This document shows positions 1 through 64,000 of a stretch of DNA of 64,000 bases, one piece after another. The notes below the pieces were generated by a model. That model saw nothing but the letters and a program-made list of their open reading frames with translations. It did not search any database and had not been told where the DNA came from. The stretch's first letter is position 1, and each line of letters opens with the position of its first letter. Made by a program: the position numbers and the translations under genes. Source of the DNA: Corynebacterium uberis (GTDB lineage Bacteria; Actinomycetota; Actinomycetes; Mycobacteriales; Mycobacteriaceae); assembly GCF_020616335.1 (NCBI RefSeq), contig NZ_CP085051.1, positions 2,356,001 through 2,420,000 of the forward strand, read 5' to 3'.

Positions 1-228
1 TTTGCTTGCATCGAACCTATCCGCGAGCATCCCCGCGCCGAACATACTCATCGCGTATCCCACCATGTAAAGAACCATGGTTTGCTGAAGCTCAGAAATC
101 TCAACATTCAGGTCATTCGCCATTGGGAGGAAGTACGGGGTGATCAATGACAACCCAAGTTGCGGCGACATGACAACAAATAGGAGAACCAGATAAGATA
201 GACGGCCAGCCGGCCTATTGTGCAGCAT
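1..228 (-). CDS. MFS transporter, N-terminal part (cut by window edge)
   Basis: The first 76 codons of a gene running off the left edge. The translation starts MLHNRPAGRLSYLVLLFVV and has two hydrophobic segments (about residues 11-32 and 51-68), followed by GAGMLADRFDASK, which resembles the loop 2-3 signature of major facilitator efflux proteins of the Bcr/CflA or DHA type. A GAGGAG ribosome binding site lies about 8 nt before the ATG. The start is 11 nt after the stop of an oxidoreductase-like remnant on the same strand, so the two were probably one operon. Base composition is clearly more AT-rich than the cell-wall genes, which suggests acquired DNA. The substrate is unknown. Confidence 0.75.
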   Translation of the reverse strand, partial: MLHNRPAGRLSYLVLLFVVMSPQLGLSLITPYFLPMANDLNVEISELQQTMVLYMVGYAMSMFGAGMLADRFDASK

Positions 229-239
229 TCCTTAACTCC

Positions 240-416
240 TCAGATCGATGTCACCGACAATCTGCCGTGCGATAGTCTCGGCTGCATTTCAGATTTTGTC
301 ATCGCGCTGATGTAGTACACTTCTCCGGCAGTGACCTCACCGATAGCAAATATCGAATAATGTATTGCTCCATCCGCGCTTAAAACCTTGTTGGCCTCGA
401 CATCCACACCGATCCC
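240..416 (-). pseudogene. C-terminal remnant of a FAD/NAD(P)-type oxidoreductase
   Basis: On the minus strand an open frame ends in TGA at 240-242. Its last 50 or so residues include ADGAIHYSIFAIGEVTAGEV and YYISAMTKSEMQ. The pattern sxDGxixxxifAiGEvtxGe resembles the C-terminal FAD-binding loop of flavin-dependent NAD(P)-binding enzymes. Upstream of about 416 the sequence becomes GC-rich with no recognisable protein, and the GT4 gene ends at 562, so the N-terminal body of the enzyme is missing. I infer a deletion remnant whose downstream partner, the MFS gene, survives. The family assignment rests on this short segment only; the left boundary is the stop codon and the right boundary is approximate. 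Confidence 0.45.
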
Positions 417-535
417 CGAACTTGTTCCAGACAGCGTACCCGTCCTTCCGCTTCCACCACGCCCAGCGCGCGTGGGCCGAGCGAGACCTAGACAGGCAGG
501 CTGACCTCGGGTTCAGCTGCGTAGTCCGCGCTAGC

Positions 536-562
536 GGCGGCGCCGGACTCGTCCCCGCCGCC
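536..562 (-). terminator. GC-rich hairpin after the GT4 gene
   Basis: GGCGGCG (536-542) pairs with CGCCGCC (556-562) around a 13-nt loop, starting at the stop codon of the minus-strand glycosyltransferase. There is no T-run, so termination is only a possibility. Confidence 0.3.
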
Positions 563-1689
563 TACCTAGCCCGCACACGCGCGCTGAGAAGATCCTCCCA
601 GGCGGCCCCCGTGTCCCGCCAGGAATAGCTCGCGGCGCGGCTTCGTGCGGCGCGGCCGAGACGGTGCCGCAAGGGGGCGTCGATAAGCAAACGAGACACC
701 TGCGCGGCCAGCTGCTCCGGGGTATCCACCAGCAGCCCAGTCACACCGTCAACCACCGAGTCACGCAGGCCGCCACTGCTGTAATAGCCCACCGTGGGCA
801 CCCCATGCTGCGCGGCCTCCACCACCGCCAGGCCCCACCCCTCCTTCCGCGACGGCATGACATGCACCGCCGCGCGCGCCAACAGCGCATGCTTTGTGGC
901 CTCATCGACCTGCCCATGGAACACCACCCGATCCGCCACCCCGCGACGGCGGGCATAGCTGCGCAAACGGTCCTCCCACCAGCCAGAACCCACCACATCC
1001 AACACCACCCCCGGCAGCTGAGCCACCACATCCATCGCCTGCTCAATGCGCTTATGCGGAACCAGACGCGACAACGTGATCAGGTGCGCCGGGGACGTCG
1101 GCGCGGGATCAGACGCCGCGGTCACCGCCGCGGGAACCGGATCCACCCCATTGCGGATGATGCTGATCCGATCAGCCGCAACCCCCAAGCCCGTCAACTC
1201 GCGCGCACTCGACGCAGACACCGTCACCCACCGACTACGCCGATGCACCCGCGGCGACAACCACGACTCACACCACCAGCCCACCCGCGACAACACCGGC
1301 CCCGCCACCGGCCACTGCTCCCGATGACAATGATGCGTCAACACCACCACCGGCGCGCCCGCCCACAGCCGCGCAAAAAACGGCACCCCATTTTGCGTAT
1401 CCACCACCACATCCACCCCTCGCAGCGGACCCACCCCCAACCGGCCAGCAAGCATGGCCAGCCACGCCCGCGGATACACCGTCAACTTGCCGCCCCCACG
1501 CGAAAACGCCACGCCGCCCGTCGCCGGCGTGGCCGGATCCCACCGGCGTGCCCCCGGATACGCCGCCGTGCGGTAAACCACCTCATGGCCCCGGCCGGCC
1601 AAGTAGGCGCCCACCCGCTCCAGGTAACGCTCAGAACCACCACCCTGCGGGTGATGCGTATCGCGCCAGCACAGCAAAAGGATCTTCAT
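562..1689 (-). CDS. GT4 family glycosyltransferase
   Basis: A 375-residue, GT-B fold glycosyltransferase of family 4. The N terminus MKILLLCWRDTHHPQGGGSE, with the GGGSERY nucleotide-sugar loop and GHEV, is typical. The C-terminal half has EGWGLAVVEAAQHGVPTV (about residue 281), the EX7E donor-binding motif, then DGVTGLLV. It lacks membrane segments, so it probably works at the cytoplasmic face, transferring a sugar from a nucleotide donor to an envelope glycolipid or polysaccharide. It is divergent from a methyltransferase gene (start-to-start gap about 93 nt), a pairing I recall near pck in other corynebacteria. One copy of the GCTTATCGACG motif (673-688) lies in its coding sequence, read as LIDAP. 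Donor and acceptor cannot be told from sequence. Confidence 0.85.
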   Translation of the reverse strand: MKILLLCWRDTHHPQGGGSERYLERVGAYLAGRGHEVVYRTAAYPGARRWDPATPATGGVAFSRGGGKLTVYPRAWLAMLAGRLGVGPLRGVDVVVDTQNGVPFFARLWAGAPVVVLTHHCHREQWPVAGPVLSRVGWWCESWLSPRVHRRSRWVTVSASSARELTGLGVAADRISIIRNGVDPVPAAVTAASDPAPTSPAHLITLSRLVPHKRIEQAMDVVAQLPGVVLDVVGSGWWEDRLRSYARRRGVADRVVFHGQVDEATKHALLARAAVHVMPSRKEGWGLAVVEAAQHGVPTVGYYSSGGLRDSVVDGVTGLLVDTPEQLAAQVSRLLIDAPLRHRLGRAARSRAASYSWRDTGAAWEDLLSARVRAR

Positions 1690-1782
1690 TGCCGCCTCAG
1701 TCTACGGTGCCCACCGGCCGTCGCGCGGGGCGGGGACGGTGGTGGGATGCGGGGGCGTCGGCACGCGCTACCCTTAGCTTCC

Positions 1783-2577
1783 GTGAACGCCGCCCAGCCA
1801 GCCCTGCGCACCCTGCCCACCACCGCCCGGCGCGCCACCCTGCGCCGCGCCCTCGGCCTGCTGGCAGACTTCCGCTACGAGCAACCCGACCCGGCGCGCT
1901 TCTACCACCACCTCGCCGCCGACACCGCCCAGCTCATCGCCGCAATCGTGCGCGACACCCACGGCACCGACCTATCCGGGGCGCGCATCCTCGACGTCGG
2001 TGGCGGACCCGGCTACTTCGCCGCAGAATTCGCCCGGCGCAAAGCCCACTACATCACCGTCGAACCCGACGCCGGAGAGATGAGCGCCGCCGGCATCACC
2101 GTGGCGGCCAGCGTGCGCGGATCCGGCGACCACCTGCCCATAGCCACCAACTCCCTAGACGTGGCCTACAGCTCCAACGTTGCCGAACACGTGGCCCACC
2201 CGTGGGCCCTCGGCGACGAGATGCTGCGGGTCACCCGGCCCGGCGGACTAGTCATCTACAGCTACACCGTCTGGCTCGGCCCCTTCGGCGGCCACGAAAC
2301 CGGACTATGGCAACACTACGTGGGCGGCGACTTCGCCCGCGACCGCTACACCCAGCGCCACGGCCACCCGCCGAAAAACGTCTACGGCCAGTCCCTATTC
2401 GCCCTGTCCTGCGCCGCGGGCCTGGACTGGGCGCGCCAGGCCCAGGAGCGCGGCGCCGCGCGTATCCTGGGGGCCTTCCCCCGCTATCACCCCTGGTGGG
2501 CATGGTGGGTCGCCCGCGTGCCCGGCCTGCGCGAGGTTGCTACCTCCAACCTGGTGCTCGTGCTGGAGGTGGCGTAG
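1783..2577 (+). CDS. Class I SAM-dependent methyltransferase
   Basis: A 264-residue methyltransferase of the Methyltransf_11 type. Motif I is ILDVGGGPGYFAAEF (about residue 69), an acidic residue follows at VEPDAGE, and SSNVAEHVAHPW matches the post-motif region. The C terminus keeps KNVYGQSLF and a PRYHPWW segment. The start chosen is GTG 1783; a TACCCT -10-like hexamer lies at 1769-1774, 8 nt before it, and there is no Shine-Dalgarno, so the mRNA may be leaderless. The longer open frame upstream is antisense to the glycosyltransferase and is rejected. The partner GT suggests a role in methylating an envelope glycan or lipid; the substrate is unknown. Confidence 0.82.
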   Translation: MNAAQPALRTLPTTARRATLRRALGLLADFRYEQPDPARFYHHLAADTAQLIAAIVRDTHGTDLSGARILDVGGGPGYFAAEFARRKAHYITVEPDAGEMSAAGITVAASVRGSGDHLPIATNSLDVAYSSNVAEHVAHPWALGDEMLRVTRPGGLVIYSYTVWLGPFGGHETGLWQHYVGGDFARDRYTQRHGHPPKNVYGQSLFALSCAAGLDWARQAQERGAARILGAFPRYHPWWAWWVARVPGLREVATSNLVLVLEVA

Positions 2578-2579
2578 CG

Positions 2580-2716
2580 GGCTGGGGTCTTCCTGCTGAG
2601 CCGGTTGGGGTCTTCCTGCTGAGCCGGCTGGGGTCTTCCTGCCGAGCCGGTTGGGCTTTCCCCGCCGAGCGGGCTGAAGTTTGCCGCCGAGCGGGCTGGG
2701 CTTTCCCCGCCGAGCG
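2580..2716. repeat. Tandem repeat, six units of about 23 bp
   Basis: Six head-to-tail units, starting at 2580, 2603, 2626, 2649, 2672 (22 bp) and 2694. The shared pattern is GGYTGGG, then a TYTTCC-type core, then GCYGAGC. The array begins 3 nt after the methyltransferase stop. The last three units have drifted (TTTCCCCGCCGAGCG in place of TCTTCCTGCTGAGCC), which suggests old duplications followed by divergence. No function is evident. Confidence 0.85.
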
Positions 2717-2774
2717 GGAGGGTCCAAAGGGAGATGAAAGTTGGGCCGAACGGACCTAGTAATACAACACAGGA

Positions 2775-3230
2775 ATGGATACTCTGAGCACCATGACTAC
2801 TTTTGCCACCACCGCAGTGTCCCTAACCGCCGTCCTGTCCGCCGCGCTGGCACCACTATCCAGCGCCGCCTCCGCACACCCCGCCCCCGCCACTGAAGGA
2901 CAGGCCACCGCCGTGGAATCCATCAACACCTCCCTCGAAGACACCACATGGCACCTCAAGGGTGCCCCCGACGCGCACTTCCGCATCACTGGTGAGCGCA
3001 TCACCGGATCCGACTCCTGCAACACCTTCACCGGCACGGCCACCGCCTACGGCGAGCACGTCGAGTTCGGCCCCCTGGCCACCACGCTGATGGCCTGCAT
3101 GGGCACCGAGGACACCCAGCAGACCATCCACGCCGCCCTGCGCGAGCAGCGCATCGTCGGCATCGACGGCACCACGCTGACGCTGACCGACGCCGTGAGC
3201 GGCGACTCCTGGGAATTCACCGCGGAGTAA
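2775..3230 (+). CDS. Secreted META (HslJ-like) domain protein
   Basis: A 151-residue exported protein. The hydrophobic signal segment runs from about residue 8 to 34 with an ASAHPAPA-type cleavage region. The mature part has TWHLKG, a GSDSCNTFTG motif and FGPLATTLMACMG, the hallmark of the META domain seen in HslJ and other small envelope proteins. The length fits a single-domain protein. The start is ambiguous: ATG 2775 sits about 9 nt after a TAATAC hexamer (2760-2765) and could be leaderless, while ATG 2793 would still leave a complete signal peptide. There is no lipobox cysteine. The function of META proteins is poorly known; envelope stress is the usual inference. Confidence 0.75.
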   Translation: MDTLSTMTTFATTAVSLTAVLSAALAPLSSAASAHPAPATEGQATAVESINTSLEDTTWHLKGAPDAHFRITGERITGSDSCNTFTGTATAYGEHVEFGPLATTLMACMGTEDTQQTIHAALREQRIVGIDGTTLTLTDAVSGDSWEFTAE

Positions 3231-3276
3231 ACCAGAGGACAGCAGGACGTCACCCGCTGCGCCTACCGTCAGCGTG

Positions 3277-4248
3277 GTGACCTCCGCCAGCCTGCTACTG
3301 AGCGCCTGCCTCGGCGCCGCCGTCCTGGCTACCAGCCCCCTGCCCGCCGCACCGAACTTCGGCGGCATCTCCGGGCTCGACCACCGCGACGACGGCACCT
3401 TTTTTGCGCTTTCCGACGACCCCTCCTCCCGCGCCCCCGCCCGCTTCTACCAGGTAGCGCTGCCCCCAGCCGAGCCCGCGCGTGTCCTGTCCACCACCAC
3501 CCTGACCGACCCGTCCGGCGCGCCCTACGCCCCCGGCACCGTCGACCCGGAATCCCTGCGCGTCCTCGACCCCACCACCGTGGCCTGGACCACCGAAACC
3601 ACCGGGCAGATCGTGGTCTCTACTGTCACCGGGCGCGAACTGCGCCGCATCACCCCGCCGGCCTACCACCACCCCGACGCCGCGGGCACCACCGGCTTTC
3701 GGCCCAACGCCTCCCTCGAAGGGCTGGCCTTCGTGCCGCAGCTGGGCCAGCTGGTCACCGTCACCGAAGCCAGCCTCATCCAAGACGGGCCCCGCAACAC
3801 CCCCACCGCCGGCATGCGGGTGCGTATCACCCGCTTCGACCTGGCCACCGGCACGCCGCTTGCCGAATACGCCCTCCACGTCGACCCCCTCTACCCCGGC
3901 GCCGCCGACCGCGGCGTCTCCGAGATCATCGCCGACCCCGCCCACCCTGGCACCGGGTTCTACATCCTGGAACGCGGCTACCTGCCCGGGCACGGAAACC
4001 GGGCCGAAATCTACCGCATTGACACCAGCGCCGCCACGGATGTGCTGGGCCGACCCCGCCTGGACGGCACCGAAACGCCGGTGACAAAGCAGCTGGTAGC
4101 AGACCTGGCCGCCGACGGGGCGAACCCGGATAACGTCGAGGCGTTGTCCTGGGATCCCGACGAGCCGGGCGTACTGCTGGTGGCCAGCGATGACAACTTC
4201 AACCCTGCCCAAAAGGGACTTGTCCACCGCGTGCGCACCTGCCAGTGA
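3277..4248 (+). CDS. Exported esterase-like phytase family protein
   Basis: About 323 residues with a signal peptide (VTSASLLLSACLGAAVLA, cleavage near residue 20-25). The mature part starts FGGISGLDHRDDGTFFALSD, the N-terminal blade of the 'esterase-like activity of phytase' family, and later has NASLEGLAF, TRFDLATG, DNVEALSWDPDEPGVLLVASDDNF, matching that beta-propeller family to its end. GTG codons occur at 3274 and 3277; TACCGT at 3264-3269 is 7 nt before the second, so GTG 3277 as a leaderless start is preferred. It is not obviously in an operon. Activity on a phosphoester or other substrate is inferred from the family name only. Confidence 0.75.
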   Translation: MTSASLLLSACLGAAVLATSPLPAAPNFGGISGLDHRDDGTFFALSDDPSSRAPARFYQVALPPAEPARVLSTTTLTDPSGAPYAPGTVDPESLRVLDPTTVAWTTETTGQIVVSTVTGRELRRITPPAYHHPDAAGTTGFRPNASLEGLAFVPQLGQLVTVTEASLIQDGPRNTPTAGMRVRITRFDLATGTPLAEYALHVDPLYPGAADRGVSEIIADPAHPGTGFYILERGYLPGHGNRAEIYRIDTSAATDVLGRPRLDGTETPVTKQLVADLAADGANPDNVEALSWDPDEPGVLLVASDDNFNPAQKGLVHRVRTCQ

Positions 4249-4305
4249 GGCGTGTCACTGACCGAAGGCTGAGCAAAGAATCTCAAAACAATTATCCTGG
4301 GAATT

Positions 4306-5451
4306 ATGAAGAAAACTCGCCTGCTGTGCGCGGCCGCAACCGCCGCGCTCCTCATGCCCCTGGCCACCCCCGCGGGGGCGGCCCCCGCCCTACCCACACT
4401 GCCGGGGGTGCCAGCACTCCCGGCGCTACCAGAGCTGCCCGCGCTGCCTGGGGTGCCCGGCCTACCGGCCGCGGGTGACCTGCCCGCGGTGCCGTCCTCC
4501 TCCACCCCGAATGGGCCTGCTGCCCCTGCCGCTCCGGCTGCTCCTGCTGCCCCGGCGGCATCCAAGGCCTCCCCCGCGATCCCGGACACCCTGCCCTTCT
4601 TCCCGCAGGTCACGGAGAACCCGCAGGTCACGGTCACGCATGAGGATGGCACCCCGGTGGGCACCACCCCCGTCCACCGCGGCGACACGCTCATCGTCCA
4701 CGGCACCGGATTCTCCCCGGAGGCGAACAAGGGCGGCTTCCCGCTGCCCATCCCCCCGGGAGTGTCCAACGGCGTCTTCGTCCTCTACGGGGCCTTCCCG
4801 GATCACTGGCGCCCCTCCGAGGGCGCCCCGGGTTCCACCCGCACGCACCCCCACGATCGCGTGACCTGGGTCATGCCGGAAGGCACGCTGAACACCATCC
4901 CGCAGGGATCCATCGATATGCGCCGCTCCATCGCCCGCCAGGCCCAGCCCATGCGCGAGGACGGCTCCTTCGACGCCCGCGTGACCGTCAACCCCCCGGA
5001 GCACACCACCGGCGATAACTGGGGCATCTACGTCTACCCCGGCGCCGGATCCGTGAACGCGGCCGAGGAGATCTACGTGCCCATCCCTTACTCCCCGGAG
5101 CCGGGTCCGAACACCCCGCCCGCACCGTCGCCCGACCTGGTGCTCGACGCCGGGCTGGTCTACCGGGCCACGGAGGCCACCAAGGGTGGCATCAACGCCA
5201 AGGATGGGGCCATGAAGCTCGACGGGGACAAGGTGGCCTTCACCAAGGACACGGACGGCCCCAACGATGGCATCCAGCGCTACCACGGCACCGTGATTGC
5301 CACCGCCCGATTCAACCTGGTGGAAGTTGCCTTGGCTGACCCGTGGATCGAGCCGCAGGACAACGGGCCCGCGCTGATTACCGCTCGAGTTTCCAAGAGC
5401 TACAACGTGGGCCCGGATGAGATGGTGCGCGTGCCCATCGGGATCCGCTAA
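4306..5451 (+). CDS. Secreted Pro/Ala-rich surface protein of unknown function
   Basis: A 381-residue protein with a clear Sec signal (MKKTRLLCAAATAALLMPLA, cleavage after AGA). Residues 26-90 are low-complexity: about seven LP/VP-based steps (PALPALPELPALPGVPGLP), then an APAAPAAPAA tract, probably a wall-spanning stalk. The folded part starts near residue 95; VHRGDTLIVHGTGFSP resembles Ig-like or neocarzinostatin-like modules of actinobacterial surface proteins. The last 40 residues (ARFNLVEVALADPWIEP, then ALITARVS) faintly recall the end of HtaA haem-binding domains, but no conserved haem Tyr/His pattern is evident. No sortase motif or C-terminal anchor is seen. A TATCCT hexamer at 4293-4298, 7 nt before the ATG, suggests a leaderless start. 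Confidence 0.7.
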   Translation: MKKTRLLCAAATAALLMPLATPAGAAPALPTLPGVPALPALPELPALPGVPGLPAAGDLPAVPSSSTPNGPAAPAAPAAPAAPAASKASPAIPDTLPFFPQVTENPQVTVTHEDGTPVGTTPVHRGDTLIVHGTGFSPEANKGGFPLPIPPGVSNGVFVLYGAFPDHWRPSEGAPGSTRTHPHDRVTWVMPEGTLNTIPQGSIDMRRSIARQAQPMREDGSFDARVTVNPPEHTTGDNWGIYVYPGAGSVNAAEEIYVPIPYSPEPGPNTPPAPSPDLVLDAGLVYRATEATKGGINAKDGAMKLDGDKVAFTKDTDGPNDGIQRYHGTVIATARFNLVEVALADPWIEPQDNGPALITARVSKSYNVGPDEMVRVPIGIR

Positions 5452-5474
5452 CACCTGCCCGCGGGGGCGGGCGC

Positions 5475-5498
5475 CGGCTGGCCTGTACGGGCCAGCCG
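5475..5498. terminator. Hairpin between convergent genes
   Basis: CGGCTGGCC (5475-5483) pairs perfectly with GGCCAGCCG (5490-5498) around a 6-nt loop, in the 56-nt gap between the convergent ends of the secreted protein gene and pckG. It could terminate both strands. No clear T-run follows. Confidence 0.6.
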
Positions 5499-5507
5499 CT
5501 TGGGGGA

Positions 5508-7334
<1,827 letters not shown>

Positions 7335-7642
7335 GCCTACTCCTGATCTTTCACGGTCGTGGGACGTGTGTTTTCCATTTCAAGGGTAACGGTTTGTCCC
7401 CATCGAAGTGAGTTCTTTTACCCCCACGCGCCCCCTGGGCAGATCCACGAAACCACAGAAACACGCAGGTAATGCGGCGATGGCGGGAATTTCGGGCACG
7501 GCTAGGCATGACGGGCGCCACATCCTCGTGGATTTTCACCCCCCGTTTGGGGGAGAGCGAAATCACATAAACTACGGCGCGCCGTAACCCTGTGAGAGGG
7601 GGAGTTTGCCGGTACTGAGCCCACACAGGACAATGGAACACG
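7335..7642. other. Divergent intergenic region, pckG / trmB
   Basis: 308 nt with both promoters. For trmB a TAAACT hexamer lies at 7568-7573, about 70 nt before the ATG. For pckG, on the minus strand, TACCCT (forward 7384-7389) is a possible -10. CGGCGCGCCG at 7576-7585 is a small palindrome. No gene, RNA or operator could be assigned confidently. Confidence 0.4.
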
Positions 7643-8449
7643 ATGAACGCAACGCCCCCACCCCAGCCCGGCCTCGGCGACCTGCCCCCCGGCCGCCCCC
7701 TCCAGTCCACCTTCGACGACGGCCTGGACTACCCCCGCCTGGGCACGGTCTCCTTCCGCCGCGGCACCCTCACCGCCAACCAGCAACAACTCTGGGAGAC
7801 CATGTGGCCACGGTGGGGACGAGTGCTCAGCGATGAGCGCATCGACGTCGATACGTGGTTCGGACGAACCGACGCGCCCACCATCGTGGAAATCGGCTCC
7901 GGAACCGGCACCTCCACCGTGGCCATGGCCCCGCTGGAGCCCGAAACCAACATCATCGCCGTGGAACTGTACAAGCCCGGGCTGGCCAAAATGCTCGGCG
8001 CCGCCGTGCGCGCGGACATCTCCAATCTGCGCATGGTCCGCGGCGACGGCATCGAAGTGCTCAACCGCATGATCGCCCCCGGCAGCCTCGACGGCATCCG
8101 CGTGTTCTTCCCCGACCCCTGGCCCAAGGCCCGCCACCACAAGCGCCGCATCATCCAATCCGGCCCGCTGCACCTCATGGCCACCCGCCTCAAGCCCGGC
8201 GGGGTGCTCCACGTGGCCACGGACCACGCCGACTACGCCGACTGGATCCGCGAACTCGTCGACGTCGAGCCCCTGCTTGAATACAAGGGCTGGCCCTGGC
8301 CGGAGTGCCCCATCCTCACCGACCGGCAGGTCATCACCAAGTTCGAGGGCCGCGGGCTGGACCTCGATCACACCATCACCGAATTCCTGTGGCAGCGCAC
8401 CCCGCTTATCGACGCCGCCGCCACCACACAGGAGGCCACACCGCAGTGA
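7643..8449 (+). CDS. trmB: tRNA (guanine-N7-)-methyltransferase
   Basis: A 268-residue TrmB, which forms m7G46 in tRNA using S-adenosylmethionine. The SAM-binding motif is [15 protein letters not shown] (about residue 82), and the family signature [16 protein letters not shown] begins near residue 154. The C terminus has [19 protein letters not shown], the TxFExxG motif region. The stop TGA overlaps the GTG start of the next gene (GTGA), so translation is probably coupled. The order trmB, NYN protein, MmpL matches the mycobacterial mmpL3 region (Rv0208c to Rv0206c). A GCTTATCGACGCC motif copy lies at 8404-8416 near the 3' end. Confidence 0.95.
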
Positions 8450-9126
8450 GCGACTACCACACCGTCCCCCACCCCTACGCCCCCGGCGCGCAACCCGGCC
8501 CGCCGACGGCGCTGCTGGTGTGGGACGCGCCCAACATCGACATGGGACTGGGCGCCATCCTCGGCGGGCGACCCACCTCCGCCTTCCGCCCGCGTTTTGA
8601 CGCCCTGGGCCGCTGGCTCATCGAGCACGCCGCCGGGCTGCCGGAGCTTCACGGCCAGGCGGCCGTGCCGGAAGCCACCGTGTTTACCAACGTCGCCCCC
8701 GGCGGCGCGGAGGCGGTGCGCCCCTGGGTCGAGGCCCTGCGCAACATCGGCTTTGCCGTCTTTGCCAAGCCCAAGACCTCCGAGGACTCCGATGTGGATC
8801 CGGACATGCTCGCGCACATCCGGCGGCGTCGACAAGAAGGAGTGCTCGCCGGGGTGGTGGTCGCCTCCGCCGACGGGCGCAACTTCCAGGACACCCTCGA
8901 AGAACTCGCCGCCGACGGCGTGCCCGTCACTGTGGTGGGTTTCCACGAGCGCGCCTCCTGGGCCATCGGCCACGAGACTATAGACTTCATTGATCTTGAA
9001 GACATCCCCGGCGTCTTCCGCGAGCCACTGCCGCGCGTCAACCTCGACGACCTGCCCGCCGCGGGCGCCTGGCTGCAACCGCTGCGCCCGCTCACCGCGC
9101 TGCTGCACGAGGCCCGCCACGACTAG
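8446..9126 (+). CDS. NYN domain (PIN-like) protein
   Basis: 226 residues. [19 protein letters not shown] (about residue 22) is the NYN/LabA-like active-site strand with the conserved Asp-Asn, and [22 protein letters not shown] and VTVVGF supply the second acidic cluster and following strand. NYN proteins are PIN-fold, metal-dependent RNases. The start is GTG 8446, overlapping the trmB stop; the AGGAGG-like sequence 12 nt upstream supports it. It corresponds to the Rv0207c position between trmB and mmpL3. A link to trehalose monomycolate export is suggested only by the conserved neighbourhood. Confidence 0.82.
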
Positions 9127-9177
9127 GCGCCAGCCGCATCGGCGCCACAGACAACAAATAAGGGAAGGAGTTCCCCG

Positions 9178-11487
9178 GTGTTCCTGCGATGGGGCCGGTT
9201 TTCTTACCGGCACCGGCGCCTCGTGCCGGTCATAGTGGTGGCGCTCATCGCCGCGCTCTACCTCGCCTGCGGACTCCACCTCGACGAGCGGATGAGCCAG
9301 GAAGGCTGGGAGGACCCCGGCGCGGACTCCACCACCGGCGCGGCCATCGAGCAGCAGACCTTCGGGCGCGACAACCGCGGCGACGTCATCGCCCTGTACC
9401 GCGGCACGCCGGAGCGTCTCGACGACCCGCTCGTCGCCCGCGCAATCCAAGGCAACCTGGAGGCACTGCGCACCGACAACGACGCCCACGTGGCCCACGT
9501 GACCAGCTACTTCGAGCAACACACCCGGCAGCTGCGCAGCGAAGACGGCACGCTGGCGTTCGCGGCCATTGGGCTGCGCGGCGACGGGGAACAAACGCTC
9601 AAGGACTTCCGCGCCATCGAAGACACCCTGCGCGGCCAGCCCTTGCCCGCCGGCATTGAACTCGACGTCGCCGGGGCCACCGCGGTCGCCGACGCCCTGG
9701 ACAAGGGCATGGCCGGCGACGTGCGCCGCGCCGAGCTCTACGCGCTGCCCGCCGTCGCCGTGCTCCTGCTGCTCGTCTTCGGCTCCGTCGTCGCCGCCGC
9801 GATGCCGCTGATCGTGGGCATCCTGTCCATCCTGGGCTCCCTGGGCGTGCTCGCCCTGCTTGCCCAATTCACCCAGGTCAACGTGTTCGCCCAATCCGTG
9901 GTCACACTGCTGGGCCTGGGCCTGGCCATCGACTACGGCCTGTTTATGGTCTCCCGCTTCCGCGAAGAACTCGACGCCGGCCAGCCCGTACCCCGCGCCG
10001 TGGCCACCACCACCGCCACCGCGGGCAAGACGGTGGTCTTCTCCGCAGGCATGGTCGCCGCCGCCCTGTCCGGGCTCATGCTCTTCCCCCAGGCCTTCCT
10101 CAAATCCGTGGCCTACGGGGCGATGTCCGCCGTAGGCCTGGCCGCCCTGCTGTCCGTCACCGTCCTGCCCGCCCTGTTTGGGCTGCTGGGCCACCGCATT
10201 GACCTGTGGACGCTGCGCCGCGGCGCCGCCCGGCGCGCCCGCCGCCTGGAAGACACCATCTGGTGGCGCCTGCCCAGCTGGGCGATGCGCCACGCCAAGA
10301 CGGTCACCGTCGGCCTGGCCGCCCTGCTCATCGCGCTGGCCTTGCCGCTGACGGGCATCACCTTCGGCGGAATCAATGAGACGTACCTGCCCCCCGACGA
10401 CCCCACCCGCGCCGCCCAGGCGGAGTTCGACGAGGCGTTCCCGCAGCTGCGCACCGAGCCCGTCAAGCTGGTAGTCACCGGCGCGTCCAACGAGCAGCTG
10501 GTTCAGATCTACCAGCAGACCGCGGGGATTGAGGGCCTGACCGGCCGGTTTAGCCCCTCCCAGCCCACCAAGGACGGCACCACGGTCCTGTCCGCGGGCA
10601 TCGCGGACCGCGCCCACAATAGCGAGGTCATCGCCGCGCTGCGCCAGCTGGACATTCCCGACGGCGTCCACGCCTACATCGCCGGCACCCCCGCCATGGA
10701 GATCGAATCCATCGAGGCGCTCATGTCCACCCTGCCGTGGATGGGGCTCTACATCATCGCCGTGACCTTCCTGCTCATGGCGCTGGTCTTCGGGTCCCTG
10801 GTGCTGCCCGCCAAGGCGGTGATCATGACGCTCATCGGGCTGGGGGCCACACTGGGCATCCTCACCGCCATGTTCGTCGACGGCCTGGGCGCCGGGGCGC
10901 TGAACTTCAGCGCCGGGCCGCTGATGAGCCCCGTGCTCGTGCTCATCGTCGCCATCGTCTACGGGCTGTCCACCGACTATGAGGTCTTCCTGGTCTCCCG
11001 GATGGTGGAGGCCCGCGACCGCGGCGCCAGCACCGACGACGCCATCCGCGCCGGCACCGCCCACACCGGATCCATCATCACCGCCGCCGCGCTGATCATG
11101 ATCGTGGTCTCCGGGGCCTTCGGGTTCTCCCACATCGTCATGATGAAGTACATCGCCTTCGGCATGATGGCCGCCCTGCTTCTCGACGCCACCGTCATCC
11201 GCATGGCACTCGTCCCCGCCGTCATGCACCTGCTGCGCGACGACAACTGGTGGGCACCCAGCTGGGTGCGCCGCGCCGCCGACGCCCTCGGCCACGGGCA
11301 TGCGCCCACCCGCCCGGCAGCGTCGCGCCCGGAAGGCAGCGCCGCTGTGCCCACGGTGCCCGTCGACCAGGCCCGCGTCATCGCCGAAACCGAAGCCGCC
11401 CGCGGCAACCGCACCACCAGCACCGACGAGACCCTCATACCCTTCCGCCAGCTAGTCCAACAACTAGAAGACCCGCGCCATGAATAA
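9178..11487 (+). CDS. cmpL1: MmpL3-like mycolate transporter
   Basis: A 769-residue RND-type MMPL transporter. It should move trehalose monocorynomycolate from the inner membrane toward the periplasm using the proton gradient. There are two MMPL halves, each with an extracytoplasmic porter loop (about residues 35-185 and 395-510) and a block of about five membrane helices. The proton-relay Asp-Tyr pairs are D252-Y253 (LAIDYGLFMVSRF) and D600-Y601 (LSTDYEVFLVSRM), as in MmpL3. The start is GTG 9178 after GGGAAGGAG. The 3' end overlaps the next ORF by 8 nt. The position next to trmB and a NYN gene matches the MmpL3 locus, which is why CmpL1 is preferred over other corynebacterial MmpLs. Confidence 0.92.
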   Translation: MFLRWGRFSYRHRRLVPVIVVALIAALYLACGLHLDERMSQEGWEDPGADSTTGAAIEQQTFGRDNRGDVIALYRGTPERLDDPLVARAIQGNLEALRTDNDAHVAHVTSYFEQHTRQLRSEDGTLAFAAIGLRGDGEQTLKDFRAIEDTLRGQPLPAGIELDVAGATAVADALDKGMAGDVRRAELYALPAVAVLLLLVFGSVVAAAMPLIVGILSILGSLGVLALLAQFTQVNVFAQSVVTLLGLGLAIDYGLFMVSRFREELDAGQPVPRAVATTTATAGKTVVFSAGMVAAALSGLMLFPQAFLKSVAYGAMSAVGLAALLSVTVLPALFGLLGHRIDLWTLRRGAARRARRLEDTIWWRLPSWAMRHAKTVTVGLAALLIALALPLTGITFGGINETYLPPDDPTRAAQAEFDEAFPQLRTEPVKLVVTGASNEQLVQIYQQTAGIEGLTGRFSPSQPTKDGTTVLSAGIADRAHNSEVIAALRQLDIPDGVHAYIAGTPAMEIESIEALMSTLPWMGLYIIAVTFLLMALVFGSLVLPAKAVIMTLIGLGATLGILTAMFVDGLGAGALNFSAGPLMSPVLVLIVAIVYGLSTDYEVFLVSRMVEARDRGASTDDAIRAGTAHTGSIITAAALIMIVVSGAFGFSHIVMMKYIAFGMMAALLLDATVIRMALVPAVMHLLRDDNWWAPSWVRRAADALGHGHAPTRPAASRPEGSAAVPTVPVDQARVIAETEAARGNRTTSTDETLIPFRQLVQQLEDPRHE

Positions 11488-12514
11488 GCTGGCCCGGCGC
11501 ACCCGCCGCATCCTGGCAAACCCCTGGGTGCGTCTGGGCCTGTCCGTCGTCGTGCTCGCCATCGCCGGCGTCCTGCTTGGCCGCAACGGAGAACTGCTCA
11601 CCCAAGGCTGGCACCACCTAAGCACCGCCGACCCCCGCTGGCTCGCCGCGGCGGTCGTGTTCATGGCGGCCACCATGATCAGCCAGGCCGAAGTCATGGT
11701 CGTGCTGCTACGCGGGGCTGATGTGCCCGTCCGGCGCAGCGCCGCCAACATCCTGGGCCTGGCCGCCAACGCCTGGTCCGCCAGCCTGCCCGGCGGGCCA
11801 GCCGTCTCCGCGGCCATGATCTTCCGCGAGCAACGCCGCTGGGGCGCCACCCAGGTGGTTGCCGGCTGGTACATGCTGCTATCCGGCGTATTGGCCGCCT
11901 CGGGCATGGCCATCCTGGGGCTCCTCGGCGTGTTCTTCCTGGGCGCCCACATCAGCCTGCCCACCCTGGTGGCCTCCCTGCTCGGGCTCGGCGCCGCCAT
12001 CGGGGCCATCAACTGGGCCGCCCACCACCCCGGGCACGTCCTGCGGCTCGCGCAGCGAGTGCTCGCGCGGGTAAATAAGCTGCGCCACCTACCCGCCCAC
12101 CACGGCGCACACCGACTACGCGAGCGTGCCGAGGAACTAGCAACCGTGCGACTCTCCCCGGCGCGCCTCGCAACTGCCATGGCCTGGTCCCTGGCCAAAT
12201 GGGTCGCAGAAATCGGATGCCTCTGGGCGTGCGCGATCAGCATCGGCGCCCAGCCCACGCTAGCCGGAATCACCCTGGCCTTCCTGGCCGCCAAACTCGT
12301 GGGGCAGGCACAGATCACCCCTGGGGGGCTCGGACCCGTCGACGTCGCGCTGACCAGCGCGCTCGTCCCGTTCGCCGCCATCTCCGCCGCGCACGCGGTA
12401 GCCGCCGCGATCATCTTTAGGCTCATCAGCTTCGTGGGGCTGACCATTGTGGGATGGCTGGTGTTCTGCTGGTTCTGGACGATCCGTGGAACGGGGAGCA
12501 CGGGGCGTCGATAA
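11480..12514 (+). CDS. UPF0104/LPG synthase-like flippase-domain membrane protein
   Basis: 344 residues with about eight membrane segments. SLPGGPAVSAAMIFREQRRWGAT (about residue 97), and the late GQAQITPGGLGPVDVALTSALVPF block, are the two family signatures of lysylphosphatidylglycerol synthase-like transmembrane (YbhN/UPF0104) proteins, which act as lipid flippase domains. No catalytic synthase domain follows. It overlaps cmpL1 by 8 nt, so the two are co-translated; lipid handling alongside mycolate export is plausible. Its stop TAA (12512-12514) lies inside a copy of the dispersed GGCGTCGATAAGC motif. The substrate is unknown. Confidence 0.8.
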   Translation: MNKLARRTRRILANPWVRLGLSVVVLAIAGVLLGRNGELLTQGWHHLSTADPRWLAAAVVFMAATMISQAEVMVVLLRGADVPVRRSAANILGLAANAWSASLPGGPAVSAAMIFREQRRWGATQVVAGWYMLLSGVLAASGMAILGLLGVFFLGAHISLPTLVASLLGLGAAIGAINWAAHHPGHVLRLAQRVLARVNKLRHLPAHHGAHRLRERAEELATVRLSPARLATAMAWSLAKWVAEIGCLWACAISIGAQPTLAGITLAFLAAKLVGQAQITPGGLGPVDVALTSALVPFAAISAAHAVAAAIIFRLISFVGLTIVGWLVFCWFWTIRGTGSTGRR

Positions 12515-12516
12515 GC
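12502..12516. repeat. Dispersed motif copy GGGGCGTCGATAAGC at a gene end
   Basis: One of 13 copies of the 11-mer GCTTATCGACG or its complement in this window. Here it spans the end of the flippase-like gene and its TAA is that gene's stop codon. Confidence 0.75.
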
Positions 12517-12543
12517 ACGAAGACGTGTGCAAGGATGAGGGCT

Positions 12544-12909
12544 ATGAATACTCGTCACCTTCGTGCCCTCGTGGGCGATACCACCGCCATCGCCGCCTTC
12601 GCCCTGTTTGCGCGCATCGCGCACCGCGGCCCGGACATGCCGCTGACCTTCGGCGGCTGGGTATCCACCGTGTGGCCCTTCCTCCTAGGCATCGCGCTGA
12701 CGTGGGGATTTGTCAGCTGGAAGGGGTGGGACGCGTGGCGGATCCGGCCCGCCGGGCTGACCATCTGGATCGGCACCGTCATCACCGGGCTGATCATCTG
12801 GGGCATCAAGCACTCCGCGATGCCGCACTGGTCCTTCATGATCGTGGCGTCGAGCACCTCCGCGCTGCTGCTGCTCGGGTGGCGGGCGCTGGCGCGCAAA
12901 CGGGGGTAG
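12544..12909 (+). CDS. Small membrane protein, DUF3054-like
   Basis: 121 residues with four predicted membrane helices, starting MNTRHLRALVGDTTAIAAFA and containing FARIAHRG, then TLPF-like WPFLLGIALTWGF, and RIRPAGLTIWIGTVITGLI. The D-T pair in helix 1, the R-x-x-H in the first loop and the G-W-x-x-W in the middle fit DUF3054. ATG 12544 follows AGGATGAGG at a good distance, so it is preferred over longer frames. It is 29 nt downstream of the flippase-like gene and likely in the same transcription unit. Function unknown. Confidence 0.72.
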   Translation: MNTRHLRALVGDTTAIAAFALFARIAHRGPDMPLTFGGWVSTVWPFLLGIALTWGFVSWKGWDAWRIRPAGLTIWIGTVITGLIIWGIKHSAMPHWSFMIVASSTSALLLLGWRALARKRG

Positions 12910-13018
12910 GGGGCAGTCGGGGATGTGATAAGTCACCCCCACATTGGGGTAATTAGTTTCTCCTACAAGCAAAGGCAACCCTCCCCTGACCTGCCATTGT
13001 TATCATTTGTTTATCGTT

Positions 13019-13047
13019 TTGACCGGAAAATAAGTGCCATTTTATCT
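13019..13047 (+). promoter_or_regulatory. Promoter of the secreted-protein/ABC cassette
   Basis: TTGACC (13019-13024), a 17-nt spacer, then TTATCT (13042-13047), close to the sigma-A consensus. The transcript would start near 13054. AAGGAG lies at 13081-13086, before ATG 13093. Confidence 0.6.
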
Positions 13048-13092
13048 ACACGGCCGTAGCATGTCTCCCAAGCGCTACGAAAGGAGACAAAC

Positions 13093-13570
13093 ATGAAGCG
13101 CTTCGCCCCCCCCCTTGGCGGCCCTGACCATCCTGCTGGCGACTGCACCTGCTATTGCAGACGATTTCGATCCCTGGCACTACGAGGACATCGCAGAAGC
13201 TAAGGGCAGCTGGTCTATCGATCAGAGTCAAGGCACCCAATTCAGCATCACCGGTTCTGTGCGAGACCTAAAGCCTGGTGACGACCCCGTCTACTGGCTT
13301 GCCATAACACAAGCATCCTCGGGAGTTTGCCTCAATATCAATCCCCAAGGTTTCAGCACCTCGTGCAGCCAAGACTTCTTCACCTTCAATGAAGTGCGCG
13401 GGGAGGACTTCAACTCTCCCGATTGGAGTGAATACTCCACGCTCTCACCAGTGAGTCCCACAGCCCGTAGCCATAGGGTCATCATGAGGGTTTGCGAAAA
13501 CCGAAGGTTTGAGCCGGATGGCTGTTCAGAACCCGCATTTGGACATGAGGTGTGGAATGTTGGTCAGTAA
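13093..13570 (+). CDS. Small secreted Cys-rich protein, out of frame at a C9 tract
   Basis: ATG 13093, with AAGGAG 7 nt upstream, begins MKRFAPP but then meets nine consecutive C (13106-13114) and stops at TGA 13126-13128. With eight C it would read MKRFAPPLAALTILLATAPA and continue in frame to TAA 13570, giving a signal peptide and a mature protein of about 135 residues. The mature protein has four cysteines: VCLN and TSCSQ mid-protein, and RVCENRRFEPDGCSEP near the end. The C-terminal motif CExxRFxPDxC is shared with the next protein, so the two are paralogues. A TTG start at 13115 would have no nearby ribosome binding site and a signal peptide lacking its charged start. The region is AT-richer than its surroundings. 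Function unknown; a substrate, toxin or receptor for the following ABC genes is an inference. Confidence 0.62.
13106..13114. repeat. Homopolymeric C9 tract in a signal peptide
   Basis: Nine C in a row, 13 nt after the ATG of a secreted-protein gene. The current length is out of frame and eight C would restore it. This is the classic position for slipped-strand phase variation, but a sequencing error of one base would look the same. Confidence 0.8.
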
Positions 13571-13940
13571 AAAGAAATGTATATCTTCAGTGGCAGTCTC
13601 CCTCGCCCTGATCGGTTTGGGAATGCCAGTGGCGCACGCACAGACAGTGGAGACGGAGTTTGGCGTCGCCGAGATATTTGGCGTCTCTCATCCTAGCCCG
13701 TCCACCTCTGTACAGACAGGGCAGATTCGGAAGCACCACGCAGGTGGGGATTTAATCTACATCCGTGTCTCGCACAGTTTCATCACCGCTCCCCTCCCGA
13801 ACACCGTGTTCACTGAGAGCATCCGCTGGAATGACTCTACATTCCGGCCCTACGAAGTCTCGCTCAACAGCGGGATCATCTCCAACACGCAGTTTTGCGA
13901 GGACCACCGCTTCAGTCCCGACAATTGTGTGACAGTGTAG
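13557..13940 (+). CDS. Small secreted paralogue of the preceding protein
   Basis: 127 residues from ATG 13557, which overlaps the end of the preceding gene by 14 nt and has GAGG upstream. MLVSKKKCISSVAVSLALIG is a signal peptide ending at AHA. The mature part has VETEFGVAEIFGV, then a long beta-like stretch and the end FCEDHRFSPDNC, matching RVCENRRFEPDGCS of the upstream protein. The mid-region (IYIRVSHSF) also aligns with YWLAITQAS of the paralogue. There are only two mature cysteines, against four in the first. It stops 9 nt before the ABC ATPase gene, so export and transporter genes appear co-transcribed. Not recognised as any known family. Confidence 0.65.
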   Translation: MLVSKKKCISSVAVSLALIGLGMPVAHAQTVETEFGVAEIFGVSHPSPSTSVQTGQIRKHHAGGDLIYIRVSHSFITAPLPNTVFTESIRWNDSTFRPYEVSLNSGIISNTQFCEDHRFSPDNCVTV

Positions 13941-13949
13941 GTACCCACC

Positions 13950-14714
13950 ATGATCATCCACAAAGTACTCCGGGGGTTTTCCCTAGGCCCCATTGAAATG
14001 CCATTAATAGGCGATGGTCGCTTGGTAGTCCTCGGCGACAACGGCGCGGGCAAGACAACACTCCTGCGCGCGCTGGTGGATGAGCTAGAAGCAGGTAAAC
14101 GATCTGCGGTGGCCTACCTGCCCCAAGAACAACGCCTGCCCGCGCTCAGCCGCGTACGCGACCTGCTGGCCTACGCTGCCGTTGAGGCCGGTGTTCCGCG
14201 TGCGGAGGTCTCGGCGCGGGTGGAGGCGGCGGCGCAGGCCGTGGGGTTTGCAGAGATGCTGGGGCGGCGGGTGCGCGCCCTGTCCGGCGGGCAGCGCCAA
14301 CTGGTGGCCATTGCCGCCACGCTGGTGGGGGTTGGGGAGGCTGAGGGCGCTGCGGATGGTGCCGTGCCGACGATCGTGCTCGACGAGCCCACCAACAACC
14401 TCGACGTCGAGCACGTTGCCCACGTGACCAGGCTGATCGCCGATCCACCTGGGCAGCTGGCCGCCGCGCGCTGGGTGATCTGCACGCACGACCACGACCT
14501 CGCCGAAGCGGTAGCCAGCCACGTCCTTGTGCTGCGCGGCGGGCAGCTCGCCTTTGCGGGCACTCGCCAGGAGTTCCTGGACACCGCCCCCGCGGGGACC
14601 GCACAGTGGGCGGAGGCGTACCTGCAGGCGCTGACCTCGGGCCCAGGCCCGGGCGCTGGGAATGGCTCCGGGGAGGCTCCGACGACCGAGACTAGTGAAG
14701 GAGAACGCTCATGA
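13950..14714 (+). CDS. ABC transporter ATP-binding protein (cassette 1)
   Basis: 254 residues. Walker A is GDNGAGKTT (about residues 31-39), the Q-loop is at YLPQEQ, the signature is ALSGGQRQLVAIAATL, Walker B is TIVLDEPTNNLD, and the H-loop is CTHDHDLAE. It is a single soluble nucleotide-binding domain powering two downstream membrane proteins. An unusual insertion of about ten residues (GEAEGAADG) sits between the signature helix and Walker B. The C terminus is a low-complexity G/P tail. The stop overlaps the next start by 4 nt (ATGA), so translation is coupled. The closest partner here is the cassette-2 ATPase at 40456-41160. Confidence 0.88.
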   Translation: MIIHKVLRGFSLGPIEMPLIGDGRLVVLGDNGAGKTTLLRALVDELEAGKRSAVAYLPQEQRLPALSRVRDLLAYAAVEAGVPRAEVSARVEAAAQAVGFAEMLGRRVRALSGGQRQLVAIAATLVGVGEAEGAADGAVPTIVLDEPTNNLDVEHVAHVTRLIADPPGQLAAARWVICTHDHDLAEAVASHVLVLRGGQLAFAGTRQEFLDTAPAGTAQWAEAYLQALTSGPGPGAGNGSGEAPTTETSEGERS

Positions 14715-15922
14715 ACGCCCGCATCAAGCTGTTCGCCACCTCATTTGTGTCCCCCTACGTGGCGCTCATCGCCTCGCTGTTGTGCATGGGCATCATGGTG
14801 GTCGGCGGGGACCAGCGCTGGAAAGACGACTTCTACTGGACCACCGAGTGGATCGAAGGCAGCCTCTTCCCCGCCCTGCTGGCCACCCTGTGCGCGCTGG
14901 GTTTCGACTGCTGGCGCCACTTCAACCCCGCCCGGCCGTCCTACTTTGACAGCCGCACCGGTCGGCGCCGCGGCTTCCTGGGCGCGCTGATTGCCTGCAA
15001 CTGGCTGGCACTCATCCTGCCCGCCGTGGTGCTCTTCCTCCAGAGCTACCACTCGTGGCGCTTCGGGCCACCCAGCCGCCACTGGTCCGCGGCCGGGCAC
15101 TTCACCGTATGCATGATTGCGCTGCTCGCGCTGCTGCTCGCGTGCGCGGTCCTGGCGGTGCGGCTGCCCAAGTTCGGGGCGCTGGTGGGACCCCTGGTCA
15201 CCGGCGTTGCGGCCTTCGCTGCCCTGTCCGGACACGGCATCTTCCTGCTGGGCTCGACCACCGGCCCCATGCTGGACGTGGACGCGCGGGCTCGGGTGCT
15301 GTGGGCGCTCGGGGCGTGCGCGGTGGTCGCCGCGATCTGCGGTGCGCTGCTGTTGCGTGCGGGAGGTACGGGGGCGTCGGCAAGCGGGATGGGTGCCTGG
15401 GTGCTGCTTGGTGTGCTGCTCGCGCAACTGCTCGTGCACGTTAATGAGTACGAATTTACTACTAGCGGGACTGGGGCCTGCCAGGATGTGGGTGGATCTC
15501 GAAGGGTGTGCATTTCCGCCGAGCACCAGCGCTTCTTCACCCCCGTGGTTGCTCGTTATGAGGAGCTGGTGGACGCCGCGGAAGCGACCGGGAATCCGCA
15601 GCTCATGGACGCTTTACCACGCATGTATGCCGAGACTATCGGCCATAACAAAGCATGGCGCTTCACCCCCGGCCTGGGCCCCGAGGACCAAAGCAGCTAC
15701 CGCATTTCCCGCGGGCTCGCGGACGCCACGCCCAGCTTCAGCCGCGAAGAATTCATCGCCTCGCTGGCCACCAACTCGCACTGCGACACCCCCAACCGCG
15801 CCGCCGCCCAGGAATCCACGGAGCTTCTCACATCGCTTCTCGACGCCCCCACCTCCCTCAGCCCCGAGCGCACCGCACGGCTCGCAGAACTCCTGCCCGC
15901 CATCCGGGCCTGCCATGCCTAG
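14711..15922 (+). CDS. ABC-cassette membrane protein with Cys ectodomain
   Basis: 403 residues. About seven membrane helices (roughly residues 8-245) are followed by an extracytoplasmic C-terminal domain of about 155 residues. That domain has four cysteines: CQDVGGSRRVC at its start, SHCDTPN, and AIRACHA at the very end. Four cysteines in the same relative places occur in the cassette-2 protein at 41153-42307 (CDADIHMC, RLCGLP, AHCPAQS), although overall identity is low. I do not recognise a Pfam family; ABC-2 type permease is an inference from the ATPase next to it. A dispersed-motif variant (15370-15385) lies in the coding region. The pattern suggests disulfide-bonded external domains that contact a secreted partner. 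Confidence 0.75.
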   Translation: MNARIKLFATSFVSPYVALIASLLCMGIMVVGGDQRWKDDFYWTTEWIEGSLFPALLATLCALGFDCWRHFNPARPSYFDSRTGRRRGFLGALIACNWLALILPAVVLFLQSYHSWRFGPPSRHWSAAGHFTVCMIALLALLLACAVLAVRLPKFGALVGPLVTGVAAFAALSGHGIFLLGSTTGPMLDVDARARVLWALGACAVVAAICGALLLRAGGTGASASGMGAWVLLGVLLAQLLVHVNEYEFTTSGTGACQDVGGSRRVCISAEHQRFFTPVVARYEELVDAAEATGNPQLMDALPRMYAETIGHNKAWRFTPGLGPEDQSSYRISRGLADATPSFSREEFIASLATNSHCDTPNRAAAQESTELLTSLLDAPTSLSPERTARLAELLPAIRACHA

Positions 15923-16529
15923 AGTCCACTGGTTTCCCGCCTGGCTGCGCGCCGGAGCCGGCGGGATGGCCAGCTATCTCATAGCCCTGGGCTGCTTTGT
16001 TGCCGTCCTCTGGGGTGCAGGCGCATTGCTGGGGGTGTTGCCCCGCGAGGTGGTCTACCTCGCCGGAAGCTTCGCCGGGCTCTACACCGCGCTGATCACC
16101 CCGCCGCAGGACGGGACGTTTCGGGGGCGCGGGGCAGGCCGAACTTTGGTGCTAGTTCCCACCACCCGCTGGGGCAGGCTCGCCGCCTGGAACGCCTGGC
16201 ACGCGGTGGTACTGGGGGCGATCGCTACCCCCGTCATCGCCGCCAGCGGCGTCGGCCCCGTAGTTGCCCCCGTGCTCTTTGTGTTCGGATTCCTGACCGT
16301 CGTGGCCACCGCGCGCTGGGGCGACGGGTTCCCCGGATTCATCGCCGGCGTGTTTGCCATCATCGTCGGCGGATTCACCGCGTGGGAACCCTACTCGGCG
16401 TGGACCTTCGGGTGGCTCTACGCGGGGCAGATTGGTGTGGCGCACGGTGTGGCGGTGGTAGTTCTGGTGGGGCTGGGCGTGCTCGCTGCGGGGCGGGCGT
16501 GGCGAGGGTGCGGAAGGGGGCGTCGATAA
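15915..16529 (+). CDS. Second membrane subunit of ABC cassette 1
   Basis: 204 residues from ATG 15915, overlapping the previous stop by 8 nt. About six membrane helices and a basic N terminus (MPRVHWFPAWLRAG). The loop after helix 2 has TRWGRLAAWNAWH, a short amphipathic segment as expected for a coupling helix facing an ABC ATPase. No soluble domain. The likely role is a permease subunit of the same exporter. The stop TAA (16527-16529) falls inside a copy of the dispersed motif (16516-16531). It is convergent with the small gene at 16541-16903 with an 11-nt gap. Confidence 0.72.
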   Translation: MPRVHWFPAWLRAGAGGMASYLIALGCFVAVLWGAGALLGVLPREVVYLAGSFAGLYTALITPPQDGTFRGRGAGRTLVLVPTTRWGRLAAWNAWHAVVLGAIATPVIAASGVGPVVAPVLFVFGFLTVVATARWGDGFPGFIAGVFAIIVGGFTAWEPYSAWTFGWLYAGQIGVAHGVAVVVLVGLGVLAAGRAWRGCGRGRR

Positions 16530-16531
16530 GC
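16516..16531. repeat. Dispersed motif copy GGGGGCGTCGATAAGC at a gene end
   Basis: A full-length copy whose TAA is the stop codon of the cassette-1 membrane protein, lying between convergent genes. Confidence 0.75.
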
Positions 16532-16540
16532 GTTCGGAGA

Positions 16541-16903
16541 CTAAGCCTCCGGGCCCTCGGGGGTGGCGTAGACGGGCTTGCCCAGGGCAGCAACCTCCGC
16601 ATAGCCGGCAGCCTTCAGGGCGTCAACGATGCGGTGGAAATAGTCCTGATCAGCGTCTTCGTCGAAGGAGTCCAGGAGCGAGATGACGGGGAACTCGCCG
16701 TCGTAGCGCACCGAAACCAGCGGGTGGCCGGCCTCCGCCTCAATGGCGGCGATGGCCTCTTCCGCGCGCTGCTGCTGGATCTGGCCGTGACTGTTGTCCA
16801 CCACCGCGGGGCTGGGCGCGGCGGCCTCCTGAGCGAGGGCGGGCGTGGCCGACGCGGCGATCCCCGCGAGAGCTACAGCACACACGATTGGCTTGAGCGT
16901 CAT
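16541..16903 (-). CDS. Small exported protein, unknown function
   Basis: 120 residues. MTLKPIVCAVALAGIAASA is a signal peptide ending at ALA. The mature part is acidic and helical, with AEEAIAAIEAEAGHPLVSV, an EFPVISLLDSFDEDADQDY segment and a C terminus GYAEVAALGKPVYATPEGPEA. ATG 16903 has AGGAG 7 nt upstream; the nearby ATG at 16909 is too close to the AGGAG. A longer upstream frame is not supported. It is divergent from the HNH gene. No family is recognised. Confidence 0.7.
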   Translation of the reverse strand: MTLKPIVCAVALAGIAASATPALAQEAAAPSPAVVDNSHGQIQQQRAEEAIAAIEAEAGHPLVSVRYDGEFPVISLLDSFDEDADQDYFHRIVDALKAAGYAEVAALGKPVYATPEGPEA

Positions 16904-17050
16904 AAGCATTCTCCTAAGGTTCGGGTTTGAGTGGACATTTACGTGTTTGAGTTTACGTGGCGGGGTGGTTCTGCGGGGGCCGGGGTGCGGTTTTTGGAGG
17001 GGTTCGAACGGCTGTTCGTACGGTTTCGGGGCTGGGTCACGGCGGTGTTT

Positions 17051-17056
17051 TATAAT
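17051..17056 (+). promoter_or_regulatory. TATAAT -10 element upstream of the HNH gene
   Basis: A perfect TATAAT. It would start transcription near 17063, consistent with the GTG start at 17121 and against a start at ATG 17057. No good -35 is seen. Confidence 0.5.
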
Positions 17057-17120
17057 GTCAGCAACAACCGCGGAAACATACAATACCGCAGCTCACGGGG
17101 ATATTTTAGGGGGTGAAACA

Positions 17121-18548
17121 GTGACCGCACCAGCGGACATCGCCGGGCTCATCGGCACCGTCGCACAAGCCATGCACACGCTGTGTGACCTCATCACAGA
17201 CGCGCCCGACGCCGCCCTCTTCCACGCCAACCGCGACGCCTTCTTAGAACTCGAACGCGCCTGGAACCTCAAAGCCAGCCTCGACCCCGCCATCGCGCAC
17301 GCCGCCGACAAAGCCGAAGCCGGACGACTCGTCGGCTCCAGCCGCACCGTCGACTACCTCACCCGCACCTACGGACTCTCCTTCACCGAAGCCCAATCCC
17401 GGCTGCGCAGCGCCGCGCACCGCTACGGGCCGGCGCCTGTGCCTGCGCCTGCGTCTGTGCCCGCGTCTGTGCCGTCGCGGGAGGCCGAGCCGGAGCCGGA
17501 GCCCCTGCCCGAAGTACAACAGCGCCGCGAGCGTGCCCGCCGCAGCCGACTGAGCAAGGAAAAGCTCGCGATTATCGACGCCGAACTCGCCCGCCTCTCC
17601 ACACACGTCGCCACCGAACGCGACCGCCTACGCAGCGCCGCCATCGATGAAGCCTGCCACCGAAACCCCGAAGACCTCCAAGAATGGGTCCGCGCCCGCG
17701 TCCGCCACTGCAACAGGCGCGTCATCGACCCCCTCGAACCCATGCGCAAACGCACCTTCTGGATCGGCAAAACCGACCACCTCGGCGGCGCCACCTTCGG
17801 CGGCTACGCGCCGCCCGCCCTCCTAGCACTCCTCGATTCCACACTCGCCCCCGCTCGCAACAAGGGCGCCTTCGGGCCAGACCTCGACGGCACCACCCCC
17901 GCACCCGGGCTCGACGACCGCCGCACCGTCGCCCAACGCCGCCTCGACGGCCTCTGGCACATCCTGCGCAACCACGGCACCGACTCCGCGACCCGCGCCG
18001 GCGGTGCAGCAAGCCTGGTCATCAGCGTCGACGCCGCCGAACTCACCGAAGCCGACGCCCGCACCCACCTACCCCACTGGCCCACCAACACCCACGCCCA
18101 ACTCACCCCCATCGACCTCCTCATGGTTGGCCTTGCGCGTTACGACGTCGGCGTCCTCCACGACCACGACACCGGCACCGTCCTCCACGCCGGCCGCAGC
18201 CGCCGCACCGCCAGCCTGCTCCAACGCCTGGCACTCTTCGCCGAACAACTCGTCTGCTCCCACCCCGGATGCACCCAACCCGCCTGCCAAACCGACGTCC
18301 ACCACATCGTCCCCTGGCTCAAACAAGGCCGCACCGACATAGAAAACCTCACCCTCCTATGCAGACGCCACCACACCGACAACAATGACAACCACGACGG
18401 CGCCCACAACATGGGCCACGCCGAACGCGACCCCCACACCGGCCGCGCCGGCCACCGCATACGCACGCGTACACGTACCCAAGCTCCGGAATCGGTGGGA
18501 TCCCCGGAGCCCGGCCCATCCCCGCCGCGCAGCACCGACTCCTCCTGA
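17121..18548 (+). CDS. DUF222 / HNH endonuclease-type protein
   Basis: 475 residues from GTG 17121 (AGGGGGTG about 6 nt upstream). The N-terminal DUF222 region is helical (AFLELERAWNLKASLDPAIA, AGRLVGSSRTVDYLTRTYGL). A Pro/Glu linker near residues 106-135 (PVPAPASVPASVP, then EPEPEP) joins it to a second helical block. The C-terminal HNH nuclease is CSHPGCTQPACQTDVHHIV, then ENLTLLCRRHHTDNN, with both zinc-binding CxxC-like pairs and the HH catalytic site. Such proteins occur in many copies in actinobacteria; their role is unclear and some sit in mobile DNA. The lack of any toxin or intein feature argues for a stand-alone gene. Confidence 0.82.
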   Translation: MTAPADIAGLIGTVAQAMHTLCDLITDAPDAALFHANRDAFLELERAWNLKASLDPAIAHAADKAEAGRLVGSSRTVDYLTRTYGLSFTEAQSRLRSAAHRYGPAPVPAPASVPASVPSREAEPEPEPLPEVQQRRERARRSRLSKEKLAIIDAELARLSTHVATERDRLRSAAIDEACHRNPEDLQEWVRARVRHCNRRVIDPLEPMRKRTFWIGKTDHLGGATFGGYAPPALLALLDSTLAPARNKGAFGPDLDGTTPAPGLDDRRTVAQRRLDGLWHILRNHGTDSATRAGGAASLVISVDAAELTEADARTHLPHWPTNTHAQLTPIDLLMVGLARYDVGVLHDHDTGTVLHAGRSRRTASLLQRLALFAEQLVCSHPGCTQPACQTDVHHIVPWLKQGRTDIENLTLLCRRHHTDNNDNHDGAHNMGHAERDPHTGRAGHRIRTRTRTQAPESVGSPEPGPSPPRSTDSS

Positions 18549-18848
18549 CGGCCACTCCGAACCACACGCGGGTGGGCGGGGGCTCAGGGCTGCGCTCCCC
18601 TGCTTGGGGGCTGTTCGGGGCTGCCTCGGGATTGTTGCGCGAGACTTGTCGAAGCTGCTCGGCGCTCCTTGGCCCTCCTAAGCCCTGCCCTCCCGAGGTT
18701 TTCGCCTGTCCACACCCGGACCCCGCTGGCTTTGCCGCCAGATCTGCTGTCATGCCCGCCACCAGGCCCGCCGCCAGCGCCCCGGGAGGCGCCCGAGGAT
18801 GCGTCTGAGCCTGTCGCGATCAGGCCCCGTCAGCCGTCCTGGCGGGCG
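18549..18848. other. Intergenic region between HNH gene and accD3
   Basis: 300 nt between convergent genes. It holds a small hairpin, GCCTG/CAGGC around 18809-18825, which could end accD3 or the HNH gene. No gene or RNA is seen; the only long frames are high-GC shadows. Confidence 0.4.
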
Positions 18849-20393
18849 CTACAGCGGCGCGATCGTGTGCTTCTTCGGCAGATCCCGCTCATCCTTATCC
18901 GCCAGCTGCCGCAGCGCGCGCCGCAGCGCCAACCGAGTCTCATGGGGCTGAATCATCGCGTCAATGAACCCACGTTCCGCAGCAACATAAGGAGACGTCA
19001 TGTTCTGGTCATAGAAGTCCATGAACATCTTCTTCATCATGTCGCGCTGCTCTGGGGGGGCCGCCGCCAGCTGCTTGCCCTGGATCATCACCACCGCTGC
19101 GGCCGATCCCATCACCGCGATCTGGGCCGTCGGCCACGCCAGGTTGATGTCCCCGGTCAGGTTCTTCGAGCCCATCACCGCGTACGCCCCGCCGTAGGCC
19201 TTGCGCACAATGAGCGAAACCTTGGGCACGGTGGCCTCCACCACGGCGAACGCCAGCTTGGCGCCCCGGTGGATCAGGCCCTCTCGTTCCTGCGCCACGC
19301 CGGGCAGGTAGCCGGGGGTGTCCACCACGAACACGATGGGGATGTTGTAGGCGTCGCATATGCGGATGAACCGCGCGCCCTTATCCGCGGCATCCGCATC
19401 AATGCAGCCCGCGTAGTGCATGGGTTGGTTGGCCACGAATCCCACGGTGCGCCCGTCGATGCGTCCGAAAGCGCAGATGAGGTTGGGGGCGAAGTTGGCC
19501 TGAATCTCGGTGAGTTCATCGTCATCGCCCAGCTGCGCCAGCAGGTCGAGCATGTCGTAGCCGGCGTTAGTGTCGTCCGGCATGAACGCGTCCAGGTCGG
19601 TCGCCTGGGCAACCTCCTCGTCTGCGGGGGCGGGCTGCACCGGCGCCGGGTCGAAGCACGTCGACGGCAGGTATTCCAGCAGGTCGTGCACCAGGTCGAA
19701 GGCTTCATCCTCGGAGCTGACCACCACCGAAATGTTGCCGGCCGCCTCCTGTTGGCGGGCCCCGCCCAGTTCCGCGGAGCTGATGTCCTCGCCGGTGACC
19801 TCCTTGATCACCGCCGGGCCCGTGACGTACATCTCTGTTTCCCCGTCCACGGCGATGACAAAGTCCGTGGTCACGGGCGCGTAGACGGCGCCGCCGGCGG
19901 ACTTGCCCAGCATGATGGAGATCTGCGGGCAGCGCCCGGACAGGGGCAGCTGGCGGCGGGCGATCTCCGAGTACATGGCCAGCGAGGTCACCGCGTCCTG
20001 GATGCGCGCACCGCCAGAGTCCTGGATGCCGATGACCGGGCAGCCAATCTTGATGGCCATGTCCATCACTTCCACGACCTTGCGCCCGAACGTCACGCCC
20101 ACGGAGCCGCCGTAGACGGTCTTGTCGTGGGCGTAGACCACGACGGGCCGGCCATCGACACGCCCGTAGCCGGTGACCACGCCGTCGGAGTAGATGGCGT
20201 CCGGGTCTCCCGGCGTTTTGCCCAGCGCCCCAATCTCCATGAAGGAACCCTCATCCAGCAGCGCCTCGATGCGCTGGCGGGGGGTGGTGCGGCCGGCCTC
20301 GTCGCGCTTCTTGCGGGAGCGTTCGCTGCCCGGGTCCTGCGCCGTGGCCAGGCGTGCTTGCAGGTCGGCAAGTTTTTCAGCCGTCGTGCTCAT
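18849..20393 (-). CDS. accD3: Acyl-CoA carboxylase beta subunit of mycolate synthesis
   Basis: A 514-residue biotin-dependent carboxyltransferase subunit. As the counterpart of mycobacterial AccD4, it should carboxylate the long acyl-CoA that Pks13 condenses. Both carboxyltransferase halves are present: GVVTGYGRVDGRPVVVYAHD and IQDSGGARIQDAV in the first, FIRICDAYNIPIVFVVDTPG and KAYGGAYAVMGSKNL in the second. The start ATG is 20393, 6 nt from the pks13 stop. It is the last gene of the fadD32-pks13-accD3 operon, matching Mycobacterium and Corynebacterium. No oddity in length. Confidence 0.95.
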   Translation of the reverse strand: MSTTAEKLADLQARLATAQDPGSERSRKKRDEAGRTTPRQRIEALLDEGSFMEIGALGKTPGDPDAIYSDGVVTGYGRVDGRPVVVYAHDKTVYGGSVGVTFGRKVVEVMDMAIKIGCPVIGIQDSGGARIQDAVTSLAMYSEIARRQLPLSGRCPQISIMLGKSAGGAVYAPVTTDFVIAVDGETEMYVTGPAVIKEVTGEDISSAELGGARQQEAAGNISVVVSSEDEAFDLVHDLLEYLPSTCFDPAPVQPAPADEEVAQATDLDAFMPDDTNAGYDMLDLLAQLGDDDELTEIQANFAPNLICAFGRIDGRTVGFVANQPMHYAGCIDADAADKGARFIRICDAYNIPIVFVVDTPGYLPGVAQEREGLIHRGAKLAFAVVEATVPKVSLIVRKAYGGAYAVMGSKNLTGDINLAWPTAQIAVMGSAAAVVMIQGKQLAAAPPEQRDMMKKMFMDFYDQNMTSPYVAAERGFIDAMIQPHETRLALRRALRQLADKDERDLPKKHTIAPL

Positions 20394-20399
20394 CGCGTG

Positions 20400-23300
20400 C
20401 TACTTCCTTCCCTCCGCGTCCAATGCGGCGATGCGTTGCGTCAGGTCCGCCCCAACGGTGGCGATCTCCGGCTCGTCGACCACTCCCAGGTGGTCGCCGT
20501 GCAGCTGCACAATGTCCAACTCTTCCACGATGCCACCCCAGCCGCCGTCCGGATTGATCTCCTGGTATGCCGGCTCCAGTTCGATGGCGCCGTCATGCAT
20601 GCGTTCCGCCCGGTAGAGCACCACCGGTATGTGCACGTCGGCCCACTGGCGCAGGTCCAGGCGGTCCAGGATGCGGTTGTCCACAAAGCTGGCCCGCTGG
20701 TGTTCCAGCACCCCGGCCGCCACGCCTTGGGAGGCCGCCTCGGGGCTGGTGAGGAACTCGGTGAGCATGCCCAGCAGCGCCTCTTCGCCCTGGCTTTCCA
20801 GCAGCTCGTAGGGCACCGGGAAGTCCAGGCCGTAGGTCTTTTCGGCGAAGGCGGCGTAGCGCTCCCACCGCTTGCGGGTCTCCTCCGGGGTGTCGGGCGC
20901 CGGGTGCGCCGGCTGCACGGTGTCGAGCAGGGCAATCAGCTTGACCGAGTCGTCGCCAGCCTGGGTCAGCTGGTGGGCGACCTCGTAGGCCAGCGCTCCG
21001 CCGAAACTCCAGCCGCCCAGGATGATCGGGTGACCGGCGGCGGTGTCGCGGATGGCGTCGAGGTAGGCGGCGGCGCGCTGCGCCAGCGGCCCCTCGCGGC
21101 GCTCCACCCCGTAGACCGGCACGTCCTCGGGCAGGCGGCGGGTCAGCGGCTGGTAGACCACGGAGGATCCGCCGGCGGGGTGGAACATGAACACCGCGGG
21201 GCGGGTGGAGCCTTCCGGGCGGGCCCGCAGGACGCGGATATCGCCGTCGACGTCGGTCTCCAGGCCCTCGCGCACCAGGTCCGCCAGCGGTTCGAGGGTG
21301 CGCGCCTGCGCCACCTGCTCGGCGGTGATGTCCACGTTGGCTCGTTCGCTGAGCCGCTCGGCGATGGCCTGCGCCTGCTCTTCGCTTATCGACGCCAGCT
21401 CGGAAGTCACGCCCGCCGCCGCACTGCCCGTCAACGCCGCCCACGTGGCAAAGACCAACCTTTCGGACGCGTCGCGGGGGGCCACGCCGGCGCCCTGGCT
21501 CGGCGCGGGCTCGGACGCCTGCTCAGGGGCAGACTCAGCAGCAGTGGGTTGCGTATCAGTGGGTTCTGCATCAGCGGGTTCCAGGCCGGCGACCATGTCC
21601 TCGACCATGGCGATCACATCCGCCACCGAGCCGTCGCGCAACGCCTGGACCTGCAGCGGCGGGATGCCAAAGTCGTGTTCGACCCGGTTCTTAATGCGCA
21701 TACCCATCAGGGAATCCAACCCGAGGTCAATCAGCGGCAGCTCCAGCGGCAGGTCCTGGGCGTCATAGCCCATCGATTCGGACACGATCGCCCGCAGCCG
21801 CTCCTCCACGGTCTCCGTGGCGGGATCCCAGCGCACCGAGTCCGGCGCCGCGTTCAACCCGGCCTCCGGCGAGGCTGCCTGCGCAGCCTCCGGATCCGTG
21901 GGGGCGGCGAGGGGGGCGGCGTCGGAAAGCGACGAGTCCTGCGCGGGCTGGCGCAACTCCTGAGCGGGCGCGAAGCCCTCTGCCACCAGGGTCAGGGAGG
22001 AGCCGACGGCGTAGACGCTGATGTGCGCCCCGCCGAGGCCCTGGGCGACCAGGGTGGTCAGCTCCCCGGACGCCGGCAAGGCGGCGTGCTCCTTGCTCAC
22101 CGCGATGGTCGGCTCCAGGCCCACCTCGTGGGCGGCGGCCTCCATGACGGCGAGCGCGGACGGGGCGAAGGAGGCGTCGGTGGTGAAGGCGACGCGGGCG
22201 TCGGGAAGCGTCACCCGCGTGCCGGGCAGGCCGGTGGGCCCACCCGTGGCGGGGCGGGCGGCCGTCCAGTAACGAGAGTGCCGCCAGGCGGTGCCGGGGA
22301 CGTCGGCACGCGGATACGTGGCCCCGTGCAGGGCGCGGAAGTCGATCGGCGCACCGGCGACGTACAGCTTCTCCAGCAGCTCACGCAACGACTGATCGGC
22401 CGGAACCTTGCGCTTGAGGGTATACAGCAGCTGCGCGTCCGAGCGGCCAACCGCAAACGCCGTAGCCATCATGCCCATCAGCGCCACCGGATTCGGGGTG
22501 ACCTCCACGAGCGTGCCATGGCCCGCCCCAAACGCCGCCTCCGTGGCGTCCTGGAACCACACCGGCTGGCGCGTACACCGCACAAAATAGCCCGGCTCAT
22601 GGACCACCTCGCCCGCTTGGTACGTCCGGCCCCGATCCACCGAACTGAGCAGCGGGATGCGCAACGGGCGCGGCTGAACCGCAGAAATCTCCGCGGCCAA
22701 CTCCCCCAGGATCGGATCCAACGCGCTCGTGTGGCCAGCACCCTTGACGTTGAGCAGGCGGGCAAACTTACCCTGCCCCTCCAGCTCCTCCACCAAAGCC
22801 GCCACATCCGCGCGCGGGCCGCCCACCGTGGTCATCCCCGGCGCCGTATACACCGCCGGCTCGATGGTGGGATATTCGCCGAGGTCTTGGGCATCAACCT
22901 CCACCACAGCCATCGCGCCCAGCTGATCCTCCGGCAAAGACGCCTCACCCTCGCCCATCAGCCGTGAGCGGTGGCAGGCAATGATCATGGCATCCCGGTC
23001 ACTGATACCCCCGGCCGCATACGCCGCAGCGATCTCGCCCATGGACATGCCCATCACCGCCGCCGGGCGGGCCCCCATCGCCGCCAACAGATCCGTCAAC
23101 GCGATCTGGATGGCCGTGATAGTCACCTGCGCGGTCTCCGTGTCATACGTGCGGCCGTCATCGGTGATCAGCTCCACCATCGACCAACCAGACTCCCGGC
23201 GCACCAGCACATCAAGCTGCTCAATGCGCTGACGGAACAGCGGCGACATGCCAAACAGCTGGGTGGCCATCTTGCGGTGCTGCGACCCAAAACCCGAGTA

Positions 23301-25388
23301 CACAAACACCGGACCCACCGGAGCCGGGGCGTCCGCCACCGCGATGCCCGGACTCGTCTTGCCCTCCGCGACCTTACGCAGCCGGGCCACCGCCTCCTGC
23401 GTCGAGGCGGCCTCCACCACCGCGCGCGAACGGCCATGGTTGCGCCGGGCCAGCGTGGCCTCCACGGCCACCAGGTCAACCGGCCAGCCCGCCTGCTCGT
23501 GCTCGTCGAGCCAGGTCGCCAGCGCCGCGGCGGCGTCCTTGCGGCGCGAGGGCAGCAGGCCGGAGACGGGCAGCAGGGCGACGGGGGGTGCGGGGGGCTC
23601 AGGCGCCTCAGTGCTTTCGGGAGCGGCAGCACCCTCGGGAGCCGCAGTACCTTCGGGGAGCTCAGTGCCTTCGGGGGCCGCAGCACCCTCGGGGGCCTCC
23701 GGCGCCGCAAGCTGGGCGGCGGGAGATGCAGGAGCCGCAGCCCCGTCGGCGCCGTAGTCCTCCTCCCGATAGTCCGTGACCACCACGTGCGCGTTCGTCC
23801 CGCCGAACCCGAAGCCGGACACGCCGGCTACGCGGCGGCCCGAGTATTCCGGCCACTCGCGGGCGTCCTCCACGACCTCGAGGTGTTCGGCGTCGAAGTC
23901 GATGTAGCGGTTGGGCAGGTTGAAGTGCGCCGTCGGCGGCACGATGTCGCGGGCCAGGGCCAGGACGGTCTTGATCATGCCGGTGGCCCCGGCGGCCGAT
24001 TCGGAGTGCCCGAAGTTGGACTTTGCGGAGCCGAGCAGCACGGGGTTGGCGGCCTGGCGGTGTGCGCCGAGCACCTCGCCCAGGGCGGTGGCCTCGATGG
24101 GGTCGCCGAGGATGGTGCCGGTGCCGTGGGCTTCGATGTAGTCCACGTCGGCGGGGTCGATGCGGGCGTCGGCGTAGGCGCGTTCCAGCACGTCGACCTG
24201 GGCCTCCGGGTTGGGGGCGGTCAGCCCGTTGGAGTGGCCGTCCGAGTTGACGGCGCTGCCCTTGATGACTGCGAGGATGCGGTCGCCGTTGGCGCGCGCA
24301 TCGGTGACGCGCTTGAGCACGAGCACCCCGGCGGCGTCGGAACGCACGAAGCCGTCGGCGTCGTCGGAGAAGGCGTGGATGGCGCCGGTGGGGCTGATCA
24401 CCCCGAGCTCGCCGAAGGCGGTGGAGATAAACGGGCTGGCCAGGATGTTGACTCCGCCGGCAAGCGCGAGGTCGGCGTCGTGGTCGCGCAGCGCGCGCAC
24501 CGCCTGGTGGATGGCCACCAGCGACGACGAGCACGCCGTGTCCACGTTGATGGACGGGCCGCGGAAGTCGAACGCGTAGGACACCCGGTTGGGGATGATC
24601 GAGCTGGCGGTGCCGGTCAGCGCGTAGGGGTGCGCCTCCTCCGGGTCGGAGGTGACCAGCATGCCGTAGTCATTGTTGGAGGAGCCGTAGAACACGCCGA
24701 CGGGTGCGCCGCGCAGCCCGCTGGGCGGCAGGCCGGCGTCCTCGAGCGCCTCCCAGGTGACCTCCAGCATGATGCGCTGCTGCGGGTCCATGTTGGTGGC
24801 CTCCAGCGGGGAGAGGCCAAAGAATTCTGCGTCGAAGGAGGCAATGTCCTCCAGGTAGCCGCCGGTGAGGTTGGTGTCTGCCATCTTGGCGGCCATGGTG
24901 GGATTGCCGGCGTATTCGGACCAGCGGCCCACGGGCGGCTGCCCCAGCCCGTCGCGCCCCTCAAGAAGCATTTGCCACATGTCGTCGAGGTCGCCGGCCC
25001 CCGGCACGCGCGCGGCCATGCCGACGATGGCGATGTCGCGCTCGCCCGGATCGGCGGGGTTGCTTATCGACGCCCCGGGACTACTCTTTGCCGCCCCCGC
25101 GCGCCCCCGCCGCGGCTCCCCTTCGGTCAGCCGGCGCGTCAGCGCGGCGATCGTGGGGTATTGGTAGGCGATGGTCGCATCGAGGCGGATGCCCAGCAGG
25201 TTTTCCAGCTCGCCGGACAGGACCACGGCGTCGCGGGAGGACAGCCCGAAGCTTTCCATCGGGCGGTCATCGGTGATCTCCGCGACCGGTAGGCCGGTGG
25301 CCCCTGCCACCCAGTCGCGCAGCCAGGCGCGAAGCGCCGCCGGCGATTGTGCGGGGCTGTGGTCAAACCGGTTCGTCGTAGCGTCCAT
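20400..25388 (-). CDS. pks13: Polyketide synthase Pks13, mycolate condensase
   Basis: 1662 residues, the typical size. Pks13 joins the activated meromycolyl and carboxyacyl chains and releases trehalose beta-keto ester. Domains in order: N-terminal ACP with phosphopantetheine Ser at residue 50 (FGLSSRD); ketosynthase with active Cys at 286 (VDTACSSSLVA); acyltransferase with Ser at 782 (GMSMGEIAA); second ACP with Ser at 1226 (LGLDSLMGM); thioesterase with Ser at 1461 (GGWSFGGALA). The KS-AT linker holds a hexapeptide repeat (about residues 565-594). The acyltransferase has GMSMGE where malonyl-type domains have GHSxGE, as in Pks13. Motif copies lie at 21384 and 25062. It follows fadD32 by 165 nt. 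Confidence 0.97.
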   Translation of the reverse strand: MDATTNRFDHSPAQSPAALRAWLRDWVAGATGLPVAEITDDRPMESFGLSSRDAVVLSGELENLLGIRLDATIAYQYPTIAALTRRLTEGEPRRGRAGAAKSSPGASISNPADPGERDIAIVGMAARVPGAGDLDDMWQMLLEGRDGLGQPPVGRWSEYAGNPTMAAKMADTNLTGGYLEDIASFDAEFFGLSPLEATNMDPQQRIMLEVTWEALEDAGLPPSGLRGAPVGVFYGSSNNDYGMLVTSDPEEAHPYALTGTASSIIPNRVSYAFDFRGPSINVDTACSSSLVAIHQAVRALRDHDADLALAGGVNILASPFISTAFGELGVISPTGAIHAFSDDADGFVRSDAAGVLVLKRVTDARANGDRILAVIKGSAVNSDGHSNGLTAPNPEAQVDVLERAYADARIDPADVDYIEAHGTGTILGDPIEATALGEVLGAHRQAANPVLLGSAKSNFGHSESAAGATGMIKTVLALARDIVPPTAHFNLPNRYIDFDAEHLEVVEDAREWPEYSGRRVAGVSGFGFGGTNAHVVVTDYREEDYGADGAAAPASPAAQLAAPEAPEGAAAPEGTELPEGTAAPEGAAAPESTEAPEPPAPPVALLPVSGLLPSRRKDAAAALATWLDEHEQAGWPVDLVAVEATLARRNHGRSRAVVEAASTQEAVARLRKVAEGKTSPGIAVADAPAPVGPVFVYSGFGSQHRKMATQLFGMSPLFRQRIEQLDVLVRRESGWSMVELITDDGRTYDTETAQVTITAIQIALTDLLAAMGARPAAVMGMSMGEIAAAYAAGGISDRDAMIIACHRSRLMGEGEASLPEDQLGAMAVVEVDAQDLGEYPTIEPAVYTAPGMTTVGGPRADVAALVEELEGQGKFARLLNVKGAGHTSALDPILGELAAEISAVQPRPLRIPLLSSVDRGRTYQAGEVVHEPGYFVRCTRQPVWFQDATEAAFGAGHGTLVEVTPNPVALMGMMATAFAVGRSDAQLLYTLKRKVPADQSLRELLEKLYVAGAPIDFRALHGATYPRADVPGTAWRHSRYWTAARPATGGPTGLPGTRVTLPDARVAFTTDASFAPSALAVMEAAAHEVGLEPTIAVSKEHAALPASGELTTLVAQGLGGAHISVYAVGSSLTLVAEGFAPAQELRQPAQDSSLSDAAPLAAPTDPEAAQAASPEAGLNAAPDSVRWDPATETVEERLRAIVSESMGYDAQDLPLELPLIDLGLDSLMGMRIKNRVEHDFGIPPLQVQALRDGSVADVIAMVEDMVAGLEPADAEPTDTQPTAAESAPEQASEPAPSQGAGVAPRDASERLVFATWAALTGSAAAGVTSELASISEEQAQAIAERLSERANVDITAEQVAQARTLEPLADLVREGLETDVDGDIRVLRARPEGSTRPAVFMFHPAGGSSVVYQPLTRRLPEDVPVYGVERREGPLAQRAAAYLDAIRDTAAGHPIILGGWSFGGALAYEVAHQLTQAGDDSVKLIALLDTVQPAHPAPDTPEETRKRWERYAAFAEKTYGLDFPVPYELLESQGEEALLGMLTEFLTSPEAASQGVAAGVLEHQRASFVDNRILDRLDLRQWADVHIPVVLYRAERMHDGAIELEPAYQEINPDGGWGGIVEELDIVQLHGDHLGVVDEPEIATVGADLTQRIAALDAEGRK
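23608..23697. repeat. Five 18-bp repeats in the Pks13 KS-AT linker
   Basis: Units start at 23608, 23626, 23644, 23662 and 23680, each reading on the coding strand as Pro-Glu-Gly/Ser plus small residues (EGAAAP, EGTELP-like). They fall in the flexible linker, so copy number could vary between strains without hitting a folded domain. Confidence 0.75.
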
Positions 25389-25553
25389 GCGGGCTTCTAG
25401 CTCCCTATATGTGTTGGTACTTATGCGGGGCGGGCACTGGCGTGTCCTGGCGCGTGTCGGCGTTGTGGCCAGGCGTGCAGCCTATCAATACTGCGCCGCG
25501 GGCACGCCGCTAAGGCCCCAAGCCGTGCCGAGGGCCTTGAACTGTGCGGCGCA
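25389..25553. other. Gap between fadD32 and pks13
   Basis: 165 nt between co-directional genes. Two copies of GGCGTGTC-like sequence and GTGTCGGCGTTG are seen, but no clear hairpin or promoter. Confidence 0.3.
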
Positions 25554-27410
25554 TCAGTCCTGCGTGCGGGACAGGTAATTGTTGCGTGCAACCCTGCGGG
25601 CAATCTTAGCGCTGGAGGATCGCGCGATGTCTCCCGGTGCGCAGATGATCACCTCGGCCGGGGCCAGGCCGTGGCGCTGGCTGACGGCGGTGCGGATCGC
25701 GGCGGCCGCAGCCTGGTCGGCGTCCGCGTCGTCGGCGGGGGCGTCGGCGGCACGCTCGGCGAGGATGATGAGTTTTTCCACGTCGTCCCCGGGCACGGAG
25801 AACGCCGCCACGCCGAGGGCGTCGATGTGCTGGCTGGCCGCCCCGACGGTGTCTTCGATGTCTTGGGGGTAGTGGTTGCGCCCGGCGATGACGATGAGGT
25901 CCTTGAGCCGGCCGGTGATGTAGACCTCATCGTCGATGATGGTGCCCAGGTCGCCGGTGGCCAGCCAGCCCGCGTCCGGGGCGTCGCCGGCCCGGGAGCC
26001 GGACTCCAGGCGCCCGGCGAGCTCGTTGTGGAAGGTCTGCTGGGATTCCTCCGGCCGCCCGAGGTAGCCGGCGGCGAGGTTGTCGCCGTAGTTCCACAGC
26101 TCGCCGACGGTTCCGTCGGGCACCTCCTGACGGGTCTGGGGATCCACGACGATGAGCTTGGCCGGCGCGACGGCCTGCCCGTTGGACAGCAGCGTGATGG
26201 TCTCCGGCCCGGATTCGGCAACCACCTCGGCGTGGCCGGCGGCCAGCTGGTCGCGGTCGAAGTGGGTGATCACGGGGCGCTCGGGGCGCTGCGGGGTGGA
26301 CACGAGCAGGGAGGCTTCGGCCAGCCCGTAGGAGGGGCGCAGGGCCTCGCGGCGCAGGCCCTTGGGCCCGAAGGCGGCGGCGAAGGCCTCCACGGAGCGC
26401 TGGGTGACCGGCTCCGAGCCCAGGATCACGCCGTCGACGCCGCTTAGGTCCACGTCCGCGTCCGCGGCGTAGCGCACCGCCAGGTCGAGGGCGAAGTTGG
26501 GCACCACGGTGTAAACGGTGGCGTCATCGTCGCCGCGCCGGGACAGTTGGCTGATCCACCGGGAGGGCTGCTGGATGAAGTCCCGGGGCGCCATCATTTC
26601 ATGGTCGAGGCCCAGGATGGTGACAAACGCGGCGAGGATGATGCCCATGTCATGGTGCAGCGGCAGCCAGGACACCAGCCGCATGGGCAGGGCGAGCTGT
26701 CCGGCGGCGAAGATCTGCAGCACGTTGGACAGGATGGAGCGGTGGGTGAGGATCACCCCGGCGGGGGTGCGGGTGGATCCGGAGGTGTATTGCAGGAAGG
26801 CCGCCTGGTCGAGGGGCGCCTGCTGGGAGTTGGCCAGGGCGGCCTGGAAGGTGGGGTCCGTCAGCGGGTTGACCCACTGGCTGGCCAGGGTGGTCGGCAG
26901 GGCGTCGATGGCTAGGATGCGGGGCCGGCTGGTGCCGGGCAGGTCCGCGAACCAGTTGCGCACGGCCTTGGCTGCGGCGGTGTTGGTGAGCACGATGCGC
27001 GGGTCGGCGTCGGCGAAGACGGCGCGCAGGTGGTCGGCGTGGCCGGGTTCGCGCGGGTCATACAGCGGGACGGGGGTCATGCCGGCGTACATGGCGCCGA
27101 GGAACCCGATGATGTATTCGGGGCTGTTTCCGGCGAGGATGGCCACGGGTTGGCCGGGGCGGCCGATCTGGCCGAGGCGCACGGCGACGGCCTTGATGGC
27201 GGTGTTGAGGTCTTCGCGGGTGTAGTCGGTGTAGTTGTCCGGGGAGGTGCCGTCGAAGTGCCAGAAGCGCAGGGCGCGGCGCTGGGCCCCGCCGTGGGCG
27301 GCATCTGCCTGGTAGATCATTTCGGCGAGTCCGGGCAGGGTGAGCCGCGGGTCGAGGCTGATGGAGCCGTCGGGGCCGTAGAACTGGGTCAGGGTTGCGT
27401 TGAGGTCCAT
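25554..27410 (-). CDS. fadD32: Long-chain fatty acid-AMP ligase FadD32
   Basis: A 618-residue fatty acyl-AMP ligase that activates the meromycolate chain and loads it on the N-terminal ACP of Pks13. The ATP-binding motif YTSGSTRTPAGVILTH (about residue 207) is present; later motifs are SYGLAEASLLVST, LWNYGDNLAAGYL and WLATGDLG. The C-terminal GRLKDLIVIAGRNHYPQDIE matches FAALs. The start ATG has TAGGAGCAC upstream. A TTGATA element lies about 40 nt upstream, overlapping the end of the cutinase-like gene, so this operon may have its own promoter as well as read-through. Symbol fadD2 is also used in corynebacteria. Confidence 0.95.
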   Translation of the reverse strand: MDLNATLTQFYGPDGSISLDPRLTLPGLAEMIYQADAAHGGAQRRALRFWHFDGTSPDNYTDYTREDLNTAIKAVAVRLGQIGRPGQPVAILAGNSPEYIIGFLGAMYAGMTPVPLYDPREPGHADHLRAVFADADPRIVLTNTAAAKAVRNWFADLPGTSRPRILAIDALPTTLASQWVNPLTDPTFQAALANSQQAPLDQAAFLQYTSGSTRTPAGVILTHRSILSNVLQIFAAGQLALPMRLVSWLPLHHDMGIILAAFVTILGLDHEMMAPRDFIQQPSRWISQLSRRGDDDATVYTVVPNFALDLAVRYAADADVDLSGVDGVILGSEPVTQRSVEAFAAAFGPKGLRREALRPSYGLAEASLLVSTPQRPERPVITHFDRDQLAAGHAEVVAESGPETITLLSNGQAVAPAKLIVVDPQTRQEVPDGTVGELWNYGDNLAAGYLGRPEESQQTFHNELAGRLESGSRAGDAPDAGWLATGDLGTIIDDEVYITGRLKDLIVIAGRNHYPQDIEDTVGAASQHIDALGVAAFSVPGDDVEKLIILAERAADAPADDADADQAAAAAIRTAVSQRHGLAPAEVIICAPGDIARSSSAKIARRVARNNYLSRTQD

Positions 27411-27451
27411 GTGCTCCTACTTAGACGATTACTTTTACCCACAAAACTATA

Positions 27452-28402
27452 TCAAGGCGCTGGCGGCGCCTCGACGAGCCCGGCAGCCCATCCCACCGCC
27501 CACTGCGTCGCCGTGGTTCCCGGGATGACATTCGGGTTCGTGGCATACAACGCGTGCACCCCATTGGCGCTGATCAGCGCCTGCGCCCGGCCGAGCGCGT
27601 TGCCCACATCGCGAGGGGCGTCGCAGATGGAGTCATCGGGAGCGCACACCTCCACCACGCGGGCGTCGAGAAGCCCAAAACCGCCCGGCCGCTCGCCGCG
27701 CATAGACGCGCCCGGAACCACCGGCTGCACCACGGCGCTCAGCGGCTGCAACGCCACCTCCGCGCCGACGCCAGCCACCGGATTGCCCACCTGCTGGCCC
27801 ACGCCGGGCACCCGGCGCCCATCGGCGATGGCCAGCACGCCGCGGACCCGCTCGGCCGGCACAAAACCACTGCCCGTCCCCAGCTCCGCCGCAAGGTCGC
27901 CGACAATGACCGCACCCTGCGAGAATCCCGCCATGATGAAGTCCGTTGCCGGGCACTGCGCGTGCATCTCACTCATGTGCGCGCGCACCTGCTGGGCGCC
28001 GTTGTCCCGCGAATCGTCGTAGGACATCTCGTGCGGTGCGTTGATGTTGCGGAACTGCGCCGGATAGGGCAGCGTCCACACCCGCACCTGCTGCGGGCTG
28101 AACCGCTCCTGCAGCGGGCCGGTGATCTGCAACATCAGGGAATTCGGGTTCGCCGTCGGATTGAAAGGATCATCCGTCGGCGCGGACTCCCACGTGCCGG
28201 GGGCGGAGATCATCTCCACCGCCGGGCACCACTGCGGCTGGTCGGCCGGTGGGGCCGGCGGGGCCGCCGCGGGAGGCGCGGCGCCGGGCTGATTGCTTCC
28301 CGACGCCCCGCCAGTGCGGTCCCACTGCCAGCGCACCACCCCGACGGCCAACACCGCCAGCACCACGAGCACGGCCAGGACGGTCAGTAGTTTCCTGATC
28401 AC
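27452..28402 (-). CDS. Cutinase-like (Culp6-type) envelope carboxylesterase
   Basis: 316 residues with an N-terminal membrane anchor (LLTVLAVLVVLAVLAVGVV) and a Pro/Ala linker to about residue 60. The nucleophile elbow is FIMAGFSQGAVIVG (GFSQG, Ser about residue 158), and CDAPRDVGNAL near the C terminus supplies the Asp-region of the cutinase fold. The catalytic His is probably in ALYATNPN-region or nearby, not confidently placed. Its 5' end overlaps the lipoprotein gene by 4 nt. Between mytA and fadD32 is the known corynebacterial position. A role in mycolate or lipid hydrolysis at the envelope is inferred. Confidence 0.85.
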   Translation of the reverse strand: MIRKLLTVLAVLVVLAVLAVGVVRWQWDRTGGASGSNQPGAAPPAAAPPAPPADQPQWCPAVEMISAPGTWESAPTDDPFNPTANPNSLMLQITGPLQERFSPQQVRVWTLPYPAQFRNINAPHEMSYDDSRDNGAQQVRAHMSEMHAQCPATDFIMAGFSQGAVIVGDLAAELGTGSGFVPAERVRGVLAIADGRRVPGVGQQVGNPVAGVGAEVALQPLSAVVQPVVPGASMRGERPGGFGLLDARVVEVCAPDDSICDAPRDVGNALGRAQALISANGVHALYATNPNVIPGTTATQWAVGWAAGLVEAPPAP

Positions 28403-28926
28403 GGTTTGCAGTAGTGCTCCCGAGCCGAAGACTCAATGAGCTTGGCGGCATCCTCGGCGCTCAGCGTGGTCAGGCCCTGCTCCACGAGCTGCCCACCAAT
28501 CGCCAGCGCCGTCACGTTGCCCCCCTCCTGGGGAGCCTGATCGGTGCACACCGCCTGCGCGGCGGCGATGAGCTGATCCTCAGCCGGGGCAACGTCCACC
28601 CCGCGGGCAGCCACAGCGTCAATGTAGCTGTGCTCCTCCGGGGTGTTGGCGCCCTGCTGGGCGGGCACGGAGTCCACCTCGCGCGCCCCCAGGTCGCCCT
28701 GATCGTTGCCGTCGGACAGGTTGCTCGGCCCCGGGGCAAGGCTGGTCACCCCAGGGGCGCCCGATTCCTGATTCGCCCCCGCAGAGCTCGCGCTTTTCGA
28801 CGCCGCCGCGGGATCCGGATCCGTATTGTTCGCCGTGGTGCCGGAGCAGGCGGCCGTCGCCAGCGCTACCGCGCCGCAGACACCCGCCAGCGCCACGCGC
28901 CGGAGACGGGGAATTCTTCGCATCAC
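28399..28926 (-). CDS. Putative lipoprotein, DUF732-like
   Basis: 175 residues. The signal peptide ends in the lipobox ALATAAC (Cys about residue 27), followed by a Ser/Ala/Pro-rich stalk. The C-terminal domain (EHSYIDAVAARGVDVA, then AAQAVCTDQA and REHYCKP) has the helical two-cysteine pattern of DUF732 proteins. It overlaps the gene before and the gene after by 4 nt each, so mytA, lipoprotein and cutinase-like genes form one translational unit. Motif variants of the dispersed repeat are at 28792 and 28295. Function unknown. Confidence 0.82.
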   Translation of the reverse strand: MMRRIPRLRRVALAGVCGAVALATAACSGTTANNTDPDPAAASKSASSAGANQESGAPGVTSLAPGPSNLSDGNDQGDLGAREVDSVPAQQGANTPEEHSYIDAVAARGVDVAPAEDQLIAAAQAVCTDQAPQEGGNVTALAIGGQLVEQGLTTLSAEDAAKLIESSAREHYCKP

Positions 28927-30935
28927 TTGCGTTCCTCCTTAATCTCCCCATTGATCTGGGAGATGGTGCCGTGCTGGAAAGTGACAACCTCGCCGCCCGC
29001 AGGCACCGGGGCTTGGTCAGCAGTGGGCCAACCATACTCGCCTTGCTCCCAACCGTGGGAACCCCACGCGTCAAAGATCGGGCCATAGGCGATCATGTGT
29101 GCACCCGACTGCGGAGACCAGTAAATATTGCCCCGCTCGTACTGCTGGAACATGCCGCCGTTGACCGGCAGCTCGTTGGAGGTCGGCATACCCAGCTGGG
29201 AGGACACCGTATCCAGCGCCGCGTAGCGCTTGGCAATCTCGCCGCGCACCCAGAAGCAGCGGTTGTCCGCGTGCCCGTTGCGCACCACGAAACCGCGCTG
29301 GAACTGCTGGATGACTCCGCCGCCGCGCTCCACCGGGTCAGACACCGGGTAGCCGATGTCCCCGTTTTCGTAGCCGATCTCGCCCCAGGCTCCCATCATG
29401 TCATGCGGCACGGCGTGCGCCCCGAGCTTCGGGTGCCAGTAGATGGCCCCGTTTTCAAACTCCGCGTAGCGGCCCACGCCATCGGGCAACGCCATCTCCG
29501 AGCTGCGCGGGAAGCCCAGCCAGGACTGCGGGCCACCCAGGTTGGCGTAGTGGGCGTTGATGCGCCCAAACAGCGGGTAGGCGCCCGTCTGCGGCGACCA
29601 GTAGGCCGTGCCGCCCCGGAAGTCTTCCGCCTTGCCGCGCCCACCGGCAACGTCGTACTCATTGTTCACGCAGGTGCCAATGACCCCGCTGGCCGTTGCC
29701 TCCGCGATGGCGCCGATGGGGGCGCAGTCCGCGCCGCGGTCCGCACCCTGCACGCCCAGCGTGTCCGCGATGGTCGGCCACGCCTGGGCCATCTCAAACT
29801 GCCAGTAGTACCAGGAGTGGATACCCGAGTTACGGAACTGCGCGATGACGTCCACGCCCGCGCGGTGCGCGTAGTTCACAAACGTCTGCGTGGTCATCCG
29901 GGAGATGGCCTCCAGGCCCATGCCGGACAGCAGCGCCGTCTGGTTAGGCACCGTGACCTGGCCCTCCGCCTCACGGCCGGAGCCGGCAGAGACATACAGC
30001 TTGGTGCCCTTGAGCTTGTCCAGGTTCAGCTTGGGATCATGGTCGCGCCACTGCGGGGAGCCGAACAGGCCCCACATCTTGTTGGAGTGGTAGCGCCCCG
30101 CGTCCAGCTGGGCGGCGCTGATCGCCGCGGGCATGCCCGGCGTGGTGGTGTCCAGGTATCCGGAGAAGGAGGCCACGAAGGAGAACAAGCCCGGGTTGTG
30201 GGCAGCCAGGTTCATCGCCGCGGTACCGCCCATGGAGATACCGGTCATGGCGCGCGCCCCGGAGGAGCGGAAGCCGTTGTCCAGCACGGGGATGAGCTCC
30301 TTGATAAAGAAGGTCTCCCACTGGTAGTTGCGGCCGTTATCGGGCTCCAGCCAGTCAGAGTAGAAGGAGGATTCGCCGCCGACGGGCAGGATGACGTTGA
30401 CGTTCTTGTCGGCGTAGAACTGCTCGATGTTGGTCTCGATGGTCCAGCCGTTGTCATCGTCGCGGGCGCGCATGCCGTCGAGCGCCCACACCTCCGGGAA
30501 GGTGCGGTTGGGCTGGGAGTACCAGTCGCGGGCCAGCAGGATCTGCACCTGCAGCGGGGTGCCCGGCATGGCGGCGGAGTTGATGAATACCGCCACGCGC
30601 CGGGAGCTGAGCCACTCGATGCGGTCAATGCTCACGCCCGCCGGCAGGTTGGGGATGTGGGGAACCTCGGTGCGAATGGGGGTCTTGGGGCCGGGGTCTC
30701 CGGGCTTGATGAAGTCAGAGACGCTATCCGGGAGCTTGTCCGGCAGCACCGGGCGATCCGGGTTGACCAGGTCCGCGGAGTTGTCCGTCACGTCCTGCTT
30801 GGAGGAGCCCTCCACTGCGCCGGCTAGGGGCACCGGCAGTGCCAACCCCACGGCCAGGGCGACCGTGGTGGGAAGCGCCGCACAGGTGGACAGGAGGAAG
30901 CGTCGCCGGGCAGAGCGATCAGCGTTCTCGCGCAT
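28923..30935 (-). CDS. mytA: Trehalose corynomycolyltransferase with LGFP repeats
   Basis: 670 residues (Cop1/PS1 family). It transfers mycolate between trehalose esters and arabinogalactan in the outer envelope. The signal peptide ends near residue 42 (LAGA). The antigen-85 fold has nucleophile Ser234 (MTGISMGGT) and His373 (SGIHSWYYW). A C-terminal region of about 250 residues carries LGFP-type repeats: LGFPRS, IGYPVS, LGMPTS and YGWPTA, which bind the cell wall. ATG 30935 is chosen; upstream frame has no signal sequence. A likely promoter, TACAAT, lies at 31039-31034. In corynebacteria this is the first gene of the mytA-to-accD3 group. Confidence 0.95.
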   Translation of the reverse strand: MRENADRSARRRFLLSTCAALPTTVALAVGLALPVPLAGAVEGSSKQDVTDNSADLVNPDRPVLPDKLPDSVSDFIKPGDPGPKTPIRTEVPHIPNLPAGVSIDRIEWLSSRRVAVFINSAAMPGTPLQVQILLARDWYSQPNRTFPEVWALDGMRARDDDNGWTIETNIEQFYADKNVNVILPVGGESSFYSDWLEPDNGRNYQWETFFIKELIPVLDNGFRSSGARAMTGISMGGTAAMNLAAHNPGLFSFVASFSGYLDTTTPGMPAAISAAQLDAGRYHSNKMWGLFGSPQWRDHDPKLNLDKLKGTKLYVSAGSGREAEGQVTVPNQTALLSGMGLEAISRMTTQTFVNYAHRAGVDVIAQFRNSGIHSWYYWQFEMAQAWPTIADTLGVQGADRGADCAPIGAIAEATASGVIGTCVNNEYDVAGGRGKAEDFRGGTAYWSPQTGAYPLFGRINAHYANLGGPQSWLGFPRSSEMALPDGVGRYAEFENGAIYWHPKLGAHAVPHDMMGAWGEIGYENGDIGYPVSDPVERGGGVIQQFQRGFVVRNGHADNRCFWVRGEIAKRYAALDTVSSQLGMPTSNELPVNGGMFQQYERGNIYWSPQSGAHMIAYGPIFDAWGSHGWEQGEYGWPTADQAPVPAGGEVVTFQHGTISQINGEIKEERK

Positions 30936-31312
30936 GGTGTTTTCTATCCTTAGGTCAACGTGCTCCCCGGCTGCGCCACACGCGCAGAACTGCTGGCTGC
31001 CGGCGGCGGAGAGGAGCATCTGAGTGGGTCAAGATTGTAGTCTGCCAGGTTGCCCGCTCACGCGGGGTCCTTTTGGCAGTCTAGGCTGCACCGATGCATC
31101 TTCCCAGCGCCAGGGGTTCCCCTCCCCTGGAAGTGAAAAGACCGCAGGTGCACTCAAGTTTAAGTACAACTTGAGGGTTTGGTGGGAGACACGCCCGACA
31201 CAGGGACGTCAACAGCCCGCCCAGACCAACGCTTCACGTCCGCCTGGACGGGCAGTGGCACACCCCAATGTCAAGGTGAGTCTTACCACGTTCTAGCACG
31301 TCTGAACAGGTA
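30936..31312. promoter_or_regulatory. Intergenic region upstream of mytA
   Basis: 377 nt between mytB (end) and mytA (start), same strand. It should hold the mytA promoter; TACAAT on the minus strand (31039-31034) is the best -10, giving a leader of about 90 nt. No gene seen. Confidence 0.5.
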
Positions 31313-32371
31313 TTACCAGGCATTCATGTAGTTCAACACCCGCTCCCGGTTACGCACGAGCTGATCGTTGAACTGCCGCCAGTTGTGCAGACCAAACACC
31401 GGGTAGTCCTCCGAGAAGGCCAGCCCCGTGGCATGCGCCTTGGCGGACCACAGCTGCGTGGAGCCCCGCGCCACCATCTCCAGCGGGGACCCCGCCACGA
31501 GCATGTTCGGCGGCAGCACCGCATCCACCGCGTCCGGGATGCCCGACGCCGCGGAAATGTACACATCTGAGTTGCGCAGCCCGTCCATGTTCCACAGCGG
31601 GTCATTGTCAAAGCGCCGCGGGCTGACAATCGAGCCGTACATGGCGTTGAGGTTGAAGCCGCCGGCATCCAGCAGCGCCACCCGCATGAGCGTCTGGGCA
31701 CCCGGCACCGTGGTGGTCAGGTACCCGGAGTAGGACTGCACCTGCCGGAACTGGTCGGGGTGCTTGGAGGCCAGGTTCACCGCGGCAGTGCCACCCATGG
31801 ACAGCCCGATGATCGAGTTGTTATTGCGCGCCACCCCAAAGTTGCTCTCCAGGTAGGTCGGAAGCTCCTGGGTGAGGAAGGTCTCCCACTGGTAGTTCAC
31901 CGGCTCCAGCGGGTTAAACGTGGCCGGGCCGTCCCAGTCCGCGTAGAAGGATCCCGCGCCGCCGACGGGCATGACCAGCGTGATGTTGTCATGCTCATAG
32001 GTGGCGGCCGCGTTGGCGTCGGTGAGCCAGGCGTTGGAGATGTTGGTGGCGCGCAGGCCGTCGAGCAGGTAGAGCCCGGCGTTGCCGCCGCGGCCGGCGG
32101 GCTGGATCTGGACGGTGATGGCCTTGCCCATGGCGGCGGAGGGGACATCGCAACGCTGCACCCAGTACATGGCGGCGTCCCATTCGCACTGGCCGGTAGC
32201 ATCCGGGCGCAGCCAGTCCCGATTGTCGGCCTGGGCGGGCGCCCCACCGACCACGGACAGGCCCGCAGCGAGCACCGAAGCTACCGCAGTCACCGAGGCC
32301 ACAGAGGCCAGGGCGGCCGTAGCGGACCGCAGGCCCCGGGCCCGGCGACGTAGACCAGTCAGAATCGACAT
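31313..32371 (-). CDS. mytB: Corynomycolyltransferase, short form
   Basis: 352 residues of the same antigen-85 family as the neighbour, without LGFP repeats. The long signal peptide ends at PAQA. The nucleophile is Ser191 in IIGLSMGGTAAV, and His is in FGLHNWRQF near the end. CEWDAAMYWVQRCDV near residue 60 has two cysteines that may bond, a feature absent in mytA. ATG 32371 has AGGAG 4 nt upstream. It lies just after aftB on the minus strand, as mytB (cmt2) does in C. glutamicum. Expected role: trehalose dimycolate formation and arabinogalactan mycolation. Confidence 0.93.
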   Translation of the reverse strand: MSILTGLRRRARGLRSATAALASVASVTAVASVLAAGLSVVGGAPAQADNRDWLRPDATGQCEWDAAMYWVQRCDVPSAAMGKAITVQIQPAGRGGNAGLYLLDGLRATNISNAWLTDANAAATYEHDNITLVMPVGGAGSFYADWDGPATFNPLEPVNYQWETFLTQELPTYLESNFGVARNNNSIIGLSMGGTAAVNLASKHPDQFRQVQSYSGYLTTTVPGAQTLMRVALLDAGGFNLNAMYGSIVSPRRFDNDPLWNMDGLRNSDVYISAASGIPDAVDAVLPPNMLVAGSPLEMVARGSTQLWSAKAHATGLAFSEDYPVFGLHNWRQFNDQLVRNRERVLNYMNAW

Positions 32372-32678
32372 ATTTCTCCTCGACTTCCAGCAGCGGGCGG
32401 CATTCTCACGTACCAGGTGCGACACCGGATACTCACACGCCAATCAGGTGCATCCCAGCATTGCCCGCTTGTGATGTTCATGGGGCTTTATCGGCGGCGC
32501 GGGCAGCGACGTTACACCGAACCTTAACGCGCGCCACCCGCCGATACAGCCAACCAGCATCCGAAACGTTATCAGTTCGTGACCGTCCAGACCACCCGTG
32601 CGCGCCACCTGCACACCCCCGACAGGCCGCCCGCAGACCAGCCACAGACCACCCGCTTAGCCCCGGCGCCCCGCCGGC
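32372..32678. promoter_or_regulatory. Intergenic region upstream of mytB
   Basis: 307 nt between aftB (end) and mytB (start) on the minus strand. It should hold the mytB promoter. I could not pick a convincing -10/-35 pair and see no gene; short frames here are shadows. Confidence 0.4.
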
Positions 32679-34721
32679 CTAGCGCGGCTCATCCAGGTGC
32701 ACCGTCACCGGCCACACCACCTGCGCATCCGGGTCTTCCTGGCCCTGATAGCTCGTCGGATCCGGCGAGATCTCCAGGTGGCGGCCCTGCGTGAGCGCGA
32801 ATCCCACGTTGGACCAGAACCTGCTCCACGTCAGCGGGGCGCGGTAGGACTCGAACAGCTCCACCAGCTCCGGGCTGCGCAGCGCCGCGCGCGCCGCCGT
32901 CAGCTGGGCCTTATCAAAGGTGTTGGGCAGGGAGTTAATGTCCGTGGCGGTGTCTGCTATCTGCCAGGCCAGCGGCAGGGCCTTATCGTGGCCGATGCGC
33001 GCGCCCTCCATGCGGGGCTGGCGCGCCGCCAGCGGGGTGGCCAAACCGACGGTGTCTTCCACCCGCATGTCCAGGGGCGCTTCCATGCCGATCATGCCCA
33101 TCACCGTGGGGTAGATGGTGGGGCGCTGGCCGGCCAGGTCCGCGGGGATGCGGGCGTCGGGCTGGCTGGGGCCGGTCGGCGGGGTGGATGGCAGCGGCAG
33201 CCACAGCATCTGGTCGATGTGCTCGCCGACCGGGGCGCCCAGCAGCATGCCCGCGTGCGACTCCTGGGCGGTGATCACCGCGTCCGGGAAGTTACCCATC
33301 GCGGAGGCTGTGGAGTAGTCCCCCAGCTGCCGCGGCGGCTGGCCCAGGGCGCGGCCGGTGTTGTAGGTCCAGAACTCGCGCTCGTCGACGACGTGGAACT
33401 GGCCCGGGTCCGCCTCCGTGTGTGGGCTGGAGCCGTGGAGGACCGCCGCGATCGACCATCCCCAGGCGCCGAAGGTGAGCAGCCCCAGGCCGAGCGCGGG
33501 GGCGAGGCGGGGACGGGCGGCGTCGAAAAGCGGAATCACGCTCACCGGGGCGAGCAGCGCAAACAGGGGAAGCAGCAGCATCCGACCGTGCATGAAGTCC
33601 CCGCCCACGCGCACCACATACAGCAGGTGGATCAGCCCGCCGAGGGCGAAGACCCCCACCGCAACGGCCGGGCGGCGCAGCTGCGGCCACTGGCCACGCG
33701 GCAGCACCACCCTGCCGGAGAAGTTCAGCACCACCACGCCCGCCGCGGCGAGGACGAACGCCAGCCCCACCCACAGCACGTAGGGGTCCGCAAGGTTGGT
33801 CACGTAGCGCCACCCCGTCGCCCACTCCGCGCCGGAGGCGGACTTGGCCACCGCCGTATGCGGGGTCAGCAGCCCGTAGTAGCCCATGCGGAACAGCTCG
33901 TAGCCGGCCGGGATGGGCAGCGCCGCGGCGCAAATACCCGCGACCGTGCGCACGCTGCGCGCCGTGGCCAGCAGCAGCAGCCCGATCAGCGCCCCGTAGA
34001 GCGCCAACTCCGGGCGCACCAGCCACGACAGCCCCGCCCACGCCGCCAGCACATACACCGGCCATCCGCTTATCGACGCCGCCCCCGCACCATGTCGCCC
34101 GCTATAGCGCGGCCGCGACCACACCACCAGCAGCGCCCACGCCACCGCCAGCCACAACAGGCACAAGCCCCACTCCAGCCCCGAGGTGGCAAAGTCCCGC
34201 GCCGGCGGCAGCGCCAGGTACACCAGGCTTCCCAGCGGCACCACGACCACCGGACCCGGGTACGCGCCGCGGCCCCGCTCCGCCCGCCGACGAGCCCGCC
34301 GGTCCGCACGCCTGCGCACCCGGTGGGCCCGGCGCGCCCCCGGCTCCCGCCGCCGCGGCGGACGCGCCCCCGAAAGGCGGTACAGTCCCGCCGTGCCCAG
34401 GCACACGATCACCAACGCCGCGGTGGTGCACAGCAACGCCAACCACATGGCGATGGTCTCCAGCCGGGCGCTACTGACCATCCCCACCGCCGCGATCATG
34501 TACTGCCACACCGTCGAGGTATTGGCCTCCACGCGCTCCCCGGCGTTAAACACCGGGCCGTTGCCGGCCAGGATGTTACGTACGGTGCGCAACACGATCA
34601 GGCCGTCATCAGCAATCCACCGCCGCATCCACCCCCCATACAACGCGATCGCGCCGGAGAAGACGGCGCTGACCCAAGCAGAGCAGCGCAAAGCCAAGCG
34701 CCAACGGGAAGCAGTGGTCAT
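32679..34721 (-). CDS. aftB: Terminal arabinofuranosyltransferase AftB
   Basis: 680 residues, a GT-C glycosyltransferase that adds the terminal beta-1,2-arabinofuranose to arabinan from decaprenylphosphoarabinose. Helix 1 is followed by RRWIADDGLIVLRTVRNIL with the catalytic DD, and AGERVEANTSTVWQYM and LALPPARDFATSGLEWG match the family. Around ten membrane helices precede a soluble C-terminal domain. Between helices 3 and 4 (about residues 118-152) there is an Arg-rich loop of more than 15 arginines in 33 residues. A motif copy lies at 34068. Its start is 59 nt from the divergent GT87-type gene. Confidence 0.93.
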   Translation of the reverse strand: MTTASRWRLALRCSAWVSAVFSGAIALYGGWMRRWIADDGLIVLRTVRNILAGNGPVFNAGERVEANTSTVWQYMIAAVGMVSSARLETIAMWLALLCTTAALVIVCLGTAGLYRLSGARPPRRREPGARRAHRVRRRADRRARRRAERGRGAYPGPVVVVPLGSLVYLALPPARDFATSGLEWGLCLLWLAVAWALLVVWSRPRYSGRHGAGAASISGWPVYVLAAWAGLSWLVRPELALYGALIGLLLLATARSVRTVAGICAAALPIPAGYELFRMGYYGLLTPHTAVAKSASGAEWATGWRYVTNLADPYVLWVGLAFVLAAAGVVVLNFSGRVVLPRGQWPQLRRPAVAVGVFALGGLIHLLYVVRVGGDFMHGRMLLLPLFALLAPVSVIPLFDAARPRLAPALGLGLLTFGAWGWSIAAVLHGSSPHTEADPGQFHVVDEREFWTYNTGRALGQPPRQLGDYSTASAMGNFPDAVITAQESHAGMLLGAPVGEHIDQMLWLPLPSTPPTGPSQPDARIPADLAGQRPTIYPTVMGMIGMEAPLDMRVEDTVGLATPLAARQPRMEGARIGHDKALPLAWQIADTATDINSLPNTFDKAQLTAARAALRSPELVELFESYRAPLTWSRFWSNVGFALTQGRHLEISPDPTSYQGQEDPDAQVVWPVTVHLDEPR

Positions 34722-34766
34722 GGTTGGAAATGCTAGCAGCCAGACCCATCAGCACCGGCCTGTGCG

Positions 34767-34772
34767 TATATT
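34767..34772 (+). promoter_or_regulatory. TATATT -10, leaderless start at 34781
   Basis: TATATT ends 8 nt before ATG 34781, so the transcript would start at or just before the A of the ATG, and no Shine-Dalgarno is present. Confidence 0.45.
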
Positions 34773-34780
34773 GAGCCCCG

Positions 34781-36106
34781 ATGCCCACCACACCCGCTGT
34801 ACCCCCCGCCGTAGCCGGCGCGGCTCATACCCCGCGCCCCGCCGTCATGACCGGCCCGCTTGCCGCCCTCGCCGCCCTGGCCGCCCTGCTCAACTATGCG
34901 CTCTGGCATGGCCGCAGCCAGCCGGACGACTTCGCCTCCCTGTGGGGCGGGGCGCTGCTGGTCGCCCGCGGCCAGGCCGACCACCTCTACGACTTCGACC
35001 CGCAGGACTTCTCCGCCTGGTCCGGGCCCGCCTGGGCCCAGATCATTCCCGAGCTGACCACCCCGTTTCCCCACCCCTACGTGCACCTGCCGGCCCTGGC
35101 CGGGGCGCTGGCCCCGCTGACCCGCGTGATGAGCTTTGCCACCGCCGTCGACGCCCTCATCCTCGCCTCCGGGGCCGCCACCGTGGTGCTCGTCGCCGCA
35201 GCCGTACGACTATGGACCGGCCGGCCCTGCCCCACCGCCCCAGCCGCCCTCGCCACCGTCGCCCTCCTGCTGAGCACCCCCGTGGCGCTGGGCACCTGGA
35301 TCGGGCAAACCACCGCACTCATCCTCGCCGCCGTGGCCTACGGGCTGGCCGCCCCGCACCGCCGCTGGTGGCTCGCCGGGCCGGTCCTCGGGGTGGCGGC
35401 CGCCATCAAGCTGACCCCCCTGGCCGTGATCGCCGCCATGATCTTCTTTCCCACCCACCGGCGCACCGGGCTGGCCGCGGCAGCCACGGCCGGGCTCGCC
35501 GGGCTGGCCAGCCTGGCCGTCGGGGGCGTGAGCGTGTGCACGGCGTGGGTGGCGGCAGTGCGCCGCGTGGGCGCCCTGGTGCCGGTCAACCCGGTGAACC
35601 AGTCCGTGCATTCGGTGCTGGCCCAGGCGCGCGGGGTGCTCGCGGACGCGGGCGCGGACGTTGTCTCCCCCACCGTCCCGGCCGCGGGCGCGGGGCAGGC
35701 CCTGGCCCTTGCGCTGGCCGGGGTGCTGGCGGCGGCGATCGCCGCGGCCGCCTGGACGCTGCCCGCCTGGCGCTACCCCGTCATCATGACCGGCGCGCTG
35801 ATTGTCCCCATGGCCTGCGCGTCGATCCTGTGGACGCACTATCTTTCCGTGGTCGTGGTGCCGCTGGCCGCGCTCGCCGCGCTGCCGCTGCGGCCCCGCT
35901 GGCGCGGCGCGCTCATCACCGCCAGCGCCGGCCTGTGCGCCCTGGCGTATCCCCCGTTTAGCGCCGCCGTCGGCGCGCCGCTGCCGGCCCCGGGCGTGGT
36001 GGACGGCGGCGGGCTGGGCATGCTGCTGGGCGTGCTGGCCGTGTGGTTGTGCGCCCTGGCCGGGGCGTCGGGGTGGCCGGCGCGCAGCCGGCACCACAGG
36101 CGCTAG
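34781..36106 (+). CDS. GT87 (DUF2029) membrane glycosyltransferase
   Basis: 441 residues with about ten to twelve membrane helices. QPDDFASLWGGALLVARGQADHLYD (about residue 47) is the acidic loop with the DDF motif of GT-C enzymes, and VLGVAAAIKLTPLAVIAAM carries the KLTP signature of GT87/DUF2029. The expected donor is a polyprenyl-phosphate sugar (mannose or arabinose). Divergent from aftB and between it and the ubiA homologue, so a role in arabinan or lipoglycan synthesis is inferred. It is not clearly the AftC orthologue, which I recall elsewhere in C. glutamicum. The C terminus is short and basic. Confidence 0.82.
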   Translation: MPTTPAVPPAVAGAAHTPRPAVMTGPLAALAALAALLNYALWHGRSQPDDFASLWGGALLVARGQADHLYDFDPQDFSAWSGPAWAQIIPELTTPFPHPYVHLPALAGALAPLTRVMSFATAVDALILASGAATVVLVAAAVRLWTGRPCPTAPAALATVALLLSTPVALGTWIGQTTALILAAVAYGLAAPHRRWWLAGPVLGVAAAIKLTPLAVIAAMIFFPTHRRTGLAAAATAGLAGLASLAVGGVSVCTAWVAAVRRVGALVPVNPVNQSVHSVLAQARGVLADAGADVVSPTVPAAGAGQALALALAGVLAAAIAAAAWTLPAWRYPVIMTGALIVPMACASILWTHYLSVVVVPLAALAALPLRPRWRGALITASAGLCALAYPPFSAAVGAPLPAPGVVDGGGLGMLLGVLAVWLCALAGASGWPARSRHHRR

Positions 36107-36186
36107 GTGGCGCCCCAGCCGCTAACCCGCAGCCCCCGGCGCGGATGCGAAAAACCGCTGAGGCCGCCGGGGCTATGTCAGCCCGT
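36107..36186. terminator. Imperfect hairpin between convergent genes
   Basis: 80 nt between convergent genes. AGCCCCCGGCG pairs with CGCCGGGGCT (one bulged base) with a 22-nt loop. It could terminate either gene. No T-run. Confidence 0.35.
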
Positions 36187-37170
36187 TTAGGCGAAGGCGG
36201 GCACCACGTAGACGGCCACGGCGATGCAGGCCACCCACAGCCCGGCCAGCGCTTGGAGGACGTGGTCGGTCAGCGCCACCTCGTCGGGGGCGCCGCCGTC
36301 GCCGCGGTCAATGTCGGCCGCGTAGCGCAGGATGGCGATGGTAAACGGCACCATGGAGATCTGGTACCACACCCCGGAGGCCGCGGTGACCTGGTGGTTC
36401 ATCTCAAAGCCCCACAGGGCATAGCTCATCACCACGGCGGTGGCGGACAGCGTCCACACGAACCGCAGGTAGGTGGGCGTATAGCCGCGCAGGGACTTGC
36501 GGATCTTCGCGCCGGTGCGCTCGGCGAGCAGCATCTCCGAGTAGCGCTTGCCGGAGGCCATAAACAGGGAGCCGAAGGCGGCGACCAGCAGGAACCACTG
36601 GGACAGGGCGATGCCTGCCGCCACGCCGCCGGCCATGGCGCGCAGCATGAACCCGGAGGACACCAGCGCGATGTCAATGACCGGCAGGTGCTTCCAGCCG
36701 AAGCAGTAGCCCAGCTGCAGCACGATGTACACGGCGACCACCACGGCCAGCCCGTAGCCGGAGGTGGCCAGGAAGGACAGTCCCACGGCGGCGACGATGA
36801 GCACCACCGCCATGACATAGGCCACCGTCACCGGCAGCACGCCGGCGGCAATCGGCCGGAAGCGCTTGGTGGGATGCGCCCGGTCGGCCTCGACGTCGCG
36901 GGCGTCATTGATCAGGTAGATCGAGGAGGCGGCGAGGCAGAAGACTGCGAAGGCCAAGGCGACGTCGACAAGCGTGCGCCCGTCGAGCAGGGCGTCGGCA
37001 CCCGCGGCGGCCGGTGCGGCGACGACGAGGGCGTTTTTCACCCATTGTTTGGGGCGCAGCGCCTTGACCATGGCGTCGGCAAGGTTGCGCGGCGGCTGGC
37101 GTCGCTTGGTGTTATCGATGCCCTCGGTGTGGGGTTCGGAACTAAAAAGACCGGCGTGCTTATCGGTCAC
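36187..37170 (-). CDS. ubiA: UbiA decaprenyl-phosphate phosphoribosyltransferase
   Basis: A 327-residue prenyltransferase with about nine membrane helices, corresponding to Rv3806c. It transfers 5-phosphoribose from PRPP to decaprenyl phosphate, the first step toward decaprenylphosphoarabinose for arabinan. The first Asp-rich motif is YLINDARDVEADRAHP (NDxxDxxxD), preceded by the KALRPKQWVKN segment. The second conserved loop is in GSLFMASGKRYSEMLL with Lys/Arg contacts. Its start overlaps the PAP2 gene stop by 4 nt (ATGA), so glfT2, PAP2 and ubiA genes form one operon. No oddity. Confidence 0.93.
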   Translation of the reverse strand: MTDKHAGLFSSEPHTEGIDNTKRRQPPRNLADAMVKALRPKQWVKNALVVAAPAAAGADALLDGRTLVDVALAFAVFCLAASSIYLINDARDVEADRAHPTKRFRPIAAGVLPVTVAYVMAVVLIVAAVGLSFLATSGYGLAVVVAVYIVLQLGYCFGWKHLPVIDIALVSSGFMLRAMAGGVAAGIALSQWFLLVAAFGSLFMASGKRYSEMLLAERTGAKIRKSLRGYTPTYLRFVWTLSATAVVMSYALWGFEMNHQVTAASGVWYQISMVPFTIAILRYAADIDRGDGGAPDEVALTDHVLQALAGLWVACIAVAVYVVPAFA

Positions 37171-37679
37171 TCGGAAGCCCTCTCCATTCTTCTCATCGCC
37201 TCCGCCGTGGCCGCGCCAAGCAGGGCGCCGCTTGCGACATCAGTCGGGTAATGAACTCCCAGCACCATACGCGAGGCCATCATCACAGGCACAACCGCCA
37301 GCGGCGCCGGGCTGCCCAGAATCCGCGACAGCGCCACCATGGCCGCGGCCGTGGAGGTGGCATGAGAGGACGGGAAGCTCAGCTTCGACGGCGTGCCCAC
37401 CCCGATGGCAATGCGCTCATCGTGGGGGCGGGGGCGGCGCACGATGCGCTTGATCACCACGGACGCCGCATGGCTGACAAAGGCCGCAGCACCCAGGCGC
37501 ACCCACTGCCCGCGCCGCGCGCGATCCGCCGCCGCGCCCACTGCGGCCAGCCCCATCCAGCCCAGGGCGTGCTCGCCGAACGCGCTCAACGCGCGGGCCG
37601 CCGGGATGACCCCAGGCCGGTGGGCCAGGACGCGCTGGATGTTTACTAGGCCATCTGCTTCAGTATCGGTCCAACTCAC
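37167..37679 (-). CDS. PAP2 family membrane phosphatase (Rv3807c-like)
   Basis: 170 residues. The phosphatase motifs are in order: KRIVRRPRPHDER (KX6RP), SFPSSHATS (PSGH type) and SRMVLGVHYPTDVASG (SRX5HX3D). The proposed role of the Rv3807c family is dephosphorylating decaprenylphosphoryl-phosphoribose to the ribose form in the arabinose-donor pathway. The two flanking overlaps of 4 nt with glfT2 and ubiA support co-translation. It is a compact single-domain protein with about four membrane helices. Confidence 0.88.
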   Translation of the reverse strand: MSWTDTEADGLVNIQRVLAHRPGVIPAARALSAFGEHALGWMGLAAVGAAADRARRGQWVRLGAAAFVSHAASVVIKRIVRRPRPHDERIAIGVGTPSKLSFPSSHATSTAAAMVALSRILGSPAPLAVVPVMMASRMVLGVHYPTDVASGALLGAATAEAMRRMERASE

Positions 37680-39643
37680 TGCTCGAACACCCGCCCCCAG
37701 GCCTGCCGACTGGTCAGCTCGCCCATGGCGGCGCGATAGGTTTTCTGCAGCTCAGGGAAGCGCTCGCGCACCTCCTTGTGCAGCCGCAGCGTCTGGGTGA
37801 GCAGCTCCTTGGCCTGCGCGCGATCGCGCTTGCGGAAGGTCACGCCCTTACCGTCGGCGGTGGTCACCGTCGCCCCATCCAGGCGCGACAGGGAGAACCA
37901 GCGGGCCTCATCCTTGCTCAGGTTGGCCTGCGGCACGGTGTGGTTGGCGGGGTCCTCGGTGCGCAGCGAGTGCGCCAGGCCCTTGGCCAGCCACCGCAGC
38001 TTCTTCACCGGGGCCAGCCGGCCGCCGATGTCCCGGGTGGGCACGCCCGGCGCGCCCGAGGGGGCGGGCAGCTGCGCGGCCGAAGGGATGACCTGCGCGT
38101 CCGGGAACGTCTTGCGCAGCGCGTTGATCCGCGGCAGGGAGGTCTCCAGGATGTCAAAGAGGTGATCCGGGCCGGCCAGGAAGTCCTTGACCGCCTCGAT
38201 CTGGATGGCCAGGGTGGAGTATTCCAGGCACATGACGTGCTTGAAGGTGGCCTTGCGCATGGAGCGCAGCAGCCCGTCGATGGGGCCGTCGTGGTACATG
38301 GCGGCGACGATGAGCCGGTTGCGCAGGTGGAAGTAGGCCTGCCAGTCGATCGCGTCATCCTTGTCCGCCCAGGACATGTGCCAGATGGCCACGCCGGGCC
38401 AGGTGGCGGTGGGGTATCCGGCCTTGTTGGCGCGCAGGGAGTATTCCGTATCGTCCCACTTGATAAACAGCGGCAGCGGCTGGCCGATCTGCTCGGCCAC
38501 CACGGAGGGGAACAGGCACATCCACCAGCCGTTGTAGTCGACGTCTATGCGGCGGTGAATGTCGCAGGAGTTCACGGTGCCGGGCTTGTCGCCGGGCTTG
38601 CCGCGATCGCTCATGGGGTGCTCGGAGAAGTCGTGGTCGTAGTGGACGTTGGGGGCCGGGGCCCACATGAAGTCCGCCTTGTTGACCACCTCGCCCATGG
38701 TGCGCAGCTCGGCGCGGTTGAGCAGGTTGAGCATCTGCCCGCCGACCAGGATGGGGCTGCGGGCATAGCGGGCGACCTGCACGGCGCGCAGGATGGAGTC
38801 CGGCTCGATGGCGATGTCATCATCCATGTACAGGATGTAGGGGCTGTCCGGGGTGGCGTCGCCCAGGGCCTCATACATGATGCGCGAGTACCCGCCTGAC
38901 CCGCCGAGGTTGCCCTGGCGGAACTCAAAGAAGCGCTGCCCAAAGTGCGCGGTGGCGGCGGCGTATCCGGGCTCGTCGGCGGGGTGCGCGGTGCCCTGGT
39001 CCGGCATGAGCACCGCGGAGATGATGGCGTCTACCTCCGGGTCCGAGCCCAGCGCCTCGAGCGCGGCGACGGCGTCGGCCGGTCGGTTGAAGGTGGGAAT
39101 ACCCACGGTGACTTCGGCGGGGAAGGGCCCCACCTGGGTGCCGTCCGGCATGGTCTGCGGGCCGGGGGCCTGCGCGGCGAACCAGCCGGCATTACTAATG
39201 GTCACGTCCGTTTCGGCGGTGACGTCGAACCAGTACCAGCCGCCGTCCTCGAACGGGGCGAGCGTGAGCTCAAACTCCACGTCTTCATCGCTTGCCGACG
39301 CCGCCGCTACCGCAATGCGGCCCCCGTCCAGCCGCGAGCGGTACACGTCCACGCGCGCCTGGCCGGCCACGTGCAGCTTAAGGATCACCCGATCCAGCTG
39401 CGACCAGCGGCGCCAATAGCTCGCCGGGAAGGCATTGAAGTAGGTCTCCAGGCTCAGCTCCGCGCCGGCGGGGATCTCCACGCTGAAGCGGTCGGGTGTG
39501 CGCACCCGCTGCTGCACCGAGTGGGTCTCCAGGTAATACAGCGACCGGACGTCGGCCGGTTCTCCACGCTGGGGCATGAGGAAGCGTTGCAGCCTTTCAA
39601 CGGCCTGCGAGGCGTCCTGTGATGGTGTCTCGGGTGCGCTCAC
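37676..39643 (-). CDS. glfT2: Galactofuranosyltransferase GlfT2
   Basis: 655 residues, a GT2 enzyme that polymerises the galactan of arabinogalactan with alternating beta-1,5 and 1,6 linkages, using UDP-galactofuranose. The N-terminal beta-domain is followed by the GT-A core: GIPTFNRPADAV, then ILYMDDDIAIEPDSI (about residues 272-280) with the DDD metal site, and the WWMCLFP and HMSWADKDD segments. The C-terminal region completes the tetramer fold of Mtb GlfT2. GTG 39643 is chosen because the N terminus VSAPETPSQ fits and no ATG is nearby; the upstream extension to 39763 has no supporting signal. It overlaps the PAP2 gene by 4 nt. Confidence 0.94.
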   Translation of the reverse strand: MSAPETPSQDASQAVERLQRFLMPQRGEPADVRSLYYLETHSVQQRVRTPDRFSVEIPAGAELSLETYFNAFPASYWRRWSQLDRVILKLHVAGQARVDVYRSRLDGGRIAVAAASASDEDVEFELTLAPFEDGGWYWFDVTAETDVTISNAGWFAAQAPGPQTMPDGTQVGPFPAEVTVGIPTFNRPADAVAALEALGSDPEVDAIISAVLMPDQGTAHPADEPGYAAATAHFGQRFFEFRQGNLGGSGGYSRIMYEALGDATPDSPYILYMDDDIAIEPDSILRAVQVARYARSPILVGGQMLNLLNRAELRTMGEVVNKADFMWAPAPNVHYDHDFSEHPMSDRGKPGDKPGTVNSCDIHRRIDVDYNGWWMCLFPSVVAEQIGQPLPLFIKWDDTEYSLRANKAGYPTATWPGVAIWHMSWADKDDAIDWQAYFHLRNRLIVAAMYHDGPIDGLLRSMRKATFKHVMCLEYSTLAIQIEAVKDFLAGPDHLFDILETSLPRINALRKTFPDAQVIPSAAQLPAPSGAPGVPTRDIGGRLAPVKKLRWLAKGLAHSLRTEDPANHTVPQANLSKDEARWFSLSRLDGATVTTADGKGVTFRKRDRAQAKELLTQTLRLHKEVRERFPELQKTYRAAMGELTSRQAWGRVFEQ

Positions 39644-39760
39644 TGTGGTGGGTCCCGCCTTTCGCGTTTCTTCATGGTTGGGGTGCGCGCGCCGCCGCGG
39701 GCACCTACTTGCCGTAAAGAGTAGTAGGTGGGCACCCCGCCCCGCGAAGCGAACACGCAA

Positions 39761-39817
39761 CAACCCCCGGCCGTGAGCTCCGCGTGGGGCAAGTTTCGCG
39801 GAAAGGTCCGGGGGTTG
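39761..39817 (-). terminator. Nested hairpin after the small 90-aa gene
   Basis: Outer stem CAACCCCCGG (39761-39770) with CCGGGGGTTG (39808-39817), inner stem TCCGCG (39779-39784) with CGCGGA (39797-39802). It lies between the 90-aa gene and glfT2 on the minus strand and may separate their transcripts. Confidence 0.5.
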
Positions 39818-39841
39818 TGCGAGCAGGAATTGTGGGCTGAC

Positions 39842-40114
39842 TTAAGCGGCGGTTGCCGCGTGGTGCGCTGCCTGAGGCGCTACCTGGCGCGCGGAAGGCA
39901 GCGGCGCGGCGGCCTCGGCGCTCACGCGCCCGGAGCTTAAGGCCTCGCGGGCATCGCGCTCGATGAAGATCTTGGAAAACGGGCTCGCGGTGCCGTGCCA
40001 GTTGGCTGCGGCGGCGTCGAGTGCGGCGTCGATAGTCTGCGGAGCATAGGTGGCGTCGAAGGCGGCGTGCAGGTCCTCGCGGACGCTCCACAGCGCGTCA
40101 TGGGTGCTGTACAT
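39842..40114 (-). CDS. Small helical protein, unknown function
   Basis: 90 residues from ATG 40114 with AAAGGA about 6 nt upstream. MYSTHDALWSVREDLHAAFD, then TIDAALDAAAANWHG and SPFSKIFIERDAREAL resemble the three-helix dimerisation segments found at the N terminus of actinobacterial arsenate-reductase-like proteins, though no catalytic domain follows here. The C terminus is an Ala-rich tail (ARQVAPQAAHHAATAA). The gene sits between glfT2 and the second ABC cassette. Function unknown. Confidence 0.6.
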   Translation of the reverse strand: MYSTHDALWSVREDLHAAFDATYAPQTIDAALDAAAANWHGTASPFSKIFIERDAREALSSGRVSAEAAAPLPSARQVAPQAAHHAATAA

Positions 40115-40393
40115 GGCTGGTCCTTTCTGGTTGCGAGGCCAGGCGCGCACCCCGTCCCCAGCTGGGGAGTTAACCCGGGGCGCGCCTGTTGTTAACTTTG
40201 CGTTCACCTTAGCGCAGGCCGTACACCCATGTCAATCGTCGGCGTGTCTAATGATTGGTCGCAGCCAACCGTTCCCTCCCCCGGGGTGGACTGCAGGGCC
40301 GCCTGTGATCAATGCCTCAGGGCTAATCTCTGGCGCACCCCCCTACCGCCCCCTAAGCTCTTCCTGTACATTTTTGCCCTCGATTGGAGAACC

Positions 40394-40455
40394 ATGGCCG
40401 CCACGGCACCGCGCCCGCCACGCCGAACACACCCCACCACGGGCGGGAACCACCA

Positions 40456-40459
<4 letters not shown>
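40394..40459 (+). CDS. 21-codon leader ORF coupled to the ABC ATPase
   Basis: ATG 40394, preceded by GGAG, encodes MAATAPRPPRRTHPTTGGNH plus Gln and ends in TGA 40457-40459. That TGA overlaps the ATPase GTG start (GTGA). The ATPase itself has only a weak ribosome binding site, so translation of this leader may load it. It is too short to assign a function; it could be chance. Confidence 0.4.
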
Positions 40460-41152
<693 letters not shown>

Positions 41153-41160
<8 letters not shown>

Positions 41161-42288
41161 ACCCTTCGGGTGGCACCACTGGCTGCGCCGGCCCACCACC
41201 TGGATCATTCTTGTCGGGCTAGTGATCTCTCAGCTCATGACCGACGGGGGATCCTTTCATTATTATTCCCACCTGGATGTCTCCGAAGCCATGCTCACGC
41301 TTGCCGCCGCGGCCCCTGCCGCCTGCATGGCTGCGGCGTGGGAGGCCGGAAGCTTGCGCGCCTTCCTGGAGCGAGGGACCAACCACCGCACCATCCTGCG
41401 CGCCCTTACCCGCAGGCTGTGGGCTCTGCCGTTACTACCGCTTGTCTGTTTTGTCGCGTGCGTGCTCACGCGCGGTGTGGCCAGCTCCTTGACCAGCAGC
41501 GCCACCCCAGGGCTTGTGGCCATCTGCCTGGCACACGGAATAGCCTGGACGATTCTGGGCGCAGGCTTGGGCTTGTGGTTGCGTGGATTGTTCGCCCTAC
41601 CGCTCGCGCTTCTTATCCCCTACCTGCTCATTGTCGTTCCACCGGCGCTACCCACCACTACCTGGCGGCACCTGACCGGAATTCCGGTGTTTTGCTGTAC
41701 CAACGACTCGGTGCTGGCTCCTGCAATGGTTGGTGGCTCACTGCTGGCAGTAACCAGCGTTGGGCTCGTGGGCGCCGCGATCGTCGCGTTGCGCACGGCC
41801 ACACCGATCACCCTTGGTATGGCCGGGGCACTGGCGTGCATGGCCATCGCCGGCATCATCGCAGCCGTTCCCCTCACCGCAGGTCTGGACTTTAGCTCGA
41901 CCAGCCCCCGCGACAGCGCGGATCTCACCTGCGATGCAGATATCCACATGTGCCACTGGCCTGACTCCACGCCCGAGTTCATCTCCAGCAACTTGCAGGC
42001 CCGCGAGGTGTACCAGAGGCTTAGCCCAGCCGCACAGCCACGCACAGAGATTTCAGAAAGGCCCAGCCGCCCTGATCAACTGCGGGCGACCTACGGCAAC
42101 AATGAGGCGCAACGGGTGTGGGAGTTTCTCCTCCAGGACCTCGCACGCGATCCCGCGCTAAGTGATGCTCGCCTGTGCGGCCTCCCGCTGGCAGACCAAG
42201 CGGGGCTGGGTTATCTTCCCGTCCTCATCCCGCCGCTGCCCGCCGCCCGGCTTACTGCCCCAGACGCGTTAGCCCTCATGGAGGCCCA

Positions 42289-42307
<19 letters not shown>
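41153..42307 (+). CDS. ABC-cassette membrane protein with Cys ectodomain (paralogue)
   Basis: 384 residues. About seven membrane helices (roughly residues 15-245), then an extracytoplasmic domain of about 135 residues with cysteines at CDADIHMC, RLCGLP and EAHCPAQS near the C terminus. The same four-cysteine arrangement occurs in the cassette-1 protein at 14711-15922 and the helix pattern is alike, so I read them as distant paralogues, although there is little direct identity. Helix 2 is preceded by EAGSLRAFLERGTNHRTIL, a possible coupling helix. No named family is recognised. It is followed by a second membrane gene. Confidence 0.75.
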
Positions 42308-44038
<1,731 letters not shown>

Positions 44039-44096
44039 TTAAGGCTAATGCACCTGGTGGTGGTGGCGCAGGTCCCACGCCCCGCCAGAAGAGATT

Positions 44097-44112
44097 GCTT
44101 ATCGACGCCCCC
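44097..44112. repeat. Dispersed motif copy GCTTATCGACGCCCCC upstream of glf
   Basis: The one full-length motif copy that lies in a non-coding gap (between divergent glf and the PGRP gene), rather than within or at the end of a gene. Confidence 0.7.
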
Positions 44113-44305
44113 GCGTCCCCCAGGTGGTGCGCGCCGCTGGGGGTGCCGCTGGGGAGGCCGCTGGGGCACAGGTCGGAGCACGACACACCAGCACCGTTAG
44201 TCACATTAGTAACATGAGTGCACTAGAGTAACTGGCACATCGCGCGCTGACGTGCGCGCCCAAGAACTGCTCGACAAGCCCCGCACCACCCCAGGGAGAA
44301 CCACC

Positions 44306-46090
44306 GTGCACCAACGCCCCCGCATCAACCCCACCCGCCGCACGCCCGTGTTTGCCCTGCTCGCCGCCACTGCGCTCGCGGCCGGCGGCGTCGCAGCCGT
44401 CACCCACACCATCACCGCAACGGATGCCCCCGGCCCCGGCCCCATCCCCGTGGCCGAGGCCACCGCCGCGTTAAGCGACGGCGCCACCGTGGTCGTGCCG
44501 GACCCGGCCGTGATCTCCCAGGGCATCCGCGAGGAGGTCGAACACGGCGTGGCCGAGGCCACCTCGCGCACCGTCAAGGAGTTCCACCGCGATGACCCCT
44601 TCTCCATGATCGCGGTGACGTGGCCGGCCGAGCGCGACCTGTCCGCCACCTTCATCCGCGCCCAGCGCGCGGACGGGTCCTGGGGCCCGTGGTTCGACGC
44701 AGACAAGGTCGATGAGCCCAGCGCCACCGGGCGCACCGGCACGGACCTGATTTATGTGGAGCCCACCTCCACCGTGCAGGTCTTTGTCGCCGGGGTGGAC
44801 CTGGTCAGCCCCGATCCGGCCGCGCATGCAGGCACGCAGGGCCTGGACGTAGTGTTCATCGACGGCGGCACCCAAGCGACGGCGCAGCCCGGCGAACAGC
44901 CCGGCGGCATCGCCCCCGTGGCGGAAACAGCCGCCTCCGACGGCATGCCGCCAGTGGTCTCCCGGGCCGGCTGGGGTGCCGATGAGTCCCTGCGCTGCAT
45001 GGAGCCGACCATCGACGACCACGTCTCCGCCGTGGCCATCCACCACACCGCCGGGTCCAACAACTACACCCGCGAGCAGGCCGCCGGCGTGGTGCGCGGC
45101 ATCTACCAGTACCACGCCCGCACGCTGGGCTGGTGCGACATCGGATACAACGCGCTGGTGGACAAGTTTGGCACCATCTATGAGGGCCGCGCCGGCGGCT
45201 TAAACAAGGCCGTCCAGGGCGCCCATGTGGGAGGGTTCAACCAGAACACGTGGGGCATTTCCATGATGGGCAACTACTCCACGGTCACCCCGTCGCCCGA
45301 GACGCTGGAGTCCGTGGGCAGGCTCGCCGGGTGGCGCCTGGCGCTGGAGGGCATCAACCCGACCGACTCCTCGACCCACTTTTCTGAGGGCTCCACGTTC
45401 ACCCGCTTCCCGCTGGGCACCCCGGTGCGCCTGCCGCGCATCTTCGCCCACCGCGACGTCGGGCTGACCACCTGCCCGGGCGACGCCGGCTACGCGCAGA
45501 TGGGCACCATCCGCCAGATCGCCGCCCGCGCCGCGCAGGAGACCCCTGCCCCGCGCCGCGACGCCGATACCGCCTCCGAGGCGCCCACGACCACCACGTC
45601 GCCCGCCCAACCAGCGGCGCCCGAGGCCACCTTGCGTCCCGGCATTGAGCTTTCCGACGTCCCCGTGGTCGCCCAATCGCTCATCGAGTTCAGCTCCCAG
45701 CCGGACGCCGCCGCGTTCTGGCACGACCTTCTGTCCGCCCTCCAGGCGGTCCTGGGCGCCCCGCGCAGCGGCGTGCAGGCCTCCGGCGATACCCGCTACG
45801 TGCTCTTCGACCACGGCATCATCCTGACCAACCCGCGCTCCGGGGCGCACGCCCTGTGGGGCGAGTTTGCCACCCAGTGGGCGCGCCAGGGCTACGACCA
45901 GGGCCCGCTGGGCCTGCCCACGAGCGAGCCACGGGACGTCGATGGCCGCCTGCAAGCAGACTTTGAGCACGGCACCATCACCGTGGACCCGGCGACCGGC
46001 ACGGCGCACGTTTCGCCCACGACCTCACAGGCCCCGCAGGCCGCGCAGGCTCCGCAGGCAGCCAAGCTATCGGAGGCACCAGCAGCATGA
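44306..46090 (+). CDS. Secreted PGRP amidase-fold protein with LGFP repeat
   Basis: 594 residues. The signal peptide is VHQRPRINPTRRTPVFALLA to about residue 40. A sandwich domain (about 90-190) precedes the peptidoglycan-recognition amidase domain: VSRAGWGADESL, then AVAIHHTAGSNNY (Zn His, about residue 246), GWCDIGYNALVDKFG, and FAHRDVGLTTCPGDAG with Zn His and Cys. An LGFP-type repeat follows (YDQGPLGLPTSEPRDV). The likely role is N-acetylmuramoyl-L-alanine amidase or a wall-binding factor. GTG 44306 has GGGAGA upstream; GTG 44252 is possible but lacks a ribosome binding site. The stop overlaps the amidohydrolase start. Confidence 0.85.
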   Translation: MHQRPRINPTRRTPVFALLAATALAAGGVAAVTHTITATDAPGPGPIPVAEATAALSDGATVVVPDPAVISQGIREEVEHGVAEATSRTVKEFHRDDPFSMIAVTWPAERDLSATFIRAQRADGSWGPWFDADKVDEPSATGRTGTDLIYVEPTSTVQVFVAGVDLVSPDPAAHAGTQGLDVVFIDGGTQATAQPGEQPGGIAPVAETAASDGMPPVVSRAGWGADESLRCMEPTIDDHVSAVAIHHTAGSNNYTREQAAGVVRGIYQYHARTLGWCDIGYNALVDKFGTIYEGRAGGLNKAVQGAHVGGFNQNTWGISMMGNYSTVTPSPETLESVGRLAGWRLALEGINPTDSSTHFSEGSTFTRFPLGTPVRLPRIFAHRDVGLTTCPGDAGYAQMGTIRQIAARAAQETPAPRRDADTASEAPTTTTSPAQPAAPEATLRPGIELSDVPVVAQSLIEFSSQPDAAAFWHDLLSALQAVLGAPRSGVQASGDTRYVLFDHGIILTNPRSGAHALWGEFATQWARQGYDQGPLGLPTSEPRDVDGRLQADFEHGTITVDPATGTAHVSPTTSQAPQAAQAPQAAKLSEAPAA

Positions 46091-47097
46091 CGCTGACCAG
46101 GCTGATCACCACCGAAGAGCACGTCACCTTCGAAGACATCGCCGCCCAGGCCCAGGCCCTGGCCGCCCCGGTGGACCGCACGATCAAGGAGCCGGAGTTC
46201 ACCAGCTTCCTCGGGAGCTACTTCGGCGGGCTGACCGGCTACCAGGACCTCGGCGCCGAACGCCTGGCGCACATGGATCGCGTGGGCGTGGATGTGCAGG
46301 TGGTCTCCCACGGGCACGGCTCGCCGAGCAACCTGATCCACCCGCGGGCGGTGGAGCTGTGCCGCAGTGTCAACGACCGCCTGGCGGGCATGATTGGCGA
46401 GCACCCGGACCGCTTTGTGGGCCTGGCCACCGTGCCGCTCATTGACCCGGACGCCGCAGCCGATGAGCTCCAGCGCTGCGTCGAGGAGCTGGGTTTTCGC
46501 GGGCTGCTCGTCGCCGGCGGGCTGGAGGATCAGTTCCTGGACCATCCGCGCTTCTTGCCGCTGTTGGAGCGCGCCGCCCGCCTGGGCGCGCCCCTGTATA
46601 TCCACCCGCTGATGGTGCGCCCCCAGGTGCGCTCCACCTACTATGCGGGCGACTGGTCGCAGACCGCCGAGTTCATGTTCGCCACCTCCGGGTATGGCTG
46701 GCACATCGAGGCCGGCATCCACGTGCTGCGGCTCATCGTCGCCGGGGTGTGTGACGCCCTACCGGAGCTGAAGATCCTGTCGGGCCACTGGGGAGAGATG
46801 GTTCCCGGCTATCTGGAGCGCCTGGACGATCAGCTGGGGTTGGCGTTCCCCGGGCGGGAGCGGTCGATCTCGCAGACCTACCGCGATCAGGTGTGGGTGA
46901 CCCCCTCGGGTATTTACACCAACGCCCAGCTCCAGCTGTGTCTGGAGCAAATGGGCGCCGATCACATCGTCTGGTCGCAGGACTACCCCTACATCACCGA
47001 CGTGGAGCCGCGGGCTTTTCTTCTCGACGCCCCCGTCAGCGACGAGGTGCGCGCCAAGCTCGCCCACGGCAACGCCGAGGCGCTTTTTGGGATTTAG
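46087..47097 (+). CDS. Amidohydrolase family protein (ACMSD/decarboxylase type)
   Basis: 336 residues, a TIM-barrel amidohydrolase. The N-terminal metal motif is EEH (residues 10-12) instead of HxH, as in gamma-resorcylate and related decarboxylases. Later, IHPLM (His about residue 172), LSGHWGE and VWSQDYPY (Asp) supply the other ligands. It may decarboxylate or hydrolyse an aromatic acid; the substrate is unknown. It overlaps the PGRP gene by 4 nt (ATGA), so they are co-translated, which is odd for a soluble aromatic-acid enzyme, and may mean read-through only. Confidence 0.82.
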   Translation: MTLTRLITTEEHVTFEDIAAQAQALAAPVDRTIKEPEFTSFLGSYFGGLTGYQDLGAERLAHMDRVGVDVQVVSHGHGSPSNLIHPRAVELCRSVNDRLAGMIGEHPDRFVGLATVPLIDPDAAADELQRCVEELGFRGLLVAGGLEDQFLDHPRFLPLLERAARLGAPLYIHPLMVRPQVRSTYYAGDWSQTAEFMFATSGYGWHIEAGIHVLRLIVAGVCDALPELKILSGHWGEMVPGYLERLDDQLGLAFPGRERSISQTYRDQVWVTPSGIYTNAQLQLCLEQMGADHIVWSQDYPYITDVEPRAFLLDAPVSDEVRAKLAHGNAEALFGI

Positions 47098-47933
47098 AAC
47101 CAGCGCTCCAGGACCCGGGCCACGCCGTCATCGTCATTGCTGGTGGTGACGATGTCCGCGGCCTGCTTGACCTCCGCGCTGGCATTGCCCATGGCCACCC
47201 CCAGGCCGGCCCAGCGCAGCATCTCAATGTCATTGGGCATGTCCCCGAAGCAGATCACCCGCTCCCGCGGGACCTGGTAGCGCTGCGCCAGCTGCGCCAC
47301 GGCGCGCTGCTTGGTAATGCCCGGCGCGGCCACCTCGAGCAGCCCGTCCGGCATGGAGTAGGTCACGTGCGCCTGGGCGGGGTCGATCGCCGGGGCGACG
47401 GCCGCATACATCTGCGCGGAGGAAAGGTCCTCCCGGCGCAGCAGCAGCTTGACGGCGGGGCTGGCCAGCAGCTCCGCCTCAGCGCGCACCTGGAAGCCCT
47501 GCGCATCCCAGGTGTGCACATAGTCGGGGGAGACCACAAAAAGGTCCTCATCGGCCGCGCCGGCGCCGGCGACGCTGCCACCGCAGCGTTCCACCGCCAC
47601 CCCCAGCGGGACGTGCGGTCCGAGTGCGGCGCGCGCCTGCGCCACCACGGTGCGCATGATCGCCGGGTCCAGCTCGGCGGCGGAGAGCACCTCGTCCGCC
47701 TGCGGGTCATAGAGCACCGCCCCGTTGGCGGTGGCACACACCGGGGCGACAGGCAGCTGATCGAGCACGGGAAAGAGCCAGCGGTGCGGCCTGCCCGTGG
47801 CCAGCGCAAAGGCACACTGCTTATCGACGACCCGGGCCACCACCTCCCGCAGGCGGGCGGTCACCCGCTCGGCGGAGGTGACAAAGGTGCCATCGATGTC
47901 GCTGACAATGAGTAAGGGCTGCGGGATGGTCAC
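47094..47933 (-). CDS. HAD hydrolase, Cof-type phosphatase
   Basis: About 279 residues. The nucleophile motif is LLIVSDIDGTFVTS (residues 8-20) and the C-terminal FGDMPNDIEMLRWAGLGVAMGNA is a complete Cof-type motif IV. The middle cap domain is type IIB, suggesting activity on sugar phosphates or nucleotides. GTG 47933 is preferred to TTG 47942 since it begins VTIPQPLLIVS. Motif copy at 47819. It overlaps the end of the amidohydrolase gene by 4 nt (convergent). Confidence 0.85.
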   Translation of the reverse strand: MTIPQPLLIVSDIDGTFVTSAERVTARLREVVARVVDKQCAFALATGRPHRWLFPVLDQLPVAPVCATANGAVLYDPQADEVLSAAELDPAIMRTVVAQARAALGPHVPLGVAVERCGGSVAGAGAADEDLFVVSPDYVHTWDAQGFQVRAEAELLASPAVKLLLRREDLSSAQMYAAVAPAIDPAQAHVTYSMPDGLLEVAAPGITKQRAVAQLAQRYQVPRERVICFGDMPNDIEMLRWAGLGVAMGNASAEVKQAADIVTTSNDDDGVARVLERWF

Positions 47934-47993
47934 AGCCCCCAAGCCTAGCGGTCTCGGACCGCCCGGCTGGGGGCTGCGTGGTGGCGTCGAGGT

Positions 47994-49553
47994 TTAGGCT
48001 TCGTCGTCCTCGGCGTCCGGGTCCTCCCAGTTCAGCGAGCGCTTCACCGCACGCTTCCACTCGGAGTAGAGCTCATCGACCTTTTCTTGGTCCATCTTGG
48101 GCTTCCACACGGTGACCTCGTCGGCGTCATTTTGCAGCACGTCCAGGTCCTGCCAGTAGCCCGCGGACAGGCCGGCGGCGAACGCCGCACCGGTGGCCGT
48201 GGTTTCAATGTTCTTCGGGCGCACCACGTTGGTGCCCAGGATGTCCGCCTGGAACTGCATGAGCAGCTCGTTCATGGTCATGCCGCCATCGACGCGCAGG
48301 TCGGAGATCTCCACGCCGGAGTCCGCCACCATGGCGTCGGCCACCTCGCGGGTCTGGTAGGCGGTGGCCTCCAGGACGGCGCGGGCCAGGTGCTTGCGGT
48401 TGGCAAAGCGGGTCAGGCCCACGATCACACCGCGGGCGTCCGGGCGCCAGTGCGGGGCGAACAGGCCGGAGAAGGCCGGCACGAAGTACACGCCGCCGTT
48501 ATCCGGCACCTCCCGGGCCAAGTTCTCAATCGAGGCGGCGTTCGGGATGAGCTGCAGATTATCGCGCAGCCACTGCACCAGCGAGCCGCCCATGGACACC
48601 GAGCCTTCCAGGGCGTAGACCGGCTTTTCGCCTTCGATCTGGAAGCACACCGTGGTGATCAGGCCGTGGTCGGACCACTTCGGCGTGGTGCCGGTGTTGA
48701 GCAGCAGGAACAGGCCGGTGCCGTAGGTGTTCTTGGCGCTGCCCGGGCGGAAGCAGCCCTGGCCGAACATGGCGGACTGCTGGTCGCCCAGGATGGCGCG
48801 GATGGGCACCCCACCCAGGGTGCCGCGGGCGCGCACCTTGTGGAAGTCTCCCACCGAGGGGCGGATCTCCGGGAGCATGGACTCCGGGATGCCCATCGCC
48901 TCACACAGCTTGGGATCCCACTCGAGGGTCTTCAAGTCCATGAGCAGGGTACGCGAGGCGTTGGTCACGTCGGTGACGTGCAGGGCGTCATTGCCCTCAT
49001 CGCCTTCCGCGCCGCCGGTGAGGTTCCACAGCAGCCACGTGTCAATGGTGCCAAAGTACAGGTCGCCGGCCTCTGCCCGCTCGCGTGCCCCCTCGACGTT
49101 GTCCAGGATCCACTTGACCTTCGGGCCGGACGGGTAGGAGTTGATGCGCAGGCCGGTGACCTCACGCCAGCGGTCCGGGCCCTCCTCCCCGGAGAGCTCC
49201 TTGCAGATCTCCGAGGTGCGGGTGTCCTGCCAGACGATGGCGTTGTAGACCGGCTCGCCGGTCTTCCTGTCCCACACCACCGTGGTCTCGCGCTGGTTGG
49301 TAATGCCCAGGGCCACGATGGATTCGCGGGAGACGTCACTATCGGCCAGGGCGGCGCCCACGGCACGACGCGTGTTGTCCCAGATCTCTACCGGGTCATG
49401 CTCCACCCAGCCCTTCTGCGGGAAGATCTGCTCGTGCTCGAACTGGCCGGAGGCAACCTGGTTGCCGTCGTGGTCGAAGATGATGCAGCGGGTGGACGTC
49501 GTGCCCTGGTCAATGGCTGCGACGTACTTGTTGGAAAAGTCGTTTTCGCTCAT
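47994..49553 (-). CDS. glpK: Glycerol kinase
   Basis: 519 residues, a FGGY-family kinase that phosphorylates glycerol to sn-glycerol-3-phosphate. Phosphate-binding loop [17 protein letters not shown] at the start, catalytic region in [13 protein letters not shown] to [20 protein letters not shown], and [22 protein letters not shown] in the ATPase half are all normal. GGGAG is 7 nt before the ATG. It is the third gene of a glpD-glpF-glpK set; the 100-nt gap to glpF may hold a promoter or processing site. Not all corynebacteria have this set. Confidence 0.96.
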
Positions 49554-49653
49554 GATGAATACTCCCTTGCTGTGGTGTGGGGGACGTTCCGTATAGGGGA
49601 AGCGGCGGTCCTCCCTGCTCTGTGGTGTGGGAAGAATCCGCCGCGTCGAATCT

Positions 49654-50394
49654 TTAGAGGGCCATGGTCAGCAGGCCAACGGCTGCGGCCGCAAGCATGG
49701 GGGCCACGATGGGCACCCAGGCGTAACCCCAGTTGGGATTGCCCTTGTCCTTGATGGGCAGCAGGAACGCGTAGGCCAGGCGGGGGCCCAGGTCACGCAC
49801 CGGGTTGATGGCGTACCCGGTGGGCGTGCCCAGGGACATGCCGATGGCCACGATGACAAACGCGACGCCGAAGTAGGTCAGCGGGCCCAGTTCGCCGCCG
49901 CCGGGGCCGAAGGCGATGAAGGACAGCAGCACGAAGGTGCCAATGAACTCGGTGACCGCGTTCCAGCCGTTGTTGGGGTGGGCGGGGGCGGTGAAGAAGA
50001 TGCCGCCGGTGGTGCGGTTGGCTCCGGTGACGTTGCCGTCTTCGTCGTAGTTATTGGCGTCGAAAAGCTGCTTGAACGCAGCCCACGCCAGGCAGGCACC
50101 CACGATCGCACCGAGCATTTGGCCGGCGAGGTAAGCGGGAACCAGGTTCCATTCAACGGAGCCCTTCATGGCGAGCATGAGGGTCACTGCGGGGTTGAGG
50201 TGGCCGCCGGAGGGGTCGGCGACACTTGCGCCGACGAAGACGGCCATGCCCCATCCGAAAGCAATGACAAGCCAGCCGGTTCCCCGGCCGCCAGAGGTGC
50301 GCAGCGTGTTGACTGCGCAGACGCCGTTACCCAGGAGTAACAGCAGGGCGGTTCCGAAGAACTCCCAGACAAACGCTGCGGTTGCGGTGATCAT
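49654..50394 (-). CDS. glpF: Glycerol uptake facilitator (MIP/aquaporin)
   Basis: 246 residues with six membrane helices. The two half-helix motifs are [10 protein letters not shown] (about residue 68) and [14 protein letters not shown] (about residue 198). The second NPA is NPV, a common variant, and the Asp after Arg is the glycerol-channel marker. It lets glycerol enter for GlpK. It lies 6 nt after glpD on the minus strand, so they form one operon. Confidence 0.94.
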
Positions 50395-50400
50395 AGTTGT

Positions 50401-52131
50401 TTATTCCTCCACGGAATGATCAACACTCGGCCGCGAATCCTTCGCGCCGGTGACAATACTGTTGGCATCGTGATCAGTGAGTGCCTTTTCGGCGGCAAGT
50501 TCGGCCTCGACGCGCTCGCGGAACGTCTCCACCTCCTGGGCAACTCGGGCGTCGTCCCAGCCGAGGTATTCGGCCACGAACTCCGCGACGGGCTGGGCGC
50601 TGTCCAGCCCGCGGTGGTCATACTCCATGGCCACCCGCAGGCGGCGATTGAGCAGGTCTTCAAGGTGCAGCGCACCCTCGTGGGTGACGGCGTAGGCGAC
50701 CTCAGCCCACAGGTAGCCTTCGGCCCCGGGGACGGGCTCAAGCAGCACGGGCTGCTCGGCGGCGGGGGCGAGCACTTCGTCGATAAGCGAACCGTAGCGC
50801 CCCAGCAGGTGCTCGACCTTCTTCTCATCGATGCCAAAGCGCCGCGCCAGCGCCGGAACCTGATTGGATAGGGCGTGGTAGCCGTCCGCACCCAGGATCG
50901 GGGTCTGATCCGTCACCGAACCAGAAACGCTAAACGGAACGTCCTGAATGGCCAGGTCAACGGCATCCTTACCGATGACCCGGTACGTGGTGTACTTGCC
51001 TCCCGCCACGGACACCAGGCCCGGGATCGAGCGGGCCACCGCGTGGTTGCGCGACAGGTTCGACGTGGAATCAGACTTGCCCTCCAGCAGCGGGCGCAGG
51101 CCCGAGTACACGCCCACGATGTCCGAGAGCGTGATCTCCCGGCGCACGTGCTTGTTCACCTCGTTGAGGATGTAATCAATGTCCGCCCGCGTCGGCGCCG
51201 GATCCGGCTTGGACAGGGAACGATCCCAATCCGTATCCGTGGTGCCGATGATCCAGTACTCGCCCCACGGGATGACAAACAAGACCGACTTGTCCGTGAC
51301 AAAGCACATCGCCGCATCCGCCTCAAAGGTGGACTTGGGCACCACGATGTGCACGCCCTTGGAGGCATGCACGGAGAACTTGCCCTCCGCGCCGGCCATC
51401 TTCTCAATCTCGTCATTCCACACGCCCGTGGCGTTGATGAACACCGAGCCCCGGATGGTGGTGGTGGCGCCGGAATCGGTGTCGCGCAGCTCGGCGGACA
51501 CGACCCGGCCGTTCTCCGTATTCAGGCCCGTGACCTGGGTGGAGGTGCGGATCACGGCGCCGTACTCGGCGGCGGTACGCAGCACGGTCATGGTGTGGCG
51601 GGCGTCATCGACAAGGGTGTCAAAGTAGCGCACGCCGCCGACCACCGCGTCATTCTTCAGACCCGGGGCCACCTTGAGCACGCCCTTGCGGCTCAGGTGC
51701 TTTTGCATGGGCACAGACTTCGCGCCGCCCATGAGGTCATACAGGGTAAAGCCGCCGAACATCATCACGCGCTCCCACAGGCGGTGGGTCAGCGGGAAGA
51801 TGAAGCGCAGCGGCTTGACCAGGTGCGGTGCCAGGGTAGACATATTCAGCTCGCGCTCCCGTAGGGATTCCGCGACGAGGCGGAAATCCAGCATGGCCAG
51901 GTAGCGCAGGCCGCCGTGGAACATCTTGGAGGAGCGTGAAGAGGTTCCCGCCGCGAAGTCGCGGGTCTCCACCACCGCGACCTTGAGCCCACGGGTGGCG
52001 GCGTCGAGCGCGGCTCCCGCGCCCACAGAGCCCCCACCAATGATGACGACGTCAAACTCTTCTTCCCCGAACCGTTTCCAGGCTTGTTCGAAATACTCCG
52101 GGTTGAATGCTTGCTTGCTTGTGGAAGCCAT
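50401..52131 (-). CDS. glpD: Glycerol-3-phosphate dehydrogenase, FAD
   Basis: 576 residues, membrane-associated flavoenzyme that oxidises sn-glycerol-3-phosphate to dihydroxyacetone phosphate and reduces the quinone pool. FAD fingerprint FDVVIIGGGSVGAGAALDAATRG (residues 24-46), signature GTSSRSSKMFHGGLRYL, and the substrate region FVIPWGEYWIIGTTDTD are present. ATG 52131 is preferred; the longer frame to 52272 lacks homology features. Motif variants at 50778. With glpF and glpK this gives glycerol catabolism. Confidence 0.96.
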   Translation of the reverse strand: MASTSKQAFNPEYFEQAWKRFGEEEFDVVIIGGGSVGAGAALDAATRGLKVAVVETRDFAAGTSSRSSKMFHGGLRYLAMLDFRLVAESLRERELNMSTLAPHLVKPLRFIFPLTHRLWERVMMFGGFTLYDLMGGAKSVPMQKHLSRKGVLKVAPGLKNDAVVGGVRYFDTLVDDARHTMTVLRTAAEYGAVIRTSTQVTGLNTENGRVVSAELRDTDSGATTTIRGSVFINATGVWNDEIEKMAGAEGKFSVHASKGVHIVVPKSTFEADAAMCFVTDKSVLFVIPWGEYWIIGTTDTDWDRSLSKPDPAPTRADIDYILNEVNKHVRREITLSDIVGVYSGLRPLLEGKSDSTSNLSRNHAVARSIPGLVSVAGGKYTTYRVIGKDAVDLAIQDVPFSVSGSVTDQTPILGADGYHALSNQVPALARRFGIDEKKVEHLLGRYGSLIDEVLAPAAEQPVLLEPVPGAEGYLWAEVAYAVTHEGALHLEDLLNRRLRVAMEYDHRGLDSAQPVAEFVAEYLGWDDARVAQEVETFRERVEAELAAEKALTDHDANSIVTGAKDSRPSVDHSVEE

Positions 52132-52476
52132 CGGTATTGAGGACCAAACCCTTCTATATCGAGCTGCCACAATCCACGGGCTGCCCCTCATGGGCGGGCC
52201 ACTGCGCGGATCGGGAGCACGACCGACACCACCCGTCCGATTTCCAACAACGGGGGGCGTCGGCTCACACATGTGATGATCTCAACGTTAGCAAAACCAA
52301 TTATGCCCGTGCACCACCCTTTCGGGGGGATTACCCCCAAAAGGGGTCAAGGCAGATAAACCGCCGTGACCTGCATATTTGTGCTTTATGTGCGCTGTAC
52401 CAACCCCATCTTGTCCCCCCGCGCACATCCATTAATCCATGTTTTCCCCCAAAACCTTTTTTGCTTTCGTCCGACT
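52132..52476. promoter_or_regulatory. Intergenic region upstream of glpD
   Basis: 345 nt, AT-richer than its surroundings. An imperfect inverted repeat with GGGGG/CCCCC around a short loop occurs at about 52318-52345 (CTTTCGGGGGGATTACCCCC), the strongest candidate for an operator or attenuator. TGTGA at 52271 may be half of a GlxR site, but the other half is absent. No gene found. Confidence 0.45.
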
Positions 52477-54402
52477 TCAGCGCTGGTTTTGCCCCTCCGT
52501 CACGGCCCGCAGCACCGCCTCCATAAACTGCCCCACACCCGACTCATTACTCCCCGCCGTGGTCGCCCCACTGGCCCGCAACACCGCCGAATCAGCATTC
52601 GCCACCGCCACGGAATAGCCCACCAATTGCAATACCGGAATATCAGAAGGCGCACGACCAAAAGCCACCACCTTATCCGCGGCAATACCCAGGCGCTCCA
52701 ACACCTCAGCCACCGCCGAGCCCTTATCCACCCCCGGCGCCGTCACCTGCACCCGCGTCGGCGACGACCACGTCACCCGCGCCTGCTCGCCCACCAACTC
52801 CTGGAGCCGGCCGGCAACCTCCCGCGCCGTGCGCCCCGGCACATGAACCACCGCGGCAATCTTGTCCGTACCGCCCGCAGCCGTGCGCCACGACAGCTCC
52901 ACCTGCTCGCCCAGCTTATCGACGCCCCCCGCTACCGCCTCCACCTGCTGCTCGCTCAGCGCCTTGACCGCACCCACCGCAGCATCGCCACCCGCGACCA
53001 CCATCGCGCCGCCGTAACACACCCCCACCGGCTGGGTATCCAGGCCCATCTCCGCGACCGTGCGATGCCACTCATCCGGGCCGTACTCGCTGGTAACGAT
53101 CACCCGGGTGCCCAGCTCCATGCACTCACGCAACGCCTCAACATCCCGGCGCGCCACCGTGCCGTCATCGGCAACCAGGGTGCCATCCAGGTCACAGACC
53201 ACCGCCTCCGGCAGGCCCACAAAACGCTGCCGCACCCGGTGGGGCAGGCGGTCCAGAATCTGGCGCGACTGGGCGGCCAGGCGCGTCAGCGCCTCCTCCA
53301 GCCGGGAGCCGTCATAGGCCTCCGCCGAATCCGCAGCCAGCTGAGTATAGAGCGTCTGCGCATTGTTCTTGAGCTGGTCCACAGCCGCAGAGATCCGCTC
53401 CGCGCCCTCCTTGACCCCGCTGCTGCCCTCCACCGACAACTCATCGATGCTCGACTTGACCCACTCGACCAGACCCTGGGTGTCCCGGGCAGACTGCTGC
53501 GCCGACTCCGTCACGCTGGCATGCGCCCGCGCGATGGCCCCCTTGGCCTTATCCACCGCGGTGTCATAGGCCTCATAGACCCCGCCGGCCATGTTGCGCG
53601 AGACCTCCTTGATCCGCGCATTCAGCCCCGTAAGGTCCTCGGTCAGCCGGCGGATGCGATACCGCTCATTTTCAATCGCGGAGTCCTCCACCTGCGTGTC
53701 CTCCGGGGACGGGGCCCCGCCCCCAAAGCGGGCCGGCACCCAGAACTCGCCCTGCGGAAACTCCCCATAGTCGCGCTGGTAGGCGCGCCACTGATCCTGC
53801 AGCCCCGAGCGCATCCGCTCCCGCAGCTTCTCCGTCTCCTCCTGGGCATCCGGGCCCGGCATCAAGGGTTCTAGCGCGCTGATGTAGATGGGGATATGCG
53901 AGCGCCCCAGGTGCCGGCGGCCATTCTTTGTCCACAGGCGCTGGGAGCCAAAAAGAACGGTGGGGATAATGGGCACCCCGGCTTCTTGCGCAATGCGCAC
54001 CGCCCCGGTGCGCATATTCTTGATCTCAAAACTGCGCGAAATGGTGCCCTCCGGGAAGATGCCCACAATCTCGCCCGCACGCGCCGCCTCTACGGCCGCA
54101 TTAAATGAAGCTTTACCGTCAATGCGGTCCACTGGGATATGTCCCATCATCCGCATGAGCCAGCCCACTGCGGGCTGCTGAAAAATCCCCGATTTTGCCA
54201 GGTAGCGCACCAAACGGCCGCGCTCCCGCGGCAGGAATCCCCCCAGCACAAAGTCCATATATCCGGTGTGGTTGATGGCCAAGACCGCACCGCCTGTAGT
54301 GGGAATGTTCTCCTCCCCCGAGGTATGCATCTTCAACCCCTGGGCCACCGTGACGGCCTTGGCTACTTCAACAATTCCTCGGTACAGGGTATTTGACACC
54401 AT
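52477..54402 (-). CDS. PlsC acyltransferase fused to a HAD-type domain
   Basis: 641 residues. The N-terminal 1-acylglycerol-3-phosphate acyltransferase has NHTGYMD (HX4D) near residue 44 and IFPEGTISRSFE, as in Rv3816c-type enzymes. Residues about 250-380 are helical and may form a coiled coil (EEALTRLAAQSRQILDRL). The C-terminal HAD domain has VVCDLDGTLVADDGTV (about residue 400), but the last acidic motif reads AFGRAPSDIPVL where Cof proteins have GDxxND, so catalysis may be weakened. From memory these occur as separate neighbouring genes in mycobacteria. ATG 54402 has no good ribosome binding site; a longer start to 54486 is possible. Confidence 0.82.
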   Translation of the reverse strand: MVSNTLYRGIVEVAKAVTVAQGLKMHTSGEENIPTTGGAVLAINHTGYMDFVLGGFLPRERGRLVRYLAKSGIFQQPAVGWLMRMMGHIPVDRIDGKASFNAAVEAARAGEIVGIFPEGTISRSFEIKNMRTGAVRIAQEAGVPIIPTVLFGSQRLWTKNGRRHLGRSHIPIYISALEPLMPGPDAQEETEKLRERMRSGLQDQWRAYQRDYGEFPQGEFWVPARFGGGAPSPEDTQVEDSAIENERYRIRRLTEDLTGLNARIKEVSRNMAGGVYEAYDTAVDKAKGAIARAHASVTESAQQSARDTQGLVEWVKSSIDELSVEGSSGVKEGAERISAAVDQLKNNAQTLYTQLAADSAEAYDGSRLEEALTRLAAQSRQILDRLPHRVRQRFVGLPEAVVCDLDGTLVADDGTVARRDVEALRECMELGTRVIVTSEYGPDEWHRTVAEMGLDTQPVGVCYGGAMVVAGGDAAVGAVKALSEQQVEAVAGGVDKLGEQVELSWRTAAGGTDKIAAVVHVPGRTAREVAGRLQELVGEQARVTWSSPTRVQVTAPGVDKGSAVAEVLERLGIAADKVVAFGRAPSDIPVLQLVGYSVAVANADSAVLRASGATTAGSNESGVGQFMEAVLRAVTEGQNQR

Positions 54403-54609
54403 GGTTGAAAATTTTATACCCCCACAACTGCCACACGCACGATGTTGCTCCACGAGAAATGGCGCGGGCGTACTCGCCCACGCCACTAGCTCGGATCATC
54501 TCGCACACGGGCGCCAGTGCCATGACGCCCTGGCTGCGCTCAGCGCCCCCGCCCCGAAGCTCCGGTGCGACGACCAGGAGGCCGTGAAGGGGCGGGCGCG
54601 GTCGCTGAA

Positions 54610-55728
54610 CTAGGCGCCGTTGTGCTTGTTAATCCAGTCGATCACGGTGTCCATGGCCTGGCCCTTGGCCGGCTCGTTGAACACCTCATGCATCTGGCCT
54701 TCCCAGCCGATGAGCTGCTTGTCCTGCGAGGAGATGGCGTTGTACCAGTCGACGGAGAAGTAGCTGGGCACCAGGCCGTCCTTGGTGCCGTAGGTGATCA
54801 GGGTGGGGGCGGTGAACTTGTCGGCGTTGAGGCCATCGAAGATGCCGCCGATGGCCACCTGCTCCACCATGCCCAGGGTCAGGCCCTTGTTCACCAGCGG
54901 ATCATTCTTGTAGTCCTCGCTGATCGCCTTGTCCGAGGCCACGCCGGTGCTCAGGATGTTGGGGATGAAGATCTTCTCCGAGCCCGGGAAGGAGGGGATG
55001 CGCAGGTCGGTGCGGCCCGGGATGAGCTGCTGGGCGGCGTGCGCGTTGAAGCTGGTCAGGTCCGTCAGCGGGAGCAGCTCAGAGATCGTGGGGTTGAGCT
55101 TGCGCTGGGCGTCGGTGATCTCATCGGGGGTGATGATCTCGCCGCGGTCCTTCTTGCCGGCAAGGTTCATGGGGGCGCCGCCACCGTTGGCGATGATGCC
55201 GTCGACCTGGCCGGGGTAGACGATGCCGTAGTACTGCGCGGCGATCGCGCCCATCGAGTGGCCCAGCATGAAGGTCTTCAGGCCGGGGTTTTCCGTCTTA
55301 GCCTTCTGGGTGACCAGGTTGACGTCATCGACCAGGGAGCGGAAGTCATCAATGTGGGCGGCGGGCACGGGGGTGCCGGGCACCTGGCCGGTCTTGCCGT
55401 GGCCGCGGTGGTCCATGCGGTAGACGTTGTAGCCGGCGTCGAGAAGCCGGTTGCTCACGTAGTCATAGCGGCCCAGGTGCTCGGAGGCGCCGTGGACGAC
55501 CACGACGGTGCCCTTGGCGTTGGGGATCGTCTGGGACTTCCAGTAAATGGGGGTGGACTTGCCATCCTGGCTCGTCAGGAAGCCGTCCTTGACAGCGGCG
55601 GTTGCGGCATTGGAGCCGGGGGTGACGGGCGCTGGGGGCACCGCTGACGCCAGGGGCGTTGCCACGCCCAGCGACACGGAGGTGGCAGCTGCGAGGAGGA
55701 GTGCTGTTGCCCTGCGATAGTGGGACAT
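54610..55728 (-). CDS. Secreted alpha/beta hydrolase (monoglyceride lipase-like)
   Basis: 372 residues with a signal peptide (ALLLAAATSVSLGVATPLAS, cleavage near ASA). Hydrolase_4 fold: TVVVVHGASEHLGRYDYV, RMDHRGHGKTGQ, the nucleophile FMLGHSMGAIAAQY (Ser about residue 158), Asp in TYGTKDGLVPSYF and His in EGQMHEVFNEP. The segment RMDHRGHGKTG matches monoglyceride lipases. It is secreted, unlike most of these, suggesting lipid hydrolysis at the envelope or outside the cell. It has no clear operon partner. The start at 55728 is preceded by AAAGG 15 nt upstream, a weak site. Confidence 0.85.
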   Translation of the reverse strand: MSHYRRATALLLAAATSVSLGVATPLASAVPPAPVTPGSNAATAAVKDGFLTSQDGKSTPIYWKSQTIPNAKGTVVVVHGASEHLGRYDYVSNRLLDAGYNVYRMDHRGHGKTGQVPGTPVPAAHIDDFRSLVDDVNLVTQKAKTENPGLKTFMLGHSMGAIAAQYYGIVYPGQVDGIIANGGGAPMNLAGKKDRGEIITPDEITDAQRKLNPTISELLPLTDLTSFNAHAAQQLIPGRTDLRIPSFPGSEKIFIPNILSTGVASDKAISEDYKNDPLVNKGLTLGMVEQVAIGGIFDGLNADKFTAPTLITYGTKDGLVPSYFSVDWYNAISSQDKQLIGWEGQMHEVFNEPAKGQAMDTVIDWINKHNGA

Positions 55729-55952
55729 GGGGGAGACCAAACCTTTCCGAGGTTTACGGGGAGATCGGTGATTGATCACTGCGATGGATCGAATCCATGC
55801 AAGAGACCCTTGTATGTGCGAGCATATGCAGCACTGCCGTCTCATGCGCTTGTGCTGCGACGAAACCCCTGGTCAACGACCATGCCAACACCCCCATCTG
55901 GGGGTGAACTACCACAATTTCACAGATAATTCACGGCGCAAAACCACACCTT

Positions 55953-57209
55953 TTAGCGCGGCTCCAAAACCTCCTTGCCCACAAACGGGCGCAGCGCCTC
56001 CGGCACCACCACGGAGCCATCCGCCTGCTGATTATTCTCCAGGATGGCCACCAGCCAGCGCGTGGTGGCCAGCGTGCCGTTGAGGGTGGCCACCGTCTGG
56101 GCTTTGCCCTGCTCGTCGCGGTAGCGGGTGCGCAACCGGCGGCCCTGGAAGGTCGTGCAATTCGAGGTGGAGGTCAGCTCGCGGTAGGTGTTCTGCGTGG
56201 GCACCCAGGCCTCCGTATCGAACTTGCGCGCAGCCGAGCTGCCCAGGTCGCCCCCGGCGACGTCGATAATGCGATACGGAACCTCCACGGCGGCGAGCAT
56301 CTCACGCTCCATGTCCAGCAGCGCCTGATGCTGCGCGGCGGCCTCCTCCGGGCGGCAGTAGACAAACATCTCCAGCTTGTCGAACTGATGGACCCGCAAG
56401 ATGCCGCGCGTGTCCTTACCGTAGGACCCCGCCTCCCGGCGGAAGCACGACGACCAGCCCGCATACTTCAGCGGCCCCTCCGACAGATCGATGATCTCAT
56501 CGGCGTGATAGCCCGCCAGCGCCACCTCAGAGGTGCCCACCAGGTACAGGTCATCGCGCTCGAGGTAGTAGATCTCCTCGGCGTGCGCGCCCAAAAAGCC
56601 CGTGCCCGCCATGACCTCCGGGCGCACCAGCACCGGCGGAATCATTAGCTGGAAGCCGTGGTCGCGGGCCTTGTGCGCCGCCAGAGTGAGCATGCCCAGC
56701 TGGAGCATCGCCCCATCGCCCGTCAGGTAATAAAAGCGCGCGCCCGAAACCTTGGTGCCGCGCTTCATATCAATCAGCCCCAAGGACTCCCCCAGGTCCA
56801 GGTGATCCTTCGGCTCAAAATCAAAGGTCCGCGGCTCGCCGACGAGCTCAAGGACCTCAAAGTCATCCTCGCCGCCGGCGGGAGCACCCTCGACGACGTT
56901 GGACAGGCGCATCTGCAGGTCCTCCACGCGCGCCTCGGCCGCCTTTTGCTCCTCCTCGGCGGCCTTGACCCGCGCCTTGAGCTCGTTGGAGCCCTCCAGC
57001 AGCGCCGGGCGGTCCTCCGCGGCGGCCTGCCCGATGCGCTTGCCCAGCGACTTCTGCTCGGCGCGCAGGTCATCGGCCTGTTTAATGGCCTGCCGGCGCG
57101 CCTCGTCGGCGGCCAGCAGCTGGTCTACTAACTCCGGGTCCTCGCCACGGGTCACCTGGGAGGCGCGGACAACGTCAGGATTTTCGCGCAAAAACTTCAG
57201 ATCAATCAC
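55953..57209 (-). CDS. serS: Seryl-tRNA synthetase
   Basis: 418 residues, class II synthetase that charges tRNA-Ser (and tRNA-Sec where present). The N-terminal coiled-coil arm spans residues 30-100, and motif 2 ([28 protein letters not shown]) and motif 3 ([19 protein letters not shown]) are complete. GTG 57209 is chosen since it gives [10 protein letters not shown]; the frame stays open upstream to 57365 through the 9-bp repeat, but that extension has no homology. Genes of this neighbourhood (acyltransferase, serS, septum protein, metalloprotease) match corynebacteria and mycobacteria. Confidence 0.96.
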
Positions 57210-57239
57210 ACGCACAACCTTAGCTTGTAGGAGCCTTCC

Positions 57240-57293
57240 CGGAACCCTCGGAACAAACGGAACTGGCGGAATATTCGGAATATTCGGAACACA
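57240..57293. repeat. Six 9-bp repeats (CGGAAYNNN) upstream of serS
   Basis: Units start at 57240, 57249, 57258, 57267, 57276 and 57285. On the minus strand they read as a VP/IP tripeptide pattern in frame with serS. The array lies in the divergent serS / septum-formation region and could alter promoter spacing if its copy number changes. Confidence 0.8.
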
Positions 57294-57398
57294 ACGCACA
57301 TTCCGGGTCTCCCAGAAGCCCACCACACCGTGGCGGCAGCCGGAAAAACGGCGCGGAGGTACCACAAAGGGGACGGCAATGGCACACTGGAAGACGCT

Positions 57399-58436
57399 AT
57401 GAACATTTCACACGCTTTGCGATCCGCCACCGCTGTTCGCACCGGGCTCGTTGCCGCGCTGACGGCCACGGCCTTCATCGGCGTGTTTAGCTACGTCGCC
57501 CAGGACTCCGGCGGAACTTCCGCGAGCACGGATCCGGGCGGCGCCTCCGGGGTGGCCACCGCGACCTCCGCCGTCACGCCGGACAAGCCGCACAAGCCGG
57601 CCACCAAGGCCGCGCCCTTCACCACCGCCGACGTCGGTGCCTGCCTGACCTGGGAAGAGGGGCCGAAGGGTGCGGTGAGCAACTTCGAGCAAACCTCCTG
57701 CGACGGCGAACACCGCTTCGAGGTCTCCGCCCGGGAGAACCTTGCCACCTACCCCACCTCCGAGTTCGGCGACAACGCCGCCCGCCCGGATGTGACCCGC
57801 CAGGCCCAGCTGCGTGAGGAGCTCTGCCACGCCCCCACGCTGCGCTACCTCGGCGGGCGCTTCGACCCCCTGGGAAGGTTCTCCATCGCCCCGATCCTGC
57901 CGCCGGCGGATGCGTGGGCTAACGGCGACCGCACCATGCTGTGCGGCCTGCAATCCACCGACGCCAGCGGCGCACTCCAGCTGACCCACGGCACCGTGGC
58001 CAGCCAGGACCAGGCGCGCGTCCACCAGCCCGGCCAATGCCTGGCGGTGGATCCCTCCAAGTCCCTGACCGTGGTGGACTGCACCCAGCCCCACCAGCTG
58101 GAGACGACCTCCATCGTGGACCTGGCCGCCACCTTCCCCGACGGCCCGCCGAGCGTGGAGGACCAGGACAAGCACCTCAAGGACGAGTGCACCAAGGTGG
58201 CCACGGACTATGTGGGTTCCGAGGAAAGCCTGTCCAAGACCAGCCTGATTCCCTATTGGTCTACCATCAGCACCGAGTCGTGGGAGGGCGGCAGCCACTC
58301 CGTCAACTGCTCGCTGATCAAACCCAACCATGAGGGCAAGGGCTTCGCGCAGCTCGTCGGGCCCGCCACGGGGGATTTGCTTATCGACGGCCACCCTCCC
58401 GAGCCTGAGCACCCGGATCCGGCACCCAAGCACTAA
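57399..58436 (+). CDS. Septum-formation family membrane-anchored protein
   Basis: 345 residues. One N-terminal membrane anchor ([18 protein letters not shown]) is followed by an extracytoplasmic domain with six cysteines: [42 protein letters not shown]. The repeated CxxxHxxE-like units ([22 protein letters not shown]) are the pattern of the septum-formation (PF13845) domain, present twice. The neighbour of serS matches the Rv3835 position. ATG 57399 follows GGAAGACGCT, a modest site. A motif copy at 58379 encodes LLIDG near the C terminus. Cell-division link inferred from the family. Confidence 0.85.
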
Positions 58437-58466
58437 CTGTCGCACGGCCGACGTCGGAAAGGCAGC

Positions 58467-58814
58467 ATGTACGAAGTCAGCGTGGAACGCTTCGAAGAGA
58501 TGGTCAACGACGCCTTGGACACCATCCCCGAGGAGTTCGCCCGCCACATGCGCAACGTGGCCATCCTGGTGCGCGACTACTGGGAGGAAGAGCCCCATAC
58601 CCTTGGGCTCTACCAGGGGATTTCCTTAACCGACCGCCAGTTCAACACCGGCGGCTTCCTGCCGGACACCATCTTCATTTTCAAGCGCGCCCTGGAAAAC
58701 TACTGCTCCTCCGAAGAGGAGCTGGCCCGCGAGGTGCACGCCACCGTCATGCATGAGGTGGGCCACTATTTTGGGATGAGCGAACACCAGCTCCACGAGC
58801 TCGGCTGGGGCTAG
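58467..58814 (+). CDS. Small zincin-like metallopeptidase
   Basis: 115 residues. VMHEVGHYFGMSEHQLHELG near residue 96 carries HEVGH, a zinc-protease HExxH, with a further His. The remainder, starting MYEVSVERFEEMVNDALDTI and including LGLYQGISLTDRQ, matches the DUF1025/possibly Zn-dependent metallopeptidase family (Rv3836-like). GGAAAGG precedes the ATG. It is 30 nt after the septum-formation gene, same strand, and is followed by a strong terminator. Substrate unknown. Confidence 0.88.
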   Translation: MYEVSVERFEEMVNDALDTIPEEFARHMRNVAILVRDYWEEEPHTLGLYQGISLTDRQFNTGGFLPDTIFIFKRALENYCSSEEELAREVHATVMHEVGHYFGMSEHQLHELGWG

Positions 58815-58833
58815 CCACAGCAGGACAGCAGAC

Positions 58834-58875
58834 AGCACACAGCGCGCCCGCGTGGCAGGCTGTGCGCTGTGTGCT
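58834..58875 (+). terminator. Rho-independent-type terminator
   Basis: AGCACACAGCGC (58834-58845) pairs perfectly with GCGCTGTGTGCT (58864-58875), a 12-bp stem with an 18-nt loop, followed by GGTTTCTT. It lies between convergent genes and may serve both. Confidence 0.82.
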
Positions 58876-58900
58876 GGTTTCTTAGGGTTCTTCGTGGGGT

Positions 58901-59221
58901 CTACTTGAACACGGAGAGCTTGTTAAAGTGCTCGGCAAGCAGGTAGTAGACCGTCAGACGGTTCTTGCGGTTTTCTCCGGCCAGCTTCTTGCCCACCGCC
59001 TCGATTCCGGCGTCCAGCTCGGCCTCGGACAGGGAAAGGCCCAGCTTCTTTTTTAAGAAGCTCTCCCGGACCGTCGCCAGCTCCTCAGGGTCAGTAAAGG
59101 AGACCAGGGAGGCGTCCGGCTTGCTGAGCACCAGGCGGTAGGTGTTGTAAAGGTTATCCACAACGGCCTGGTCGGCGTTGGGGGCGTACTTCTTGAGGTC
59201 CTCGCGGGGATCCTGTGCCAC
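58901..59221 (-). CDS. DUF2853 family protein
   Basis: 106 residues, an all-helical small protein starting MAQDPREDLKKYAPNADQAV and ending in NRLTVYYLLAEHFNKLSVFK. This fits the DUF2853 family, whose function is unknown. The start has AGGAGTGA at 6 nt. A terminator is 26 nt beyond the stop. No operon partner. Confidence 0.8.
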   Translation of the reverse strand: MAQDPREDLKKYAPNADQAVVDNLYNTYRLVLSKPDASLVSFTDPEELATVRESFLKKKLGLSLSEAELDAGIEAVGKKLAGENRKNRLTVYYLLAEHFNKLSVFK

Positions 59222-59327
59222 GGTGAGTCACTCCTTATCACGGTCTTGGCGGTTGGGGGATGAAAAGTACCGCTGCTTCGAACATAGGCCTACCCGGCGC
59301 GCGACGCCATGCCAGACCCATTGGGGT

Positions 59328-60008
59328 TTACTGTGAGTCTGGCGCGGCGGGGTAGGCGCCGGCGGCGCCGTCGTCTCCCCAGCGCTCAATCCCCCAGCGC
59401 CCAAAGTCGGCCGTGCCGGGGGTGAGGATGATAAAGCGGCAGTTGGTCAGCGGGTGGCTGTAGGCAAAGTCCGGGTCGCAGCCGGTGGCCAGGGCGGCCG
59501 CCACGCGGATGAACCCGCCGTGGCTGACCACCAGGGCGTCGCCGGAGGTACCCGCCGCGACTGCCCCCAGGGCCGTGCGGGCGCGCTGGGACACGGCGGC
59601 CAGATCCTCCCCCTCGGGCATGGCGGCGGCGGGGTTGGCGGCGATGAGCTCGCGCAGGAGGGATTCGTAGGTGGTGTGGGCCGCGGCGTCGGTACGCATC
59701 TCGAGGTCGCCGACGTTGACCTCGTGGAGGCCTGGGGCGACGGTCACCGGGACGGCGCGCGGCGCCCAGCCGCGCTGCTGGTGGTAGGTCTGGGCGGCCA
59801 GCATCGCGGTCTGTTGGGCGCGCAGGGCCACCGAGCAGGTGATCGTGGCCAGCTCCACGGCGGGCAGCTGGGCAAGTTCGCGGCCCACGGCGCGCGCCTG
59901 CTCGCGGCCCTCATCGGTCAGCTCGGCGCCGGGCGGGCGGGTGTCCAGGGCGCGGATGACGTTGCTGTAGGTGCGCCCGTGGCGCAGCAGGATGATGCGG
60001 CGGGCCAT
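59328..60008 (-). CDS. Histidine phosphatase family protein
   Basis: 226 residues. The RHG motif is ILLRHGRTYSN (about residue 8), with GAELTDEGREQARAVG, the ELATITCSVALRAQQTA segment and a C-terminal LVVSHGGFIRV containing the second catalytic His. It is a phosphoglycerate-mutase-like broad phosphatase; real mutase activity is not implied. The start codon overlaps the pheA stop (TAATG), so the two are co-translated as pheA then phosphatase, as in some corynebacteria. Confidence 0.9.
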   Translation of the reverse strand: MARRIILLRHGRTYSNVIRALDTRPPGAELTDEGREQARAVGRELAQLPAVELATITCSVALRAQQTAMLAAQTYHQQRGWAPRAVPVTVAPGLHEVNVGDLEMRTDAAAHTTYESLLRELIAANPAAAMPEGEDLAAVSQRARTALGAVAAGTSGDALVVSHGGFIRVAAALATGCDPDFAYSHPLTNCRFIILTPGTADFGRWGIERWGDDGAAGAYPAAPDSQ

Positions 60009-60877
60009 TAGCGCTGGTCTCCCGTGGCCACGGGCCAGGATCCGAGCACCGCGACGCGCTGCGCGTACCCGCTCAACGAGGCCAGCGCGGCAGCAAAACC
60101 CGCATCCGATCGGTGGCCGGCGAGGTCGATGTGGAAGCGGTAGGTTCCCATCCCCGTGCGGGTGGGCCGGGAGACGATGCGGGTGAGATCCACGCCGCGC
60201 TCGGCGAACTCGGCAAGTGCGCGCGCCAGCGATCCGGGCTCATTGCGCACCTCAAAGAGCAGGGCGGTGCGGTAGTCCACCCCGGGGCGGGGGGTGTCAT
60301 CAGCGGTGTCGGGGGTGGCGGGGTCCGCGGCGCGCACGGCGATGAAGCGGGTGCGCGCGGCGGCAACATCCGCCACGCCGCTGGCCAGGGTGGTCAGGCC
60401 GAACAGCTCGGCGCAGGCGGCCGGGGCGGCCGCGGCGTCCGCCTCGCCTTCGGCCACCAGCTGGGCGGCGGCCGCGTTGGAGGAGGCGGGCAGGAACTCG
60501 GCGTCGGGCAGGTGCTCGCGCAGCCAGTCACGGATCTGTTGGTGGGCGACCGGGTGGGTGGCCACCGTGCGCGGGGTGTCTGCCCCGGGGCGGGTGAGGA
60601 TGGAAAACGCGATGGGCAGGTCGGTCTCGGCGACGATCTCCACGCCGCCACCGGCAAGCGCATCGAGCGTTTGGGCCACGGGGCCGTCGACGGAACTTTC
60701 ATCGGCCAGGCAGGCCCCCACGCACGTCCCGGCGCGCACGAGCGCCACGCAGGCGGCGGGCGAGTCCGCGGGGTGAAAGTCTACGTTCGGGCCCCATACC
60801 CCGGCGCGGGCCAGGGCGGTGGCCGCCTGGTAGGTGAAGGTGCCCTGGGGGCCCAGATAGGCGACGCTGACAGTCAT
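60008..60877 (-). CDS. pheA: Prephenate dehydratase
   Basis: 289 residues, converts prephenate to phenylpyruvate in phenylalanine synthesis. N-terminal VAYLGPQGTFTYQAA, the TRFI element (AARTRFIAV, about residue 178), then the ACT regulatory domain with LFEVRNEPGSLARALAEFA and SRPTRTGMGTYRFHIDL. The ACT domain suggests phenylalanine feedback. The start ATG has GGAG 6 nt upstream. The next gene upstream (amidase) starts 24 nt away in the opposite direction. Confidence 0.95.
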   Translation of the reverse strand: MTVSVAYLGPQGTFTYQAATALARAGVWGPNVDFHPADSPAACVALVRAGTCVGACLADESSVDGPVAQTLDALAGGGVEIVAETDLPIAFSILTRPGADTPRTVATHPVAHQQIRDWLREHLPDAEFLPASSNAAAAQLVAEGEADAAAAPAACAELFGLTTLASGVADVAAARTRFIAVRAADPATPDTADDTPRPGVDYRTALLFEVRNEPGSLARALAEFAERGVDLTRIVSRPTRTGMGTYRFHIDLAGHRSDAGFAAALASLSGYAQRVAVLGSWPVATGDQR

Positions 60878-60889
60878 GGTGCTCCAGCC

Positions 60890-60895
60890 TATCCT
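60890..60895 (+). promoter_or_regulatory. TATCCT -10, leaderless amidase start
   Basis: TATCCT ends 6 nt before ATG 60902, so the mRNA probably begins with the start codon. It lies in the 24-nt divergent gap to pheA. Confidence 0.45.
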
Positions 60896-60901
60896 GGCGT
60901 C

Positions 60902-62224
60902 ATGTTTTCCGCGCGGGCCACAACTGCCTCCCCCGGGTGCTGCCCGGGTCCTGCCGCCGCACATGCCCCGACTGGCACCCCGACTGGCAACCCGGCCGAC
61001 ACCCCTTCTGCTGCGGCGGCGGTGGAGGCCTTTGCGGCGCGGGTGGACGCGGCGGTGGCGCGCCTCCAGGCGGCCGCGCCCGAAGAATCGGGGACCCTGA
61101 CCCCCGCTGCGCTGGGCTTGTGGGATCTGCGCCTGGAGCGGGCGCGCCGGCGCGCGGAGGCGCTGGATCGCCTGCCGGCGTGCGCCCGGGGCCGCCTTTT
61201 TGGGCAGGTCATCCCGATCAAGGATCTTCACGACGTCGCGGGTTTTGTCACCACCGCGGGCAACACCGCCCGCGCCCGGGTGGCGGGCACGACGGATCCG
61301 TGGGTGCGCGCGCTGCTGGCCCAGGGGGCGATCGTGCCGGGCAAGTCCGCCACCGGAGAGGCCGGGCTGAGCAGCTACTGCGAGCCCGTGGGGGTCCGGG
61401 CCCCGGTCAATCCGCTGCGCCCGGGAAGAACGACGGGCGGGTCGTCCGGGGGTGCGGCGGCGCTGGTGAGTGCCGGGGTGGTGCCGGTGGCCCACGGGTC
61501 CGACGGGGGTGGTTCGCTGCGGGTGCCGGCGGCCGCCTGCGGGGTGGTGGGGTTCAAGCCGGCGGCGCGCCCGGGTGCGGGCCTGGCGGTGCAGGGTTTC
61601 ATCACCGATTCGGTGGCCCGCGCCGGGTGGGCGTTGGGGTTGGCCGAGGGTCCCGTGCCGCGGCTGCGGGTGGCGCTGCTTACCCGCGGGTTGTGGGTGG
61701 ATGAGCCGGCCGCGCAGCGGTGGGCGCGGGGTGCGCGGGAGGCGGTGCGGCGGCTGGCTGCGGCGGGCCATGAGGTGGTGGAGGTTTCGCGCCCGCCGCA
61801 GGCAGACGAGCTGTTTGCCCACTTTTGTCGGGTGCTGCTGGGCGGGGCGGGGACGGTGGCGCCGGGGGCGTCGGAAAGCGCCCTGGTTGCCGCGTTGCGA
61901 CGCCGCGGCCGCGCGCGCCCCGCACCCCCCTTCCCGCAGGTCACCTCCCCCTGGCGGGCGGACGTGCTGCTCACCCCGACGCTGGCCTTCGACCCGCCGC
62001 CGGTGGGCCACTTCGCCGCGCTGCGCCCGCGGGAGGATTTCTGGGAGCAGACCCGCTGGACGCCGTGGGCGAGCCTGTTTAACCTGCTGGGCACCGCGGC
62101 GGTGAGCGTGCCAGTGCGCGCCGACGCCACCGTCTCGGTTCACCTCGGGCTGCTGCACCGCGGGCTTGCCGACGCCACCCTGCTCACCCTGGCGCGCTGC
62201 GTCGCCGCCCCCAGGTGGCGCTGA
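60902..62224 (+). CDS. Amidase signature family protein
   Basis: 440 residues. The Ser-cisSer-Lys triad is visible: Lys in VIPIKDLHDVAG (about residue 106), the cis Ser in GRTTGGSSGGAAALVSAG (about 181), and nucleophile Ser in SDGGGSLRVPAAACG (about 206). A 60-residue low-complexity N terminus (TTASPGCCPGPAAAHAPTGT) precedes the domain; whether it is translated is uncertain, and a later start is possible. It hydrolyses an amide; not GatA, since the GatA context and length are lacking. The stop TGA overlaps the next ATG (TGATG). Confidence 0.85.
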   Translation: MFSARATTASPGCCPGPAAAHAPTGTPTGNPADTPSAAAAVEAFAARVDAAVARLQAAAPEESGTLTPAALGLWDLRLERARRRAEALDRLPACARGRLFGQVIPIKDLHDVAGFVTTAGNTARARVAGTTDPWVRALLAQGAIVPGKSATGEAGLSSYCEPVGVRAPVNPLRPGRTTGGSSGGAAALVSAGVVPVAHGSDGGGSLRVPAAACGVVGFKPAARPGAGLAVQGFITDSVARAGWALGLAEGPVPRLRVALLTRGLWVDEPAAQRWARGAREAVRRLAAAGHEVVEVSRPPQADELFAHFCRVLLGGAGTVAPGASESALVAALRRRGRARPAPPFPQVTSPWRADVLLTPTLAFDPPPVGHFAALRPREDFWEQTRWTPWASLFNLLGTAAVSVPVRADATVSVHLGLLHRGLADATLLTLARCVAAPRWR

Positions 62225-62964
62225 TGGCCACCCTCGCACACCGCCGCCGACTCGTCTGCGAGGTTGCGCTGGTCCTCGCGCTGACCTTCGGTGCCTCCGG
62301 GCTGCGCAGCCTGCTGCGGCTCATCGCCGCGGTGGCCTCCCCCACCCCGCTGGCCCAGCAGCAGGTCACCCTCAACGCCACGCAGGCAACCAACCCCTGG
62401 ATCGACGCCGGCCTGCAACTGGTGGGCGCCGGCGTGCTCATCGCGTGGGGCGGGCTGGCCGTCTACCTCCTGGCCATCGACGGCATCGCCCTGCGCCGGC
62501 CGCGGTGGCGCGACGCGGGCGTGGGCGCCCTGCTGGCCGCGGTGATCGGCGTGCCCGGGCTGGCGCTCTACCTGCTCGCCTGGCACGCGGGACTGTCCCG
62601 GGAGGTGGTGGCCAGCGGGCTAGACAGCGGCGCGCGGGCCATCCCCCTGCTGCTGGTGTGGGCCGGGGCCAACGCCGCCGCCGAGGAGCTGGTGGTGGTG
62701 GCCTGGCTGAGCACCCGGCTCGGCCAACTGGGCTGCCCAGGGTGGGCGGTGATCGTCTGCTCGGCCCTGCTGCGGGGCAGCTACCACCTCTACCAAGGGT
62801 TTTCTGCCGGGGTGGGAAACGCGGCCATGGGGCTGCTGTGCGCCGCCTACTATCGCCGCACCGGACGCGTCGCCCCGCTGATCTGGGCACACTTCCTCCT
62901 GGATACCTGCGCCTTCGTGGGCTATCACCTGTTGGCTGGACACACCAGCTGGCTGCCCGGGTGA
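62224..62964 (+). CDS. CPBP-type intramembrane protein, degenerate motif 1
   Basis: 246 residues with about seven membrane helices. AGANAAAEELVVVAWL contains the EE pair of CPBP (Abi) proteases, but the family's EExxxR has Val at the Arg position. The second motif, RGSYHLYQGFSAG, and the third, WAHFLLDTCAF, keep their His. Activity is therefore uncertain. It is coupled to the amidase by the TGATG overlap. CPBP proteins process membrane proteins or bacteriocin-related substrates; the actual role here is unknown. Confidence 0.7.
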   Translation: MATLAHRRRLVCEVALVLALTFGASGLRSLLRLIAAVASPTPLAQQQVTLNATQATNPWIDAGLQLVGAGVLIAWGGLAVYLLAIDGIALRRPRWRDAGVGALLAAVIGVPGLALYLLAWHAGLSREVVASGLDSGARAIPLLLVWAGANAAAEELVVVAWLSTRLGQLGCPGWAVIVCSALLRGSYHLYQGFSAGVGNAAMGLLCAAYYRRTGRVAPLIWAHFLLDTCAFVGYHLLAGHTSWLPG

Positions 62965-62981
62965 CCACCCGCCCCACCCGC

Positions 62982-62987
62982 TACCCT
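62982..62987 (+). promoter_or_regulatory. TACCCT -10, leaderless LCP gene start
   Basis: TACCCT ends 7 nt before ATG 62995 with no Shine-Dalgarno between them. Confidence 0.45.
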
Positions 62988-62994
62988 TGATCCC

Positions 62995-64000
62995 ATGAAT
63001 CACACCGGCCACGAGGATCCCCGACGCCGCGAGCGTCGCACCAGCCCGCCGCGCCCGGCAACCCCCGGCGGGCCCGGCGAGGATGTCCTGCGCGGCCGCG
63101 ACGGCAAACCCTTACTTGACCGCTACGGCCGGCCCGTGCGCCGACGCACCCCGCCCCCGCGCCCCAGCGCGGCCAGCCAGCCCCGGCGCGCCGAGCGCCC
63201 GCGCGCGCCCCAGCCCCGCGACTACGGCGACCGGGACTTCGCCGGCGGGCAGCAGCGCGGCGGCCCGCAGCAGTACATTCCCCCGCGGCCCTCCGCGCAG
63301 CCGGCGCACACCGCCTACCTGGACCCGCGCTCGGCGGCCGGGAACCCGCCGGGCGGCTATGGCGCGCCCCCGCAACCCCCACAGCAGCCGCAGCAGCCGT
63401 ACCGCCCGCAGGCGGCACCATCGGCTCAGCCCGCCCAGCCGTGGCAGGACGCACCGCCCGCCCAGCCCCCGCGTGCCCCGCGCACCCGGCGGGCCTCCGG
63501 GTCACGCCGACGCCCCCGCCGCGGCTGTCTGGGATGTTTCGGCTGGCCGCTGGCCATCCTGCTGGTGGTGGCCATCGTGGGCACCCTGTGGGCCGATAGC
63601 GCGCTGACCCGCACCACCGCCAAGCCGGACCAGCAGATTCACGCGACGTCAGGAACGAACTGGCTGCTGGTGGGCTCCGACTCGCGGCAGGGCTTGAGCG
63701 AAAAGGACGTCCAGCGCCTGGGCACCGGCGGCGACATCGGCGTCGGGCGCACCGACACCATCATGCTGCTGCACATCCCCACCACCGGCAAGGCCACGCT
63801 CGTCTCCTTGCCGCGCGACTCCTACGTGGAGATCCCCGGCTACGGCATGAACAAGATCAACGCGGCGTTTACCTACGGCGGCGCCCCCTTGTTGACCTCC
63901 ACCGTGGAGGGCGCCACCGGGGTGCACATCGACCACTACGCGGAGATCGGCATGGGCGGGCTGGCCAAGGTCGTCGACGCCATCGGCGGCGTGCGCGTGT
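62995..64000 (+). CDS. LCP (LytR-CpsA-Psr) family ligase, N-terminal part
   Basis: The first 335 codons; the gene runs off the right edge. A cytoplasmic Arg/Pro/Gln-rich tail of about 175 residues (many RR and QQP steps) precedes one membrane helix (LAILLVVAIVGTLWA, about residues 183-197). The LCP domain begins near residue 222: NWLLVGSDSRQG, RTDTIMLLHI and SLPRDSYVEIPGYG, with conserved Arg/Asp for phosphoprenyl binding. It should attach arabinogalactan or another polymer to peptidoglycan. The long charged N-terminal tail is typical of corynebacterial LCPs, but its extent here is notable. Confidence 0.9.
   Translation, partial: MNHTGHEDPRRRERRTSPPRPATPGGPGEDVLRGRDGKPLLDRYGRPVRRRTPPPRPSAASQPRRAERPRAPQPRDYGDRDFAGGQQRGGPQQYIPPRPSAQPAHTAYLDPRSAAGNPPGGYGAPPQPPQQPQQPYRPQAAPSAQPAQPWQDAPPAQPPRAPRTRRASGSRRRPRRGCLGCFGWPLAILLVVAIVGTLWADSALTRTTAKPDQQIHATSGTNWLLVGSDSRQGLSEKDVQRLGTGGDIGVGRTDTIMLLHIPTTGKATLVSLPRDSYVEIPGYGMNKINAAFTYGGAPLLTSTVEGATGVHIDHYAEIGMGGLAKVVDAIGGVRV

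Follow-up and report, generated by a model that had tools for sequence, protein, structure and literature searches.

What do two small exported proteins have to do with the ABC system whose genes follow them almost without gaps? This question is raised by a five-gene cassette at positions 13093..16529 (+ strand) of a 64-kb window, which is the whole stretch of Corynebacterium uberis DNA that was analyzed. The cassette encodes two exported proteins (sec1 and sec2), an ABC ATPase, a first permease (permease 1), and a small second one (permease 2). The initial annotation suggested that the secreted proteins are substrates, partners, or immunity targets of the transporter. The comparisons described below incline us to the view that the cassette specifies one or two Sec-secreted, bacteriocin-like, disulfide-containing antibacterial proteins together with a dedicated ABC transporter for self-immunity.

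Gene organization of the cassette

The five open reading frames were found in the order and place first described, and their tight packing was confirmed, with spacing from −14 to +9 nt (Table 1). The sec1 and sec2 genes overlap by 14 nt, a 9-nt gap separates sec2 from the ATPase gene, which overlaps the permease 1 gene by 4 nt, and the two permease genes overlap by 8 nt. The AT-rich start of the cassette was also evident, as the GC content was 48% upstream and 54% in the secreted genes (both together) versus 67–70% in the ABC genes. On the other hand, the promoter that the initial annotation had assigned to the cassette was not found by a scan for sigma-70-type sites on the + strand upstream of 13093; the single + strand match within the cassette, at 13929-13957, overlaps the ATPase start. 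No RNA families were detected over 12500-17500. The statement that other corynebacteria run straight on to accD3 held in 10 and failed in 14 of 24 loci, which were drawn from 37 further genomes matching DUF3054 and assessed within 1.5 kb beside the matching gene. A 15-bp direct repeat flanking the region (12502, 16517) was considered as an insertion scar, and it was dropped because a 13-mer within it occurs 296 times in the genome.

Table 1. Coordinates of the cassette and of the second ABC set within the window
Feature	Coordinates	Strand	Remarks
AT-rich upstream region	12910..13092	+	48% GC over 183 bases; ribosome-binding-like AAAGGAG at 13080-13086
sec1 start	13093..13114	+	ATG and n-region codons, then nine-C run 13106-13114
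sec1 body frame (P0001)	13115..13570	+	remainder of signal peptide and mature protein ending CENRRFEPDGCSEPAFGHEVWNVGQ
sec2 (P0002, 127 aa)	13557..13940	+	one frame, signal peptide and body; mature end CEDHRFSPDNCVTV
ABC ATPase (P0003, 254 aa)	13950..14714	+	
Permease 1 (P0005, 403 aa)	14711..15922	+	TM segments and C-terminal outer domain with four Cys
Four-Cys outer domain, permease 1 residues 249-403	15455..15919	+	probable remote DUF7224-type relative
Permease 2 (P0004, 204 aa)	15915..16529	+	five predicted TM segments
Second-set ATPase	40456..41160	+	GTG start assumed; longest frame from 40384
Second-set permease 1 (384 aa)	41153..42307	+	outer-domain C260, C267, C342, C380
Second-set permease 2	42289..42894	+	four predicted TM segments; start codon uncertain

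Properties of the secreted proteins

The end motif said to be common to the two secreted proteins reads CENRRFEPDGC in sec1 and CEDHRFSPDNC in sec2. BLASTP aligned the two proteins over this stretch only (E 4e-4). The HMM comparison of their mature parts gave a score of 25.7 versus a maximum of 18.7 among 100 shuffles, and because it exceeded all the shuffles, sec1 and sec2 are probably paralogues. Searches of P0001 and P0002 against Pfam-A (hmmscan, E≤10) and NCBIfam (E≤1) placed them in no known family, which agrees with the earlier impression that no described family could be recognized. The structure predicted for sec2 was of low confidence (mean pLDDT 44.9), with strands in the second half only. 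Searches of solved structures with sec2, A4, and A9 returned nothing better than E 0.09.

The ABC genes and their probable relationship to DUF7224 permeases

The ATPase P0003 matched PF00005 (ABC_tran) with 53.8 bits (cut-off 25). Its 17 best BLASTP rows were all ABC genes of four-Cys or DUF7224-type loci, while the best ordinary ATPase of its own genome came behind them with 54.7 bits. PADLOC matched P0003 to many ATPase models (best mad3, E 2.9e-22), which we read as cross-matches of an ABC ATPase, and it returned none for six other proteins.

The external domain with four cysteines, which had been ascribed to one of the membrane proteins, was located in permease 1, where six predicted TM segments are followed by C257, C267, C358, and C401; the predicted structure, a low-confidence model (mean pLDDT 53.8), contained seven helices. 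Homologue searches with permease 1 and permease 2 singly found each protein itself only, by a word-based method that is blind to remote relatives. Neither P0005 nor P0004 matched an NCBIfam family at E≤1, nor did the 15 members of A9 at E≤0.01. TIGR01654 comprises bacteriocin-associated integral membrane immunity proteins, and PF09683 is the lactococcin 972 family; with no NCBIfam hits, the two membrane proteins also do not match TIGR01654.

Profile comparisons suggest that permease 1 is a remote relative of the permeases that carry Pfam DUF7224 (PF23866). P0005 matched 0 Pfam families at E≤10 and thus stays below the DUF7224 cut-off, and its genome contains no DUF7224 match at E≤0.01. Against a wider profile of DUF7224-type and Corynebacterium permeases, from which P0005 was left out, the full-length protein scored 60.9, and none of nine unrelated membrane proteins exceeded 23.9; the outer domain scored 26.1 versus shuffle maxima of 23.7 (100 free shuffles) and 21.5 (100 Cys-fixed). 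Against a DUF7224-only profile (longer cut), the outer-domain score of 24.2 was not significant, as 40 Cys-fixed shuffles reached up to 24.8. The spacing of the four cysteines was shared by 22 of 23 ectodomains, including P0005, and the exception, L084, had three Cys in the stretch read. The cassette resembles the DUF7224 loci in the similarly spaced cysteines of a C-terminal outer domain on a polytopic permease, and in the ATPase and second small permease of the same gene run, which in some of those loci follows one or two secreted proteins; it differs in that P0005 falls below the Pfam model and is similar only remotely, by profile. The statement that no family could be recognized applies to the secreted proteins, and probably not to permease 1. 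DUF7224 is a domain of unknown function, and the term was absent from the literature searched. Permease 2 corresponds to the second permeases of the other loci solely by position and length; homology to them was not supported, with a score of 16.6 versus up to 19.3 for controls.

Related loci in other actinobacteria

The gene order is conserved beyond this strain, as the architecture was found in other actinobacteria. In a genome outside the genus (L062, G407), two tandem secreted paralogues are followed by an ATPase, a DUF7224 permease, and a second permease, and in some Corynebacterium loci a single secreted gene immediately precedes the ABC genes. Because the same architecture recurs in these loci, the reading of the secreted proteins and the ABC system as one unit is supported. 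The distribution of related cassettes in actinobacteria is patchy, and 39 of the 241 Corynebacterium genomes match a profile of these permeases. The loci of C. oculi, C. sp. zg-331, and congeners likewise have a small secreted Cys protein beside an ATPase, a four-Cys permease, and a second permease. However, the four-Cys loci of Corynebacterium carry secreted families c, d, and a instead, and in the family-c loci of C. oculi and C. sp. zg-331 the permease 1 gene lies between the secreted gene and the ATPase gene, with the permease 2 gene last. In distant genomes the secreted genes beside the ABC genes also belong to several families without clear relation. By eye, sec1 and sec2 recall families a, c, and d and a protein of genome G305 (xRFxPD, ESxRWxD), and this likeness is not significant; with family a, hmmsearch found none of the window's secreted proteins at E≤10, and the hhalign scores were reached by 6/60 and 2/60 shuffles.

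The fate of the secreted genes was compared with that of the ABC genes in the 30 best Corynebacterium matches, one per genome (L171-L200). The sample comprised 11 loci with an intact secreted gene, 8 with a broken one, and 11 in which none was seen; these counts are not independent because several loci are near-identical. The permease 1 frame was open in all 30, which best-match sampling would favor. Five loci with broken secreted genes that were viewed in full (L202-L206) had the ATPase and both permeases open and of full size. Among the DUF7224-type loci, the secreted gene was not seen in 10 of 14; some loci without a visible secreted gene end at a contig end or at the edge of the fetched stretch. 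Broken ABC genes were noted in three loci outside the 30-locus sample. In C. oculi (G166, L007), a broken secreted gene accompanies a permease 1 gene that is divided between two frames; G202 (L008) has a truncated ATPase gene that adjoins a transposase-like ORF at the contig end; the third is the fourth ABC set of the C. uberis genome itself. The third set of this genome adjoins a broken secreted gene. The second, a four-Cys set, is located in the window at 40.4-42.9 kb, where no secreted gene was seen, and its permease 1 scored 121.8 (hhalign) to the profile of other permeases.

Frame breaks in signal-peptide codons

The nine-C run, which is the sole single-base run of at least eight in the window, separates the ATG of sec1 from a sec1 body that is read in another frame. 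This mismatch was missed in the initial annotation. In the assembly analyzed, sec1 is apparently switched off and sec2 intact. Breaks between the signal and body frames were also seen in seven further secreted genes of such loci, clustered in the signal-peptide codons, and in family c homopolymer runs of differing length occupy the same place in different species (one genome searched per species). The frame check ruled out an intact secreted gene in G202 (L008) and in C. sp. zg-331 (L075); in both, the frame of the start differs from that of the body, although L075 has a possible weaker in-frame start. It is possible, if doubtful, that the nine-C run was misread in sequencing, so that the sec1 start only appears to be out of frame and sec1 is normally expressed, which would concern sec1 only and be compatible with every functional reading below. 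C runs of such length are prone to error, and a single genome of the species was searched, but random error is an unlikely source of the seven further breaks at the signal/body boundary, since no such concentration would be expected from it.

Discussion

In the explanation toward which we lean, we infer toxicity, immunity, recognition by the ectodomain, and the direction of transport. The sec1 and sec2 proteins would be exported via the Sec route, fold outside the cell, and attack related bacteria at their envelope. On the outer side of the membrane, the secreted protein could be recognized by the four-Cys outer domain of permease 1, and ATP hydrolysis would then drive this protein, or its membrane-bound complex, off its target. 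The secreted gene would be repeatedly switched off or lost and the pump kept, because the former is costly and the latter protective. An ABC set without a secreted gene may also have another job.

Of the roles first proposed for the secreted proteins, the open ABC frames beside broken secreted genes favor that of immunity target over that of cargo of an exporter or partner of a dependent importer. A dedicated exporter, folder, or releaser of secreted proteins with an extracellular role, such as adhesion or assembly of the envelope, would fit the operon-like run of overlapping genes, and the Cys-rich outer domain of the transporter could act on such cargo. However, ordinary Sec signal peptides on sec2 and its intact relatives make an exporter unnecessary, and intact ABC genes also occur beside broken secreted genes and at loci with no visible secreted gene, which leaves this role improbable. 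It seems just as improbable that the secreted protein, instead of being a toxin, serves the ABC system as a ligand or signal in peptide sensing or an envelope-stress response. Sensing ABC systems of the BceAB kind typically have a permease with a large outer domain, and diversity of the secreted proteins is possible for signals, but no kinase, regulator, or sigma factor was recognized by eye among the ORFs of 9000-20500, and loci lacking the ligand gene would be hard to account for. The differing GC content of the secreted and ABC genes, and the absence of a visible secreted gene from 11 of the 30 best genus loci, could alternatively mean that the ABC genes encode an ordinary pump that serves in resistance or stress and handles other compounds, and that the secreted genes were gained beside them as chance passengers. 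This we also consider unlikely, as many loci in distant genomes have a secreted gene immediately upstream, and these genes belong to several families without clear relation.

The preferred explanation, self-immunity, has a parallel in lactococcin 972, whose ABC transporter is described as putative immunity (PMC4055356). On balance, the cassette appears to resemble this system in logic, and not in sequence. In the lactococcin 972 cluster (lcn972, orf2, orf3; plasmid pBL1), as here, a small protein with a Sec signal is encoded upstream of ABC genes, although here this holds in one frame for sec2, and the sec1 start is out of frame. The differences are that sec1 and sec2 have no PF09683 match (Pfam-A E≤10; NCBIfam E≤1), that permease 1 matches no NCBIfam model, and that the permeases here are two distinct proteins, of which permease 1 bears a four-Cys outer domain at its C terminus. 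A deletion confined to the lactococcin 972-domain gene is reported for P. acnes clade II, which kept the remainder of the island, although that study read the transport genes of the island as possibly iron-specific (PMC4746626). The shared enterococcal ABC transporter of the Mr10EFGH type gives bacteriocin immunity and also occurs as an orphan (PMC10598978). The enterococcal bacteriocins differ in being leaderless or circular, and the likeness drawn here is one of function.

If the immunity reading is correct, the DUF7224-like transporter of these Corynebacterium genomes and other actinobacteria would acquire a role in protecting the producer from secreted proteins; a search upstream of the pump could then uncover protein antibiotics in corynebacteria and soil actinobacteria, and there would be a way to test why immunity outlasts an abandoned weapon. 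A broader proposal, which we rate as speculative and rather unlikely, is that such loci form a new actinobacterial class of diverse secreted antibacterials, each with a four-Cys ABC immunity system, in which slippage at short homopolymer runs in signal-peptide codons would toggle secretion and leave immunity constant, so that a strain would be a producer at some times and a protected non-producer at others. Because the frame breaks are concentrated in signal peptides, such slippage-switched secretion is a testable idea.

Organization of the cassette

The five genes claimed in the initial annotation were found at the place given for them, between a DUF3054 gene and a gene that we take to be accD3, in a genome of 2.53 Mb assembled as a single contig. 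Of the two secreted proteins, sec1 terminates with CENRRFEPDGC and sec2 with CEDHRFSPDNC. BLASTP aligned them with E 4e-4 across 11 residues, and hhalign scored the pair at 25.7, with 100 shuffles reaching at most 18.7; by this sequence comparison they are probably paralogues. The GC content of the secreted genes is 54%, and that of the ABC genes 67–70%. Permease 1 contains six predicted membrane segments, followed by a C-terminal outer domain with four cysteines (C257, C267, C358, C401). A promoter of its own had also been attributed to the cassette, and the promoter scan detected none 5′ of 13093 on the right strand. The structure models of sec2 and permease 1 were of poor quality.

Genes of the cassette, its flanks, related ABC sets and 13-mer copies
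Feature	Position	Remark
DUF3054 gene	12454–12909	upstream flank of the cassette
sec1, body frame	13115–13570	same strand as the other four cassette genes
sec2	13557–13940	same strand as the other four cassette genes
ABC ATPase (P0003)	13950–14714	same strand as the other four cassette genes
permease 1 (P0005)	14711–15922	same strand as the other four cassette genes
permease 2 (P0004)	15915–16529	same strand as the other four cassette genes
gene between the cassette and the HNH-type gene	16541–17083 (-)	signal-type start by eye; no Pfam family
presumed HNH-type gene	16845–18548	recognized by eye; before accD3
presumed accD3	18849–20393	far flank of the cassette
second ABC set (ATPase, permease, small permease)	40384–42894	no secreted gene seen; flanking genes presumably glfT2 and glf
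third ABC set, own genome		beside a gene presumed to be prfC; broken four-Cys secreted gene, family c
fourth ABC set, own genome	1054610–1055785	itself broken
13-mer GGCGTCGATAAGC in the window	676, 8404, 12504, 16519, 21384, 25062, 34068, 43012, 44097, 52914	

The ATG at 13093, which is preceded by AAAGGAG, lies in a different frame than the signal peptide and body of sec1. The two frames are separated by a run of nine C (13106–13114), which the initial annotation had missed and which is the only single-base run of at least eight in the window. An alternative in-frame start, TTG at 13115, would shrink the signal to 15 residues without the basic end. The frame mismatch and the poor alternative start thus point either to a sec1 that is switched off in the sequence as assembled or to an assembly error at this place. 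The own genome contains 12 distinct C/G runs of at least nine (counted from 30 overlapping matches). Such a run closely follows the ATG at two loci (L096, L101) and lies near the start of a gene that, recognized by eye, presumably encodes a GDSL-like secreted enzyme (L093); these three are further slippage candidates.

Relation of the ABC genes to DUF7224-type loci

No Pfam family was found for sec1, sec2 or permease 1 at E≤10, the sole match of permease 2 in this search being the sub-threshold DUF7333 (E 0.14), and no NCBIfam family was found for these four proteins at E≤1. A protein-collection search with permease 1 or permease 2 returned only the query itself. The ATPase search of 242 genus genomes, in which at most 11 candidates were scored per genome, gave matches in three other genomes at E≤1e-20, in loci with an ATPase and a small secreted Cys protein or the remains of one; the loci of G229 and Corynebacterium oculi also contained two permeases, one of the 413-residue type that ends in a four-Cys domain. 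When permeases of this kind were built into a profile, it detected a further locus in the own genome and one in another actinobacterial family, whose permease carries Pfam DUF7224 (E 1.6e-19) as its outer domain. Of 246 class genomes, 10 had DUF7224 above its cut-off and 24 had it at E≤0.01, and the term was absent from the literature searched.

Four cysteines at similar spacing were present in 22 of the 23 ectodomains read, including that of permease 1; the L084 ectodomain has three only, and by the cut used P0012 and P0013 have two extra cysteines upstream of the domain. In a cut that was too long, the permease 1 ectodomain scored 24.2 against a DUF7224-only profile, and 40 Cys-fixed shuffles scored up to 24.8. 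With the corrected cut and a wider profile (DUF7224-type and Corynebacterium permeases, permease 1 excluded) it scored 26.1, against maxima of 23.7 for 100 free and 21.5 for 100 Cys-fixed shuffles. Full-length permease 1 matched the permease profile with a score of 60.9 (probability 94.5, over 40 columns), judged against control proteins: nine of ten control membrane proteins scored at most 23.9, while the tenth (121.8) is a genuine second system (41153–42307). Because the DUF7224 Pfam model was not reached, permease 1 is considered a remote relative of this family and not a member. The earlier statement that no described family is recognizable holds for the secreted proteins in Pfam and NCBIfam, but for permease 1 there is this remote relationship.

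The BLASTP comparison of the cassette ATPase covered 24 ABC ORFs of these loci plus 32 of the own genome, the latter drawn from 30 of 91 PF00005 matches. The 17 best rows all came from such loci; two of them are the same gene, and one (L077 12400–13080) is presumed to lie in such a locus. The best ordinary own-genome ATPase (54.7 bits) ranked above the system ATPases of L065, L072, L077 (7074–7835) and L084. Permease 2 resembles other second permeases in place, size and membrane segments only, with an hhalign score of 16.6 and controls up to 19.3. In total, four such ABC sets, including the window cassette, were found in the own genome.

Occurrence in other genomes

The gene order noticed initially recurs outside the genus, in L062 (genome G407), where two tandem secreted paralogues are followed by an ATPase, a DUF7224 permease and a second permease. 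L066, L073 and L084 each contain a single such secreted gene, of family a. Among the 14 DUF7224-type loci read (ten above cut-off, L037 and L062–L070; four below, L071–L074), a secreted gene stands beside the ABC genes in four (L062, L066, L073, and L071, where start and body frames differ) and was not recognized in ten, of which L069 and L070 lie at a contig end.

Within the genus, a 15-row permease profile matched 39 of 241 genomes, own genome included (E≤1e-4; 54 places listed), and the 30 best loci, one per genome (L171–L200), were read. By a home-made signal-peptide rule, an HMM built on 13 family-a proteins and visual inspection, the secreted gene is in one frame in 11 loci (L171, L176, L178–L181, L190–L192, L194, L195), broken in eight (L172–L174, L182, L185, L187, L193, L197; L187 is additionally cut by a contig end), and was not seen in 11 (L175, L177, L183, L184, L186, L188, L189, L196, L198–L200), of which L188 retains a short remnant by eye, and L183 and L186 were read from the first ABC gene onward, with the upstream stretch outside. 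The sample includes near relatives (L190, L191, L192 and L194; also L196 and L198–L200). The permease frame is open in 30/30, in a best-match sample biased toward open frames, and the four-Cys pattern was parsed in all except L177 (29/30). Five loci with broken secreted genes were viewed in full (L202–L206), and each has an open, full-length frame for all three ABC genes.

The pump type is conserved, but the secreted partners beside it belong to several families without clear relation. The scores of sec1 and sec2 against family a were reached by 6/60 and 2/60 shuffles and so support no tie, and none was found to a G305 protein with a similar end. One family-c protein scored above 60/60 shuffles against family a, with a probability of only 7.4%, and the two sequence families may be remotely linked.

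In family-a cassettes of the genus GC3 is 0.47–0.67 for secreted genes (L176–L195) and 0.37–0.50 for ABC genes (L202–L206); the low values, read from the cassettes themselves, look like horizontal acquisition. The site beside the presumed prfC carries four-Cys ABC cassettes with differing secreted families in several corynebacteria (L006, L007, L008, L036), and has the appearance of an integration hot spot. A C. oculi family-c secreted protein (L076 5641–5958) weakly matches Pfam HIPIP (E 5.9e-4, 20.5 bits, cut-off 22), probably through its cysteines.

Gene decay and proposed function

The ABC genes are also subject to decay. Permease 1 of C. oculi (G166, L007) is split across two frames and adjoins a broken family-d secreted gene; the family-d locus of G202 (L008) lies at a contig end and has a truncated ATPase adjoining a transposase-like ORF, with no permease in view; and the fourth own-genome set has an internal stop and its ATPase only as a fragment. 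Hence, the loci seen tend to retain the pump and lose the secreted gene, but this is not a rule.

Signal and body frames were compared in 28 entries, representing 27 distinct genes (L075 is L172). They differ in eight (window sec1, own-genome L036, L071, L075 of C. sp. zg-331, L174, L197, L185, L008) and agree in 18, and L193 is without a readable start. Runs of at least four like bases were seen by eye at or near the break in 8/8, and also in 8/18 agreeing genes. In L007 one clear frame break lies within the mature part; an early stop is a second lesion of L197, and L006 and L182 have deletions. The location of 8/10 breaks in the signal region has a binomial probability of 1.6e-4 (8/12 with deletions, 1.1e-3), taking this region as approximately 22% of the gene. 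Because this share is approximate and bodies are found more easily than starts, the clustering is a lead rather than proof. Short runs arise naturally in signal-peptide codons, so slippage would be expected there whether or not switching is selected for. A study of Propionibacterium acnes judged such tracts to be slowly accumulating and not actively modified (PMC4746626).

We propose that the cassette may encode secreted antibacterial protein(s), with the ABC transporter serving for self-immunity. The proposal draws on the persistence of the pump, on the varied secreted families beside a conserved pump, and on the logic of the lactococcin 972 cluster, the nearest described one (PMC4055356), although by Pfam and NCBIfam searches the window proteins are not lactococcin 972 members. 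If the ABC set were instead an exporter of the secreted protein, or an importer dependent on it as a partner, the pump genes would not be expected to outlast the secreted gene, while such persistence would be expected of immunity; orphan immunity genes are known for bacteriocins (PMC10598978). On balance we lean slightly toward the antibacterial and self-immunity reading, in which the toxicity, the immunity and a recognizing role of the ectodomain are all inferred.

Abundant 13-mer

The 13-mer GGCGTCGATAAGC occurs in 10 copies in the window, with 0.00 expected, and in 296 copies in the own genome, divided 138 to 158 between the two strands (reversed control 0). Elsewhere it was counted 196 times in G229, 165 in C. 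oculi (G166), 51 in G004, 48 in G036 (control 2), 15 in G202 and once in G033. Its density and strand balance are reminiscent of DNA uptake sequences.
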